A stretch of 64,000 nucleotides of DNA from Astropecten irregularis (taxonomy: Eukaryota > Echinodermata > Asteroidea > Paxillosida > Astropectinidae): positions 8,886,931-8,950,930 of the forward strand of contig OZ020255.1 in the NCBI GenBank assembly GCA_963971285.1, given 5' to 3'. A program made the translations under genes and the position numbers. Under the pieces are notes generated by a model. It worked only from the letters and a program-made list of their open reading frames with translations. It did no database searches and was not told the DNA's origin. Each line of letters opens with the position of its first letter. Position 1 is the first letter of the stretch. This document shows positions 1 through 64,000 of this stretch, in pieces.

Positions 1-111
1 GAAATGTATACGTTACTTCATCCACGATGCACGCGGAACAACTGCGACAATATCCTTTTTATCAAGTCTAGATTGGTTATGTATTGTGGATACCTTGTGG
101 GCATTGATTGG
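1..111 (+). repeat. Left terminal inverted repeat of the large element
   Basis: Read forward, this stretch matches the reverse complement of 20305-20414 almost base for base, for example CACGCGGAACAACTGCGACA. Differences are seen near positions 8, 99 and 102. It may continue to the left of the window. The match fades at about position 111, where the integrase gene's leader begins. Confidence 0.85.
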
Positions 112-291
112 CATGGGTTTGTACTCATTACTGATGATATCCATGAAGAACTATTTGTTTGACGTCCGTGTATTTTCAAAGTGACTTTTATAATTAAGCA
201 TACCACACACCGGTTCCCTATCATGTGGGTGTACATGTACGTACGGTCACTGTCATGACTGTGTTGCATCCTTAACATTTCCCACCACGAG

Positions 292-3200
292 ATCACTTGG
301 TACGCCATTACTTTGAAGCAGGCTACAACTATGATGAACTTCGTTCTATTTTGGTCCTTCGACACAGTATAAGCATCAGGTAGGATACTTGATTCATTAT
401 TTAGTAAACATGGATTATTGGATGGTGTGAAGTCAGGCCTAAATAACATCCTATTTTGTATGCTGAAACTTCAAAAGAGAAGGAAAAAACAGCATGCATA
501 CGACACGTACGAAAAAATAATTTTGTTTCCAAACTGTGAGCAAGTAGAATTATTTTGAGTTTCATGTTTCTTTCTACTCGCACATTTTTAAGATTTATAA
601 TAACTTTATGCCATTCGTGTTATGCCAGCCTCAGAACGCTGCACCGCATTCTTCGCAGATTGAATCTTCGTAGAAACAGCCCAGATGACTTGACAATAAA
701 CAGGTTTCTAATGAGCTTGGAGGTAAGCTAAATGTAATGTCCCATGTTTAGAAAATGGCAATGAGTGGAGAGACATACTTTTGCACAGTTGTACATTTTT
801 GTTTCTTGTTCTCTTGAATCTTGGTGAATAATAGTAAATAATAATGGTAATGATGAAAAAAACCGAGGATGGGACCGTTGGGAGACTTTCCCTTAGGGTC
901 GTGCACAAACTTTACTAACCTATTTCCCCCAAACCAATGAACTTGAAATTGACATATTTTTCATTGAGAGCATTCTCTGTCTTCTATTAAAATATGGACA
1001 GTAAAAAATATGTATTTAAAAGGTAGCTGGTACCTTAGGGAGACATCGAAATTTAAGTCTCCCTATAAGTCCCCATGTCTCCCTAATACTATAGTTTACC
1101 CCATTTGTAATTAATATAATGATAATGATAATAATGTTGCATATCTCACATTGTGGATACTAACTCATTTCAACATTTAACCGAGTTACACAAATTGTAC
1201 TCGAGGAAAGTAAGGATCGAATCTGTATCATTTTGGTACACTAAGTAGAAAGTTCATGGCTGTAGAGGTTTTTTAGCGTACAATGTTCCCTCATTGGATA
1301 TCCTTCCTCTTTAATCATCAAACACAGTGCAGGTCCGCTGAAGTCCTTATGCAGGTGAACTATACTAGTATGAAAAACATAAAATTCTGTGTTATGGATG
1401 TACTTAACGAATTATGCTTATACAGAATGAACTACAAGGCAGTGGACACAACCTGGGGTGCCGAGCCATGGCAAGAAGGATGTTATCCCGGTACAATATA
1501 AATATTCCAAGGTATGTGTAATAATACAATGAGTCTCTTTTACCTGGTTCAGTGTCACTGGTTGTTTAACTTGTGGATTGAGTCATTCCTAATTATTTTA
1601 CTTGGAATCAAGGTACTAATTGTGAGATATTTTATTTTAAGGAGCATCGTTCTTGAAGGGCAACGCTTGTTAGACCCTCTTGGGGTGGAACTACGGCGAA
1701 GGCACAGACTGAGGAGAAGATCATATGTCAATAAAGGGCCGAACTATGCAATTCATGTTGACCAGCATGACAAACTCAAGGTGTATGGTTTTGCTGTGCA
1801 CGGTGCTATAGATGGGTAAGGGCACAGTCAGAAGTGACTTCACAGTTGTTAGACAACCTGATTAACTTGATTTGTAATGATCTATTGCGTTTGTCAAATT
1901 GCCCTGCAGCAGCAACTTTTACCTATAGATCACGTTAGAAAACCTCATTAACCCTTATTATTGCAAATCGTTTTGTTTGTAGTTTTTCAAGGAGAATTTT
2001 ATGGCTCAAGGTAGCACACACGAACAACGATCCACAAGTTGTGGCATCATACTTTGTCGACTTTCTGCAAGAAATAGAAGGTTAGTTTTTCATCTGATAT
2101 CCTTCAGAAATAGTCTATTACAATATATGCCATCCATTCACGAAATTAATAACAGTGTTGAAAAGAACAATGTACATGTTATGTTGGTAGGGGTTCCACG
2201 CTGCATTCAGATGGACAGGGGGACAGAAAATGTCTTGATTGAGGACATCCAAGAAGCATTCCATGCACAGTATAATGGGAACGACCACTGTGTTATCAAG
2301 AGTACTTCTCCACATAACCAGGTAGGCCAACTTGACATTGTTGACGTCATAATTTAGCATTATTACTCCGAATTATACATACATTGGATATATCATTTAT
2401 ACATTTGGACATGAATTATATTCTATGAGAACTGCGCAGATTACCGATCGAGCAAAGGAGAATCTACGATGATAACAATGTGTTCCGAAAGGCAAATCAG
2501 TCTAACTCTCAAATGAATGAAACCAGGAAATAATAGCGACTCCCATAAAAAAATGGCAGCCACAGTCAAACAAACGACTTTTTTTTCTGTTGGCTGTTGT
2601 AAACAATTAACAATATCTGATTACCGAAACAAACTTCTTTTTATTATTGTTGTTGTTCATAGCGAATTGAACGCTTCTGGAGGACATTGTTTTCCGTTAT
2701 GGAAAACTACTGGGTGGACGTTTTCCGGGATTTGACGTTTGATGGCATATTCGATTGTACCTCACCACTGCAAGTGTAAGATTGATTCATCTCATTTTCC
2801 CTGGCTATGCAGTAATCCGAGAACACAGTTTTGAATGGCGCCCTCTTTTGATTAAAACAACAAAGTGCGGTGGTGTTTAATAATCTAAGTGCACTACAAC
2901 TCCGGCTTGGTGCATGATGGCCATTTTATTCCTGAAAGGAACATGAACCTAGTAGAATATTCGGCATGGACAACATGTCCCGGATTTCCCCACCGTTCTT
3001 TTGCTCATGATTAGATTTCCAGCTTCCCACTGATTTCAATTAAAGATGATTTGGCAGTGTATACTGACACCACCGCAGTTTCTTTCTCAAAAGAGGGCGC
3101 CATTATAAATTATGTGCTCGAATTACTGTATACAATTTGATTTTGTGGCCTGACGAAAATGAAGGCTAACTTTTGTATTTATTTTCAAGCGGACTGTTTG

Positions 3201-3933
3201 GATTGTAATAACAATAATTAAAGAATATTTAAATAAAACTGATGGTGATAATGGTTACTTTGCATTTAACTCTATTATGCAAATCATTAATTTGAGACCA
3301 GGTTACCTAATAGATTTCATACTGTTGTCATGCATGACAGCCTAATTGTCGGTTTTGCCCTCATTGTTTTATATTTAACTGCAGTGAATGTTTCAGGTTT
3401 TGCTTCAACCAAATGATTCAATCTGAGCTGGATAATGCAAGAATAGAATGGAACCAGCATCGCACAAGAGCATCCCCAAATGTTATCGCATTACCTGGAA
3501 AACCCGACTTGATGTATTTCTTACCAACACTTTACGGTATGACTTTGTTCTGTTTTCCCTGCACCATACTAACATCATTGCATTATGAACCGCGATGACT
3601 GTATTGTAACTTTAAAATGCTGCCCATTCCTTTTCCTTTCTACATATCATTGAAGATTCATGTGCAGTTCCACTGACTGAAAATGCCGTAAAAAATGTAG
3701 TTTTTTTTCAATGCACAGATACTCATGACTATCGCATTCCAGTGCCACTTGGAGATGTTCTTCAAGTGAAGGATGAGTTCACAACGCCACCGACAGCAAA
3801 AGGATGTTCTTCAACCGATATGGAAGATGTTCTGCAAGGTCTCATGACAGCTAACAACAAAGTCATGCCTTCCACAGTAACAGAGGGAATCCAGTTATTT
3901 CAGTGGCTATGCGAAAAATTGGAAACTGAATAA
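292..3933 (+). CDS. rve-type DDE integrase/transposase, about 10 exons
   Basis: Exons fitted by reading frame and GT-AG phase: 292-379, 629-722, 1328-1354, 1426-1511, 1642-1815, 1983-2080, 2191-2321, 2663-2775, 3397-3536, 3719-3933 (stop TAA). They total 1166 nt, about 387 residues, with no internal stop. The N-terminus holds a YFEAGYNYDELRSIL helix and a SLRTLHRILRRLNLRR segment, like the helix-turn-helix of this family. Next comes an ELQGSGHNLG motif, then LRRRSY..KGPNYAIHVDQHDKLK. The catalytic triad is visible: D in HVDQHDK, D in IQMDRGTEN 58 residues later, and E in NQRIERFW 37 residues after that. The C-terminal part has IQSELDNARIEWNQHR and GKPDLMYFLP, both typical of these integrase-core proteins. 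The predicted role is strand transfer of the surrounding element in the nucleus. The 27-nt exon at 1328-1354 and the first exon are the least certain. No in-frame ATG is seen before residue 1 of the model, so a short upstream exon is probably missing. All triad residues are present, so it may be active. Confidence 0.83.
380..628 (+). other. First intron of the integrase gene
   Basis: The donor is GTAGGA directly after 379 and the acceptor is TTATGCCAG before 629. The phase is 2 on both sides, rebuilding an ISIS-LRTL junction. Nothing else is recognised inside. Confidence 0.6.
880..1086. repeat. MITE-like repeat with GGGAGAC ends, copy 1
   Basis: This stretch begins GGGAGACTTTCCCTTAGGG and ends with repeated AGTCTCCCTA blocks in inverted sense. 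A related copy lies at 50816-51067, sharing the interior ATTGAGAGCATTCTCTGTC. It sits in an intron of the integrase gene. Confidence 0.6.
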
Positions 3934-3934
3934 A
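3929..3934 (+). terminator. Poly(A) signal overlapping the integrase stop codon
   Basis: The sequence ACTGAATAAAGAGG contains AATAAA, which overlaps the TAA stop (3931-3933). A second AATAAA lies at about 4225. A polyadenylation signal overlapping the stop would leave almost no 3' UTR, a compact layout. It could be coincidental. Confidence 0.4.
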
Positions 3935-4732
3935 GAGGTTCTTCACCAATAGGGCTATTCCATCACATTTTGATAAAAAAGGAGAGGCCAAATTTCGGCT
4001 GCTGTGTACATGTAACCTAAAAATATGATTAATCATACTGACCATAACTATACATCGTTTCAAAAAGATACCAGTATTACTATCATGACAGTTCAACAAA
4101 ACAGATGGAATTTTGCCATGTTCTTGCTTTTTATTTTTCTCTGAAAACTGTTACACTATCAACGTTGATACAATTTGAATAAGGATTAACAATTTCCTGC
4201 TAAAAACAAACGAGTACCCTTAGCAATAAAGTAATGTACCCAGTTTCAAAGTTAGAATTATAATTTTTATTCCTCGATCTTTTAATTCTTTTTTTTTTCT
4301 TTTTGGTTTGTTTGTGAAAACAGTTCCAAGAATAGCAAGCCTTTTGTTGCTACTTGATGTTCATGGCAATCCCATTGTAGTATTTCATGACTTATGATTG
4401 TAAAACTTATTATTTGCAGGCGTGAAGGGGGCGTATTGTTTATAGAGTGTACTTAAATGCAACAATCTGCAGTGGCTGGCTCATAATTATGACAAATGTT
4501 TAACTTCAAATGCTTTTGTTGGAAATGATATGTAATAAAAAAGCAGGCTAACACTGAGTTTAAAGAAGAAGAAATTGGTACTTAAATTAAAAATAAAACA
4601 CTTAACATTAAAAAAGTACCAACAAGAATATAAAATGTTCTACAATATCAATCACAGATTTTTTATTATAAAAATAAAATTTACTGATATAAAAATCACT
4701 ATAATCGGTGAAAGAAATATTCCGACATTTTA
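3935..4732. other. Gene-free spacer between the convergent genes
   Basis: AT-rich DNA with poly-T runs. I see no coding signal and no repeat family shared with the rest of the window. Confidence 0.5.
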
Positions 4733-4933
4733 GACACAGCCTGCTTTATTGAACGTGAGTTAGAAAAGTCTGGACAACTACATGGTTACAGATGGATGCA
4801 CCTTCGTTGCATCCAGAACGGTCTTACTGTTACAAGGGAGACAGTGCGTCATCTATTAGCGTTGCTAGATCCTGAGGGTGTGCAGCAAGGGACTGAGTTA
4901 CATGCACAATTGTATCAAAAAGGACATCAATGA
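4733..4933 (+). pseudogene. Decayed fragment of a second, divergent integrase
   Basis: One open frame (ATT at 4748 to TGA at 4931-4933) reads IERELEKSGQLHGYRWMH, then VTRETVRHLLALLDPEGVQQ. It matches, position for position, the segment of the intact integrase that runs ELQGSGHNLG...LLDPLGVELRRRHRL. After LDPEGVQQ the expected Arg-rich stretch and YxxKGPN are degraded, and a stop follows directly. There is no ATG and no neighbouring catalytic exon. It is best read as a leftover of a related transposase copy that diverged before the intact one. A role as an alternative exon is possible but unsupported. Confidence 0.65.
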
Positions 4934-5129
4934 GTATAATAGACACAAGTTGTGTGGCTTTTCCACTTTACTTAAAACACATGAATCAGAGTGTCGTGCA
5001 AATACGTACAACGTCCTCACCATAATTATTACATGCCAAAAATGTTGTTAATCATTTCAATGAAACAGTTAATAACACATGTAAAATGGCCCCATTGTGT
5101 TTTCTCTATAAAAATGGAAAGAGGGCTCA

Positions 5130-5478
5130 CCTGGATGTGATTTTGGCATGGATTATCTAAAATCACATCCCGGCCAGAATCACATGCAAGATTAAACCAT
5201 TTAAGTCCAAGATCACATCTTGAAGTAGCGCCTTGCCAAAATCACATACTCCAATATTTGGGGAGGTGTTCAAACTTGATGTGATTTTGTGGCCAGACAG
5301 AGAATGTGATTTTGCAAAGGCGCCAACTCAAGTTGTTATCTTGGACTTGACGACTTGGAATGGATGTGATTTTTGGCTTGGATGTGATTTTCGATAATCC
5401 CTGCCAAAATTACATTGTTTCAAACATCACTTGCCCATAAATTACATTTTTTTATTTGTAGGGAAAATCACATCCAGG
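5130..5478. repeat. Inverted-repeat element built on GGATGTGATTTT motifs
   Basis: The motif GGATGTGATTTT and its complement AAAATCACATCC occur about ten times in mixed orientation. The outer copies are inverted (CTGGATGTGATTTTGGC at left, AAAATCACATCCAGGCC at right). This is a MITE-like or palindromic repeat with no coding content. Confidence 0.6.
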
Positions 5479-5998
5479 CCATTCAGTGTCAAAAGGCACG
5501 ACCATATTTTGTAGCAGAGTTTAAGCCTCTGATACAAGCTAGTGAACATGTACACCCAAGCTTTTTCAATTTGCCGTTGCTGCTTACATCCCCTATTCGA
5601 TGCTAATCACATAAATTATTAGATCCTCCATATTTTTACTCTTATAAAAGGAAAGTCTCTTCTTGAACACTTATAAAAACTTTAACAAACTTTTGTAAAA
5701 ACTTTTATCAAACTCTTATAAAATATCTTTGCATAAAAATAGATGCCTTGCTTCTTGGAACTGCTGATTTGTATAGAACTTGGAAGAATCAGAACAGAAT
5801 GCATCCATTTTGCCCAAAATGGACTCGGAATAAAGGATATCTATATACATGTACGAAAGTATAGTACTGTACACTTGCAGCACACAAACTTTAATTAAAT
5901 GAGTAACAACATGAGTTTAATTTTCAAAATGCTGTATTTTGGGCAAGAAAACAAAAATATTTAAATTTACAAAGTTTCTTACTGAGAGGGATACCAAA

Positions 5999-6575
5999 AG
6001 TGATGTTTCTCAGTCCATGATTGGGTGAACAATGAGCCTAAAGATTTATACTTCCATGAAGTACAATTCATAAGCTACACAACCATACTAAAACCAAGGA
6101 AATACAAATAATCTACATGTATCAAGTTGTTGGCAGGCAAATTGCCTATTTCCTAATAAGGATGACTTTCCCAAAAAAGCATATGCTGTGAAGTGTATAT
6201 TATACATGCACTTCAACATACGCTTTTGGGGAAAGTCATCCTTACTCACGTGCCTTGATTAATCTTTATTCCATCTGTAAATCGTCCAATAAATCAGTTG
6301 ATCTGTCATCTTGCCTGCCAACAACTTGATAGATCATTTGTTGTAATTAGACGAAAAGGTCCAGATTTTCATGAAGAAGTATACATGTATTTACATGTAG
6401 TTAGTACATGTTCGGCTTTGTAATGGGGCAATTCCACAGAAATGTCAACCTGACGAGGGTCACATTTAATATTTCATTGCATTCATATTGGTTTTAGTAT
6501 GGTTGTGTAGCTAATATGGGAAATACTTCATGAAAATATAAATCTCTAGTCTATGGCTCAGAAAACAAATCCCAA
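5999..6575. repeat. Nested palindromic MITE, ~575 bp
   Basis: There are two nested inverted pairs. The outer arms include GCTACACAACCATACTAAAA (about 6074-6093) and its complement at about 6491-6510. The inner arms are CAAGTTGTTGGCAGGCAA with its complement at about 6313-6330, and AAGGATGACTTTCCC with its complement around 6229-6243. The whole could fold into one long hairpin. It is non-coding. Confidence 0.65.
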
Positions 6576-6662
6576 ACTGTCCAGTTAATTACACCCTTTA
6601 ACATCAAAGTGCTCCATTAATTAGGTTGGTCCACATGCAGTCTCAAACAGTTTCTATGTGAG

Positions 6663-6668
6663 TTTATT
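6663..6668 (-). terminator. Poly(A) signal of the HECT ligase gene
   Basis: On the - strand AATAAA begins 7 nt after the TGA stop (6676-6678). With the equally close signal of the integrase gene, both genes of the unit would have minimal 3' UTRs. Confidence 0.45.
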
Positions 6669-6675
6669 CTCTATA

Positions 6676-9600
6676 TCATATTTTACCAAATCCACTGGTA
6701 GCTTTTATAGCAAACCTGAATGTGTCTTCAAAAGAATTTGGGTCTTCCTCCCCTCTAGGGAGCATTAGTGTTGGGCCACATGTATGGCTTGACGGCAATC
6801 GTTTTACGTCTTTGATTGCCGTGAAGAATGCAACTGTTGGTGCTTCTTGGAATCCACATGGTGGTGGCTTTGGAGCTCCAGTCCAGAACTGAAGAACTTC
6901 CTCAAGGGAAACATCTGTGTTCTTTTCTGAGTGAGATATTAAGAAAGTGATTTTTTTTAAGACAGAGCAAATGGTGCTAGTCATTGAGCAAGACTTTTTT
7001 TTGCATTCATATGCACATCTATGTCGCTATTACTAAAAACAGTCTTTCCAATTTGAAATGAACTCCTGTTGGAAGTGACAGACTAGCAATTAGTACTTCG
7101 GATGGTTACTCAACTTCTGTTTGAGCAAAATTCCAACGCCCCCCCCCCCTCCCCAAAAAAGGAAGACTCATCATACTCTACAATACCACAATACCTCTAG
7201 TAGGCTCTAGTCAAGATTCTTGTCTACATGTATTCTGGTGTTTATCACATCTGATTATTCCCCATCCCAGCCCCTGAAAAATGATACAAAGCTACTGGCC
7301 TTCATCATGTTCACAAAGGTCACCAGAGGATATAGATATTTCTATAATGGCAAAGCAAGAATACTTCATTTTCAGATTTGGACAAGTACGGTTTCATACA
7401 AAAGAAAATGCTCCACTGAAATATCTGTCCAGGGGACATGAAGTCCATTGATCCCTTCAAGGCCATCAGAATCGATATACACAATGACAATTATTCCCAC
7501 TTTATGAGCACTTGACATTTTGACTTTACTTGGTCTTGAATAAAATTTGGGTTTAAAGATAAAGTCTTAAACTACCCCTATGGCACAGCACTGTAACTCT
7601 TGGTAACTCAGTTTGTCATTATGAAATTGAAAGATTTGGGGACAAGACAAACCTTCACAATTTTGTAGGAAAATCTCGAAGCTGTATACAGTGTCTTCTT
7701 CTCGACTCCTGTTGTTGGACCCTTCTGCCGAGTACTCAATTTTATACAAACGGCGAAGCACATTCACTGACAATGGCTTGTCATCATGAATGAATAGACA
7801 GGATGTTGCTTTGGGATTTCGTTTAGCATCTTCCCAAAGGGGACCAAGTCCATCGGTGAACTGCTGGATGCAAGTCTGGACCCTATTTTAACATGAATAG
7901 TTGAAACAAGTTAAACATTTTACCATCTTTCTATTAACAATCATGTATGGTTTTATTGTACTTCCATTCCAATGTAACTGGCAGATGAGGAACATTATTG
8001 TAAATTCTTGGTTCCACACTTCTTTCCAATAAACTCATTCTTGCCCAATATCTTTGAGATAGCTAAGCATCCATTTGAAAATGTGCCTAGAATGGGGACC
8101 TCCAAAATGCACAAAAGATTGACATGACATAATTATGATTATGTCACTGTATTTCGATTTGATTGAGGCCTTGATGTTAAGAGTGGCCCTGAAATTATTT
8201 TATTTTCATTTTTTTAAATTTTAATTTATCCCACAAAGGGTGATCATTATTGGGGGTCCACATTTGTGCACAAATTTATTAAACTCAACTGTATCTCCCA
8301 GGGTTTAAAAATTGCGAAAAATACATTTCTCCTAAAAGAGCACAGTATTATGATTGTGGGGCGAGTGTGGCAAAGGTGTATGGCATCTGCCTCTTAGGCA
8401 TCACACACAGTGCCAGGCTACAACTCGGGGCAGGGAGGCAAACCCAGGTACTGCTACTCCCCTCGACAGGGTCCAAGTGTCTCTTTATTTACATCTTGGT
8501 TCTCTTTATTTACATCTTGGTTGTAAAGTTTTATTTTGTTTGCAGAGTTTATAGACGGTGCTGACGGTCAATGTTTTTGTTCAATTGAAATGTATGTGAA
8601 TGCTAATGAGTGTTACTAAAGAACTTGTTCCATTCCCCTTGATCCTCCTCGTGTTCACCTGCTCCCCCACTGCCTTTTGTTTTTTGTAATTGTCACCCGT
8701 GGTACCTGTAGTATATCTGGTGTGCCAGCAGCTCCTTGGCAAGATTATCTCGGCCAGCAAAGTCTATCTTGTGGATGTTGGAGATACCCTGATCTAAGAG
8801 CCAGTCTGTCAGCTCCCCGATGACTGCTGGAAAGTCTTCTCTGTTTGAGCCCAACAGCTGAAATTGAAAACCCAAGAAACTGTTACTGGGACCGATTTCA
8901 CTAACGTTTGCGATCCTCGCTAATGCCTGAATCCATCGCTAAACAGAAAATTGCTACGCAAAATAGCGATTGATTTTCCGTTTAGCGATGTATTTGGGTT
9001 TTAGAGATGATCACAAAAGTTAGTGAAATCGGCCCCTGATTCATCACTCAATAAATGTTACAAATGGGAAGTAAAAAACACTATGTTGAAAAAGCCAAAC
9101 TCTGCTTATGCACCGCAGCCTAATTTTAAAATTCATTCAAATAGGACTGAGGACAAAAAATATACATTCTCTTTTTGTTAACATTGTTTTGATTTAGAAC
9201 TTTTGCATGACCATGGCCAACTTCTGAGCAAGTACCAACAGATAATTATATGTCATTACCAATACACATGTATATTTGTTTTTACATTACAACAATGAAC
9301 TTAGGCATTTTTTAAAGGTGACAAACCTTCTCAATGTTACAACGATAAGACGGATCTGCCAAGTAGTTGGCGTCTGCCAAGTCAAGTGGTTGGCCTACCA
9401 TGGCAGCAAAGACAGAGGAATTCAGAGAACACAACCCCGGTCCTCCATTTGCTAAACTCCACGTGACAAATTTCCCAGCCATTTCATATTTTCTTTGGCT
9501 GATTTCATGCAGATCGTATTTGAAGGACAACCTTCCTTCAATATTCTCAAATATCCCTGAGCGTTGTAATTCCTTCATCAGAAGGCTGTAAAAAAAATAA

Positions 9601-12600
9601 AAAATTATGATTAGATTAATCATGGTTTTACCTGACAACACCATGGAGGTCTAAAAGATACTAGGGCATCCCATGGGAACATCATGGACAGCTAAATCAA
9701 TACCGCCAGTGTCTCCCATCCATAGGCACAACAATAAGAACATGATTGCAAAAGGAGCAATATGGGGTACGTTGGTCACCCCCAAATTAACTACCGGTAC
9801 CGAAATTATACATGTTCAATAATTAATGCGCAATCAACGAAAATCAGGCAGCAATCTAACAGTTATTGTAGTAACCTAAAATTGCAGTTTGACTTGTTTA
9901 TGTACATTCCCCACAACTGAAAATCACCACAGTGTGATTGGGATGAGATAAAGCTGTAATCATAATTGCACACAAAAACATATGTAATTTCTTTTGTGTT
10001 GATGCATCTGTAGGAGAGGGAATTTGAACATGTATTTTTTTATTTGATTTTAACCATTATTGTGTGTGCATAGAAAAGACTAGGCTGTTTTACCAGAGAT
10101 CATGAACTTATATTTTGCTGTTGTTGGGAACTTATTTTGGTTTGGCCTTGAAGACTAGTTTTAAGGAATTGTTTTATTTTTATTTGCCCTGTTTCTAGAT
10201 GTTTCTATAAGGATTCAGTGTTGTTGAGTTTTCTCATGCCTTTCAGTGTTGAGTTTCATGACCCTTTTGTTAAATCCTTGTTTCCTGTCCTGTCTTCATG
10301 TTATCCCTGGTTCAGTGACTTTGTGATATGTGCCCCTTTCTTTCCCATGGTCCTTGTGTTTATAGTGTAATTATGTAAATTAGAAGATAAGAGTCCTGTG
10401 CTTGGGAGTTTTGTGCAGATGGTATTAGCCAGAGGAGTTTTGTAGTCAGTTCAGCAGAGACCAGAGTGTGATATAGTCCTCTTGTTTTCTCTAGCTTGTG
10501 TATTCACTATTTTCTGGTTGTTTTACCTGAGTTTTGATTTTCTGTGTTGATTTTGATTTGCTGCTGTTTTGCTGAGTTTTTGGTTAGTTCTATTGTTGGT
10601 TTTGGGGGTTTTTTTCATCTCAAAGGTTTTTTTTTGCTTTTGGCTGGTTTTGATTGTGTTTCTATTTTTTGTTCCAAACTTCGACTATTTTTAATAAACA
10701 GTTCGCGTCTTGTCCTTTAGATCCTTGGTTTGTTTAGTGTGTCATTTTTCTTGGTTACATTTTTGGTGGAGAATCCGGGTAAGGACTGTCGTTTTTAGGA
10801 AACGTAGCCAACTGTTTGTTTTTGGTGGTCAAGTTTGAGGTCTTTTTCATTTTTTTTGTTCGGTCAAACTCAGCATTCTTGTAGTATAGTCGGATCAGTG
10901 CATGATGATAGACACAGTTCAACCAGTGGTGTTGACCACACTTCAGTTATGTGGATTCGATCCAATTCCTGCCCCCACATGGACACATCAGATGGCTGAA
11001 GAAGATGGATGCCGAGCCTCCCAGCAGTGCAGTATGTGTGTCACGGTGATGAGGGAACAAGCCTGTATGCAGCAAATCATCATGAGGCAAGCCGAGCAGT
11101 TGAGGCAATTGCAAGGAATGATGGCCAAGATTCTTGGAGAGCAGAGGCACCATGCAGAACAGTTCTTGCAACCTGCCAGAAGTGCCAGCCCAAGTACAGC
11201 CAAGCCAGCCACAACGATGAATGCACACCTACACCCAATGCCTGTGCATGCCAAACCACAGAAGGATGAGGACGTGGAGAAGCGACCGTCTTGCCAGACC
11301 AGATGTGGAGTCGACAGCACAAGTTTGAGGACGGCACAGCACAGCGACCGGGACATCAGGAGAGTGATCGAGTTGAAGTCGAGCTGCTGGAGAAAGCCGT
11401 GTCCGAGCAGAGTGGAAAGGGAGCCTGCAATGGTGCAGAAGTTTGTCCACCTGTGGGAACAACTGGAGGTGAGACATGGGATCCTGTACTTCACGAAAGG
11501 TGGCCGACAAGATGGTGCAGATCGATCTATACTGGTACTTCCATGGAAGTTGAGAGAAGTGGTGCTCAACAGCCTACACACGGACATGAAGCAACTGCCT
11601 TATGGACAGATCCTTCGTCGAGTTCGGGAGCTGTATTACTGGCCCAATCTCCATAATGAAGCGATGGGGTACATGAGGAAACATCTCAAGACAGTCCGAC
11701 CAGTCGCATCTGCCCACGTCATTCCACCTCCGCCAAGATTTCGAGACGATTGAACTATAATTGAACAATGATGAACTTTCCGTTGCAGTTCTATGAACTT
11801 GAACAATGAACAATTTCTTCAGATGTATTTTGCTATTGATTTTGTTTGTGATCATTGGCAGATGAATTTGATGTATTGCTATTTTGTATTTTTCATAATT
11901 TGTATTCATGTGTCTTATTTCTCCATACAAGTATAAGGTTTTATTTTTTTTGTATTGCTGAGGACAGCAATGATTTAACCAGTGGTGAGTGTAGGAGAGG
12001 GAATTTGAACATGTATTTTTTTATTTGATTTTAACCATTATTGTGTGTGCATAGAAAAGACTAGGCTGTTTTACCAGAGATCATGAACTTATATTTTGCT
12101 GTTGTTGGGAACTTATTTTGGTTTGGCCTTGAAGACTAGTTTTAAGGAATTGTTTTATTTTTATTTGCCCTGTTTCTAGATGTTTCTATAAGGATTCAGT
12201 GTTGTTGAGTTTTCTCATGCCTTTCAGTGTTGAGTTTCATGACCCTTTTGTTAAATCCTTGTTTCCTGTCCTGTCTTCATGTTATCCCTGGTTCAGTGAC
12301 TTTGTGATATGTGCCCCTTTCTTTCCCATGGTCCTTGTGTTTATAGTGTAATTATGTAAATTAGAAGATAAGAGTCCTGTGCTTGGGAGTTTTGTGCAGA
12401 TGGTATTAGCCAGAGGAGTTTTGTAGTCAGTTCAGCAGAGACCAGAGTGTGATATAGTCCTCTTGTTTTCTCTAGCTTGTGTATTCACTATTTTCTGGTT
12501 GTTTTACCTGAGTTTTGATTTTCTGTGTTGATTTTGATTTGCTGCTGTTTTGCTGAGTTTTTGGTTAGTTCTATTGTTGGTTTTGGGGGTTTTTTTTATT

Positions 12601-15600
12601 TGAGATTTTTTTATTTTTGACTTTACATTCTAGGTTTCCATTTTTTATTCATCTTTGGCTATTGTGTTTTTTTCCCTAAATTCCAACCTTGAAGTGTGTT
12701 GATCGCTGAAAGTATTTTTTATTGGTTTTTTTTGTGGAAGTTAATAAAGAAACATTTATTTTTTTGGGAACCTAAATTTCTTCTCTTTGTCCCAACTTTA
12801 TTGAGTATTTTGCGACTGATCAATTGAACCAGGAGACTTTGGATTATGATTTTTGCTATTTTCTGGTGTTTTGTTTAGCGTACGGATTTTCTCCGCTACA
12901 CATCAAATCAATTATTAGTGCAACTGAAAAGTACAATTTACTTGAAGTATTCACGACGTGGACCTCCTCCGTCCTCAGCATCCTCGCCGGAAAACACAAT
13001 TCGCACCGGAGACCAAAAGTCAAAATCTGGCCCGCTGACAGCCCTCATGGTCGTTGCAAGTAGACGCTTCCGATGCACAATAATTGTCTTAGGCTCTCCA
13101 TCTGAGCGCAAGCCAGCAAGCGAAGAGACAATGTTGCTCACAAGATCATCCTCATCTCTGTTTATAAGGGGAATTTAAATGAAAAACATTCATAATACAA
13201 TAAATCTTCACAGAAAACTATCGCTCAGTACTGGTATAGCAAAAATGTACCCAATCTAGGCAAGATCTTTTGTTACAACCTTAAAAAATTAATACTAAAG
13301 TGAAGGTATGAATATTAAATGATTTTTGGTCGGGAAATGGATAATATGCAAATTAGGTTTACCCTTCACCGACATAGATGAGCACTGTATACTCCGTGCT
13401 TTTTCACGTGCTCTCATATGCACTGAGTATACAGTGCTCATCCACGTCGGTGAAGGGCAAGCCTAATTTGCAAAGTGAAGGTAATGATTTACATTACATG
13501 GTGGAAACATTTGAGACACTCTTCAGCGCATAGGTAAACGAACTATAGAGCTGTATAACTGCCTCCTCATGTTTTGGCTCACCATCCTGGCCATGGTTAC
13601 TGGCATCATATCCACTGCCATTTTGCTAATGCAACTACAATGTGCCCTCTTTCAATATCAAAAGAAAAACCAAATAAATGTAAAACCAAGCAGAAAGATA
13701 AAGAATGGCATACTTTTGTTCTTGCCTGGATGTTTCAGCTCTCTTACATGTACGATATATTAATGGCATTTGTGGAACACAATGAATAGGAATAACCAAG
13801 ATCTCCATGCACGACCAGGACAATTTTGGAGGAAAAACCAGATGGTACATGTACCACTTTGGCATTGAAAGACTTGATAATGTGATAATATCCTCGATGT
13901 ACCGGTTTTTGAGGATGTTGTAAGCATTTATTTCATGCAGGATAAAAAGTTACATACAGAAGTAAACTGTTGGCAAACCGATTTGGCTTGCGGTGGACAG
14001 GTACAGGGTGGAGCACATACCATACAGAAAACAGATCAACTGGTTGTGTGATACAGGCCCACGCGTCGCTGACAGTGACGTCCTATATAGGAGGTCAATC
14101 CTCGAAAACTAAATGACTCGAAAAGAGGCCTAGGCTAGGCCAACACTGACGATAATAATAGTTAATACCCTCCAAATTGATCATCTTCTCAATAGTACAA
14201 TAATACGGTACCTTTCATCATGCATTGGCCGAATGTCCCTTAAACTTGCTAATATCGCTGCATTCAAATCGCAGTCTTCTCCACGATCACTATCATCACT
14301 GAGCAAGTCGACATAAGTTTGGTAGGTATCACTGGAACCTGTTTCCGAGTGCCCCTGTTGTAATGCCTGTATAGTGTAAGTGTAAACCAATCAGAGTCAT
14401 GTTCATTCCTCAAAGTACATACAACTTACAAGAGAGCACACGTCATCATCTTGCAATGCCACTCAACTTAAATACCGCCCTCTCGTGATGCTATTAATAG
14501 TGTCCCAATATGCAAATGAGACGTTGAAGAATCACGGTCATTCGATCAAATTCTGTGTTATTCTTTGAGGTCTCAGACCTTTAATATGAAACCATAACTT
14601 CCCTTCCACTTTTGCCTAAAATACAAATTTGTTACGTGCTGCAGGTGACAGAACAAAAAGAAATGAACCCCAATCCCCTGCTAAAATTGGAAAAAAGATG
14701 ACAGAATAATCAATTTGTCAAAATGAGTAATGCTTATGACACCACAAAAAAAACACATTGAAATAAGTGCTTTTAAAAACCATGCATTCTCAATTGTACC
14801 CCAACTTCCCCAAGTGTCCACTTTACCTGTTTTTTTCGCCGAAATTGTATTGTTGGGGTGTCACCGGCCTGTTTAAAGCTGACCATGTCTGGTTCTGTAA
14901 GCTGAGTTTTAAAGAAAAATTTTACTTAATGCAGGCTTCAATGTGCAATGGGAGACTTTTGAGAATCGGTTTTCGAGTCAACAGCGCACCCGTACGCAAT
15001 TGTGAGCTGCGTGCGGGTGCGCTGTTGTCTTTGGGACCAAAAGTCTCCCATTGTGCACCCTTTTTAACCTGCTACCCTTGCTTCTTGGGCCAAAACGTAT
15101 TCTATTCACCTTCCATCAAAATCACAGTGCATTCATGTACATGTACAGTGTACACCAATAGGGTGAGGATTTATCGTTAATTCAACCCTTTAAAAATAAT
15201 TGCTTAAAGAGTGCAATGTAAACCATATGTCGAGATTCAAAGAGGTGGAAATTTCGCTAGGTAGAAGTCACTGTAACATCAAAGGAAATAGGCTCAAGAT
15301 TCACCCTGTTTTCACCTAAATGTGTGGCATCTAGCTTCAGTTCATCCATGGAGGAAGTCTTTTCTGGTTCATCCAGGTTCAGGATAAGATGCACCGTAAT
15401 TTTATACGACTTAAGCAATTTATATGTTTAACAAGGATTCACCATGACTCCAATGTTAGGTGCAGATTAATCATGCCCCAAATAAAATTAAGTGAAGACC
15501 CGCCACATTGCTTTCAACACCCCAAACCAATGACCCCCCTCCCCGTTCGGCCATAATGGACCATTAAGGAGGGCGAGTTCAAGCCTTTCGTTTGCCTATG

Positions 15601-18351
15601 ATGAAGTGTACGGACTATGGAGGCCTAGGGATTCCGAATCACCGTACATTTCGAATTCTACCTGCATGGTTTTAATCTACCCCACCCATCAAAACACGTT
15701 AAAATTACTCGGTATAGCAGAATTCCAGCTTATCAAGTAAGTTTGGAGGCTTTTGGAAATAGTTTTGTCAAAATAAATAAAAAATTATTTTGCCGAGGCG
15801 CAGGTCAAAAGCGACGCGCGCGGTGACCAGAAACCGGATACTTCCACAACAAGAAAAATGCGGTTCAAGAAGCTCTTGAGATGCGGCTCTTCGGTAGAGG
15901 CTCGTAGAGCTTCATGCGTTCTTGATGCCAGCTCATTGTTTTCAAGCGCATGTACAGCAATCATAACATACCCATTTCGATACACTACCAATACATGTAT
16001 TTGGATTAACAGCATGTTACTTATGTGTAAAGCTAGGCCTGACTTGCACGCAAACCTTTGAGGATGATGATTTCTTGGCACTGATGTTGATATCTGGTAA
16101 TCCGGTCTCATCGTCTGTCTCATCATCGGAAGACAAGTCCTGACAAAATGTTCAAATTAAAAATCGGGGGTAAGATACACAAAGAGATACCTGAACGTGC
16201 AATAAAAACAATGGAAATTACAAAAAAAAGGGATTAAAAAGTCCTAGAAAAACGCATCGTTACTTAAATTAATGTATTATTCCTATTACCACAAATTCAT
16301 TTATAAACATCTTCAGTGACAGGTCAATGGAAATAATATTGTAATGCATTATGTCTGATAGTCTGCGAAACTTCTAAACTTCAGTATCATGAGCAATATG
16401 CAGGTCTGCTAATAGTTAGCTGTTCCGACATTCTGATGTCGGAACAGGTATTGTTTTCGTTCGGATTTTACATTATTATTATTCCTTCGAACTTTTTGCT
16501 CCCATAGCTTTGTGCAGTAAGTTTGTTTATTGCTTATCTCTTCTTAGCTTCTTCTGATCAGCTTAGATGAGGTATCATATGAAAGCTTATAAGCTAAGGA
16601 TCATACTGACTCTGAGTTGTAAAAATTCTTCATTAATAAAGCACGTGACAGCTCATTTGCATATTTAATTAGTCAATTCTGTTCGCAGCGTATCTTGAGA
16701 ACGGCAAATGCTACGGAAATGATTCTTTTTGCAAAAGCTCAGTTATATCATGTAGTTGTGCATGCTGCCACGAAATTTACCGTGACGTCATCATGACGTC
16801 ATCAAAAATGCTGATTTTATTATTAGCAGCATATCTCGAGAACGATAAGTGCTATGGTAATGATTCTTTTTGTAAAAGCTTTGTTACATCATGTAGTTGT
16901 GCATGCTGCCCCGAAATTTACAGTGACGTCATCATGACGTCATTTAAAAAAAAGGAAATTTTTGGTTAGCAGTATATCTCGAGAACGGTGAGTGCTACGG
17001 TATTGGTTCTTTTTTTTAAAGCTTTGTTAGACCCTGTAGATTTGCATGCTGTTGTGAAATTAACTGTGACGTCATTATGACGTCATCAAAAGGCATAATT
17101 TATGTTTGCAGCATATCTTGAGAATGACAAAAGCTATGGTAATGATTCTTTTCGCAAAAGCTTTTTTTAGAAACTTTAGATGCACGCTGCTTTGTAAATG
17201 ACCGTGACGTCATCATGACGTCATCGGAGCTTATAAAGCTGATCAAATAAGTCGGAACAGCTCCGTGTTCGTCCACGAACACTTAAATGTCTAGTATTGA
17301 TGTTGTAATTGACTCGCAGTTGAAGAATTGTATCACTTTAAATTGAATGATGGAAGAGCAAAATTAACAGCCACATTATACTTACATCGGATTTCCTGGA
17401 TGTGACAAGATAAACGCGAACAGGGTGAGTTTTCAGTTCCTGGCAGAATTGACCAAGAGTGAAATTATCGCCGGCACAAAAAGAATCCAATGTCTTCCCA
17501 CTGAATGTTGTCACGTTCGAGTGTAGATCGCTTAGATGAACACCCTTCACTTCGTTGACTCCGCCAGGAAAGAACAAATCTGTGCAGCATTTGATTATTT
17601 GCTCCACGGATGCGGTTTTCGGCAGTTGAAGGGGATATGACCCGCCACCGTTGCTGGTAGTTACCTGCTTCAAGTTGCCATCTTTCTTATCTCGATGTTT
17701 CCATCCAATGGTTATCTTCAGAGGCCGTTCCTCTTTGCCGATGTCCTTCCGTTTTGCCAGCCGTCGGTTTGTTACCATGTTTCGTAGTTTCTTCACTACA
17801 GGGGCAGTTGCCGAAGCACCTTTACAAGGAAACAGGCATTAACTGCAGTTGAAAATACCTATCACAATTCTTGAACAAGCGGCCACCATATAAATTATCC
17901 GTTACATGGAACATATCCATATTATGTAAGAATTGTCATTATTGTACATGAATAATTGTACTTACTGTTGATGTATTCCCTGCATTTCTGGCGAATTTTT
18001 ATTCGATCGCCAATACTGGCAACACCAAGAAGGTTGAAGTCGGCTTCATTGGCAGTAATAGCCTCTTTTGGTCCAACCTGAGGAAACCAGGAAATGATAG
18101 TGCCGTTTTTTATTATGAGTCCTGCCTCAGTTAGGTGAAAAGTTTCAGTTGAGCCCGCTATAAAGTGCCAACAGTGGCGTCACGGGACAAACATTAAGTA
18201 TAATACTCTATAAAGGAAATGTCCACATTGAAAAAATATTAAGAATGAATCATGAACCCCGCAAAGAATAACTTACGCCGTTATCACGGAATGCTGTTAT
18301 CGCCTCATCAGAAAGGCCTACGGAGGTCAGGATCTCCTCCATTGCGTCCAT
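6676..18351 (-). CDS. G2E3-like HECT E3 ubiquitin-protein ligase, 10 coding exons
   Basis: Coding exons in transcript order: 18351-18277, 18077-17966, 17819-17386, 16139-16056, 14366-14212, 13157-12942, 9585-9327, 8857-8706, 7882-7653, 6926-6676. The sum is 1968 nt, 655 residues plus TGA, and every splice phase agrees. Residues 1-62 resemble a SAM-type domain (TSVGLSDEAITAF, then LLGVASIGDRIKIRQKC). Residues ~90-200 hold the GGGSYPLQLPK...LFFPGG...VRVYLVTS domain usual in this family. Residues 208-235 are an acidic Ser-rich linker. Residues ~265-279 (EDCDLNAAILASLRD) fit a ubiquitin-interacting motif. The HECT domain starts near 330 (VRIVFSGEDAEDGGGPRRE). It continues through FAAMVGQPLDLADANY and ends in SLEEVLQFWTGAPKPPP, LPSSHTCGPTLMLPR and GFGKI. 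The catalytic Cys is about residue 622. The family passes ubiquitin from an E2 through this Cys to a substrate; the substrate is unknown. The G2E3 PHD fingers are not seen. The ATG at 18349-18351 lies one base after an acceptor, so the start may lie in an upstream exon. Confidence 0.88.
6927..7652 (-). other. Last intron of the HECT gene
   Basis: Phase 1; the junction codon rebuilds Glu. It holds a C-rich run at about 7139-7156 and no recognised repeat. Confidence 0.6.
7883..8705. other. HECT intron with a short direct duplication
   Basis: TCTCTTTATTTACATCTTGG is duplicated head to tail at about 8480-8521. The stretch 8356-8470 (GTGGGGCGAGTGTGGCAAAG...) faintly resembles a decayed tRNA-like SINE head, which I cannot confirm. 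No coding signal is seen. Confidence 0.4.
8890..9036. repeat. Short hairpin MITE, ~147 bp
   Basis: It is bounded by GGGACCGATTTCACTAAC and the inverted GTTAGTGAAATCGGCCCC, with an inner inverted pair around ATCGCTAAACAGAAAAT and TTTTCCGTTTAGCGAT. It lies in the intron between HECT exons 7 and 8. Confidence 0.7.
10009..10759 (+). repeat. 5' LTR
   Basis: It starts TG and ends CA (...GGTTACA), 751 bp. The first ~607 bp match 11990-12596. AATAAA occurs near 10692. Confidence 0.65.
10902..11753 (+). pseudogene. Fused gag-like / integrase zinc-domain remnant of the LTR element
   Basis: The 283-codon ORF has two parts. Residues ~45-95 are Gln/Met-rich with a coiled-coil look (QQIIMRQAEQLRQLQGMMAK). 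Residues ~145-265 match the region before and within the integrase HHCC zinc domain of Ty3/gypsy pol (VRHGILYF, LVLPWKLREVVLNSLH, RVRELYYWPNLHNEAM). The usual second His in GHLG is lost (here LPYG). The CxxC pair is also lost (RKHLKTVRP), so zinc binding is not expected. Protease, RT, RNase H and the integrase core are absent. The frame is open, but the product would be a deletion derivative. Confidence 0.6.
11990..12596 (+). repeat. 3' LTR, matching part
   Basis: This part is identical by eye to 10009-10615. After the shared GGTTTTGGGGGTTTTTTT the two copies diverge completely, although both continue T-rich and later contain AATAAA. Confidence 0.75.
13339..13472. repeat. Hairpin MITE, ~134 bp
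   Basis: The arms are AAATTAGGTTTACCCTTCAC and GTGAAGGGCAAGCCTAATTT. The inner arms are GATGAGCACTGTATACTC and GAGTATACAGTGCTCATC. This is a near-perfect foldback in the intron between HECT exons 5 and 6. Confidence 0.75.
13893..14155 (+). repeat. ~260-bp repeat, copy 1 (inverted relative to 19065-19300)
   Basis: It shares GATAAAAAGTTACATACAGA, AGTAAACTGTTGGCAAAC, ACAGGCCCACGCGTCGCTGA and AAACTAAATGACTCGAAAA with the reverse complement of 19065-19300. It carries an extra short insertion near 13998 relative to the other copy. It is mobile-element-like; see the copy at 19 kb, which interrupts another repeat. Confidence 0.75.
14939..15060. repeat. Hairpin MITE, ~120 bp
   Basis: The outer arms are GTGCAATGGGAGACTTTT and AAAAGTCTCCCATTGTGCAC. 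The inner arms are CAACAGCGCACCCGTACGCA and TGCGTGCGGGTGCGCTGTTG. It lies in the intron between HECT exons 4 and 5. Confidence 0.75.
15061..16055. other. HECT intron, no recognised feature
   Basis: Unique-looking AT-rich sequence. The open frame overlapping 15785-16126 on the - strand is not the used frame; only 16056-16139 is exonic. Confidence 0.45.
16418..17262. repeat. TIR element with four ~140-bp tandem units, each with paired TGACGTCA
   Basis: It is bounded by AGCTGTTCCGACAT and the inverted GTCGGAACAGCT, with a short perfect hairpin TGTTCCGACAT-TCTG-ATGTCGGAACA at the left end. Inside, units starting near 16684, 16823, 16969 and 17109 share ATATCTCGAGAACG, TGCTACGG and AATGATTCTTTTTG. 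Each unit closes with two TGACGTCA octamers: 16783/16794, 16924/16935, 17067/17078 and 17205/17216. It sits in the intron between HECT exons 3 and 4. Confidence 0.75.
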
Positions 18352-18775
18352 CCTAAAAACAGTTTTAAAATACACATTTTTTAATGAACCAGGTTTTCTG
18401 GAAATTGCCATGTAGAAATACAAATTACAAAGACATATTTGCTGACACCAGCCAACACCAACCAACGTACCAAAGTTAATCGATATTGGTTACTGGGGTG
18501 GGTTCCAGTTGGTATGATAGTTTAGCACAATTCAGAATCATAATTCCGAAATCATCAATCTCACAATGATGTGTAGCCCCCAAAAGGCCAATTAACTTGA
18601 ATTGATGCAAAATCAACACCTTTAATTCACTACCTTGTTACTTTTCCTGAACTCAGTCTTAGAAAAAAAATCAAATCAAACAAATTATATTAAGTTAAAT
18701 TAGGAAGACAATGGTAGGATCGGCAGGCCCCTTAACCTAACCGTGTAAGTAATTTATAATTAAATTAAACAGACA

Positions 18776-19360
18776 TTAAAGGTAATATCATACTTTGTTT
18801 TTTTGTCAAAGAAATACCGATTCATGGAAACAAATATCAAGAAAGATACAGTAACACTTATCTGTGAAAATTTAAGTCTTTTTGAGAAAACGGCCACAGT
18901 ATTTCTTAAGCCTATATGTCTCTTCTCTTTTATTTTTGATCTTTAAACGATGAAAAATAATTTTGGTCACTGGTTTTACAATTTTCTGAAACAATACAGC
19001 ATTTCAGGAAGAAACATACGGGTAGGCCTACGTTTCTCCATCACCATATTGATACCGTGCAAGTTATCGTCAGTGTACCTGTTTTCGAGTCATTTAGTTT
19101 TCGAGGATTGACCTCTTATACGTCACTGTCAGCGACGCGTGGGCCTGTATCACATAACCAGTTGATTTGTTTTGTGTATGGTATGTGCTCCACCGCAAGC
19201 CAAATCAGTTTGCCAACAGTTTACTTCTGTATGTAACTTTTTATCTTGCTTGGAATAAAGGCTTACACCCTCGAAAACCGGTACATCGAGGATATAAGTA
19301 CATCTGTGAAGATTTCTGTTTCGGTATCCTACCAAAGCATGATACATATACTCCCTTTTA
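18776..19360. repeat. MITE family A (TTAAAGGTA ends), interrupted by the 19.1-kb repeat
   Basis: The left part, 18776 to ~19064, starts TTAAAGGTAATATCATACTT. The right part, ~19301-19360, holds CATCTGTGAAGATTTCTG and ends ACCAAAGCATGAT...CCCTTTTA. The two are the halves of one family-A copy, separated by an inserted repeat. Confidence 0.7.
19065..19300 (-). repeat. ~235-bp repeat, copy 2, inserted into a MITE
   Basis: It is the reverse complement of 13893-14155. The host MITE is split exactly around it, which shows that it moved after that MITE arrived. Confidence 0.75.
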
Positions 19361-19396
19361 GACAAACAAAATAATTAATATGTTCCACTGGCATAC

Positions 19397-19472
19397 CTTA
19401 ATTCCAGTCCCTCGATATGTCTCTGTGTCTCACTCACTACGTCAATGTCCACTCGATCGTTGACTACAATGG
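19397..19472 (-). other. Candidate upstream coding exon of the HECT gene
   Basis: On the - strand the frame reads VNDRVDIDVVSETQRHIEGL, then ELR up to a GTATGC donor. It ends in phase 2. Joined to the acceptor at 18352 it gives AG+G (Arg) followed directly by the ATG of the model, so it would extend the protein N-terminally. A usable acceptor (CACACAG) precedes it. The protein-like composition and phase fit are suggestive, but no homologous motif is recognised. Confidence 0.4.
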
Positions 19473-20304
19473 CTGTGTGACTTACTCACGTATATCAGAC
19501 GGGTTATTAAGAAAAGATTGACAGCAAATAAAATACGACGTATGTAGGCTTATCTGTTGTGTACGTATTGCGGAATCATATTTTAGTTTATTTGTTTGCT
19601 TTGCCATAAACGCTATTGTTTGGATTTCTCTGGCCACTCCTTCCTTCCCCCATGCTTATAGTCGGCAATCCATATCATTCTCAGGAAGTGTGCACGGTTA
19701 CAGTGTACATGTACAATGTACGTAAGTACACACCTTATACGTACCATACTGAGACAAAATACCTGTAAGTTGGAGGGGGAATTTGTACAGTATGAGTATG
19801 GGGAACATGATGTGGTCACGGAGAAAGTCTGAAAGAGAGTTATACAGCCAATTTGCTCGGTAGAATGGAATGCGGAATTCAGAGAGTATAAGAGAATTGG
19901 GGTGGAGAGATTGTCAGAAAATATGGTTACGAAATCTAAACTACACACAATGAAATAAACAGATCTGGGTATACATGCATAAATAATCATACTTGGGGCA
20001 CCATATTACAGTACACTATTTTCGTAAACATTGATTACATTTTGAAGTATATGGCGAAGTATTATTATACTTTTAATATGTATCATTCCCTGACCCATCA
20101 ATCAAAGCATGTGATTTGGATTGATCTATATACTAAGTTGACTATTTATAATAGGTTCTACTCGGTTCGTTTATTCGGTACAGTTGGTTGTAACTTGGTT
20201 AATTGTTTCCGCCACCCGTTATGGGTTTCAAAATTACCCACAGATCACCCAACTCCCTGTCCCCCGCGCCCCGTAGTACCGCTCATTACCCGACCACCCT
20301 CTGA
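19473..20304. other. Spacer between HECT 5' region and the right TIR
   Basis: No repeat or secure exon is seen. The HECT promoter should lie here if the gene is transcribed from inside the element. No clear TATA box or initiator could be chosen. Confidence 0.4.
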
Positions 20305-20414
20305 CAATCAATACCGACAAGGTATCCACAATACATAACCAATCTAGACTTGATAAAAAGGATATTGTCGCAGTTGTTCCGCGTGCATCGTGGATGAAGT
20401 AACGTACACATTTC
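20305..20414 (-). repeat. Right terminal inverted repeat of the large element
   Basis: This is the inverted partner of 1-111, ~97% identical by eye. It may extend to the right of 20414, but its partner would lie outside the window. Confidence 0.85.
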
Positions 20415-20547
20415 TGTCATGATTATGTCAAACCTGAAAGGTGTATGCCCATATTATGCCGGTACGATATGCGATGTGCATGTGCATGTACGTGTGGCGG
20501 TCAAAGGTCAACTTACTGGTCATGTGATAGTCACGTGGATTGATGAC

Positions 20548-20812
20548 GCCTAAAAAATGCGCCGCAAAAAAAAAAATGCGCCGCTAAAAAAAAAATGCGC
20601 CGCAAAAAAAAAAATGCGCCGCTAAAAAAAAAATGCGCCGCAAAAAAAAAAATGCGCCGCAAAAAAAAAATGCGCCGCAAAAAAAAAAATGCGCCGCTAA
20701 AAAAAAAATGCGCCGCTAAAAAAAAAATGCGCCGCAAAAAAAAAAATGCGCCGCTAAAAAAAAAATGCGCCGCAAAAAAAAAAATGCGACGAAAAGAAAA
20801 TGCGCCGCGTTA
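20548..20812. repeat. Minisatellite: poly-A plus TGCGCCGC, ~18 units
   Basis: Alternating runs of 7-10 A and the octamer TGCGCCGC (or TGCGCCGCT) form 14-16 bp units. Open frames on both strands are by-products of this low-complexity repeat. Confidence 0.9.
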
Positions 20813-20942
20813 ACGGCACAAATGGAACACCATAGCCTACATACATGATGCAGCACATTCTAAGCGGCCCTGAAGGCAAATTGAAAACAACATGCTTTAT
20901 GTCCCGTGAAAACAAAAGGGTGGGGTATATTTATAGGAAGGT

Positions 20943-20962
20943 TGTTGGGGGGGGGGGGGGGG
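20943..20962. repeat. Poly-G run
   Basis: An uninterrupted G run just after GTTGTTGG; a simple repeat. Confidence 0.9.
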
Positions 20963-21082
20963 CTAATAATTTTTTTTCCCGTGCACGCAACCGTTATACA
21001 CCGTCCCATTATTCTGCAGGTTGATGTTATTCATTCAATAATACCTGTTTACAAGAAACCTGTTGTTTGCGCGTCCCCGGCC

Positions 21083-21103
21083 GTTGCTATGGCAGTGACG
21101 TCA
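21083..21103 (+). promoter_or_regulatory. Possible X-box abutting a CRE
   Basis: GTTGCTATGGCA resembles an RFX X-box and is followed at once by the full CRE octamer TGACGTCA (21096-21103). A second ATTGCTATGG follows near 21145. No gene is recognised nearby, so a regulatory role is only inferred. Confidence 0.3.
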
Positions 21104-21390
21104 ATGGGAAACGAAATTGCGTCATTGCCACACGAATCCAGGCCATTGCTATGGAAAACCAAGAACGTGTTGACGGTATTATTTTGTGCGTTTTCTCGCC
21201 AGGGACGTTAGTACGGCTCGTGAGCTAGTTTCTGGTATATACGAGGCTATTTTAGCCCCCTGTCATTTTTTTTTTGGCAAAGTGTATGGATGGGGTATTT
21301 GCACGTCATTATCATTTTGCAACCCAACTTCAAGGTTGTAATGGATTCTGGTATGATTTTTTTAAATCTTTTTTAGAGGGCGGATGATCT

Positions 21391-21620
21391 GGGCCAATTT
21401 CAGCTCAGCTCAGCTAAGCACAAAAAATTGCTTAGCACGAAAATGTCTTTGCTCAATAAAACAAACAAAAAATTGAAAATTCCATTTGATATTCATGGTC
21501 AGCGAACAACAGCCATTAAAATTTTGTTGTTAATCCTGTTTTTATTAAAGACAGAAATGTCATTGTTTGCCCATTTTTGTGCTATTAATCTGGGCCCAAT
21601 TTCATGGAATCCGTTACGGC
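21391..21620. repeat. MITE family C copy (GGGCCAATTTCA ends)
   Basis: It has GGGCCAATTTCAGCTCAGCT at left and GGGCCCAATTTCATGGA at the right limit, with the interior ATTCCATTTGATATTCATGG and CAGCGAACAACAGCC typical of the family. Confidence 0.65.
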
Positions 21621-21744
21621 CCATTTCTGTGCTTAAGGACACTGCTAACCGGAGTGAAATTTCATGGAATCCGTGCTTAAAGCAAGACTTTTCGGTTAGC
21701 GAAGATTTTTCTTAGGGTAACCGTGATTATTTTCTGCAAACAGT

Positions 21745-21937
21745 AAAACAACGACCGAAAATCTTTTTGATTTTTAAAAATAAAAGAGAAAAGACTTAAG
21801 AAATACTGTGGCCGTTTCTCACGATTTTCTAAAAAGAAGTGAATATATAAAAGTGAAAAGTAAAATATTTTTCATATTTTTGCCCATGAATCTGTACTTC
21901 TTTGACAAAAACCAAAGTATGATACTAACTTTAAGCA
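21745..21937 (-). repeat. MITE family A, truncated
   Basis: It has AACAACGACCGAAAATC, AAAAGACTTAAGAAATACTG and the end ACCAAAGTATGATACTAACTTTAA. Confidence 0.7.
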
Positions 21938-22889
21938 GCTCTATGAAGTGGATACAGGGCATTCCCAGCTAGGACCTGGATCATATAATTCCTAATTAAG
22001 ATGCACTCCCATGTCATATTATACTCGGTTTGCTTGGTGAATTTAATTTGTGGACCTGCAAATAACCCTATTACCTGCAAGATTGGACGCTGATGACCAC
22101 AAGAGCATCTTGGCTTAATTACTTGAATTCCTCATCCCAGTAGATTAAAGTATTTATCATTAATGCAAATTGCCCAGTACAAGGTCATGGTGCCTTGCCC
22201 ACGATGACGTCTTTATCAACGAGATGACGTACAGATACCAATCCCTCGTACTAATTAAGCACAACTGCACTGGGGACCAATTTCATAATAGAGCTAGCTG
22301 CTTAATTTTAAGCACCAAAATTTGCTTAAAGGGTTCATGCAGTGGTTTTTTTTCAGTGAGGTTATTTTATTGCCTTCATACAGAGAATATACTGACAGAT
22401 AATGAATGGCAAGTCTTATTTTGGTTTCAAACCAGCATTTGGTTTTCTTTTTAACGGCTTTGTAAAACGGGGGATTTTCATGCATACTCATGTAGGGAAC
22501 CAACAGCCAAAATATAATGAAAAAACATTAACAAATGAAGAGGCAGACATGACCCACAGAAATGGTTGGTAAAAAAAAATTACACCACCAGTTGAGTGAA
22601 AGGAACATATTCAGCACAATAAAACCCATTGAGGGGAAAAAGGTTTGTCAGAAAACCTTTAAAACAACCCCAACTTTTTGTGCACAAAGCAATTGGATTA
22701 CTGCTCTTAGTTACCCAGATGACATCACAGTTTTGCTCATGAATATGGAAATTCTAATTATCATACAAACCAAAAAACCTGTTGTTAACCCTGAAACAGT
22801 GTGAGGAAGTGGGTAAAATCAAAGGCCCATGTAACAATTTATTTTGGGCACATGTTCAAGCCGTAATATTCCTATTGCATAGACCCTTT
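21938..22889. other. No feature recognised
   Basis: AT-rich sequence; the open frames here have no recognisable protein signature. Confidence 0.4.
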
Positions 22890-23273
22890 AAAGGGATTGC
22901 ATACGTTTGGTAATTTGAGCCTATTGTTTGTTTCAAACCAATATAATGGTATATATATACCATAAAACTAACCTGTGAAAGTTTCAATTCAAAAGGTGGT
23001 AGCGTTTGTGAGATTTTTGCGACAAACTAGAGCGGTTATTTCACGCCAGATAACAGTAAGTCAATAGCTGAGAAGCGTTACGGCCATAACGCTTCTCAGA
23101 TTCATAATTTTTGGAGATAAAAAGTGACATATTTTTCCATAACCGCGGTACTTCGAATTGAAAGTTTCTCAATATGCATTATACTATCCAAAGCAGCTGT
23201 ACTTCTCACCAAGTAAGTTTTTATTGCCATAAATTTTCAGAGTCATTACCAAACGTATGCAATGCCTTTAAGG
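22890..23273. repeat. TIR element (GCATACGTTTGGTAAT ends)
   Basis: AAAGGGATTGCATACGTTTG at the left is matched inverted by CAAACGTATGCAATGCCTTT at the right. There is an internal palindrome GAGAAGCGTTACGGCCATAA with CGCTTCTC. About 380 bp, non-coding. Confidence 0.75.
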
Positions 23274-23560
23274 AGGCCGTGGGAAATATTATGATGCTGA
23301 TCGAATGGCACTGCTTCTGCATTAACTTAATCGTCATGAGTTGCAGGTAAAAAGATTGCGTACATTAATTTCGTTTTGGAGGCCACGGTGTTAACCGGTC
23401 CCCAATTTCGTGAATCTGTTTAACAGAACATTGGAATTACCCATGTCACGCACAGTTATCGCCTTGCACGGCCAAAAACAAAAATCTCGTTCTCTGAAAA
23501 AAAAAACGTCGGAGTTCCTGCCACAGACGATGCGAATTCGCTGGTAAATAACATGGCAAA

Positions 23561-23772
23561 CAGGGGCCAATTTCACTGTCCTGCTTAGCACAAAAAATGT
23601 GCTAAGCATGACATTTCTGTCCTAATAAAGACAGGATTAACAACCAAATTTCCATGTGTTGTGCATCACGTGTGATTGTTCTTTGGCTGTTTTTTAAAGG
23701 TACTTTGTTTTATTGGGCAAGACATCTTTGTATATTTTTTGTGCTTAGCAGCTCCATGAAATTGGTCCCTGG
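23561..23772. repeat. MITE family C copy
   Basis: It is bounded by CAGGGGCCAATTTCACTG and CATGAAATTGGTCCCTG. Confidence 0.75.
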
Positions 23773-24000
23773 TGCTTACACTGCAAACAAAGCTTGTTTC
23801 TGTCACTGCCAGAATTTCGTGTTTACTTTTGATCTCAATTATCAATCGACAAAATGTCACTAAGCATAACAACTTTGCTATTTTGATCATCCATTTCTAA
23901 ATTTCTAATAAATTTCTTTTCTGGTCCAAGTTGTATTTTTTTTGTTTCAGCAATCTGAATCAATCTTAATATAAAAAGTATAATTATTAAAGTATACAGG

Positions 24001-24434
24001 AAATGTTCACAGATTTACGTATAACTTTCAGGATATGAAGATTGTGCTGGAAAAATAGAAACATACCAGTAAAAGTAGTATCATACTTTGATAGGACACC
24101 AAAACAGAACTGTCCATAGATTTATACGTTTCTCTTTCAGGGTATGAAGATGGTGGTAGTAAGAACATACTGTTAAAATGTTTCCGCCTGAAATGGTGTA
24201 TTTATCCAGAAATTAATAAAACAACGACCGAAAATCTTTTTGATCTTTTAAAAGATCAAAAATAAAAGAGAAAAGACTTAAGAAATACTTGGCTGTTTTT
24301 CACTGTTTTCTCAAAAAGTGAGCACCGTATGGGACTGAAATTTTCACAGATGACTATCAGTGTATCTTCCTTTATATTTTGCGCATGAATATGTATTTCT
24401 TTGACAAAAACCAAAGTATGATATTATCTTTAAA
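24001..24434. repeat. MITE family A, one full and one partial copy
   Basis: A partial copy (AAATGTTCACAGATTTACGT) runs into a full copy from AAAAGTAGTATCATACTTTG to CAAAGTATGATATTATCTTTAA. Confidence 0.7.
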
Positions 24435-25155
24435 ATATTTCCGGCGGAAATGGTGTATTTATCCGGAAATTAGTAATACAAAGACCGAAAACTGTGTTGA
24501 TCTCGGGGTAAGATCAAACCAATTCTTTATGTTTTATAAGAACAATTGAGACGTGGTTTTGCTATTTTCTTGTGACTCAGATAACAGATTGTGGCGCTCA
24601 TTATTTTCGCATGTTTATTATTTGACGTATACGTGCTGGATCAGACAAAGTGTGAGTGTTGTTCTGTGACCTTTACCAATCATGTATTATACATTTAAGT
24701 TTGTTGTATTTTTGTTCCTTTTGCCTCGGACGGAAATTTTGCCCGACTCAAATCCGACCCTCATTTTGATCGATATACCCTCGCCACTTGGCCCGGGCTG
24801 TACCGGTTATCTTCGGGGAGTCTTGCTTGAAGCAAAACTAGACTCACTGACACACCACCTGGCCCGTCGCTGAACAATTTTGATCCCTCCTGGCACTTTG
24901 CCCGCATTGGAATTAGGATCGTAAATTGAACAGATCCGTATTTCCAACCCCCTTCAAACAGACAAGGTACAAAAAGGGGACTTTTTTTCATAGATTAGTC
25001 ATTGGCACAAGAGGGCGCCCGTCATAAATATCGGTCTTGTGATTAGCACGTCTTGTTGGATGAGGGCGCTATACATTTTAATTTTGTCGGTGCACCGCAA
25101 TAAAAGAACATTTCTATTGACCCCAAAGTTCACTTAAGAAAAATGCACCACCACC

Positions 25156-25383
25156 CAGGGGCCAATGTCACGGCGCTGTTTAGCACAAAAATTTGCTAAG
25201 CATGACATTTCTGTTTTAATAAAAACGGGATTAACAACCAATTTTCCATGTGTTGTGTATCGCTTGTGACTGTTTTTTTGCTGTTGTTCACTGACCATGA
25301 ACATTAAATGAATTTTTTAAATTGTGGTTTGTTTTATTGGGCAAGACATTTTGTGCTAAGCAGCGCCATGACATTGGCCCCAG
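25156..25383. repeat. MITE family C copy
   Basis: CAGGGGCCAATGTCACGGCG ... CATGACATTGGCCCCAG. Confidence 0.75.
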
Positions 25384-25886
25384 GTGTATCTCAATCGAAT
25401 CATCTGTAAAATCAGACAATTCGAAATTCGAATCTTTATTTCTTTCTTTGTCCAAACTTCATCGGATTAGATTTCCAATAACTTCAACAGTACAACTCCC
25501 GATTTTTTTTTTTTTTCTGGCGCCCCCCAAAAAAGTGGCGCCCGGGGCACGTGCCCCTGTTGCCCCTCCCTAGTTAAGCCACGGGACCTAGGTGAGATTC
25601 GAACCGGGGACCCCAGGTAATAGAATGACGAAAAGAAAAAGATCCACCACACAAAACCTAACTCAAAATGTCCGAGTAAATTTGTCTTGACTTGTTCGTC
25701 CTATCATCCGAAGATCAGGGACCAATGAAAAGACTTCCCTTAATCAAACAGGATTACCAATCAAATTTTCATGTGATGTTTACTGCTTTTGACTTGTATT
25801 CGGCCATTGCTTGTTGAGCATAACATTCACAAGGAAATTTGGCTGTCATTATACTGATTTTATTGACCAAGTTGTTTTTGCTGCTT

Positions 25887-25975
25887 AAAGGTAATATAAT
25901 ATTTTGGTTTTTGTCAAAGAAATACAGATTCATTGGCAGAAATATCAAGGAAGATACAGTAACTACCTTTAAGCA
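25887..25975. repeat. MITE family A, internal-deletion copy
   Basis: Both termini are kept (TTAAAGGTAATATAATATTT and AACTACCTTTAAG) but only ~90 bp remain. Confidence 0.6.
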
Positions 25976-26438
25976 GCTCTATGAAAATTGGCCCCTGGCC
26001 CTTTGGCTATTCACGGTAACCATAACCGTCCGATTTTCAACATGAATAAGATTTTTGTCATTTAGGTCCAATGGTACTCTACTGTGTATGCTTGTGTTGA
26101 AAAGAAAAAGGAAAAAAAGAAGACCAAAACATGAACAAAAACGTTAAAAAAAGAACCAGGGATTTCCCTACCAAAAAAAAGAGGAGATTTCAGCTGCCAC
26201 TGAAAAATTATAATTTTATGGGTGACTGCTGTCGTTTTCCCATCGAGTTTTGTTTTATTTGACACCGTACATACAGCCATAGAACTGGAAGCCGCCTCGG
26301 CGCTTACACATTCACAGACAAACATGTTTGACTACATTATTATTACGTGACAAACGTCAGACCCTATATATACCAAGCACAGCTGCAGTCCAAAGTACGA
26401 ATCAAAAACATCCTGCCATTTTTGTGCTGTGTATTTTA

Positions 26439-26650
26439 AAGGTAATATCATACTTTGGTGTACGGTCATAGAAATGCAGATTCATGAGTAAAAATATCAA
26501 GAAAGATACAATAACTGTCATCTGTGAAATTTCCAGTCCCATTATAGTGCCCACTTTTTTTTTTTTTTTTAGAAAACAGTGAAAACGCCCACGGTAATTA
26601 AAAAAAATATTGTCACCGTTATTTGTTAATCTTTAAAAGATGAAAATGGT
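26439..26650. repeat. MITE family A, left part
   Basis: TTTAAAGGTAATATCATACT, then ATATCAAGAAAGATAC and CAGTCCCATTATAGTGCCCA, as in the other copies. Confidence 0.65.
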
Positions 26651-26764
26651 TAATAATGGAATACTATAAACTCACCAACATAGTTTGATATTCGGATCAC
26701 CCGACAGCCCCGAGTTGTTTAAACCTGTCGACAGAGGGCGCTACACGATATGACGTCACATTGA

Positions 26765-27136
26765 TTAAAGATACTATAAAACTTTGGTAGCATACCGAAA
26801 CAGAAATCTTCACATATTAACCTATAAGTTACAGGGTATAAAGATGGTGATGGTAGAAACATACCGTTAAAACTTCTCTGCATGAAATGCTGTTTTTATC
26901 CAGAAAAGAGTCAAACCAGTGACCAAAATTATTTTTGATCTTTTAAAGATCAAATATGAAAGAAAAAAGACTTAAAACAAATACACTGGCCGTTTTTCAC
27001 TATCTTCTCGAAAAGTGGGCACCGCATGGGACTGAAAATTTTCACAGATGACTGTTAATGTATCTTCCTTGATATTTTTGCCCATGAATCTGAATTTCTT
27101 TCCCATAAACCAAAGTATGATACTACCTTTAAGCAG
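26765..27136 (-). repeat. MITE family A, full copy
   Basis: It begins AAAGATACTATAAAACTTTG and ends ACCAAAGTATGATACTACCTTTAAG. The interior is CACCGCATGGGACTGAAAAT. Confidence 0.7.
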
Positions 27137-27237
27137 AATGAATGCAAATTGATTAAAGCAATTATACATTGTATTGAGCGATGTTTGTCTTCCGTAGGCC
27201 TTTTTACCATACCTTTTTGGGTTGCACGTGTACGGTC

Positions 27238-27420
27238 ACTTAAAGGTAAATACATGATTAGTAAAGGTCACAGGACTGCACTCATACTTTGTCTGATCAA
27301 ACATGTACATGAAATAATAAACCTGTGAAAATTCAAGCTCAATCGGACATCTGAGTCACGAGAAAATAGCGAAAACCCTACTCGGTTTTTCTTATAAAAC
27401 ATGAAGAATAGTTTACTTTA
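27238..27420. repeat. Repeat family B
   Basis: It shares CATGAAATAATAAACCTGTG, GGACATCTGAGTCACGAGAA and AATAGCGAAAACCC with 53498-53700, and in inverse with about 24500-24680. Confidence 0.6.
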
Positions 27421-28990
27421 ATAAAGTCTTTATGTTTGTTCCAAAAATCGTTCGGACGAAAAATCTTTGGAAAATACACTAAATCATTATTTGCTTGAAA
27501 AACCCAGCATCTGATGAACCAAGATTTCCTATGGTGACAGCTTGCACTGTTTACGAACTGTTGAGTCCATTTTCTGTCTCAAACTCAATAAAAATGTTTT
27601 AGGCCTTGCAAATCCTATATGCTCCCTCGGAGTTAACTCATTTTGGAAAAATTGGTCTTTCTTTCTTCGCAATAAACTGTCGCGTATAAACTGGGACCGT
27701 TACAAAGCTCAATTTTGCAATTTCTTTGTCAATTTCATGATTTTTGTGTGAAGCTTTGTCGCTGTTTTTCTTCGTGACACACATTCGTCGTCTTTCATTC
27801 TATTTATTTTCTTTTTTAAAAATAAATAAGGAACACGAATCTATTCGAAACTCTTTTCGACCTACCACCCTCCTTCACTTCCCCTCTCCACAAAAAATAT
27901 CATTACTTATAAATTGATCTTTTATTCGTCATTGGTTTGGAAAACTCGAATGCCGTGACGAGTACGCGAAACAAAACGGGTGCTCTCTCTCTCTCGCTAA
28001 TGAGCTGCCGTCTTTACGCTCTAAAACACGGGACAGCGAGCGGCACTTGTTTGCTCAACAAACACTCGGCCGCGGAATCGAGTATAGACGAAAAAAAACT
28101 GTAAAAAGAGGTATGATTTTTTTGTTTTATTCACTGGCACTTTCACTCGACTCGACTCATGGGCTAAACCCTCTTGAAAAACCCCCATGATCAAACGGAG
28201 AGGACCGGGGCCCCGAGTCGTCGGTGGATGATGGGAGTTGGTATATACGCATCTATCATTTTCTCATTAGCGGTATACTGGCCTCTGTCCCCCCTTTACA
28301 CCGCCGGCAGCTGTACGGGGAGAAAGCCTCGCGGACACGGTATACCGGGTGTTCGAATTTGCTCGCCGAGCCCGGACTACACCGGTTTTGTGTGTCTAGT
28401 AGTGTGTGTGTGTGGTTCTTTTCTCGCCTCAGTCGATATGACGATGTGTTCCTATCGTCTACTGACGGGCAAAGTTCTTACAGATTGGTTTTTTTTTCAC
28501 TTCGATGACTGGGTAAACGTAGGTTCCTTAAGGCTGAGGGCAAGGGGTGGGGGTGGGTGGGGAGGAGGGGTGTTTGGGACGGGGATAGAAACAATAGAAC
28601 GCTAAACCAACAGAGTGTGCCGTGCATAAAAATACACACACAGCCAGCGCCTCTGATAATTGTGCTGAATTCAACACGGGTTAATTTTAAACCCATTACA
28701 GGCCTATAAAACAACCACTTGTTTCCACCATCCCCCGTTGCACCCCTCCCCCAAAATCCCCACAGGCCCCGCCCACATTTTAACTCAACCACTATGTACA
28801 CAACTACACTAGCCCTATATGAATGAGTCATATAGGGCCTTTACGAAATGACGCTTGAGAATAGGCTTTGGATTTAGTTTGTATCCGCCATTTTGTGTCG
28901 TAAATGAAATGAAGGGCTTGAGATACATGGCGAAGCTATGGTGCCTTTATTCGGCTTCGTCATGTAGCCCAATCCCTTCGTTTCGTGTTG
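27421..28990. other. No gene recognised; partly GC- and CT-rich
   Basis: There is a CTCTCTCTCTCTCGC microsatellite near 27982 and a GC-rich stretch with TATATA-like motifs near 28240-28340. Long overlapping open frames at 28174-28831 carry no known motif. Confidence 0.35.
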
Positions 28991-29030
28991 TACAAATGGG
29001 ACTCAACTAGCGCCTGACGTAGCGAAATAA

Positions 29031-29745
29031 GTCTCCAGTGAGCTACAGGCCATGGTTTCGTCAAGGACCAAGGCCGTATCTCACCGACGTCGCCGCGAAG
29101 TCTTCAATTTATCAGTTGCTGGCAAACGCGGAGACGCCTCCTACACAAATATGGTTTACGCTCTCACCAAGCAAGACGTCTCCTAGCCATCTTCCTGCCT
29201 ATTTCATGCACCTGACTTGGACCAGGAGGGATATCATCACGTGTTCAGTCTCCTGGTTTCTAAAGTGGATCAAACAGCGTCAAGTAGAGTCACAGAGACG
29301 TCTCCAAAACGTCTCGTCCGTCTTCCTGGTCTCCAGCAGGACTCCGCGACGTCTCTGAGACATCTCTGAGACGTCACCGAAACGTCACCGAGACGTTTAT
29401 GAGACGTCTCCGGGACGTCTCATCAGTCTGTCTGGTCTCCAGCAGGTCTCTGAGACGTCTCCGAAACGTTTCATCACGGTATTTCTGGTCTCCAGCATGT
29501 CTCCGCGACGTCCAGGCTGAGACGTCTCTGAGACGTCGCGGACACATCGCGGAGATGTCTCAGCACTCGCGGATATAAGTATTTTCCGCGACGCAGCCGC
29601 AACTGATGTATACGTCTCGTAGACGTCGTGGAGACTGGAAAAAGTCTCCTAAAAAAATCAAAACTTCTTGCGACTCCTCGGTGAGGCTCCATCATTTTCA
29701 GGACACGTCTCGGAGACGTGACGGAGACGTCTCTGCAACTAGCGA
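29031..29745. repeat. Dense GAGACGTCTC palindrome cluster
   Basis: The decamer GAGACGTCTC and variants such as GAGACGTCACC or AACGTCTC occur over twenty times between 29280 and 29730, in both orientations by palindromy. Open frames here are artefacts of the repeat. Confidence 0.75.
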
Positions 29746-29840
29746 AATCTGGAGTCGCGAACTAGTTTCAGGCCCAGTGAGATAACCCCTTAAGCAGAGC
29801 CCTTGTTAAGCAGCGATGTAAGATAAGCACAAAAACGTTT

Positions 29841-30020
29841 GTGGATCGGTTTGAGGAACTACATCATGTAATAATAGTTTGTACTTTCGCACTTCTATAT
29901 CGCTCGCACTTCTCGCAATTAAGGTCTCAACGTTTCAACATGTATATTCAAGTCCTCATCATGTTTCCGCAAACCGATCCACATACCAATTGTCACCATG
30001 CAAAGCATCAAATCTTTACC
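29841..30020. repeat. Degenerate copy of hammerhead-like repeat E with inverted ends
   Basis: GTGGATCGGTTTG at left is inverted by CAAACCGATCCAC at right. On the - strand it holds GAAACGTTGAGACCTTAA preceded by CATGATGAGGACTTG. The right flank CATACCAATTGTCACCATGC is shared with about 49861-49880. Confidence 0.55.
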
Positions 30021-30637
30021 GGTAAGCACAAATATTCATCTTGTATCTATGAAAAGGCTAGGCCGTGAAAGACCGTTCTAATGCAGTGCGCCACCATTAG
30101 TCGGAAATGTACTTCGTTATTAAAGCTAAGCGAGTGACTGTGAGTGAATCCCCTAGCCCCGCCCACAAACGGCTCCCCTCATTATCTACCATCCATTCTA
30201 AAGTACCCAATATCAAAGTAAAGGTCACTGTGAAAAACACCACGACCTGAATAGTTAGACAAAAGAGACAAAGCCCCCTCCCCGCCTTTTTAACACCACT
30301 AAAAATCAGAAGAAATAAACATTTCTATACAAATGCTAATTTTGGTTAACCGCAATTGCAGGATGTTGCAGTAAGTTCGTCCGATGTTTTAAGTCACTGA
30401 ACATGTTGTTCGGAGAAAGGTTTTTAATTGAACAAATGCGAACAGATGCTGAAAGTTTATCATCAGGCCACATTAGAATAATTAGGCCCCCTATATCCTT
30501 TCTGTAATTGTCATTTTTAAATAATCGTAATCGCCAACACCTGTAGCGTCTGCGTAGTCTCCACGATCCACTGAAGCGGCTCAACCACAACCCGGACCGT
30601 ATCTGTCGCGTGTGTGCTAACTAAACCCTACTCTTTA

Positions 30638-30962
30638 AGGTAGTATCATACTTTGGTGTTTATCAAAGAAATACAAATTCATGGGCAAAAAATATCAAGA
30701 CAGATACAGTGACAGTCATCTGTGAAAATTTCAGTCCTATACTGTGCCTACCTTTTGAGAAAACAGTGAAAAACGGCCGCAGTATTTCTTAAGTCTTCCT
30801 CTTTAAAAAATTTTTGGTCACTGGTTTGACCCTTTCCTGGGTAAATACAGCATTTCACGCCCGCCAGACAAATGTAAACAGTATGTTTCTACTATTACCA
30901 TCTTTAGGCCTATTCCCTGTAAGTTATAGGTAAATCTGTGACGAATTTTGTTACCTTTAAGA
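30638..30962. repeat. MITE family A copy
   Basis: TAAGGTAGTATCATACTTTG ... TTTGTTACCTTTAAG. Confidence 0.7.
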
Positions 30963-31439
30963 CGATCACAATATGCTCGTTCGAAACGTAAGAACGGTGA
31001 CAAAACCTTCATCAGAAGCTTTATGTCTTTTCAAAAGGTAATCCTACATTATTTCTAAAAATCAGCCAAATTCAACAGCAACAGAATCAGCAACAAAAAA
31101 CCCAAATAATTAGCTTCACATGTCACAGTGCATAATAGCGCAAAATCTTCTTTGATTACCATTATTAGTTTCAAAGCTTGTGAAATTTAAACGATTTCGA
31201 ACGAGTAGATTGGACATTTCGAACAAATTTGTCTGAAATTTTCCGGTATGGACAGTTTTTATAAGATGGTCATGATTATTTACACAGGTCATTATGTAGT
31301 CTTGTGAGCTTGAAGCTGTTGATGTGTAGGCCCTAATGGTGGCCATAGTTTGTGTATACTTGTGTATGGATTTCGAAAATGCCTCTGTTTTGAAAATTTG
31401 CGGGAATTTGAAAGAGTGAGAGCGTGTAGTTTTATCAAA

Positions 31440-31580
31440 CCTGGGATCGATTTTACGAAGCCCTACTATCGATCGTAACTCGAGTTATGAAGGATAACCC
31501 TGTCGTATCCTATGTTGAGCTGTAATGCACCATACGTCCTACGATTGATAGTAAGTTATGATTAGTTTGGTGAAATCGAA
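31440..31580. repeat. MITE family F copy
   Basis: CGATTTTACGAAGCCCTACT, ATCGATCGTAACTCGAG and AGTAAGTTATGATTAGTTTG are shared with the copies at 48.6, 55.0 and 57.7 kb. Confidence 0.65.
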
Positions 31581-31792
31581 ATTTTGCTTAGCACAAAAAT
31601 GTCTCGCCCAATAAAACAAACCACCACTGAAAATTCCATTTGATATTCATGGTCAGCGAACAACAGCCAAAGAACAATCGCAAGTGATACACAACACGTA
31701 AAATTTGGTTGTTAACCCTGTTTTTATTAAGACAGAAATGTCATGCTTAGCAAATTTGTGTGCTTAACAGTTTTATGAAATTGGCCCCTGTA
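31575..31792. repeat. MITE family C copy
   Basis: The interior is ATTCCATTTGATATTCATGG; it ends TTTATGAAATTGGCCCCTG. Confidence 0.7.
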
Positions 31793-31979
31793 GTCTGGAC
31801 TAGGGCTTAAAACTGAATGGAATACTCCGTCTTTTTGTGTAAAATCGGCCGGGGTATAACCTTTGTGGCCGGGCATGGAGGTTGTGTATAATATTATAAT
31901 AAAGACCCTTGTTTAAAATCATAATAATAATGCTTTTTATCTAATTCATTGTACATTTTTTTGGTCAATACAAAAAAAA

Positions 31980-32290
31980 TGAACTACCGTCTCCGGCCCC
32001 GGCCCCCTCGTATATAGAGGGGGCCAGCTCAAAGCAAACACCCACAGCCGCACGCGACCAGACAAAGGCCCCGTCACGCAAAGTTTACGCAAGATCCGCC
32101 GCGTTCTCGATTATCTCCACGGCCACACACGGCAAAGGGAGGGGTTTTTATATACCGGGGAAAGCCCTCCTTACTCGGCCCGGGCAGTGGCCGTGTCTCG
32201 ACCGCCTCAAGTGGGCCGGCGCGTGCCGGCCGGGAACGGCCACGTGCTGGAGGGGCGGCCGGCCACCGCGGAGAGCTTGTAATGAGGCAG
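31980..32290. promoter_or_regulatory. GC-rich island with TATA-like motif
   Basis: It is strongly GC-rich against an AT-rich background (GGCCCGGGCAGTGGCCGTG, GGGGCGGCCGGCCACCGCGG). TTTTTATATACC lies near 32145. It could be a promoter or enhancer, but no transcript is identifiable. Confidence 0.25.
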
Positions 32291-32599
32291 TGTATGAAAC
32301 TCCATCCTTCTACTGATCACTGCAATTGAGCGAGTATACACAGAGATAAGGACCGGATAATATCCACTGTGGTAGGGTAGGGGTATATTAGGGTTAGGGG
32401 TTGGGGTACTGAAATTAGCAATTTAGGAATGAGAAGCACATTAGGCCTACATTATGAAGAAACTGATTGAACATTATGAGACGATGGGGGCACTTAATCA
32501 CATTATACCTATTATATTATTACATGGCACCATTCCCAAACAAACCCATTAAACTTGGTCAATTACTGGGCGATTGTGATCAAGATATCAACTAATCTT

Positions 32600-33230
32600 G
32601 TCACCATTGCTCAGTGGAGATACCACGGGTTTTTTAAGTGGCACACTCTATATCTGATGGGCTCCCAGGTTTTCGTGCAAAGCAGATAAAGGTGCAGACC
32701 AGTAAATAATTTCCCATAGGCTCCCATGCAAAATCGCCATTTAAAAAAATATTTGAAATACTCACAAGTTTCTGAGGAAATCGAGCCGTACACCCAAATA
32801 AAGCTGAAATCTTCAACTTTCATTTCAATTCTTTAAAGATTTAACCAATGCCTTTTTGAGAAAAGTCCATCCAAAGGAAAATAACCCTAGAAATGCCAAA
32901 TTGACTAGTGCCTGACTCAAAAAGGTAACTACACCAAACTCTGTGGACCGGGTTCCATCCATTTTTAAAGACTTCCCATGTAGGGTCCAGCAAATGCTTT
33001 TTTGAAAAAAATACATAAAAAGACTCATTTTGGACCTTTTTACTGGTCTGCACCCCGTGGTAATACTGAAACACTGTCCTCTCAGATAATAATAAAGGAA
33101 GGAGCTCGAGATCATTGGACACTTGAGAACGCTTGGTGGCAGCAGACGTCTTCTCATTTAAGAGAGCATCTTGAGCCCGAACCAAACGGCCGTAAATGCC
33201 ACCAACACACACCCTAAAACACGCGGTTTC
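32600..33230. other. Unclassified low-copy sequence
   Basis: Several overlapping frames of 60-123 codons on both strands show no known motif. No repeat mate is found in this window. Confidence 0.3.
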
Positions 33231-33252
33231 AACAGGGGCCTATTTCATAGAG

Positions 33253-33544
33253 CTGCTTAAAGTTACTATCATACTTTGGTAAGAAACCAAAACAGAAATG
33301 TTCACAGATTTAATTATAACCAGGGTATAAAGATGGTGGTGGTAGAAACATACCGTTACAATTTGTCCGCATGAAATGGTGCATTTATCCAGAAATTAGT
33401 AAATCAACGGCCGAAAATCTTGTTGATCTTTTAAAAGATCAAAAATAAAAGAGAAAAGACTTAAGAAATGCTGTGGCTGTTTTTCACTGTACATGAAACT
33501 GCATTTCTTTGATAAAACACAGAGTATGATACTACCTTTAAGCA
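33253..33544. repeat. MITE family A copy
   Basis: TTAAAGTTACTATCATACTT ... GAGTATGATACTACCTTTAA. It is flanked by a family-C fragment (GCCTATTTCATAGAGCTGC). Confidence 0.7.
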
Positions 33545-33734
33545 TCAAAAGTCTTCCTTGATCAAACAGGATTGACAATCATGTGACGTTTCTGTTTTTG
33601 ACTTGTATTCGGCCATTATTTGCTGAGCATAACATTCACAAGGAGTTTTTGGTGGCATACTGATTTTTATTTACCAAGTTGTTTGATGCTTAAGCCGAGA
33701 TGTTGGTGCTTAAGCAGCTCTATGAAATTGACCC

Positions 33735-34138
33735 AGGGCCCAATTGAATAGAGCTGCTTAGCACAAAAATTCGAAACCAAATTTCCGTGTGTTGTGTATC
33801 ACTTGCAATTGTTCTTGTGCAGTTGTTCGCTGACAATGAATATCAAATGGAATTTTCAATGATGGTTTGTTTTATTGGGCAAGCTATTTTGTGCTAAGCT
33901 TTGTGCTAAGCAGCTCTGTGAAATTGGCCCCTACGGCCAATTTCATAGAGCTGTTTAGCACAAAAAAATCGAAACCAAATTTCCGTGTGTTGTGTATCAC
34001 TCGCAATTGTTCTTGTGCAGTTGTTCGCTGACCATGAATATCAAATGGAATTTTCAATGGTGGTTTGCTTTAATGGGCAAGCTATTTTTGTGCTACGCCA
34101 TTTTTGTGTGCGCTAAGCAGCTCTGTAAAATTGACCCC
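33735..34138. repeat. Two tandem MITE family C copies
   Basis: Copies at 33735-33933 and 33936-34138, both containing AATTTCCGTGTGTTGTGTAT and TGAATATCAAATGGAATTTT. Their ends abut (TTGGCCCCTACGGCCAATTT). Confidence 0.75.
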
Positions 34139-34567
34139 AGGTCATCAGCCTCTGTTAAACATTGGCACGCGTCTGCCATGTAAGTTTTTTTTATCGCGGT
34201 TTGAAGAGAGATATAAAGAGATAGAGAGGGAGCTCAAGAGAAAAAAAAAGATTCTTTATCACCTCGATTTCTACCTCGCTTCCGATAATCCCATAATGCA
34301 TAGGATCGAAAAACTTTTACAGCCGACCGCAAGCTGAGAATGATTGCAAAAGTATACACAGACACACGCGTGACGGTTACTTAAAGAGATGGACTTAAGA
34401 TAAACGTCGTAAGTGATTACGATTACGAGGTATTAATGTGGACTGTCAATATTTGTGTAAGGGGTTTTGCCCAACTCTGGCGTGCGTCAGTTAATACAAG
34501 ATTGAATATTCATTGCTCGTGTATGGGCCCCCGGACTGCATGCACTGAGAGACAACAAAAATACACT

Positions 34568-34618
34568 GCCAAAGTTGGATTCGAACCCACGACCACTGCT
34601 TACTGGTGTCTGGCCTAG
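34568..34618 (-). repeat. tRNA-like SINE fragment (B box)
   Basis: The - strand holds GTGGTCGTGGGTTCGAATCC, a good RNA polymerase III B box. Only the 3' half of a tRNA-like unit is visible. Confidence 0.4.
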
Positions 34619-34709
34619 ACAAACATTATTGTTTAAGGTTTTGTCATCCTCCGAAGTATATTAGGATTGTATATTCAGTAGTAATGCATGGGAATCTGAG
34701 CTTCAACCA

Positions 34710-35105
34710 TGGGTGTCGATCCCGGGGGGGGGGGGGGGGGGGGGGTTGGTGGGGGGGGGGGATGGGGGGATATATCCCCCCAATATTTGAGGTGGGGGAT
34801 GGCGTGTATTATCATCCCCCCCCCAATATTTCGAGGTTAAATATCATTCAAGTTTATTGTATAGGCATATTACATGATCCTTGTTGTTTTTTGAGTATTC
34901 GCAGTGAATTTATACTCTTCTGAATATCGTTCTTAAATGCTCTAAAATGCGACTTTTCGACTCTGTTTTTATCAAAAAGTCCCTGGTTTGGGAGGGGGGT
35001 ATCCCATCTCCCACAGCCTCCCCCGCTCGGTCGCTTCGCTCCCTCGCATAGGACACCAAAATCACCAATCATACCCCCCCCCAATCCTGAAAAGAAATTG
35101 ACACC
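34710..35105. repeat. G/C-homopolymer-rich repeat with inverted ends
   Basis: GGTGTCGATCCC at left and ATTGACACCAGT at right. There are poly-G runs at 34723-34762 and poly-C runs near 34820 and 35078, with inverted GGGATATATCCCCCCAATAT blocks. Confidence 0.55.
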
Positions 35106-35119
35106 AGTGGCTTCAACGC

Positions 35120-35190
35120 TGGTTCGGGTTGGATTCGAACTTACGACCTCCTACTTTATACTATCCGTGCTCGACCATCAGGGCTGGATT
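35120..35190 (-). repeat. tRNA-like SINE fragment
   Basis: The - strand has GTCGTAAGTTCGAATCCAA and an A-box-like stretch before it. It is partial. Confidence 0.35.
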
Positions 35191-35544
35191 TCACCAAACA
35201 CTGAGATTGTTTTTAAGATGAGTTGTCAGTATCACCATAGTGATTTGTATTGTGACATCACACTCAAGTTGACCGGTTATAGCAATTAGGATTCATTCAA
35301 ACTTAAGATCAATTTTAGTACTTCGTGAAATCGGCCCCTGACCCCTTAGCTAGCACGGGGCCACTGCGATTGGTTCGAATCCAATACCACACTGGCGCAC
35401 TGCGTCATTGCTGTGACAGGTGGAAGGTATTTAAAACAAGTGTTTTGTGTGCCCATTATTGGACTCGAACCCAAGACAATTTTCTTCTCAACTAAAGACC
35501 AACTAAAAACTTTGGTAAAAAAAAAGAGTGCGAAATGTCCCAGT

Positions 35545-35916
35545 TAAAGGTACATGTAATATCATACTTCGGTTTTTGTCAAAGAACTTACATATTCATG
35601 GGCAAAAATATCAAGGAAGTTACAGTAACAGTCATCTGCGAAAATTTCAGTCCCACACGGTGCCCACATTTTGAGAAAACAGTGAAAAACGGCCACAGTA
35701 TTTCCTAAGTCTTTTCTCTTTTATTTTTGATCTTTTAAAGATCAAAAATAATTTTGGTCACTGGTTTTTACCTTGTCTGGATAAATACAACATTTCAGGC
35801 AGAAAAAGTTTAACAGTATGTTTCTACCATCACCATCTTTATACCCTGTAAGTTATAGGTGAATATGTGACGATTTCTGTTTCGGTATGATACCAAAGTA
35901 TGATAGTACCTTTAAA
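35545..35916. repeat. MITE family A, full copy
   Basis: TTAAAGGTACATGTAATATC ... ACCAAAGTATGATAGTACCTTTAAA. Confidence 0.75.
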
Positions 35917-36795
35917 AGTCTGTTTTCTTTATGTGTACTGTTATTCTGTTTTGTTTTTGTGTGTGCATTTGGGATTTGTTCTTAGTTATTTGCTTCCTGA
36001 AGTTTTTCTGTGCTTTGCCATAGCAGCTCTCTTAACCAAAAAACACCAATTGAACAAAAAACACCGCTTTTATTGGTCCACAAATTATAGTTTCCGATTT
36101 GCTAGTTGCAAAATGCTTTCATTATTAATTCGGACGGGCGGCGTGCACACGCGTCTCATGAATAATTCATGAATAATGCATAATGTAGCCTATTTCCGAG
36201 TTGGCTGCCGGTGCGGACGGCCATCATCATCCGGGGCATATGCCTTGTAATTATAATGAATGATGAATAATGTATGAACTCGGTCGGCAGAGGGCCTCCT
36301 TTTGTTTAGCAGCGGAATTAGCACGGCACGTTTTAGTATAACTTTGTTTATAGGAGCATCGTTGCGACGACCAATGCTCATGTTGTTAGGACACTGGGCC
36401 GAACTCATATATTTTTTTCGAGAGCGAACAAATTTTAACAAGGTTATATTATGCTTGTGTTATTAATAATATACAAATTCATAGCTAGTGTCGGGAGTGC
36501 CAAATTAAGCACTTTTTTTCCTTAAATGATTTCCATTCTGAATCATTTTGTTAATTTTAATGACTTTTTCCCCTATCGCCTAGCTATATTATCTCGTTTA
36601 CTGTTTCGCTTGTTATATGGACAATGTGTCTTTTTGAAACAGAACGGCGCCTGCTTTGAACCATTGTTCGAAGGACCTTGATTTCACGAGACACGAGGCG
36701 TTGAATGGTTAATTATCAGGCCACACGAGGCAATTTAAAGGCGATAGGTTGGGTACAGTCCTCGAGAAGAACCAACATTCGTCTTGATATATTTT

Positions 36796-36868
36796 AAAGG
36801 TAGTATCATACTTTTGTAAGAAACCAAAATAGAAATGTTCACATATTTACGTATAACTTGGATATGAT
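36796..36868. repeat. MITE family A, left-end fragment
   Basis: TTTAAAGGTAGTATCATACT followed by AGAAATGTTCACATATTTAC; then the match stops. Confidence 0.6.
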
Positions 36869-37063
36869 ATACACTGCTGGCGTTGGAAGAGCCTGGAAAT
36901 TGGAATAAACGTGATTGGCCATTGTAGTGTTTGGTACGATGTATTTTCGTACTCTCCCTTCTGATTGGCTAATGAATGTGACGTCGTTTTAAGCTGTTCT
37001 TATTCCAGTGTGTATTGTACTTTTTCAGTAACAGGAGAATTCCCTTGCATTTGCCTTGTGTAC

Positions 37064-37412
37064 ATTTAAAGGTAGTATCATACTTTGGTAAGAAACCAAA
37101 ACAGAAATGTTCACAGATTTACGTAAAACCTACAGGGTATGAAGATGGTAATGGTATAAACATACCGTTAAACTTGTTCCGCCTGAAATGGTGTATTTAT
37201 CCAGAAATTAGTAAAACAACGACCGAATTTTTGGGGGATCTTTTAAAAGATCAAGAATAAAAGAGAAAAGAAAAAGTTTTTCACTGTTTTCTCAAAAAAG
37301 TGGGCATGCACGTAAGGGACTGAAATTTTCACAGATGTCTGTTACTGTATCTCAGTCTTGATATGTTTTCCCATGAATCTGTATTTTTGTGATAAAAACC
37401 AAAGTATGATAA
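37064..37412. repeat. MITE family A copy
   Basis: TTTAAAGGTAGTATCATACT ... AAAACCAAAGTATGATAAT; the right end is slightly truncated where repeat E begins. Confidence 0.7.
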
Positions 37413-37422
37413 TTATTAACCA

Positions 37423-37468
37423 GGTCTCCTGATGATGACCAGAGCAGACAAGTCGAAACGTTGAGACC
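37423..37468 (+). ncRNA. Hammerhead-ribozyme-like motif, repeat E copy 1
   Basis: GGTCTC (37423-37428), core CTGATGA (37429-37435), a weak stem II (GAC...GTC), GAAA (37455-37458), CGTT, and GAGACC (37463-37468) pairing with GGTCTC as stem I. Expected cleavage would be after GTT. One unpaired base lies between CTGATGA and stem II, and stem III is only the palindromic ACGT. The better-paired copy is at 49735. Confidence 0.5.
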
Positions 37469-37578
37469 TTACGAAAAGTGCGAACGAAATAGAAGTGCGA
37501 AAGTACCGGAACGATTGTTACATGGTGTTTCCGCAAACCGATCCACATAATCATTGAAGACTAGATCAAAGACAAATT

Positions 37579-37651
37579 GACTGGAGCGGGATTCGAACCA
37601 GCGACCTCCGGAATACCGTAACGGCGGTATTACCAACTGAGCTATCCAGCC
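37579..37651 (-). repeat. tRNA-like sequence, 73 nt (SINE head or tRNA pseudogene)
   Basis: On the - strand 7-bp acceptor arms GGCTGGA and TCCAGTC frame exactly 73 nt. An A box (TAGCTCAGTTGGT) and B box (GGTTCGAATCC) are present. The D stem has no 3' partner and the anticodon loop cannot be made 7 nt long, so a functional tRNA is unlikely. A tRNA-derived SINE fits better. Confidence 0.5.
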
Positions 37652-37825
37652 TTATGTTGGAGATGTCCCTAATAGCCTGAGTCTAAGCCTCCGTTTCGTA
37701 AACGCCCATAGTACTGATTTGGGGGATGCTTGATATATCCTAGACCCAACCACGGAGTTGGGGGTATTCTCAAGAAGACGGCTTGATGAGTACAATGGTT
37801 GAAACGTCGAATGAAACAGTTTCTT

Positions 37826-38322
37826 TAGCCCTTTTCACACGACGCCCAAAAAACTCTCAACCATTGAGACATTTTCTCAAGGTTGCGAAATCTTACAAAA
37901 GTGTCATCGTGTGAAAGGACACCAATGCTTGAGAGTGACCGACGTCCCTGGTGAATCCTTGAGAGATTTTGACCGAGGTCCGGACCTACGACAAAATTTC
38001 TCAAGGGACCCTTGCGAAGTGCTTTGCAATGCGCATGCGTGTGTTTTCTATGACTTTTTTTGTGTTACATGGCTTTTGCAGACCGCGCGCGCTCCCGCGC
38101 GCTTCACGCACAACCTCCGCGTCGTGATGGTACTAGCAGCATTTTACATTAATCAAATGCATATTTTATCGATAACCCGCGTTCCGTCTCAAGGGAGGCT
38201 TGCGAAATGTTACACTGTACAGTGTGAAAGGACGCAAAAACGGCCGTTTTGTAAGAATTTGCAACCATGAGAAAATATCTCAATGGTTGAGAGTTTTTTT
38301 AGCGTCGTGTGAAAAGGGCTTT
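37826..38322. repeat. TIR element with ~50-bp arms, ~500 bp
   Basis: AGCCCTTTTCACACGACGC with ACTCTCAACCATTGAGA at left is mirrored by TCTCAATGGTTGAGAGT and GCGTCGTGTGAAAAGGGCT at right. Inner pairs GTGTGAAAGGAC and TTGCGAAAT repeat as well. It is non-coding. Confidence 0.8.
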
Positions 38323-39700
38323 AGGAACCCCTCTCTGGTCCACGGAAGATTTGTATTCACATGGTTCTCAACCTGTGAGTTAACTTAGTCTGTTTAATGA
38401 GGAACATATAGTTATATCATGCTTCAAACATGTGTACTTTAGATAGTAAAAGAAAACAGGCATTGCATTATATTGTGGGGTGTCCGCAAGCAATTAGCAC
38501 GATCGTAACGCTGCGCACCGTGTCTATTACTCAGCTCGTGCCGGCTGAAAGGTTTATATCCCCCCGTCGCGTGGACCGCGCGCGAACGGAGCGAAGATGT
38601 GATCCTCGGTGTTAGGGCACAATAAAGTGCTCGCGCGCTGTTTATTGTGTGCCTAAGAGCTTTTTGCGGTGTTTTCTTTTTAAAAAGGGGTTGTATACTT
38701 TTAGATAACATTCACCAAAAAAATCCTTGGCCGTCGAAAGATTTGGGTTTGTTTGCGGAGGTGTGCCTTGTTAAAAAATGATTACGACTTGTCAAATAAT
38801 GCCAGGTCAGCTATAGGAAGGAAATGAGACACACCGAATATGGGGCCAAAACATTGGTCCTCTGTTTGCAACCGGCTGTCCGTCGTTGTTTCCGGGAAAA
38901 ATATCTAGGTGTGTCGTTGCTCAGAAAAGTTTCATGAGTTTGTATTGGCATTCAAACCCTGGACTTATAGCAAGAGAAAACAACGTGTCGCCGATTTAAG
39001 AAGAAATGGTCCCCCGTTGGGAAGCACGTGTACAAAACCATGAAGCTGTCGGTAAAAAGGTCTAAGTCCGAACAAAAGAGGTAAAAATAAGAGCTCCACA
39101 ATAGGAGGTAGTGACGAAAGTTAATGGTGAGAATGGGGAGCACTGAACGTGTTGGTAAAACACACACCAAGTGTTCTTCGAGCGTGTACGGTACATTGCG
39201 TTCGGTCCAGGAGGATAAAGGAACTACAATGAAACCATTGTTGTCCTCGAACGGACTTCTTGCGTTCGAAATCGTCCTCGGACGTCCTAAATATGTGCTT
39301 AGTCTATGGGTGTTTATTTAGAGTACTGGGACAATAGAAAAGACAATGCGTTGTCCTCGGACAGTATGTGAAGCATGGACGTGCCGTGTGCAGTGAATCG
39401 CACGAACCCGATGATACTTCAAGCGTTATTCCCCAATGCAGAGAATCGCAGAGCAAGGGAACGGCATGCTTGCTCCGTGCCTCGTCCGACGATGCAGATA
39501 CAACAAAATGAGGAAACTGAACCAAGACTCGAGGCCGGCCGTTTATTCCATTAAAATAATTCGCAACTTATCCACAATCCCAACACTTATGAAACTATAT
39601 AAGAGGAAACTCTTATTTACTTTGCTGTATAAAAATTCGGCATTTCTTCGAGAGCAAAGTTGTCCCGCTCAATAACTTTATACATATGAATTAGTACAAG
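38323..39700. other. No gene recognised
   Basis: It holds an imperfect hairpin at about 38612-38656 (TTAGGGCACAATAAAGTGC and GTTTATTGTGTGCCTAA). It is otherwise unique-looking, with GC-richer patches. Confidence 0.4.
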
Positions 39701-39760
39701 TAATAAACTGCTGCAAACTGCTCATCAACCAAAATAATTACCTGAAATATTGTCATTTAG

Positions 39761-40303
39761 CCTTTGAGAAAGATCCTGCTAGGATCGAAACATCAGACCC
39801 TCCTAACTCTGAGCAGCCTTTGAGAAAGATCCTGCTAGGATCGAAACGTCAGACCCTCCTAACTCTGAGCAGACTTTGAGAAAGATCCTGCTAGGATCGA
39901 AACATCAGGCCCTCCTAAGTCTGAGCAGACTTTGAGAAAGATCCTGCTAGGATCGAAACGTCAGGCCCTCCTAACTCTTAGCAACCTTTGAGAAAGATCC
40001 TGCTAGGATCGAAACATCAGGCCATCCTAACTCTGAGCAGCCTTTGAGAAAGATCCAGCTCGAAACGTCCATCCTAACTCTGAGCAGCCTTTGAGAAAGA
40101 TCCCGCTAAGATCGAAACGTCAGACCCTCCTAACTCTGAGCAGCCTTTGAGAAAGATCCTGCTAGGATCGAAACATCAGGCCATCCTAACTCTGAGCAGC
40201 CTTTGTAGAAAGATCCTGCTAGGATCGAAACATCAAACCATCCTAACTCTGAGCAGCCTTTGAGAAAGATCCTGCTAGGATCGAAACGTCAGGCCCTCCT
40301 AAC
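39761..40303 (+). repeat. Tandem array of repeat D: ten ~56-bp units, hammerhead-like
   Basis: The units read CCTTTGAGAAAGATCCTGCT, AGGATCGAAACGTCAG, CCCTCCTAACTCTGAGCAG. GATCC/GGATC forms a hairpin, GAAAC(G/A)TC follows, and AGGC can pair with GCCT of the next unit. The array is preceded by the conserved flank ACTGCTGCAAACTGCTCATC (39709-39728). Confidence 0.85.
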
Positions 40304-41289
40304 TTCAACCAATAAATAATTCATTTTAAACTATAGCATACATAATACCCGAACAACATGCATGGATGACAACTTTGAGGTCTTTTCCCCGTTCTATTTT
40401 AAAATTCAAATTCACAAGGACATTTTTTTTTGTCCATGGAGAGCTACAAAAGAAGAGGGAGGACCAAAAAAAGGGACAGCTTTTGGGTGGTGGAGGGGGG
40501 CTAAGAGTGCCGAGGCCCGGTATACCTAAATCCGTGATCACTGGTGTGTGCAGAGCCTTTGGATTGGCAGTGTGCACCATACACACGGGCGGATGTCGGA
40601 TCATTGATTAGTAATCATGCACGGAAAAGAAAAAAAAACCCAAACAACTAAAATGTGACTGAAAGAATAGAAATTATAATTATAATGCCGCGCTCATCAA
40701 TCACTTAGAGAGAGAGTATAATATAATTATACAGTGACACTGTATAGGTTTTTGCACTTTTTTGCCTAAATTCAGCGGTAGTAAAATGGCACCTGTTTCG
40801 GTTTTTTTTCTCTTCTAAGCTTCTTTATTCCGACACGTAGACCTATCTCTGTACACAAGGCAGCAAGTGCAGCTCGTGTGGGTTCGCGGCCGCTAGTTGA
40901 ACCCGTGGGCCTAGTTACATGTATTAGAACAATACGGAATTTCGAGTTGGGATCACAGTCATTTTTTATTGTCTCGTTCGAATAATAAACGGATGATAAT
41001 AAAATTAAAACAAACTAAGAAGTTCACTCGAGGTTTCACGGAAGGAAAGCGTTGCTTGGAAAAGTTTTTGTTTGTTTGTTTGTTTGATCAAAAGGGGGCA
41101 CTGTACTTGAATGTTCAGAATCACTGCTGTGAATTCTTTTGTGTCAATGTATTGAGCCTATAGTCCCCACGCTGTTTCCGTGGTGTTCTGGGCTTGTGGG
41201 CAAATTAGACTTGTCTTTATTCACCATTTCCAGCAGCGAAACAATCCCCAATCGCAAGAAGGGTTAGGGGTTATAGGGTTAGGCAGAGT

Positions 41290-41573
41290 GCAGGCGCGGT
41301 TCTAGAGCCAAAATTTTTGGGGGGCTAGAAGAGCCATTATTTTGGGTTCTTCTAACACTCGCTTCTGCTATGTCTTATTAGGGGTCGAAAAACATGCACA
41401 TTATAGCCCACACAACGCGTTTTTATGTAATTGGCGCTTAATAACTGAACAAATCCAGTATTTTCAAGATTTTTTTTTTCACTTGCATTTTTTGGGGGGG
41501 CTAGACAAAATTTTGGGGGGGCTACAGCCCCCCCTAGCCCCCCCCCCCCGTAGAACCGCGCCTGGCAGAGTGT
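41290..41573. repeat. MITE family G copy (CAGGCGCGGTTCTAGA ends)
   Basis: CAGGCGCGGTTCTAGAGCC at left and GTAGAACCGCGCCTG at right. The interior AACACTCGCTTCTGCTATGT is shared with 57160-57474. Confidence 0.75.
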
Positions 41574-41823
41574 ACACTGTAAACAATTTCGGTAACATTT
41601 TCGGTAACATGTTGCCCAGTTAGGGTAACACAACTGGGCAGCACGACTTTGGGCTCCTGTGTACACTAGCAATAAATTTGGCCGACCCAACAAGTTACCG
41701 AGATGTTGCTGCGACATAATATTACCCAACTCTGTGTTTTGCTCTGTGTATACCGACAACATTTTCAGGAACAACGTACCTGGGCAACATGTTACCGAAA
41801 ATATTGACAGTGTGCACTCTGCT
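41573..41823. repeat. TIR element (GCAGAGTGTACACTGT ends)
   Basis: GCAGAGTGTACACTGTAAAC...CGGTAACATGTTGCCCAG at left is mirrored by CTGGGCAACATGTTACCG...GACAGTGTGCACTCTGC at right. A short telomere-like TTAGGGTTAGGGTTAGG follows at 41824. Confidence 0.7.
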
Positions 41824-42318
41824 TTAGGGTTAGGGTTAGGACTAACAGAACTTTGCGTATTAATTCACATGATGACATTTTGGACAACGAACAGTACACC
41901 GTTATTCTTGACATTATGCACAAAGGCCCATTATATTGAAATTGCCAAAGGACCTTTTGCTCACCAATGTGTTTTAAAGTTCACGATGTTTCTTCCAATC
42001 AACCAGATGTGTCTTTCATAAAATGTGAAATCATTGTTTGTGGGTCGTGTTGCAATATAAATTTGGGATTTGTCTTTACTGCATTTATTTTCATTCTGGT
42101 GAACAAATAAAGTTTCTTAAAAACCACTGTTTGCCTTTGGTAGCCATTTTGTAATCTTCCGTGTGCAGAATTTTGCCATAATGAAGGCCTAAAGACTAAC
42201 TGTAATGGTTGACTCCAATTTGTGTCGAATAAGGACGCAGTAAACATTGCCTCATACCATAAAATAAAGTCAGTTTGAATTCAGTGGAAGCATTGACGCA
42301 TAGGCATAGACTAGCATG

Positions 42319-42605
42319 GGCGCGAGTCCACGGAGTGACAACAGGGAAGTGCGTTCCGTGGACATCTCGTGTCGTATAAGGTCCACACAGTGTCTGTAAG
42401 AACGGCATGCGCACATTGTGGTCCATGGAGTGAATCAGGGACGTGCGTCCCGTGGACATCTCGTCTTTTAAAGGTCCACACAGTGCCTGTCCGGACAGCA
42501 TGTGCACTTTGTGGTCCACGGAGTGAATCAGGGAAGAGCGTTCCGTGGACATCTCGTGTCGTATAAGGTCCACACAGTGCCTGTCCGGACGTCATGCGCA
42601 CATTA
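42319..42605. repeat. Minisatellite, ~94-bp unit, about three copies
   Basis: The units share GTCCACGGAGTGAATCAGGG, CGTGGACATCTCGT and AAGGTCCACACAGTGCCTGT. Open frames on both strands follow the repeat and are not genes. Confidence 0.85.
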
Positions 42606-42949
42606 TGCACTGAGATCAAACGTGTTGCCCACAGACCGCAATGGCTCAACTTGTTCGATTACAATTGTTTTAACGCGGTTTGTCCTGCCAGTGTGAACAA
42701 GCTATTGAAGTTCTTGTCCAATTTTGAAATTTGTTAAGCTGTCCACGTGCTGCACGTCGGCTCATGTGGCAGGATGTTGTTTGATGTCCGATCTGACTCG
42801 TACGCTGTTAAGTACCGGCTATCAGTTCAGCGTGTTTACCAGTGTTGTTTCGGCGACACAGGCCGGGCTGCTGCAGGCTATAATTGCCTCGTTAATACTG
42901 ACTTAACCCGTGTTTAAAGAATGCCATTAATTTTCAGACACCCCTCTCA

Positions 42950-43215
42950 GCTCACAAAATGCATTGCATGTAGACCGCGCCTGTACGTACGGGGCGGGTG
43001 CCGTACTAGACCGACCGCGGCCTATGCAGCGCCTGATCTGACCGGGGCCGCACGCGCGCACCGCGGCACCGGCGCGACTCACCAATAATCGCCCGGTACT
43101 CAACGCCACGAGAGCGTTCCGTTCAACCCGGGACAACACTACACATCGCCGCGCCCAGTCGATACAACCGGCTTCAATCAGTCGGAGTCGGTGGCGGTGA
43201 AGGGGGAGATGAAGG
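42950..43215. promoter_or_regulatory. GC-rich island
   Basis: CpG-rich stretch (GGGGCCGCACGCGCGCACCG, CGGCACCGGCGCGACTC) with an ACCAAT box near 43081. No gene is attached to it. Confidence 0.25.
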
Positions 43216-43709
43216 TATGAAAAAATATATTAATACATCACCGGGAAGGAAATATTAATTTCGGCGACGAGAATGAAATAAGAATGAGTGCAAACATCAA
43301 CCGGCCGATTAAAAAAAAAAAAAAAAAAAAGACCAAGCAAAAAAAGAAAATAATAATAATAGCGAAACTTCAGCCGCTGCACGTGTTCCGTATTAAATTT
43401 TCCACCCTTGTATATCGATTGGTTGTTAATTTTACGCGGCCGCACAAAAAAAAACGCAAGTTCGCTGGGCGAGTGGTGGTGATCAAAGCCAGTTACCCAT
43501 AGTCAAATAATTATATTATATGCCTCGGGCGAACGGCCTTCGTGTGCAAACAAGGGCCCCTAATATTTACTCATTTCCCCCCTCCCACCGCATCATATAT
43601 ATTTAATTGCTCATTTTTATTTCCAGGCTTTACAAAACGTCAGGCTACTGATTATTACTTTGATAGGGAAGATGCTGATATTTATTGGCAAGTTTCAGAT
43701 CGAGTTTCT

Positions 43710-44432
43710 TTAAAGATAGGCCTAATATCGTCACTTTGGTTCTCTGTTAAAGATACAGATTCATGGGCATAAATATCAAGGAAGATACAGTAACATGCTT
43801 CTGTGAAATTTTCAGTCCCACACGGTGCCCACTTTTTGAGAAAACAATGAAAACTCCCCGCCACAATATTAAAAAAGAATCTTTTCACAGTTATTTTGAA
43901 TCTTTAAATTAAAAGATCAAAATTATTTTTGATCGTTGTTTTACTCTTTTCTGGATAAATACAGCATTATATGCAGAAATATTTTAACGGTATGTTTCTA
44001 CCATCACCATCTGTATACTCTGCAAGTTATAGGTAAATCTAAGGAAATTTCCGTTTCGGTATGCTACCAAAGTATGAAACTACCTTTAAAGATAATATTA
44101 TACTTTGGTTTTCTGTTAACGAAATACAGATTCACATGGGCAAAAATATCACGGGTCTGAGATACGATAACAGTCATCTGTGAAAATGTCAGTCCCATAC
44201 GGTGCCCACTTTTTGAGAAAACAGTGAAAAACGCCCACAGTATTCTTTTAAATCTTTTCACCATTATTTTTGATCTTTAAAAGATTGAATTTTGTTTGGG
44301 TCTTTACTCTTTTTCTGGATAAATACAGCATTTCGGGTCGAAATGTTTTTACGATATTTTTCTACCATCACCATAGGTAAATCTGTGAATATTTCTGTTT
44401 CGGTTTCCTACCAAAGTATGATACTTTAAGCA
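43710..44432. repeat. Two adjacent MITE family A copies
   Basis: Copy one is 43710-44092 and copy two 44090-44432. Both contain GAAAACAGTGAAAA-like blocks and TATGTTTCTACCATCACCAT or close variants. They share the boundary CTACCTTTAAAGATAATATT. Confidence 0.75.
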
Positions 44433-44635
44433 CAGGAAATTACTTCGTTTAAAGCAAACTGCATGGTATGATATAACATTGTTCATGTGATGTTTATTGT
44501 TGTCGTGTTAACGATAACGTGCTTTCTGATAGTGGGTTGTTCAGTAAAACATTCGCATGGGGCTTGGAGCTGGCTATCTGACTTACAATTTGGTCATTAC
44601 AAAAAATTCTTATCTATTTTATCCATTTATTTAAA

Positions 44636-44812
44636 CCTACTCTCTAAATGAAAAAGAGTGAAAAATACCACTCGGGGCCAGAATGAAAAATCACTCCAAA
44701 TGATGCAAACTTCACTCTATAAGAGTGGAAGACAACTCCAAAAAGAGTTGTCCCTCATATGGCTCTTCAAAGAGTGGCTTTTCACTCTTTTGCATTTAGA
44801 TAGTAGTTATTC
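44636..44812. repeat. Palindromic MITE family J, copy 1
   Basis: AAAGAGTGAAAAATACCACT at left and AGTGGCTTTTCACTCTTTTG at right, with an inner GACAACTC/GAGTTGTC pair. It is related in inverse to 48871-49106. Confidence 0.7.
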
Positions 44813-45789
44813 CATGATATTTGCTCATTTTTAATTTTCTGTTAATTATTGGTGCATAAGCAAATTCTGTATTAACTTAACCAATTCGAAGAAATTAAAT
44901 AATCGGTCGTACCGTACCATTGTTCTTGCAGTACATTGTTATATAGTACCACACAATAAAGACGCCCTAACCACAATAGCCATTGTTTTAATAGATAAGG
45001 AGCTGACTCAGTGCATTGCCTATGCAATAATTATATGACTGGCTAGCTTATCAACCTACTTCTATTGTACTACATGTATCTATCGATTCTTCATCCTTTT
45101 CACCTAACACTGCCCTGTCGTACCGCCAGAAAAATTCGGGCCTGTTTTCTTTCGAGAAGCTGTTTTGTTTTCAAGCACCAAAACGGAAAAAAAACCAATA
45201 AGCGTCTGTCTATCAATATAGTTTTCTTCCTCATTTATTTTTTACTCCTCACTTTTTTTCCCCACCACGTTCCCCCGTTGTTTAAATTGCCACATCGGCA
45301 AGCAATTAGCCTCGGAATTATTAATAATCAACCGGTAGATAAAATAATCACAATACTGATCATAATAATTAAGGTACAAAAACCTAGGCCCGGGGGTATA
45401 GGCCTACAATGGGCCGACTGAGCAATGGGCCAAACATTGCGAGGCTTGCAGCTAGCTATACGCACGTGCGGCTGGTTTTGTCTTCCGTAGCTCATGGGGA
45501 AGGCGATTCGCGTGCGCAGAATGGATTTGCCTTCACTCCTAAAAAGTCATAATCGTCTGTCCGTGCCGAGCCGTGGCGCGATGGATGGGAGATGTTGTCA
45601 ATGAAGGAGGGACCTTGTTCAAGAATCAATAACACCCATGAATTTTATTTATTTGACTATTTATCCTTATTTTCTTAATTTTTTTTGCATTTTTTTTAAT
45701 CTGTAGGATGTCTTTCGCAACAATAACCTCATTGCCACTGTGTACCCGTCAGGAAAGACTTGTAACCTAACCACAATATCAAAGAGGTG

Positions 45790-45804
45790 AAGAAGAAGAA
45801 GAAC

Positions 45805-45837
<33 letters not shown>

Positions 45838-45852
45838 GTCAACAACAACAGC
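45790..45852. repeat. GAA/AAC trinucleotide microsatellite
   Basis: GAAGAAGAAGAACAACAACA continuing in AAC units with one interruption. Confidence 0.9.
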
Positions 45853-46808
45853 CACACGCATTGTGGGTTTAATTCTATTTTCTGGCTCGCGTCGGCAGAA
45901 AGATTTCATGGCACAAAAATGTGTTTTTACTGAGGCGATTTTCAATTTGCCGTTTTTAATATTTGCCAAGAACTGAAGTTTTGACATTCAACGTCGAAAG
46001 ATATTTAAACAAAATTTCAACATAAAAAAACATAAGTGGCTATATAATTATTTCAAAATGACAATAGTTTGAAGTATTCCCATTTTTGTTCAATGACTGA
46101 CGCAAGAACAAAGGAATGTCCGTGTTGGAGGGTGCACGGGGTATGTGTGCATGCCGTGTATTGACCGCCTCGCCCGGCGTCGTTGGCCATGGCCGCACGC
46201 GAAGTCAAAAGACCGTCAAGGCTCCCCTTAATTCGGTAACTTATTACAAGTCGGCTTATCATCTCCGGACCCATTCATTGTTTAGTGCATGCAATGTCAA
46301 TGCGCACGCGACTGTTTGAACAATTATTATTTACGCAAGACACCCTCTCCCCCATTTCCACCGTAGCTCGTAAATTATTTTGCAGGTGTTTCCGTTTTAT
46401 TTCACTGTTCTGGTTCACGGAGGTATAATAATTGACAAGTTGTGCGCATCTGAAAGGGTCCAGATCGCCCCCCGTTCGGCCTGCGTGGATATTAAGTGAG
46501 AGTGTAAAATTATTATGACACCTTCGTTGTTGGTTTTATTTTTTTGGTCGTCGAGAAACGATCGCGTTGCCTTTTTTCGCTGAAGTTCATGGAGAGATGA
46601 TTGGCTTTTATTGTGTGTGTATGGTAATTTTACCAATTTCCAAAATATAATTTGGAAGCTTAATTTTTACCGCCTTAATTTTGAAGTTTGAAACCAAGAG
46701 TTTCAACGGCACTTCTGTATTTTTGTCCCCGTGTAAGTTTGTAAGGTTTGCCAGTAGAACACATTAATTTTGTCGATACACACTTTTTCGACCGTTTTAA
46801 ATCATGTC

Positions 46809-47043
46809 AGGGGCCTTTCTCAAAGCTCGGTTCCGTGCTCCGGCTCCATTTCCTGAATCCATTTTAACATTACGGGTACCAAAATGGAGACTTTTCGCTG
46901 CGGTTTTGAAGTAGATTCTCTGGTTCGAACACGGAAACAGAGCTTCAGCTTCAATAAAACACAACCTATACCTTTAGTAAATGGACTACAGAGACCAAGC
47001 CAGAGCCAGAGCCGGAGCCGAGCTTTGAGGAAGGTCCTATAGG
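46809..47043. repeat. MITE family H copy
   Basis: CCTTTCTCAAAGCTCGGTTC at left and GAGCCGAGCTTTGAGGAAGG at right. Confidence 0.75.
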
Positions 47044-47157
47044 TTTCATCAGACGTGCACAGCGCCCTCTAGTGTCGCGTACCGTTGGATATCTCAGCTC
47101 ATTATTTTTTTTTTTCAGCGCCTTCCATCGTGTTAATAATCTCGTGTTATTATTGTA

Positions 47158-47690
47158 GCCTTCGATAAAGATCCAGCTAGGATCGAAACGTCAGGCCCTC
47201 CTAACTAGCCTTTGATAAAGATCCAGCTAGGATCGAAACGTCAGACCCTCATAACTAGCCTTCGATAAAGATCCTGCTAGGATCGAAACGTCAGGCCCTC
47301 CTAACTAGCCTCTGAGAAAGATCCTGCTAGGATCGAAACATCAGACCCTCCTAACTAGCCTTCGATAAAGATACTGCCGTACGTCAGGCCCTCCTAACTA
47401 GCCTTTGATAAAGATCCAGCTAGGATCGAAACGTCAGGCCCTCCTAACTAGCCTCTGAGAAAAGATCCTGCTAGGATTGAAACGTCAAGCCCTCCTAACT
47501 AGCCTTTGAGAAAGATCCTTCTAGGATCGAAACGTCAGGCCCTCCTAGCCTTTGATAAAGATCATGCTAGGATCGAAACATCAGGCCCTCCTAGCCTTTG
47601 ATAAAGATCATGCTAGGATCGAAACGTCAGGCCCTCCTAACTAGCCTGTGAGAAAGAGTGCTATAGGATCGAACCATGTGAAGGCCTCCT
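47158..47690 (+). repeat. Tandem array of repeat D: about eleven ~50-bp units
   Basis: The unit is CCTTTGATAAAGATCCAGCT, AGGATCGAAACGTCAGGCCC, TCCTAACTAG. One unit at ~47359 is shortened. The array ends in the family flank (AAGCATTTCGGGTCATTATT, GATGAGCGGTTTGCAACAGG), here in reverse sense to the one before the 39.8-kb array. Confidence 0.85.
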
Positions 47691-48625
47691 AATATAATTC
47701 CAAGCATTTCGGGTCATTATTTTGGCCGATGAGCGGTTTGCAACAGGTTATTCGTGTATCGTGTATTACTTGTATTGATGTTATCATGTCATGAATGTAC
47801 TTTAAAATCATCATTTAAGGGACTGAAGTTCTACTGACAATAGGCGGAAAGGCAGCGTGCTTTAAATGGCTAGTTTTGTGTCTCAGTGACAAAATTACAT
47901 TTTTTCTCTAGCCTTTTACAACTGAACAATTCGGAATTTGTTATTAAGCACATTTTCACCACAGGGATAAATTTTGCGATAACACCGCAAAGTGCTTGAA
48001 GTCAAAATTTGTCCTTATTTATTCAACTTGACTGCTACATTAACTGTTAATGGTTTCCAGTTGTAATAAGTATTCTTTTCGACCGTAAATTTAATTCTTC
48101 GTTTTTCCTCAAAAAGTTTGTGGGGTGTAGCGAGGTGTCTTATCAAGGATGAAACCCACGCCGTGTACTGGGGTGCGCTTATACGGGTGACTGCAAATGC
48201 ACATAGCCATTTGTGGCTTTCAATGCACGCATGGATTAAATAAACGCAAGCGAGTGAGTTTTATTTTTTGACGCGCACAAAGAAACTTGGTTTAGTGAAA
48301 CAGCACAACTCGAACAAAGCGGTTACAGTTGTTGATTTTTACGTCTAAAAACAAACAAACAAGATAAAAAACTCTGTAAACAATATACACAAAGTGATGT
48401 CAAGAATCTCGAGATGGGAGAAAGTTATGGTCTATGCGTATCCGCTGGAGTTATAATCCCCACGTATACAACATTGTCACACATGATGGACTTTTGTGGG
48501 CGTGCGAGCGTGCGCCAGTCAAATCCTGGGCGGAGGTTGAGCGGCGTGAAGCCCCCTCGTTCATAGGCCATGAGCCCGGGTGGATTAAGCGGGGAAACCT
48601 TCCCAAAACCTGCACGCGTACCTCT

Positions 48626-48771
48626 TCCGGTGTCGATTTCACCAAACTCATCGTAACTTACTACAATCGTATGCATTGTAGCCACACGAAGAGGTCGAAG
48701 GATACGATGGGTTATCCTTCATATCTCAAGATACGATCGATCGTAGGGCTTCGTGAAATCGACCCCCGGAC
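48626..48771. repeat. MITE family F copy
   Basis: GGTGTCGATTTCACCAAACT ... GGGCTTCGTGAAATCGACCC. Confidence 0.75.
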
Positions 48772-48870
48772 GGATGAACAAAAACACATTATGGATCGGT
48801 GAGATCACCCGCTTGTCTGCACTTACAAACGGGATATCGCTGGTTCGAATCCCGCCAGTGCCGACCGGGC

Positions 48871-49106
48871 TCTGAATGCAAAAGAGTGAAAAGCCACTCT
48901 TTGAAGAGCCATAGGCCTATGGGGGACAACTCTTTTCCGAGTTGTCTGCCACATCCACTCTTTTAGAGTGAAGTTTGTGCATCGTTTGGAGTGATTTTTT
49001 ACTCTGGCCCAGAGTGAAAACCATTCCAAAAGGGTGAAATAACCAACCACTCTTTTTCAAGAGCTACAAGTGGTAATTTTTAACTCTTTTGCATTCAGAG
49101 AGCATG
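48871..49106. repeat. Palindromic MITE family J, copy 2
   Basis: GAATGCAAAAGAGTGAAAAG at left and TTTTAACTCTTTTGCATTC at right. A tRNA-like B box (GCTGGTTCGAATCCCGCC, ~48840-48857) lies just before it. Confidence 0.7.
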
Positions 49107-49251
49107 ACTTCATATAATAAGTCGAAAAAATAATAAGGGTCTTTGTACCTTGTAGTTTTCACTTCCGAAAGGTCCTCCAGGGACTAAACTGGAAGTTGAC
49201 GAGAGTGGATCAAGATCTAAATCTACTGAATGTATTATGGTTGAAGTCAAA

Positions 49252-49492
49252 TAGGGGCGTTTACGAAACAGAGGCTCAAGCTCCGTCTCAGACTCCAGCT
49301 CCATTTTCATGAATCCATTCTGAAATAACGGGTATCAAAATAGAGGCTTTTGGCTGCGGTTCTGAAGTAGATTCTCTGGTTTAAATAGGAAAAAGCTTCA
49401 GCTTCAATATTTTCATCATAATAATGGTTGACAGAGCTGGAGCCTGAGCCTGAGACCGAGCCTGAGCCTCCGTTTCGTAGGTTTTAGGGAGC
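49252..49492. repeat. MITE family H copy
   Basis: GGGCGTTTACGAAACAGAGG at left and GAGCCTCCGTTTCGTAGG at right. Confidence 0.7.
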
Positions 49493-49642
49493 TTCTGAAG
49501 GCTGGGGTTGAAGTTATATCAACAGTTGACTGGGGTATAGTTTATTCCAAAGTTAGGTCGAAAAACAGAAGGTAATATAGCCATATACTAGGGCCAGTCA
49601 ACGGGTTTACCTGTTTGATTAATTAATATCTATAAAAACAAT

Positions 49643-49687
49643 GTCTCCTGATGAGGACTAGAGCAGACTAGTCGAAACGTTGAAACC
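49643..49687 (+). ncRNA. Hammerhead-like motif, repeat E copy 2
   Basis: GTCTC, CTGATGA (49648-49654), one base, stem II GACTAG (49656-49661)/CTAGTC (49668-49673) with loop AGCAGA, GAAA (49674-49677), CGTT, then GAAACC, which has one mismatch to stem I. Confidence 0.55.
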
Positions 49688-49734
49688 TTATAATTGCAAG
49701 AAGTGCGAATTATTACTTTTAAGTCATTGAAACA

Positions 49735-49780
49735 GGTCTCCTGATGATGACTAGAGCAGGCTAGTCGAAACGTTGAGACC
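49735..49780 (+). ncRNA. Hammerhead-like motif, repeat E copy 3 (best preserved)
   Basis: Stem I GGTCTC (49735-49740)/GAGACC (49775-49780) is perfect. The core CTGATGA occupies 49741-49747. Stem II GACTAG (49749-49754)/CTAGTC (49761-49766) is perfect with loop AGCAGG. GAAA is at 49767-49770, followed by CGTT, giving a GTT cleavage triplet. Stem III is only the self-complementary ACGT, which in known short-stem hammerheads needs a dimer. Copy 2 lies 93 bp upstream in the same orientation, a tandem dimer. One extra T lies between the core and stem II. Confidence 0.6.
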
Positions 49781-50815
49781 TTACGAGAACTTAGTGCGAA
49801 CGAAATAGAAGTGCGAAGGTACGAACGATTCTTACATGGTGTTTTCACAAACATATCCACATACCAATTGTCACCATGCAAAGCCTCAAATCTTTCTAAA
49901 AAAAACCAACTTGCATTAAACCTACATGAAATGACTGACTGAAAAACAAGGGAAAGTCAAACAACCTTTTTTTTTTAACGCACGCACAGCTAACAGGCAC
50001 ACGTAGCCACGTGGGGTTCAAGTACCGCGACACACTGCATAGCCTTCAGCACCAACACACACCCACACACGAGACACAGTGTACAGACAGGCCTACAAAC
50101 TGTACAAAAAAGTGTCTAGAAATTATCAAACTATAATTGGAATCAAACTTAATTACTGATCTCCCCCATGGCAATATTATTTTGCATAATATCATATACA
50201 TATTGTTTTCTTTATAGTCCTACACCTGTTCCGATAATGATATTGAAATTGCTAATAGTCTGAACCCCAGCCCATCACGTATGAAACAGCTCTGTGCTGG
50301 CTCATATCACGAAATAACAAGCCGCGACTGCACATCTGTTACGGAATACATGTCTAGTTTTGTTTTTTTTCTCTTCTGCTTTTCCAGCACCTTTCTCTAT
50401 GCGGAATTATTATATTTTAGAAAACAAAATTGCAAAGCGCCAAGATCGATATGCTTCCATGCATGAAAACGTACGTCGATTTCAACCAAGCGCGATGATT
50501 GGTCGGCACGAGATGGCCAACAGATGGTTTCAGAGAGGGGAAGGATAAATAATATGATATCATGATAATTATGTATTTTCGGCGTGCGCTTCAAATTGGT
50601 AGTTTTTGTAATATTAAGGCTCGTGTGGGTAGAATTTTGTTCGGAATTAATTTATTTGATTCCGGTATTTCCTTTGCATATGTACACGGTATGGAAACGG
50701 TATTTTTGTATAGGGGCAGGATAACGCATTGGCTAGTGATATAGTGTGGCTACTGAACATGCACAAATAAAGAGCATTTTAAAGATAAATTCTTATTACC
50801 GGGAATGGGCCATTA

Positions 50816-51067
50816 GGGAGACTTTCTCATTGGGCTCTTGCACAAACTCTTTTTACCTTTTTCTAAACATCCTCCAAACCAATGATCTTGAAATAGACAT
50901 ATGCTCATATTGAGAGCATTCTCTGTCATGTCTTCTATTATAATATGGACTGTAAAAATATGTCAAGTTAACAGAGGTAGGTGGTATAATAGGGAGACAA
51001 CGAAAAGTCTCCCTAGTTGCAGATGTCTCCCAAATGTTCACTTGTAGACGCTAAAGTGTCTCCCTAA
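50816..51067. repeat. MITE-like repeat with GGGAGAC ends, copy 2
   Basis: It matches 880-1086 (GGGAGACTTTCTCATTGGG, TTGAGAGCATTCTCTGTC). Confidence 0.65.
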
Positions 51068-51068
51068 T

Positions 51069-52260
51069 ATGCAATTTAGAAATAGTCATGGTATACGTAT
51101 AGGTGTATTCAGTTAGTACCGACACTTAACCCATAGGCCTACCCCATCACCGACAGAAACTTGGGACAAATATACTCTATCGTGGCACAATGTTGCAACC
51201 CACTCCTAAGCAGTCTCCGAAGTGACCAATTTACATCAACACAAAAGTTTCGACTATGTACTTGCAGAAACACTTATCATGAATTGGTAAAACAAGTTTA
51301 AACACAAGTGCGGCAATTGTGTTCAAAAGTTGGTGTAATTTGTCGTGGCAAGACAATGATGTAAGAGGGTTATGGTGGAGTGGGACTGATCACTGACGGA
51401 TTCTTCTGAAGGATTTTGTTTCTGACGGTGGAAGAACAAAAATCGATTAGGGCTCCAATAATCAACCCCATTCGTTGATTTTGTTACCTAGGTAACTCGC
51501 CTCAAATACTCCCAACCCCCTTAATCCCTGGGCCCCTGGGCAAAAAAAATACGTAATCCGATTTGACAAAGACATTTTAGCGTTTTAATGAGTAAAGAGT
51601 CATCGGTAATCATATTGCAACGAGGAGATGATCGGCGGATTAGAGCGCGCGCTGGCTCAATAGACCCCGCCTGGGATAATGGCGAGGAGACGGCGCGGCT
51701 CTCTGGCCGACACACGCCCAAGCGGGGGTCATCAACACCATGGTATTATAGTTGTCCGTATCTTCACAGTATCAGACCACGTTTCTGTAGTTAGAGCTCA
51801 CGTGCGTGCAAATCCACCATACAGATTGACGTAACCAGCCAAGTCTTATGCACTAGAACTGGTAGCAGCAATCCAATGTATGAAATTGAATTTACATACA
51901 AAGTCGAGCGGAATAATTACCAATGAACAAATTTGAGACCAGTAAGCCCGACGATTTCAAAAGGACATTGTGTTTGTCAATATTCACTTCAATCCAATTC
52001 AATCGTCATGACATTTAATGCTCTTTCAGTTTATAAATGTGAATTTATTTTTCAATAAAAGATGACCTTTTCCATTAAAGCTTAGTGCAGTGAACGGGGA
52101 AGGTGTTGATGTTCAATTGTTACCAAAAAACCAGACCCTCACAATTACAATGATTTATGTCTGAAAGAAATATGGCTTCTTTTAACAGCAATTCAATTTG
52201 AAATGGTATTCTGTTAAGGCGAATCAACACAGTAATACAATACATGCTTGGAGTTAAGAG
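51069..52260. other. No gene recognised
   Basis: A GC-rich patch near 51640-51730 (GAGCGCGCGCTGGCTC) is the only compositional feature. Open frames lack motifs. Confidence 0.4.
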
Positions 52261-52261
52261 G

Positions 52262-52406
52262 GCCTGACGCGTTTCGGTCCGAGTAGGATCTTTCTCTAAG
52301 GCCTTTGAGAAAGATCCTGCTTCGATCCTAGTAGGATCTTTCTCTAAGGCCTTTGAGAAAGATCCTGCTAGGATCGAAACGCGTCAGGCCCTCCTAACTC
52401 CAAGCA
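52262..52406. repeat. Repeat D, inverted pair of units
   Basis: It holds a - strand unit and two + strand units around GAGTAGGATCTTTCTC / GAGAAAGATCCTGC, then the D flank reversed (GATGAGCAGTTTGCAGCAG). Confidence 0.75.
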
Positions 52407-52945
52407 TTTTGATGTATTTCAGGTCAATATTTTGCCTGATGAGCAGTTTGCAGCAGTTTATTACTTGTATTGACAATACAATACAATGCAATACCACGCG
52501 CCAAGTGAATTATTATCAAGTTATTATGTACTCGGGACCAAGATGTTAAATTTAGCACCCGCGTATCTTCCTGCTCACGCCGATAAAGAATACACAAGAA
52601 GACGGGTGGTAAAATTAGAGCTTTGTCTGTTTCTATCGTCAAAACAATATAATACAAGATTAACAATCAAATATTTGTTAAATTCATTGGCTTCAAGTTA
52701 TAATCCGTGTATTATCAACGGTGCAGTGTTTGGTTTGTGATATGGAAGTGCGTCAGCTACCGAGATATTAGGCTTAGGGCTATGGTTTGTGGGTTTATAA
52801 AGGTAAGCTGGAAGCTTCTTTTTTGTTTCCGAGTGGGACTCGGAGCTTGAGAAGCTGGAGGGAAAAGAGTTCACAGGTTGGATGGTTTGCTGTGTCACAT
52901 CTCTAGAGATAATAATTGTTTTTATCGCAGACTACATCAATGGAT

Positions 52946-53400
52946 AGAGTCTGCTTTTTGTCTGTTCTGTGAGGTGGTCGCTCACCTTAGTGAGACATAG
53001 CATTGCTACCACCTTCTACATTTGTCTGCTTGTTTGTCTGTTCTGTCAGGTGGTTGCTCGCCTCAGTGAGACATGGCATTGCCACCACCTTCTATACTTG
53101 TCTGCTTGTTTGTCTGTTCTGTCATCAGGGGGTTGCTCACCTCAGTGAGACATGGCATTGCCATCCCCTTCTACATTTGTCTGCTTGTTTGTCTGTTCTG
53201 TCAGGTGGTTGCTCACCTCAGTCAGACATGGCATTGCCACCACCGTCTACATTTGTCTGCTTGTTAGTCTGTTCTGTCAAGTTGTCGCTCACCTTAGTGA
53301 CACATGGCATTGCTACCACCTTCTACATTATTTTGTTTGCTTGTTTGTCTGTTCCATCAGGCAGCTACTCAGTCACCTCGGTGGAACATGGCATTCCACA
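52946..53400. repeat. Minisatellite, ~75-80 bp unit, about six copies
   Basis: GTCTGCTTGTTTGTCTGTTC, then GTGGTTGCTCACCTCAGTGA and GACATGGCATTGCCA. Open frames of 64-134 codons arise from the unit lengths. Confidence 0.85.
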
Positions 53401-53497
53401 ATGGTGAATATTTTCCTCAATCCAATAACCTATTTTTACATCCAAGGCAAATATCGATCCACAATTCTCGGCTCCACCGAGCACCTCCTCGATTAAA

Positions 53498-53850
53498 GGT
53501 ATAATACACGATTGGTAAAGGTCACAGAACAGCACTCACACTTTGTCTGATCCAACATGTTTATGAAATAATAAACCTTTGAAAGTTTGAGCTAAATCGG
53601 GCATCTGAGTCACGAGAAAATAGCGAAAACCCGACTCAGTTTGTCTTGTTAAACAAAAAGAATGGTTTTGATCTTATCCCGAGATCAAAACTATTTTCGG
53701 TCTTTGTTTGACTAATTTCTGGATAAATACACCATATCAGGCGAAAATATTTTAATGGTATATGTTTCTACCAGCACCATCTCCATATCCTGAAAGTTAT
53801 ACCATAAATCTGTGAACATTTCTGTTTGGGTATGTTACCAATCCTGTACT
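53498..53850. repeat. Repeat family B copy
   Basis: It shares CATCTGAGTCACGAGAAAAT and ATAGCGAAAACCCGACTC with 27238-27420; the right part resembles family A (ATTTCTGGATAAATACACCA). Confidence 0.65.
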
Positions 53851-54035
53851 GTACATTTAAGCCTTGGACTCGGCCGGCTGTCAGGTTTTGGTGAATCTCA
53901 ATGTAAAAATCCACAAAACAAGTATAACTTTCTCTTTACGAGTGCTAATAAAAGTGTAATTCCCACTCGTCAATCACAACCACATCTTGGAGAAAGTAAG
54001 GCTTGATTTGCCATACCTTTTGTTTAAATTCGCTT

Positions 54036-54396
54036 TAAAGGTACTATCATACTTTGGTTGCATACCGAAACAGAAATCTTCACAGATTTACCTGCAACTT
54101 AAATGGTATAAAGATGATGATGATAGAAACGTACCGTTAAAATTGTTTTGCCTAAAAAATGCTGTATTTATCAAACAAAAGAGTAAAACCAGTGACCAAA
54201 ATTATCTGTTAAAGATCAAAAATAAAAGAGAAAAGACTTGGGAGATAATGAGGCCGTTTTTCACTATTTTCTCAAAAAGTGGGCACCGTCTGGGACTGGA
54301 ATTTTCACAGATGACTGTTACTGTATCTTCCTTGATATGTTTCTGCATGAAACTGTATTTCTTTGACAAAAACCAAAGTATGATATTACCTTTAAA
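54036..54396 (-). repeat. MITE family A, full copy
   Basis: TTTAAAGGTACTATCATACT ... ACCAAAGTATGATATTACCTTTAAA. Confidence 0.8.
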
Positions 54397-55018
54397 CCAA
54401 TGTCCCTCCTCCACATTGCCATTATACACCAGCTGTTGCGTACAGCATCAGTGATTCCCCATATTTCACCCACAGCTGTTTCACAATGTAATTACAAAAT
54501 TCTGATTTGTATGCAAATTCCATAAAATTTCCATATTTATGAGCAAAAAAAATGGGATGCCATTTTGGGGAAACAAATGCATGTAAGTAGACATTCGATT
54601 GATTTGGGGTGCTGAAATATTGTGCTAATTTTGTGGTTTGGGGATTTGTTTAGGAGATTTTTTATTGTTTTCCTATGCGTGACATTATGCGAGTTTCAGT
54701 CAACTAGTAAACTTATTATTTGCCACGACATTCGATGATTCATGCGAGACGTGCACTTTCGTGTTTAAATGGGTTTGCATAGAATTAATGTGAGTGTGCA
54801 TGAAAATTCGCATATCTGGCAGACATTTAAAAGTACAGCCTCGCTTTGGCTGAACACCAAAATGAAAACGAGGCTTATTGTTGTCACGTGGTTTGTACTG
54901 ATTGTTATCTTCACAGTCATAAATGCACACAAACAGAAAAACATAATCAATTGGGAAAAAGGCATTACAGGAACCTTTAAAAGGAGTCAACGTATTGTCA
55001 AACATCACCCGCCCCAAC

Positions 55019-55162
55019 CTATAATCAGCCCTACGATCGATCGTAACTCGAATGATACGAATGATAACTCCATCGTATCCTACGTAGGGCTGAAATGCAT
55101 CATATACGTCCTATATGATTAATAGTAAGTTACGATGAGTTTGGTGAAATCGACCCGTGACA
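55019..55162. repeat. MITE family F copy
   Basis: GCCCTACGATCGATCGTAAC ... GTTTGGTGAAATCGACCC. Confidence 0.75.
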
Positions 55163-55164
55163 TT

Positions 55165-56420
55165 TTCATACACGTCGTGGTATTATCTCAGCGAACCGGT
55201 TTTCTTCAATGCGAAGATGTCAACTTTGATGAGGTTACACCGCCCTCTAGCGACCGAAGTCTGCCAATATTTCTGAGCGGCTCAAAATTTCGATCGTGTG
55301 CGTCTGAAATTTTGTCAGATTAAACGGCCTCACGAAAAAGAAATTGCAACTTTGGATTTTAAAAACCGCCTTATACCAGCAGGATGACCTTATCATACGA
55401 AAAAGAAACGAATAGGAATCCCCGAAGCTTTATAAGTTCGTTTATTTGTTATTTCTATATCTTCTATTGTCATTGTCATTACATCAGACGAAACTGCCAA
55501 AAACGTTTGAGCGAAAGTTTGCCAATTCGGTTATAATCAGTTGACATACAATGTTTCTTTAAAGAGTGCGACCAGTGTTAAACTGTCTTGTAGTCGTGGA
55601 GCATATAAGCTACTTTGGTGAAGGAAACTTACAAGACTACAACATGGCAGGTTGAATAGAGAAGCCATTTATTCGTATTAGAGTTAGGGTTGTATGGCCA
55701 CTGGTGGTGTAGGGTCTGTCTTTATAAAGATTATCAGGATAAGCTTCTACAGATAACAATGTAAATCCTCGCTCAGAGCAACAAAAAAATGACCGTGGTA
55801 AATCCGCTATACCTGCTTAGCAGGGTTTTCTGTGGGTAAATCGGAATTAACTCCACCTCGATAGGCTGTGGAATCGATCTCCCATAAGCTTAGAATGTAA
55901 CTACTGTGTATTATAAGTCTGCAGCGGCATCACAGCGGGGATTAAGGTAGGAATCCAGGGATGATCCCAGGGTGCGATGTTTGCCCCGAGGGTGGTTCAG
56001 GACCCTCGGGAGGTGATTAGACCTACACATTATGCCCGAATAGTCCACGATATTATAGGTTCAAATCCACGGATGATTTTCAAACAGAACTCAAGGCAAA
56101 GCTGGATGTAGATTAAAACACTAAATGAATGCAATTTGTTCCAACGAGAGATAATCGTCAGGAAAGTTGAAACCACATAAGGTGTGGGAACAGTGGTATT
56201 ATCTCAGACCAAGGCACTACTGAAGCCATACACCATACAGAAAAAGGAACCATTTTCTGGAAGGAAAAACCTCTTAACTACATGCATTAAATCCTAAACC
56301 AGAAACAAACCACACAATGGAAAAAGATACACTCTTATTAAACAACATGACTAACTAACGTGGCCTTTTGAACTTGCACAAATGCATTTTTTTTTAATGT
56401 TTGCGTCATTTTGAACAATT
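55165..56420. other. No gene recognised
   Basis: It contains a GC hairpin at about 55985-56008 (CCGAGGGT and ACCCTCGG). The remainder is unique-looking. Confidence 0.4.
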
Positions 56421-56776
56421 TAAAGGTAATATCATTTTTTGGTTTTTTGTCAAGATACATGGGCAAAAATGTCAAGGAAGATACAATAACAGTCATCTGT
56501 GAAAGTTGCAGTCCCATACGGTGCCCACTTTTTGAGAAAACAGTGAAAAACGGCCACAGTATTTCTTAAGTCTTTTCTTTTTATTTTAGATCTTTAAAAG
56601 ATTAAAAATACTTTTGGTCACTGGTTTTACTCTTTTCTGGATAAATACAGCAGTTCAGGCAGAACAATTTTAACAGTATGTTTCTACCATCACCATCTTC
56701 ATACCCTGTAAGTTATAGGTAAATCTGTGAAGATTTCTGTTTCGGTATGCTTCCAAAGAGTATGATACTACCTTTA
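56421..56776. repeat. MITE family A, full copy
   Basis: TTTAAAGGTAATATCATTTT ... AGAGTATGATACTACCTTTAAG. Confidence 0.8.
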
Positions 56777-57159
56777 AGAGCTAGAAAACAAAACTTTAGC
56801 AAGAGTTTTATAATTTTTTCGTTAAGTTCACGAGACCTGAAATGAAAGAGGTTCATCAGAAATAGTTTTGTTCTTTTTCTTGTTTTCGTTTTTGATTTTG
56901 AGTTATCATCACTCCAATTTGGGGAGGAAATCCAATAGATACGCAACTTAGTCGACACTGAATTGAGTGCAATTTCAATCTACTCGACGAATGTATTCCA
57001 CTCGATAAAGTCTGGTGCCGATATTTTTTGTGAGGGAGGGAATGGATTCTCAGTATTATATAAAATAAGAAGGAATGAATTTCTGATAATCTTTTGGGTC
57101 ATACTTCTCGGGCCTCTCTCTACTCCCGCCAGACCAATATTCTGCATGCTGGGTTGTAG

Positions 57160-57474
57160 CAGGCGCGGTTCTAGAACCAATATTTTTTAGGGGCTAGAAG
57201 AGACTTTTTTTTGGGGGGGGGGGTGCTAGAAGACCCAAAAATTATGGGGGCTAGACCCTTCTTCTAACACTCGCTTCTGCTATGTCTTATTAGGGGTAGA
57301 CAAACATGCACCTATAGCCTACACAACGCGTGTTTATGTAATTGGCACTAATTAATAACTGAAAAGATCCAGTATTTTCCAGATTTTTTTCCAATTCCAT
57401 TTTTTGGGGGAGCTAGACAAAAATTTGGGGGGGGGGGCAAGTCCCCCAGCCCTCCCCTCCCCGTAGAACTGCCA
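57160..57474. repeat. MITE family G copy
   Basis: GCAGGCGCGGTTCTAGAACC ... CCCGTAGAACTGCCATTGG, with a G run near 57214-57223. Confidence 0.7.
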
Positions 57475-57735
57475 TTGGATTATAGTGGGCAATGGAACAG
57501 GCGAAGCTGCAGGTGCTATCTTGTGATGACACTGGCCACTTCAAAGTTCATGACACGGAACGACTACTCCGACCGTATAGCACCGATGCTTCTGCCGTCT
57601 AGTACCGGTTGTTCAACCCACCGAGACACCCGTCTGGGCCCGCTGATCTATTGTTTTGAAGTCCGCAGCGGACTTGGTGTTTATTGGGGCGAACGAGACA
57701 AGTGCAACGCAGAGTCATCTTTTCTGGGTTCAGAG

Positions 57736-57873
57736 CTCTACGATCGATCGTAACTCGAGTTACGATGGGTAAACCATCGTGGGTTGGCCTATCTTACGTA
57801 GGACTGCAATGCATCAAAAGTCTTACGGTGTTTGATAGTAAGTTACGATGTGTTTGGTGAAATCGACCCCAGG
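57736..57873. repeat. MITE family F copy
   Basis: GAGCTCTACGATCGATCGTA ... GTTTGGTGAAATCGACCCC. Confidence 0.75.
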
Positions 57874-57978
57874 GATAAGGATGGGGATTCAACGGGACTC
57901 AACCGGTCAAGTCAAGGCATGACTATGTCGACTAATAGGTGTCGACACTTTGTATTTTGTCAAACGCTGAATAAATCA

Positions 57979-58221
57979 GGGGCCAATTTCATAGAGCTGC
58001 TTAGCACAAAAATTGCTTAGCTCAAAAATAGCTTGCCCAATAAAACAAACCACCATTGAAAATTCCATTTGATATTCATGGTCAGAGCGAACAACAGCCA
58101 AAGACCAATTGCAAGTGATACACAACACACTGAAATTTGGTTGTTAATCGTGTTTTACTAAGACAGAAATGTCATACTTAGCGAATTTTTGTGCTAAGCA
58201 ATTCTATGAAATTGGCCCCTG
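57979..58221. repeat. MITE family C, full copy
   Basis: GGGGCCAATTTCATAGAGCT ... TTCTATGAAATTGGCCCC. This is the clearest TIR pair of the family. Confidence 0.85.
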
Positions 58222-58289
58222 GTCGCCGGCAAATGGCAATTGTATTGCTCCGAACGACACTACTGTTCATAACGTTGATAATTGATAAT

Positions 58290-58405
58290 TGATACAAGAA
58301 CTAAACTGCTGCAAACTGCTCATCAGCCAAAAAAATACCGGAAAATATTTTATAAAATGCTTGGAGTTAGGAGGACCTGACGCGTTTCAACCCTAGCAAG
58401 ATCGT
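58290..58405 (-). repeat. Repeat D flank plus one degenerate unit
   Basis: ACTGCTGCAAACTGCTCATC, then GAGTTAGGAGGACCTGACGC, GTTTCAACCCTAGCAAGATC. Confidence 0.65.
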
Positions 58406-59860
58406 AAAACGAAAATTATACTGTAATGCAATTAATAATGTCTGACCGTTGTGCCTTCCACCTGCAGCGGATGATAATAAACTAAAGAGCGATCCTCCTA
58501 AATAAAAGGACCTGTCTCCACAATGCCATACATTTGTTTTTGTCTTGGCCTCGCTATAAAAATGAGGGCGTGACGAAGCAAGTTGAAACGCCTCGTTAAA
58601 GATTCTCAAATTTCCATCACCGAAGCAAAGTTGATGACAACCAGAGCAGGGCCAAAAATAATAAATGTCATTCATGGGGGGAGCTGTACGCCCAAGCCTT
58701 ATTCTGATGAGCAGAACTGTTGAGTTTATTTTTCAATTAATGACCTATTCTTTCACTCTTTTGGGGTATAATTATACAAGTCCGGACTCTATTTATTCGG
58801 CACCTGTGCCGGCGCGTGCTCGGCCGGGCAGACACGATTAAAGACGGGGATGCAGCCACGTCGTGGTCTGGTGCTCGCGAGTCGCCGAATCGCGTAACTA
58901 ATTTCAAGGTCAGAGCTAATAATACTGGTGAATTATTACAAGGAGAGGATATATAGCGAGCCCAGAGGGTTACTAGGGGTGAAAGCACAAAGCAGTGTGC
59001 CGTAGGCCTGTCTAATGATAACGCCATCAATTTTTGAAGAAAAAAAAGGGGGAGACTTTTTTTCCCGATCTGATGGCCAGCAAGTCTGATCAGTCGTATA
59101 AAAGGGGTGCCTGCAAGGAGTTAATAGGCCCCGGGGCCCAGCCCTCGTTTTAAGGGTAGAGCAGGCGGTGCCGAAAAAGGAAAATAATGACCGGAAAATA
59201 ATTATCGCTTGAACTTGCAGACCCGTTAATTGCATACAGACGATCGGAAGTATTTTATGGGGGGTTTGGCCTGGTCATCATAAATTCACACCCGGGATGA
59301 TGTTAATAGACCTAGGGGGGATTATTATGAATAGCCCCCTGGCCAGAGACGACCGGGGGGCAGGGGGTAGGGGAAGGCCGCTACGCTTGGCTGGTTTTCC
59401 GCTTGCTGTACGTGTGGACGGGACGCGTGTTTTTGTTTTGTAATGCTAAGCATGTCCGGCAAATGGACAAGGTGCTTGATGGAGAGCTTGCACATCGCAC
59501 TCGCGGTATAATTATCAATTTTATGTAAATTGTTTTATTCTTTCCGCGCCTGAGCTGACTGACGGCAAAGTGCACTTGAATGACCCATATTATTTTTATC
59601 ATTTTATTATTAATATTGGTCTCATGGGGGCGCTGTATCGATGGAGCGCCATCTTTGAATTGTAATGTGTGCACACACAAAAAAAAAAAAAATTCACGAG
59701 GTATATCTTTTGTAGTGCAGACACAAATTTACAAATTATAAAGATCATTTTGATATTTTGGACAACTTTTAGTGTGCAGTCTACAAATTAGGCCGATAGG
59801 GCGCCCTCTTTAGTCCACTAGTCTGAGTATTGCCTGGCCTTCACGAGTTGCTTTTTTTTC
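58406..59860. other. No gene recognised
   Basis: Mixed composition; open frames on both strands without motifs. A poly-A run lies near 59680. Confidence 0.4.
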
Positions 59861-59867
59861 TTACAAT

Positions 59868-60046
59868 ATCCTTTCTCAAAGCTCGGCTTCGGCTTCGTCT
59901 CCGTAATCCATATGCTAAAAATATAGGTTGTGATTTTTCATTGAAGCTGAAGCTCTATTTTCCTTTTGTAAGTAATTTTAGAATGGATTCACGAAATGGA
60001 GCTGGAGCCTGAGCAGTGAGCCGGAGCCGAGCTTTGAGAAAGTCCC
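59868..60046. repeat. MITE family H copy
   Basis: CCTTTCTCAAAGCTCGGCTT ... GAGCCGAGCTTTGAGAAAG. Confidence 0.75.
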
Positions 60047-60131
60047 AAAGACGACAACACAATTTATCAGGTATCCTCAGTTTTAAATAACTGGTATGAA
60101 CAAATAATGTGTATCCAGTATACGAAAGGCA

Positions 60132-60301
60132 AGGGCCAATTTCACGGCCCTGCTTAGCACAAAAGACATTTCTGTCTGAATAAAAACAGGGTTAACAAAA
60201 TGTCCATGTGTTGTGTATCGCTTGTGATTGTTATTTGGCTGACCATGAACATCAAAATAAATTTTTAACGGTAGTTTGTTTTATTGGGCAAGACGTTTTT
60301 G
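60132..60301. repeat. MITE family C, truncated
   Basis: GGGCCAATTTCACGGCCCTG ... TTTTATTGGGCAAGACG; the right end is lost. Confidence 0.65.
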
Positions 60302-60569
60302 TAACGTTGCTTTGTGAACCTCACCAGCTCGGAAACACGCGTTTAACCAAAATCTACTCAGAAATAGTATCTTTCAAAAAAATGCAACCGCGAGTTTTGA
60401 CACTAAAATGCGGTTAAAGGCCTACATAAATCATCGATTTATGGTTTTTTGTTTATGAAAGAAATTTATTTGACCTTGTAACGATACCTTGCCGTTGTTA
60501 CTGAACCACCTTGGTCTTTTCCCACGTAATGCGACGTCTGTAATAAACGAGTTCATAACGGTGTTTTAT

Positions 60570-61205
60570 TTAACAGGTCGGCGTTGCGCTGGGCGAGACG
60601 GGCCGTGGATCGTGGGGTTGCTCACCGCGTGCGCGTCGGTGGCTGGACCGGGGGAGATCGCGGTCCGTGCACGGGTCGCCCGTTCACGGGCCGCGTCGCT
60701 GAGATAAACCGTTCGGTAAAACACCTGGGCCCACGGAACCTTTCCTCACTATGAACATGACCACAAATTGTGGGCGATAAATTGAGACACGCTTCTGCGT
60801 TTTACATTCAGTATAATTATGAAAATGAAAAACCGTATATGTTTGAGGTGCACATTCATAAATGCTTGATAAGTTATTAAAGATAGATAACCATTACACA
60901 ATGCTTGCAAAATAAACAGTAGGCCCCTTATTTGGGTCCGCAACAAACAAAAAAGAGGGGAAAGGACATCATAAACTGGTCAGAATAATTACAGTAAGGA
61001 CCCTGGGGAGACATGATACCCAGCAGAAACCGTTATAGACCTGGCTGCTTTTCAATTCCGTGGTGAAACCGCAATTCCGACACCCTGCGTGCCCAGGCGC
61101 GGCAGGGGCCAGGGCCGGGGGCCGGGGCCGATCGATCAGCACTGCGCCGCAAAATCCGCGTCGGCCCCGGCGAACAAGGAGACCGTTGTACGCTCTGGAT
61201 CGATG
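60570..61205. promoter_or_regulatory. GC-rich islands at 60.6 and 61.1 kb
   Basis: Two CpG-rich stretches (60575-60715, GGCGTTGCGCTGGGCGAG; 61080-61180, GGGGCCGGGGCCGATCGATC). The first follows a splice-acceptor-like TTTATTTAACAG, but no protein family is recognised. Regulatory function is a guess. Confidence 0.2.
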
Positions 61206-62009
61206 GCATCGATTGACGGTCTCGGAACTTCGATCGTGGGTTTTTTTCCTCTCTCTCTCTCTTCACTTTGCCATTCTTGTTTCTCATCACCAGCAGGGAA
61301 CGAAAATTCCAAGAGTTTTCTGTTGTAAGGTGATGAGGGTAAAAGGAGAATGATTCTGATCCCGCATTCAAGTTGAGAGACCGTTAGGAATTATATACTT
61401 TAGGCGATAACCAACGGGATTATATAAAACAAGCAACTGAAAAGAAGTAAGGAAAAGTTTCGTGGGAAAAAGGAGTTTGAGGATTTAGGGGGATTTCGCC
61501 TTTATATATTAATTTGGCGGGAAGCCAAGAGGAGTTTAACAAGTGGAGTTGTGTCATTTGGCTTGTGAAGATGAAAATGGAGACGATCAATGATTGTAAC
61601 GAGCAGTTTCTGTCAACAGGTCTTGATAAAAACTGATAAATCTTGCCGATCCTTCCTTCTTTTGTACTTGGATCAAGAAAATAACGTCTCTCTTGGGCCT
61701 GAATAACGGCCTTGTGTACATACATAACACGCAATATCGACCGTTCGAGTCTCCCTTTCCCCTCAGCAATTAAACTATACATGGTATAGGCCTACTTGTC
61801 GATAGGGTTACGATTTATTCTGAAACCTGCTGTATACTAATTGCCTTCTGAGTCCAATTCCTTAATGAAACATGCAGACTCATGGATGCTCATGGCTCGT
61901 ATGGCCAAGGAATGCACGTTAATTTAGACAAAGAGGCGATGATTTTCAAGTCACACATCAAGCAAAAGTGGCCAACCTATTTAAAATTTAAGAAACCAAA
62001 CCAAAGCAA

Positions 62010-62690
62010 ATACAATGCAACCTAACTCAACCCACACCACACCACCCCATCCCAACCCGACCCAGCCCAAACCAAGCCTACCCAGCCCAACCCAACCCAA
62101 CCCAGCCCAGCCCAGCCCAGCCCAGCCCAGCCCAACCCAACCCAGCCCAGCCCAGCCCAGCCCAGCCCAGCCCAACCCAACCCAGCCCAGCCCAGCCCAG
62201 CCCAGTCCAGACCAGCCCAACCCAAACCAAACCAGTTCAAACCAAACCAAACAGTAAACCAAGAACTAACCCAACCGAACCTAAGGACCCAAACCAACCT
62301 AACCAAACTAAACCAGTTCAAACCAAACCAAACCAGTTCAGTTCAAACCAAACTAAACCACCTTAAACCTAACCAATTAACCAGTTCAAACTAAACCAAA
62401 CCAAACCAAACCAAACCAAACCAAACCAAACCAAATCAAACCAAACCAAACCAAACCAAACCAAACCAAACCAAACCAAACCAAACCAAACCAAACCAAA
62501 CCAAACCAAACCAAACCAAACCAAACCAAATCAAGCCAAACCAAACCAAACCAAACCAAACCAGAACAGGCCAAACCAAACCAAACCAAACCAAACCAAA
62601 CCAAACCAGACCAGACCAGACCAAACCAAACCAAATCACGTGCACATTAAACCAAACCAGTTCAAACTAAACCAAACCAACCCACATCAT
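62010..62690. repeat. Pentanucleotide tract: CCCAG/CCCAA then CCAAA
   Basis: 62010-62230 is CCCAGCCCAGCCCAACCCAA and variants; 62280-62690 is mainly CCAAACCAAACCAAA. The + strand is almost T-free and, in the second half, nearly all A and C. The long Trp/Gly/Leu frames on the - strand are artefacts. Confidence 0.95.
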
Positions 62691-63734
62691 AACCCAAAAC
62701 CGTCACCACTACCAAACTAACCCCTACAAAGTGCAGGTAACAGACCAAAAGACAGTGATGGGACGATCGTGCAATCAGACAACTCGGCAATCCGAATCAC
62801 GGGCAGCAGCCCCCGACACTTGCAGCTGTCAGCCTTACAATAATCAACCGCCCCAAAAAACTGTAATTGTATCCGCAGCAATTGCATATAGATTGCCATA
62901 TAATAACGTCCGATAACAACATCCAAATATAAAAACACTGCCATTCATCATTCTACATTTTCAAAAGGAACGCACCAATTCTCGCATCATTCATAAAATT
63001 GGGGGGACAAGAAAAGCTGAACGAACAAAAAAATATGAAATTAAGGTCCCGGTGCCGCGGGGTAATATTTTAGGGTTTGGGAAATGGTTACAATCGCGGC
63101 ATTATTGAGCAACATCCATCCCATTATGGGCGTTCATTTTTTCGGTATATAGGCCTAAATGATGCATAATAAAGTACTTTTCGGCACAGGAATATGATTT
63201 TCATCTTTTCGTTCTTTCTTTTGATCAATCACACCTTTTGCTATTTTGATTTGATGGTTGTTTCCCCCTCGACCGACATCTTCGATACTGGAAACGCCGG
63301 ATCAATCAGATATACCGAGGTTTATAGAGGAAGGGCTGTCCCCAGCTTGTCCTGAATGGGAACCCAGCCTGCTGTCCCCCATATGTTCATTCCCACAGAT
63401 TCGATATGTCCCCCTGGTACAGGCCTAACATACATGAGAAAGACCGAGCTGGCATTACAGAAAAAAAAATCACCCACACCCTCTTCTCCAGGGCCTTCCA
63501 AAAATTATTGATCTAAATCTGTTCGTGTGAAGGGCATGAGGTGTATAGTCGATAAACGCCGTAAACTCTTGTCACTCACAACTTGTATAGATAGGACACG
63601 AACATATGGATTTTAAGCACGGGGATCACACATTAATAATTAAGTGAATTTCTGTCGAGGAGACTCGAGGGAGAAAAAAGTTTAAGAGGACTTCGTTAAT
63701 GGACCAACTTTAAAACTAACTTTTTATTTTTAAC
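62691..63734. other. No gene recognised
   Basis: No repeat family or coding motif seen. Confidence 0.4.
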
Positions 63735-64000
63735 AATGCAACCAATGAACTGATGCTGGAAACTGTTCACCAACCAAAATAATAACCTGAAGTAAATTAT
63801 ATCAAATGTTTAGAGTTAGGAGGGCCTGACATTTTGATCCTAGCAGGATCTTTCTCAAAGGCTGCTCAGAGTTAGAAAGGCCTGACGTTTCAATCCTAGC
63901 AGGATCTTTCCCAAATATATAGGAGGGCCTGACATTTCGAGCTTACCGGGATCTTTTCCAAAAGCTGCTTAGAGTTAGGAGGGCCTGACGTTTCAATCCT
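63735..64000 (-). repeat. Repeat D flank and array, running off the window end
   Basis: The flank AAACTGTTCACCAACCAAAA is followed by - strand units GAGTTAGGAGGGCCTGAC, TTTTGATCCTAGCAGGATC, TTTCTCAAAGGCTGCTCAG. About four units are visible. Confidence 0.8.

Follow-up and report, generated by a model that had tools for sequence, protein, structure and literature searches.

In the stretch of Astropecten irregularis DNA analysed here (the window, 64,000 nucleotides), I find a 21.3-kb transposon of the IS3EU type, which carries a predicted transposase gene and, convergent with it, a predicted HECT ubiquitin ligase that likely tags a host protein restraining the element. The inverted repeats with their tips, the target site duplication (TSD) and the two reading frames are all read from the DNA sequence itself, as is the finding that the convergent pair recurs in five or more families, whereas the function of the ligase is put forward here as the most probable explanation.

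Extent and ends of the element

When the window is joined with the flanking assembly sequence, the element is found at C19:8886431-8907764 (21,334 bp, window positions -499 to 20834). Its in-window part covers positions 1..20834, and its true left tip is located at window position -499 (C19:8886431). The element starts with TATGG and ends with CCATA, both of its ends read TATGGTGTTCC, and a perfect 6-bp TSD, GCCTAC, flanks it on both sides (right copy at 20835..20840, left copy beyond the window edge). This bears out the transposon-like unit of at least 20 kb that an earlier note had proposed from the letters alone, and the fixed-length duplication looked for outside the arms is indeed present, beyond the true tips. 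The ~110-bp arms described as bounding the unit are near-identical and inverted (109 of 113 bases match between 1-113 and 20414-20302, E 2e-49; 122 nt at 93% in a second comparison), but they form only the inner portion of terminal inverted repeats whose length is ~530-610 bp. The left repeat, with its inner end at 1..113 on the + strand, begins at -499, and the right repeat (20302..20834, - strand; tip 5'-TATGGTGTTCC read inward) runs to 20834 (neighbouring sequence L006). Because the arms extend this far, the edges at 1 and 20414 are artefactual and reflect the cut of the window. A 19-bp tandem array is located within the right repeat at 20552..20808, and a similar array is present in the left repeat.

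The integrase and HECT genes

The predicted transposase, an rva_4/DDE integrase, is located at 300..3933 on the + strand and consists of nine exons (about 300-379, 629-722, 1426-1511, 1642-1815, 1983-2080, 2191-2321, 2663-2775, 3385-3536 and 3719-3933). Joined, these exons encode 380 residues in a frame whose only stop is the terminal one, with an intact D,D,E triad, found in the motifs HVDQHD (D), QMDRGTEN (D) and NQRIERFW (E), and an earlier version of this frame, 375 residues long, matches Pfam rva_4 at 2.3e-28. The start codon was not located, and stops occur in frame 5' of exon 1. The earlier description as an intact rve-type integrase thus holds for the triad and the open frame, but the N-terminus is not confirmed as intact. 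A structure model of the relative P0004 (pLDDT 91.6) resembles IstA, MuA, TnsB and retroviral integrases (37 chains at E <= 0.001, with low TM-scores), and the region before its catalytic core shows weak HTH-like Pfam matches, with helices in the model. Presumably this integrase acts on the tips of the element by cutting and joining them.

The HECT E3 ubiquitin ligase gene is located on the - strand at 6676..18351, in 11 exons. Its single frame of 680 residues is fully open between the ATG at 18351 and the stop codon at 6676-6678, and all ten of its introns are bounded by GT..AG. Residues 394-678 match Pfam HECT (1.5e-15, 58.1 bits, above the cut-off of 23.9), and the catalytic Cys lies within the motif SHTCGP near the C-terminus. 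The claim of a complete HECT ligase is therefore confirmed, as is the convergent orientation of the two genes, and the protein is predicted to be an active ubiquitin ligase. For residues ~90-205, which I label a candidate ubiquitin-like module, no Pfam match was found. The model of the relative P0121 has a mean pLDDT of 46.8, better at residues 111-160, and was too poor for a structure search. The search for HECT proteins scored the 7,993 candidates with the most words in common, and the 11 hits obtained with a four-sequence profile were identical to those of the single sequence.

The element also contains other sequences. An LTR retroelement (10009..12900, + strand, ends placed by eye) is inserted in the HECT gene, in the intron that separates exons 7 and 8, with CATC at 10005-10008 and 12901-12904. 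A ~245-bp element copy at 13880..14128 (+ strand) is likewise found in a HECT intron and has an inverted partner at 19078..19303 (- strand). Between both genes, 4700..4888 on the + strand is a fragment of a different, diverged integrase, of which only the N-terminal region is present (tblastn, 51% identity to P0084).

Related families and their divergence

A convergent relative of this integrase adjoins 8 of the 12 HECT-domain loci found in the genome, at a distance of 1,991-2,898 bp, where 0.2% would be expected within 5 kb, and a ninth convergent pair was found by hand at C1:23.24 Mb. At the remaining four HECT-domain loci no integrase lies within 5 kb; for one of them the distance is 28.6 kb. 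From the side of the integrase, a HECT gene was detected within 5 kb of only 9 of 59 loci; the locus counts of both genes are lower bounds. No HECT match was found in the 1.5-kb flanks of 30 integrase loci (L013-L042), a control that is uninformative because true partners begin about 2 kb away. The downstream 6 kb of four more distant integrases hold a HECT gene in one case, the N-terminal module with a RING segment in another (C1:14.17 Mb, at C1:14.166-14.170 Mb), and neither in the other two. This set is thus mixed and does not serve as a pure negative for the pairing. On C11, loci bearing the N-terminal module of the HECT protein are clustered at 19.1-22.0 Mb.

The pair recurs in five or more diverged families within this one genome. 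Four of these are 42-54% identical to each other in HECT and 51-57% in the integrase. In families 1-4 the D,D,E triad is kept and the aligned exons are without stops, and the catalytic Cys is kept in all five families examined. Family 2 has copies at different sites on C20 and C1 that are 98.9-99.5% identical over 9.3 kb, and each holds exons of a convergent integrase and HECT gene. The copy on C1 (C1:15070373-15085595, 15,223 bp) is bounded by IS3EU-like tips and by a 6-bp TSD, GCTTGA, and a 1.4-kb stretch with two exons (about residues 329-453), present on C20, is missing from its HECT gene. Three further families with the pair are located at C21:7.03 Mb, on C111 and at C21:3.32 Mb. Among readable ends, families 2 and 3 have the tip TATGGTGTACTAT and family 4 has TATGGTGTTCC, and on C21 and C111 one tip each was found. 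Only for two elements, the window element and the copy at C1:15.07 Mb, could both tips be read, and a 6-bp TSD is present in each. The window element's own arms recur at two other places, as single ends without the gene pair. Further copies linking both genes, which the earlier note asked to look for, are thus found in related families, with the C20 and C1 copies ~99% identical, but not between copies of the element's own arms.

Between families 1-4, 4-fold sites differ by 0.59-0.71, which is near saturation, and second codon positions by 0.24-0.35 (HECT) and 0.21-0.27 (integrase), the counts covering tblastn-aligned positions only (311-344 in the integrase, 500-537 in HECT), which favours conserved stretches. 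The integrase is more conserved than HECT in all six family pairs, by a margin of 2 to 12 points. This faster divergence of HECT fits a changing host target, without proving it, and could also be mere weaker constraint. Most plausibly, the HECT gene serves an IS3EU-type lineage as an accessory gene that is co-mobile and under selection.

Outside this genome, none of the candidate stretches from viral contigs (34 for the integrase alignment, 102 for the HECT alignment) was confirmed as a relative, and a viral carrier is not supported. One of 69 stretches from prokaryote genomes is a weak relative of the integrase (L001, 27%).

Superfamily assignment and possible roles of the ligase

IS3EU elements are described with TA..TA termini, a TSD of usually 6 bp and an integrase-like DDE transposase (PMC10045372), all of which they have in common with the window element. 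TA..TA termini are found here in the window element and at the readable ends of families 2-4, the 6-bp TSDs are GCCTAC in the window and GCTTGA on C1, and the integrase-like nature of the transposase is seen in its rva_4 match, in the triad of families 1-4 and in the fold of P0004. By its tips and TSD, the window element carries the described signature of the superfamily. The second gene is different, as HECT belongs to the window lineage and the main text of PMC10045372 makes no mention of HECT or ubiquitin. Fungal IS3EU elements, with TAYGG..CCRTA tips and a 6-bp TSD, resemble the window element further in that transposase and accessory gene lie in opposite orientations (PMC12730594). Their accessory genes, however, encode an alpha-kinase or a TET/JBP dioxygenase, the latter proposed to aid escape from methylation, in contrast to the ubiquitin ligase of the window element with its animal host, and neither "ubiquitin" nor "HECT" occurs in the main text of that report (PMC12730594). 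Among the matches listed in the open-access literature (titles and starts of abstracts), no transposon with a HECT gene is named. RAG-like transposons combine a RAG1-like transposase with a RAG2-like partner, as opposed to the rva_4 integrase and HECT enzyme found here. They share with the window element the convergent arrangement of a transposase-like and a second gene (PMC7204232).

As relatives of the pair are located elsewhere in the genome, the element likely uses protein tagging. The ligase would tag a host protein that otherwise restrains the element, and its target would be a silencing, chromatin or repair protein of the host rather than the element's own transposase. The four HECT loci without a near integrase, the mere 9 of 59 integrase loci with HECT and the lost HECT exons of the C1 copy count against this explanation.

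Alternatively, and with a distinctly lower probability, the ligase of the same transposon acts on its own transposase, either by tagging the stable strand-transfer complex for removal or by capping the transposase dose. Removal of the Mu transpososome is protein-driven, which is a precedent for such an action, and the two genes have remained linked across deep divergence, as would be expected of partners. However, the consistently lower conservation of HECT is less expected if the integrase were its sole substrate, and one related integrase seems to be paired with a RING segment instead. Transposons capture genes, and the HECT gene could also be a passenger, a host gene hitch-hiking between the tips with no help to the element, in agreement with the four of 12 HECT-domain loci without a detected integrase within 5 kb and with the C1 copy of family 2 that lacks two HECT exons. 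I consider this improbable, as at least five diverged families keep HECT at the same place and in the same orientation with its catalytic Cys conserved, and as second codon positions in families 1-4 are conserved against nearly saturated 4-fold sites, where a passenger is expected to decay or vary. Before the flanks were read, arms and two genes at a single place could have been a coincidence of two host genes flanked on either side by a copy of an unrelated inverted repeat. The 6-bp TSD directly at superfamily-typical tips, a second TSD-flanked pair and the convergent integrase beside 8 of 12 HECT-domain loci, against the 0.2% expected, make such chance neighbours extremely improbable.

As a rule, descriptions of eukaryotic DNA transposons cover only the transposase. 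Going beyond the preferred reading of a ligase directed at a host protein, I tentatively suggest that there may be an animal IS3EU lineage with a ubiquitin ligase as second core gene against the host, in which a conserved N-terminal module picks the target and the catalytic end is swappable (HECT in most families, apparently RING at C1:14.17 Mb), and in which the C11 cluster represents the host side of the conflict or the source of the module. The TET/JBP or kinase gene of fungal IS3EU elements hints that the superfamily gathers enzymes that manage the host. If the ligase has persisted as a second gene across deep divergence, protein tagging would be a weapon or regulator of transposons in animals.

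The HECT proteins P0121 from Patiria miniata, P0122 from Acanthaster planci and P0123 from Ruditapes have a HECT domain and an alignable N-terminal region, like the window protein, but these automatically named proteins are annotated as ordinary genes. Proteins of this type may be transposon-borne, and some of the HECT-ligase-like genes in marine invertebrate annotations may in fact be transposon genes. The earlier note's idea of transposition timed to a cell-cycle phase finds a counterpart only in "G2/M phase-specific", an automatic name on one distant relative.

Ends and genes of the element

The assembly that holds the window (C19:8886931-8950930) comprises 475,729,200 bases in 168 contigs. 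The near-identical inverted arms of about 110 bp described in the earlier note (1-111 and 20305-20414) are present, with 109 of 113 bases matching, but the repeats extend beyond these edges, and in the 2 kb read to the left of the window (L006) the inverted repeat continues past the window start. Sequence comparison including this flank places the left repeat at window positions -499 to 113 (negative positions lie left of the window), and sequence comparison places the right one at 20302 to 20834; both contain arrays of 19-bp-type units, unequal in length. The element spans C19:8886431-8907764 (21,334 bp), its tips read 5'-TATGGTGTTCCATTTGTGCCGT at both ends, and the six bases directly outside are GCCTAC on the left as well as on the right, a fixed-length target-site duplication (TSD) of the kind that the earlier note had proposed to look for. 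Tips and TSD agree with the published signs of IS3EU transposons, given as TA..TA termini with a TSD usually of 6 bp (PMC10045372) and, for fungi, as TAYGG..CCRTA ends with a 6-bp TSD (PMC12730594).

As had been noted from the sequence, the two genes between the arms converge. The integrase gene, on the + strand, has nine exons and a D,D,E triad (Pfam rva_4, 2.3e-28; start codon not located), and is 84% identical to the Patiria miniata protein P0001 over 77% of the query. The well-predicted structure of a relative, P0004 (pLDDT 91.6), matches those of IstA, MuA, TnsB and retroviral integrases; the whole-chain TM-scores are low. A signal-peptide-like, strongly hydrophobic N-terminal stretch (12-residue mean hydropathy >2), an odd feature in a transposase, is observed in 67 of the 118 Met-starting integrase relatives among those listed (e.g. 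P0003, P0009, P0010 and P0033). The HECT gene, on the - strand, has eleven exons, GT..AG in all 10 introns and a single 680-aa frame (Pfam HECT, 1.5e-15). Its closest relatives in the protein search come from P. miniata (51% identical) and Acanthaster planci (47%), which points to a sea star as the probable host. In P. miniata, the top records for the integrase and for HECT lie on contigs that differ in length (41.6 and 12.2 Mb), so they do not constitute one element.

Pairing and copies across the genome

Searched against its own genome, the integrase gives at least 110 matches at a minimum of 59 loci, and the HECT protein at least 66 matches at a minimum of 29 loci, of which 12 include HECT-domain exons and the other 17 show N-terminal exons only; match counts are lower bounds, and the distances used for grouping, 4 and 5.5 kb, are my choice. 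In 8 of the 12 HECT-domain loci found, an integrase lies 1,991-2,898 bp away, convergent in all 8; by chance, 0.2% of random loci would be expected within 5 kb of an integrase. The remaining HECT-domain loci (C1:7.29, C1:14.94, C11:22.10 and C9:7.40 Mb) have no integrase within 5 kb, the last having a convergent one at 28.6 kb. Among the N-terminal-only loci, C1:23.247 Mb counts as a ninth pair, because its frame contains a diverged HECT domain (Pfam 2.9e-8) and a convergent integrase lies 3.5 kb away; C9:10.88 Mb has a convergent integrase at 13 kb, and for the others the distance is at least 30 kb. A HECT gene was detected within 5 kb at 9 of the 59 integrase loci, both counts being lower bounds.

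Using tblastn on fetched sequence, pairs were located for family 1 (the window element), family 2 (C20 and C1:15.07 Mb), family 3 (C21:7.03 Mb), family 4 (C111) and family 5 (C21:3.32 Mb), while the family-3 relatives at C1:26.57 and 26.59 Mb are given by search coordinates only. There, two family-3 integrases separated by about 20 kb mirror each other in orientation (C1:26.570-26.596 Mb), with HECT exons beside each, either a palindromic duplication or an assembly effect. A cluster of 14 loci at C11:19.1-22.0 Mb carries the N-terminal module of the HECT protein, with HECT exons not detected there; one (20.234 Mb) shares 84-90% identity with the window gene, and the C11:22.10 Mb HECT-domain fragment sits just past the cluster.

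At C1:14.172 Mb, an integrase that is 43-44% identical has one stop-free frame (residues 1-378), followed downstream by a convergent stretch resembling the N-terminal module (31%, positions 1666-1974 of the fetched stretch L053). A HECT domain was not detected in the 6 kb fetched downstream; in its place, within L053 1621-4452, an open frame 1.9 kb beyond that stretch has a RING finger at its end (Pfam zf-C3HC4_3, 2.2e-11), and the two presumably form one gene. Beside the distant integrases at C10:8.14 and C1:22.23 Mb, no HECT-like sequence was present in the 6 kb fetched.

Copies keeping both genes between the window element's own arms did not emerge: in the 30 kb read, the pair is missing from both partial relatives. 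The one at C1:9.22 Mb has the left end plus the integrase exons that encode residues 1-145, with an interruption of about 5 kb; the one at C11:17.26 Mb has the final 1 kb of the right end (98-99%). A second linkage of both genes does exist in the related family 2, as the convergent pair at C20 and C1:15.07 Mb. These two copies are 98.9-99.5% identical over three interior blocks totalling 9.3 kb, and their flanks at the integrase-side tips differ. The C1 copy (15070373-15085595, 15,223 bp) has tips TATGGTGTACTAT and the TSD GCTTGA, but is not intact: it lacks 1.4 kb present in the C20 copy at 6488-7900, with the HECT exons for about residues 329-453, which is why 389 HECT positions align in it versus 513 in the C20 copy. 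The C20 copy has these exons, and its far end is given as N, so both ends and the whole HECT gene are seen together in neither; jointly, the copies show a single unit, carrying both genes, at two sites. One tip each was found for family 3 and family 4, the latter (TATGGTGTTCC) followed by a GTCGCC array. The short tandem arrays just inside the tips differ by family (19-bp units in family 1, ~21-bp GTCGTGC-type in family 2, GTCGCC in family 4) and are perhaps transposase binding arrays.

Selection and the role of the ligase

Codons were compared among families 1-4 (6 family pairs per gene; 311-344 codons for the integrase, 500-537 for HECT), using tblastn-aligned codons only, which leans to conserved stretches. 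Differences at 4-fold sites are 0.61-0.71 for the integrase and 0.59-0.71 for HECT, versus 0.21-0.27 and 0.24-0.35 at second codon positions. No stops occur in the aligned exons of families 1-4, the one stop among 360 aligned HECT positions of family 5 may be intron read-through, and all five families retain the catalytic Cys. On these grounds, long-standing purifying selection has most likely acted on both genes. The integrase is the more conserved in all 6 family pairs (HECT/integrase identity 43/55, 45/57, 49/55, 42/54, 43/51 and 54/56%).

Given the tips, the TSD and the family, the integrase would bind the tips, excise the element and, with a stagger of 6 bp, integrate it elsewhere. The HECT protein would load ubiquitin on its conserved Cys and hand it to a target selected by its N-terminal part. 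I favour a host restraint as this target for two reasons. The ligase diverges more quickly than the transposase, and in fungal IS3EU elements a TET/JBP gene lies between the transposase and an alpha-kinase gene of opposite orientation; according to PMC12730594, these TET/JBP enzymes likely aid the escape of transposons from methylation. The main rival to a host target is that the ligase controls the element's own transposase. That the HECT gene is a mere passenger seems to me very improbable; the missing HECT exons of the C1 family-2 copy make this reading slightly less so, and leave the likelihood of the mobile unit unchanged.

The IS3EU superfamily is known, as are its accessory enzymes in fungi; these are TET/JBP and alpha-kinase, whereas the second gene in the present lineage is a HECT ligase. 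Among the papers listed by searches of an open-access library, none was found to describe a HECT ligase that recurs as the second gene, and an earlier description may exist in Repbase, Dfam or subscription papers.

Other sequences in the window

Between the element's two genes, at 4700-4888, lies part of another integrase, distinct from the first but belonging to the same broad family (+ strand; 51% to the database protein P0084). An LTR retroelement inside a HECT intron (10009-12900), flanked by CATC on both sides and with LTRs identical across about the first 600 bp, is by these signs a recent insertion into the element. A dispersed ~360-bp repeat family has one copy within the element (18776-19067) and occurs in about ten places in 24-57 kb, and tandem arrays of related ~50-56-bp units are found at 39759-40304, 47156-47673 and 63812-64000.
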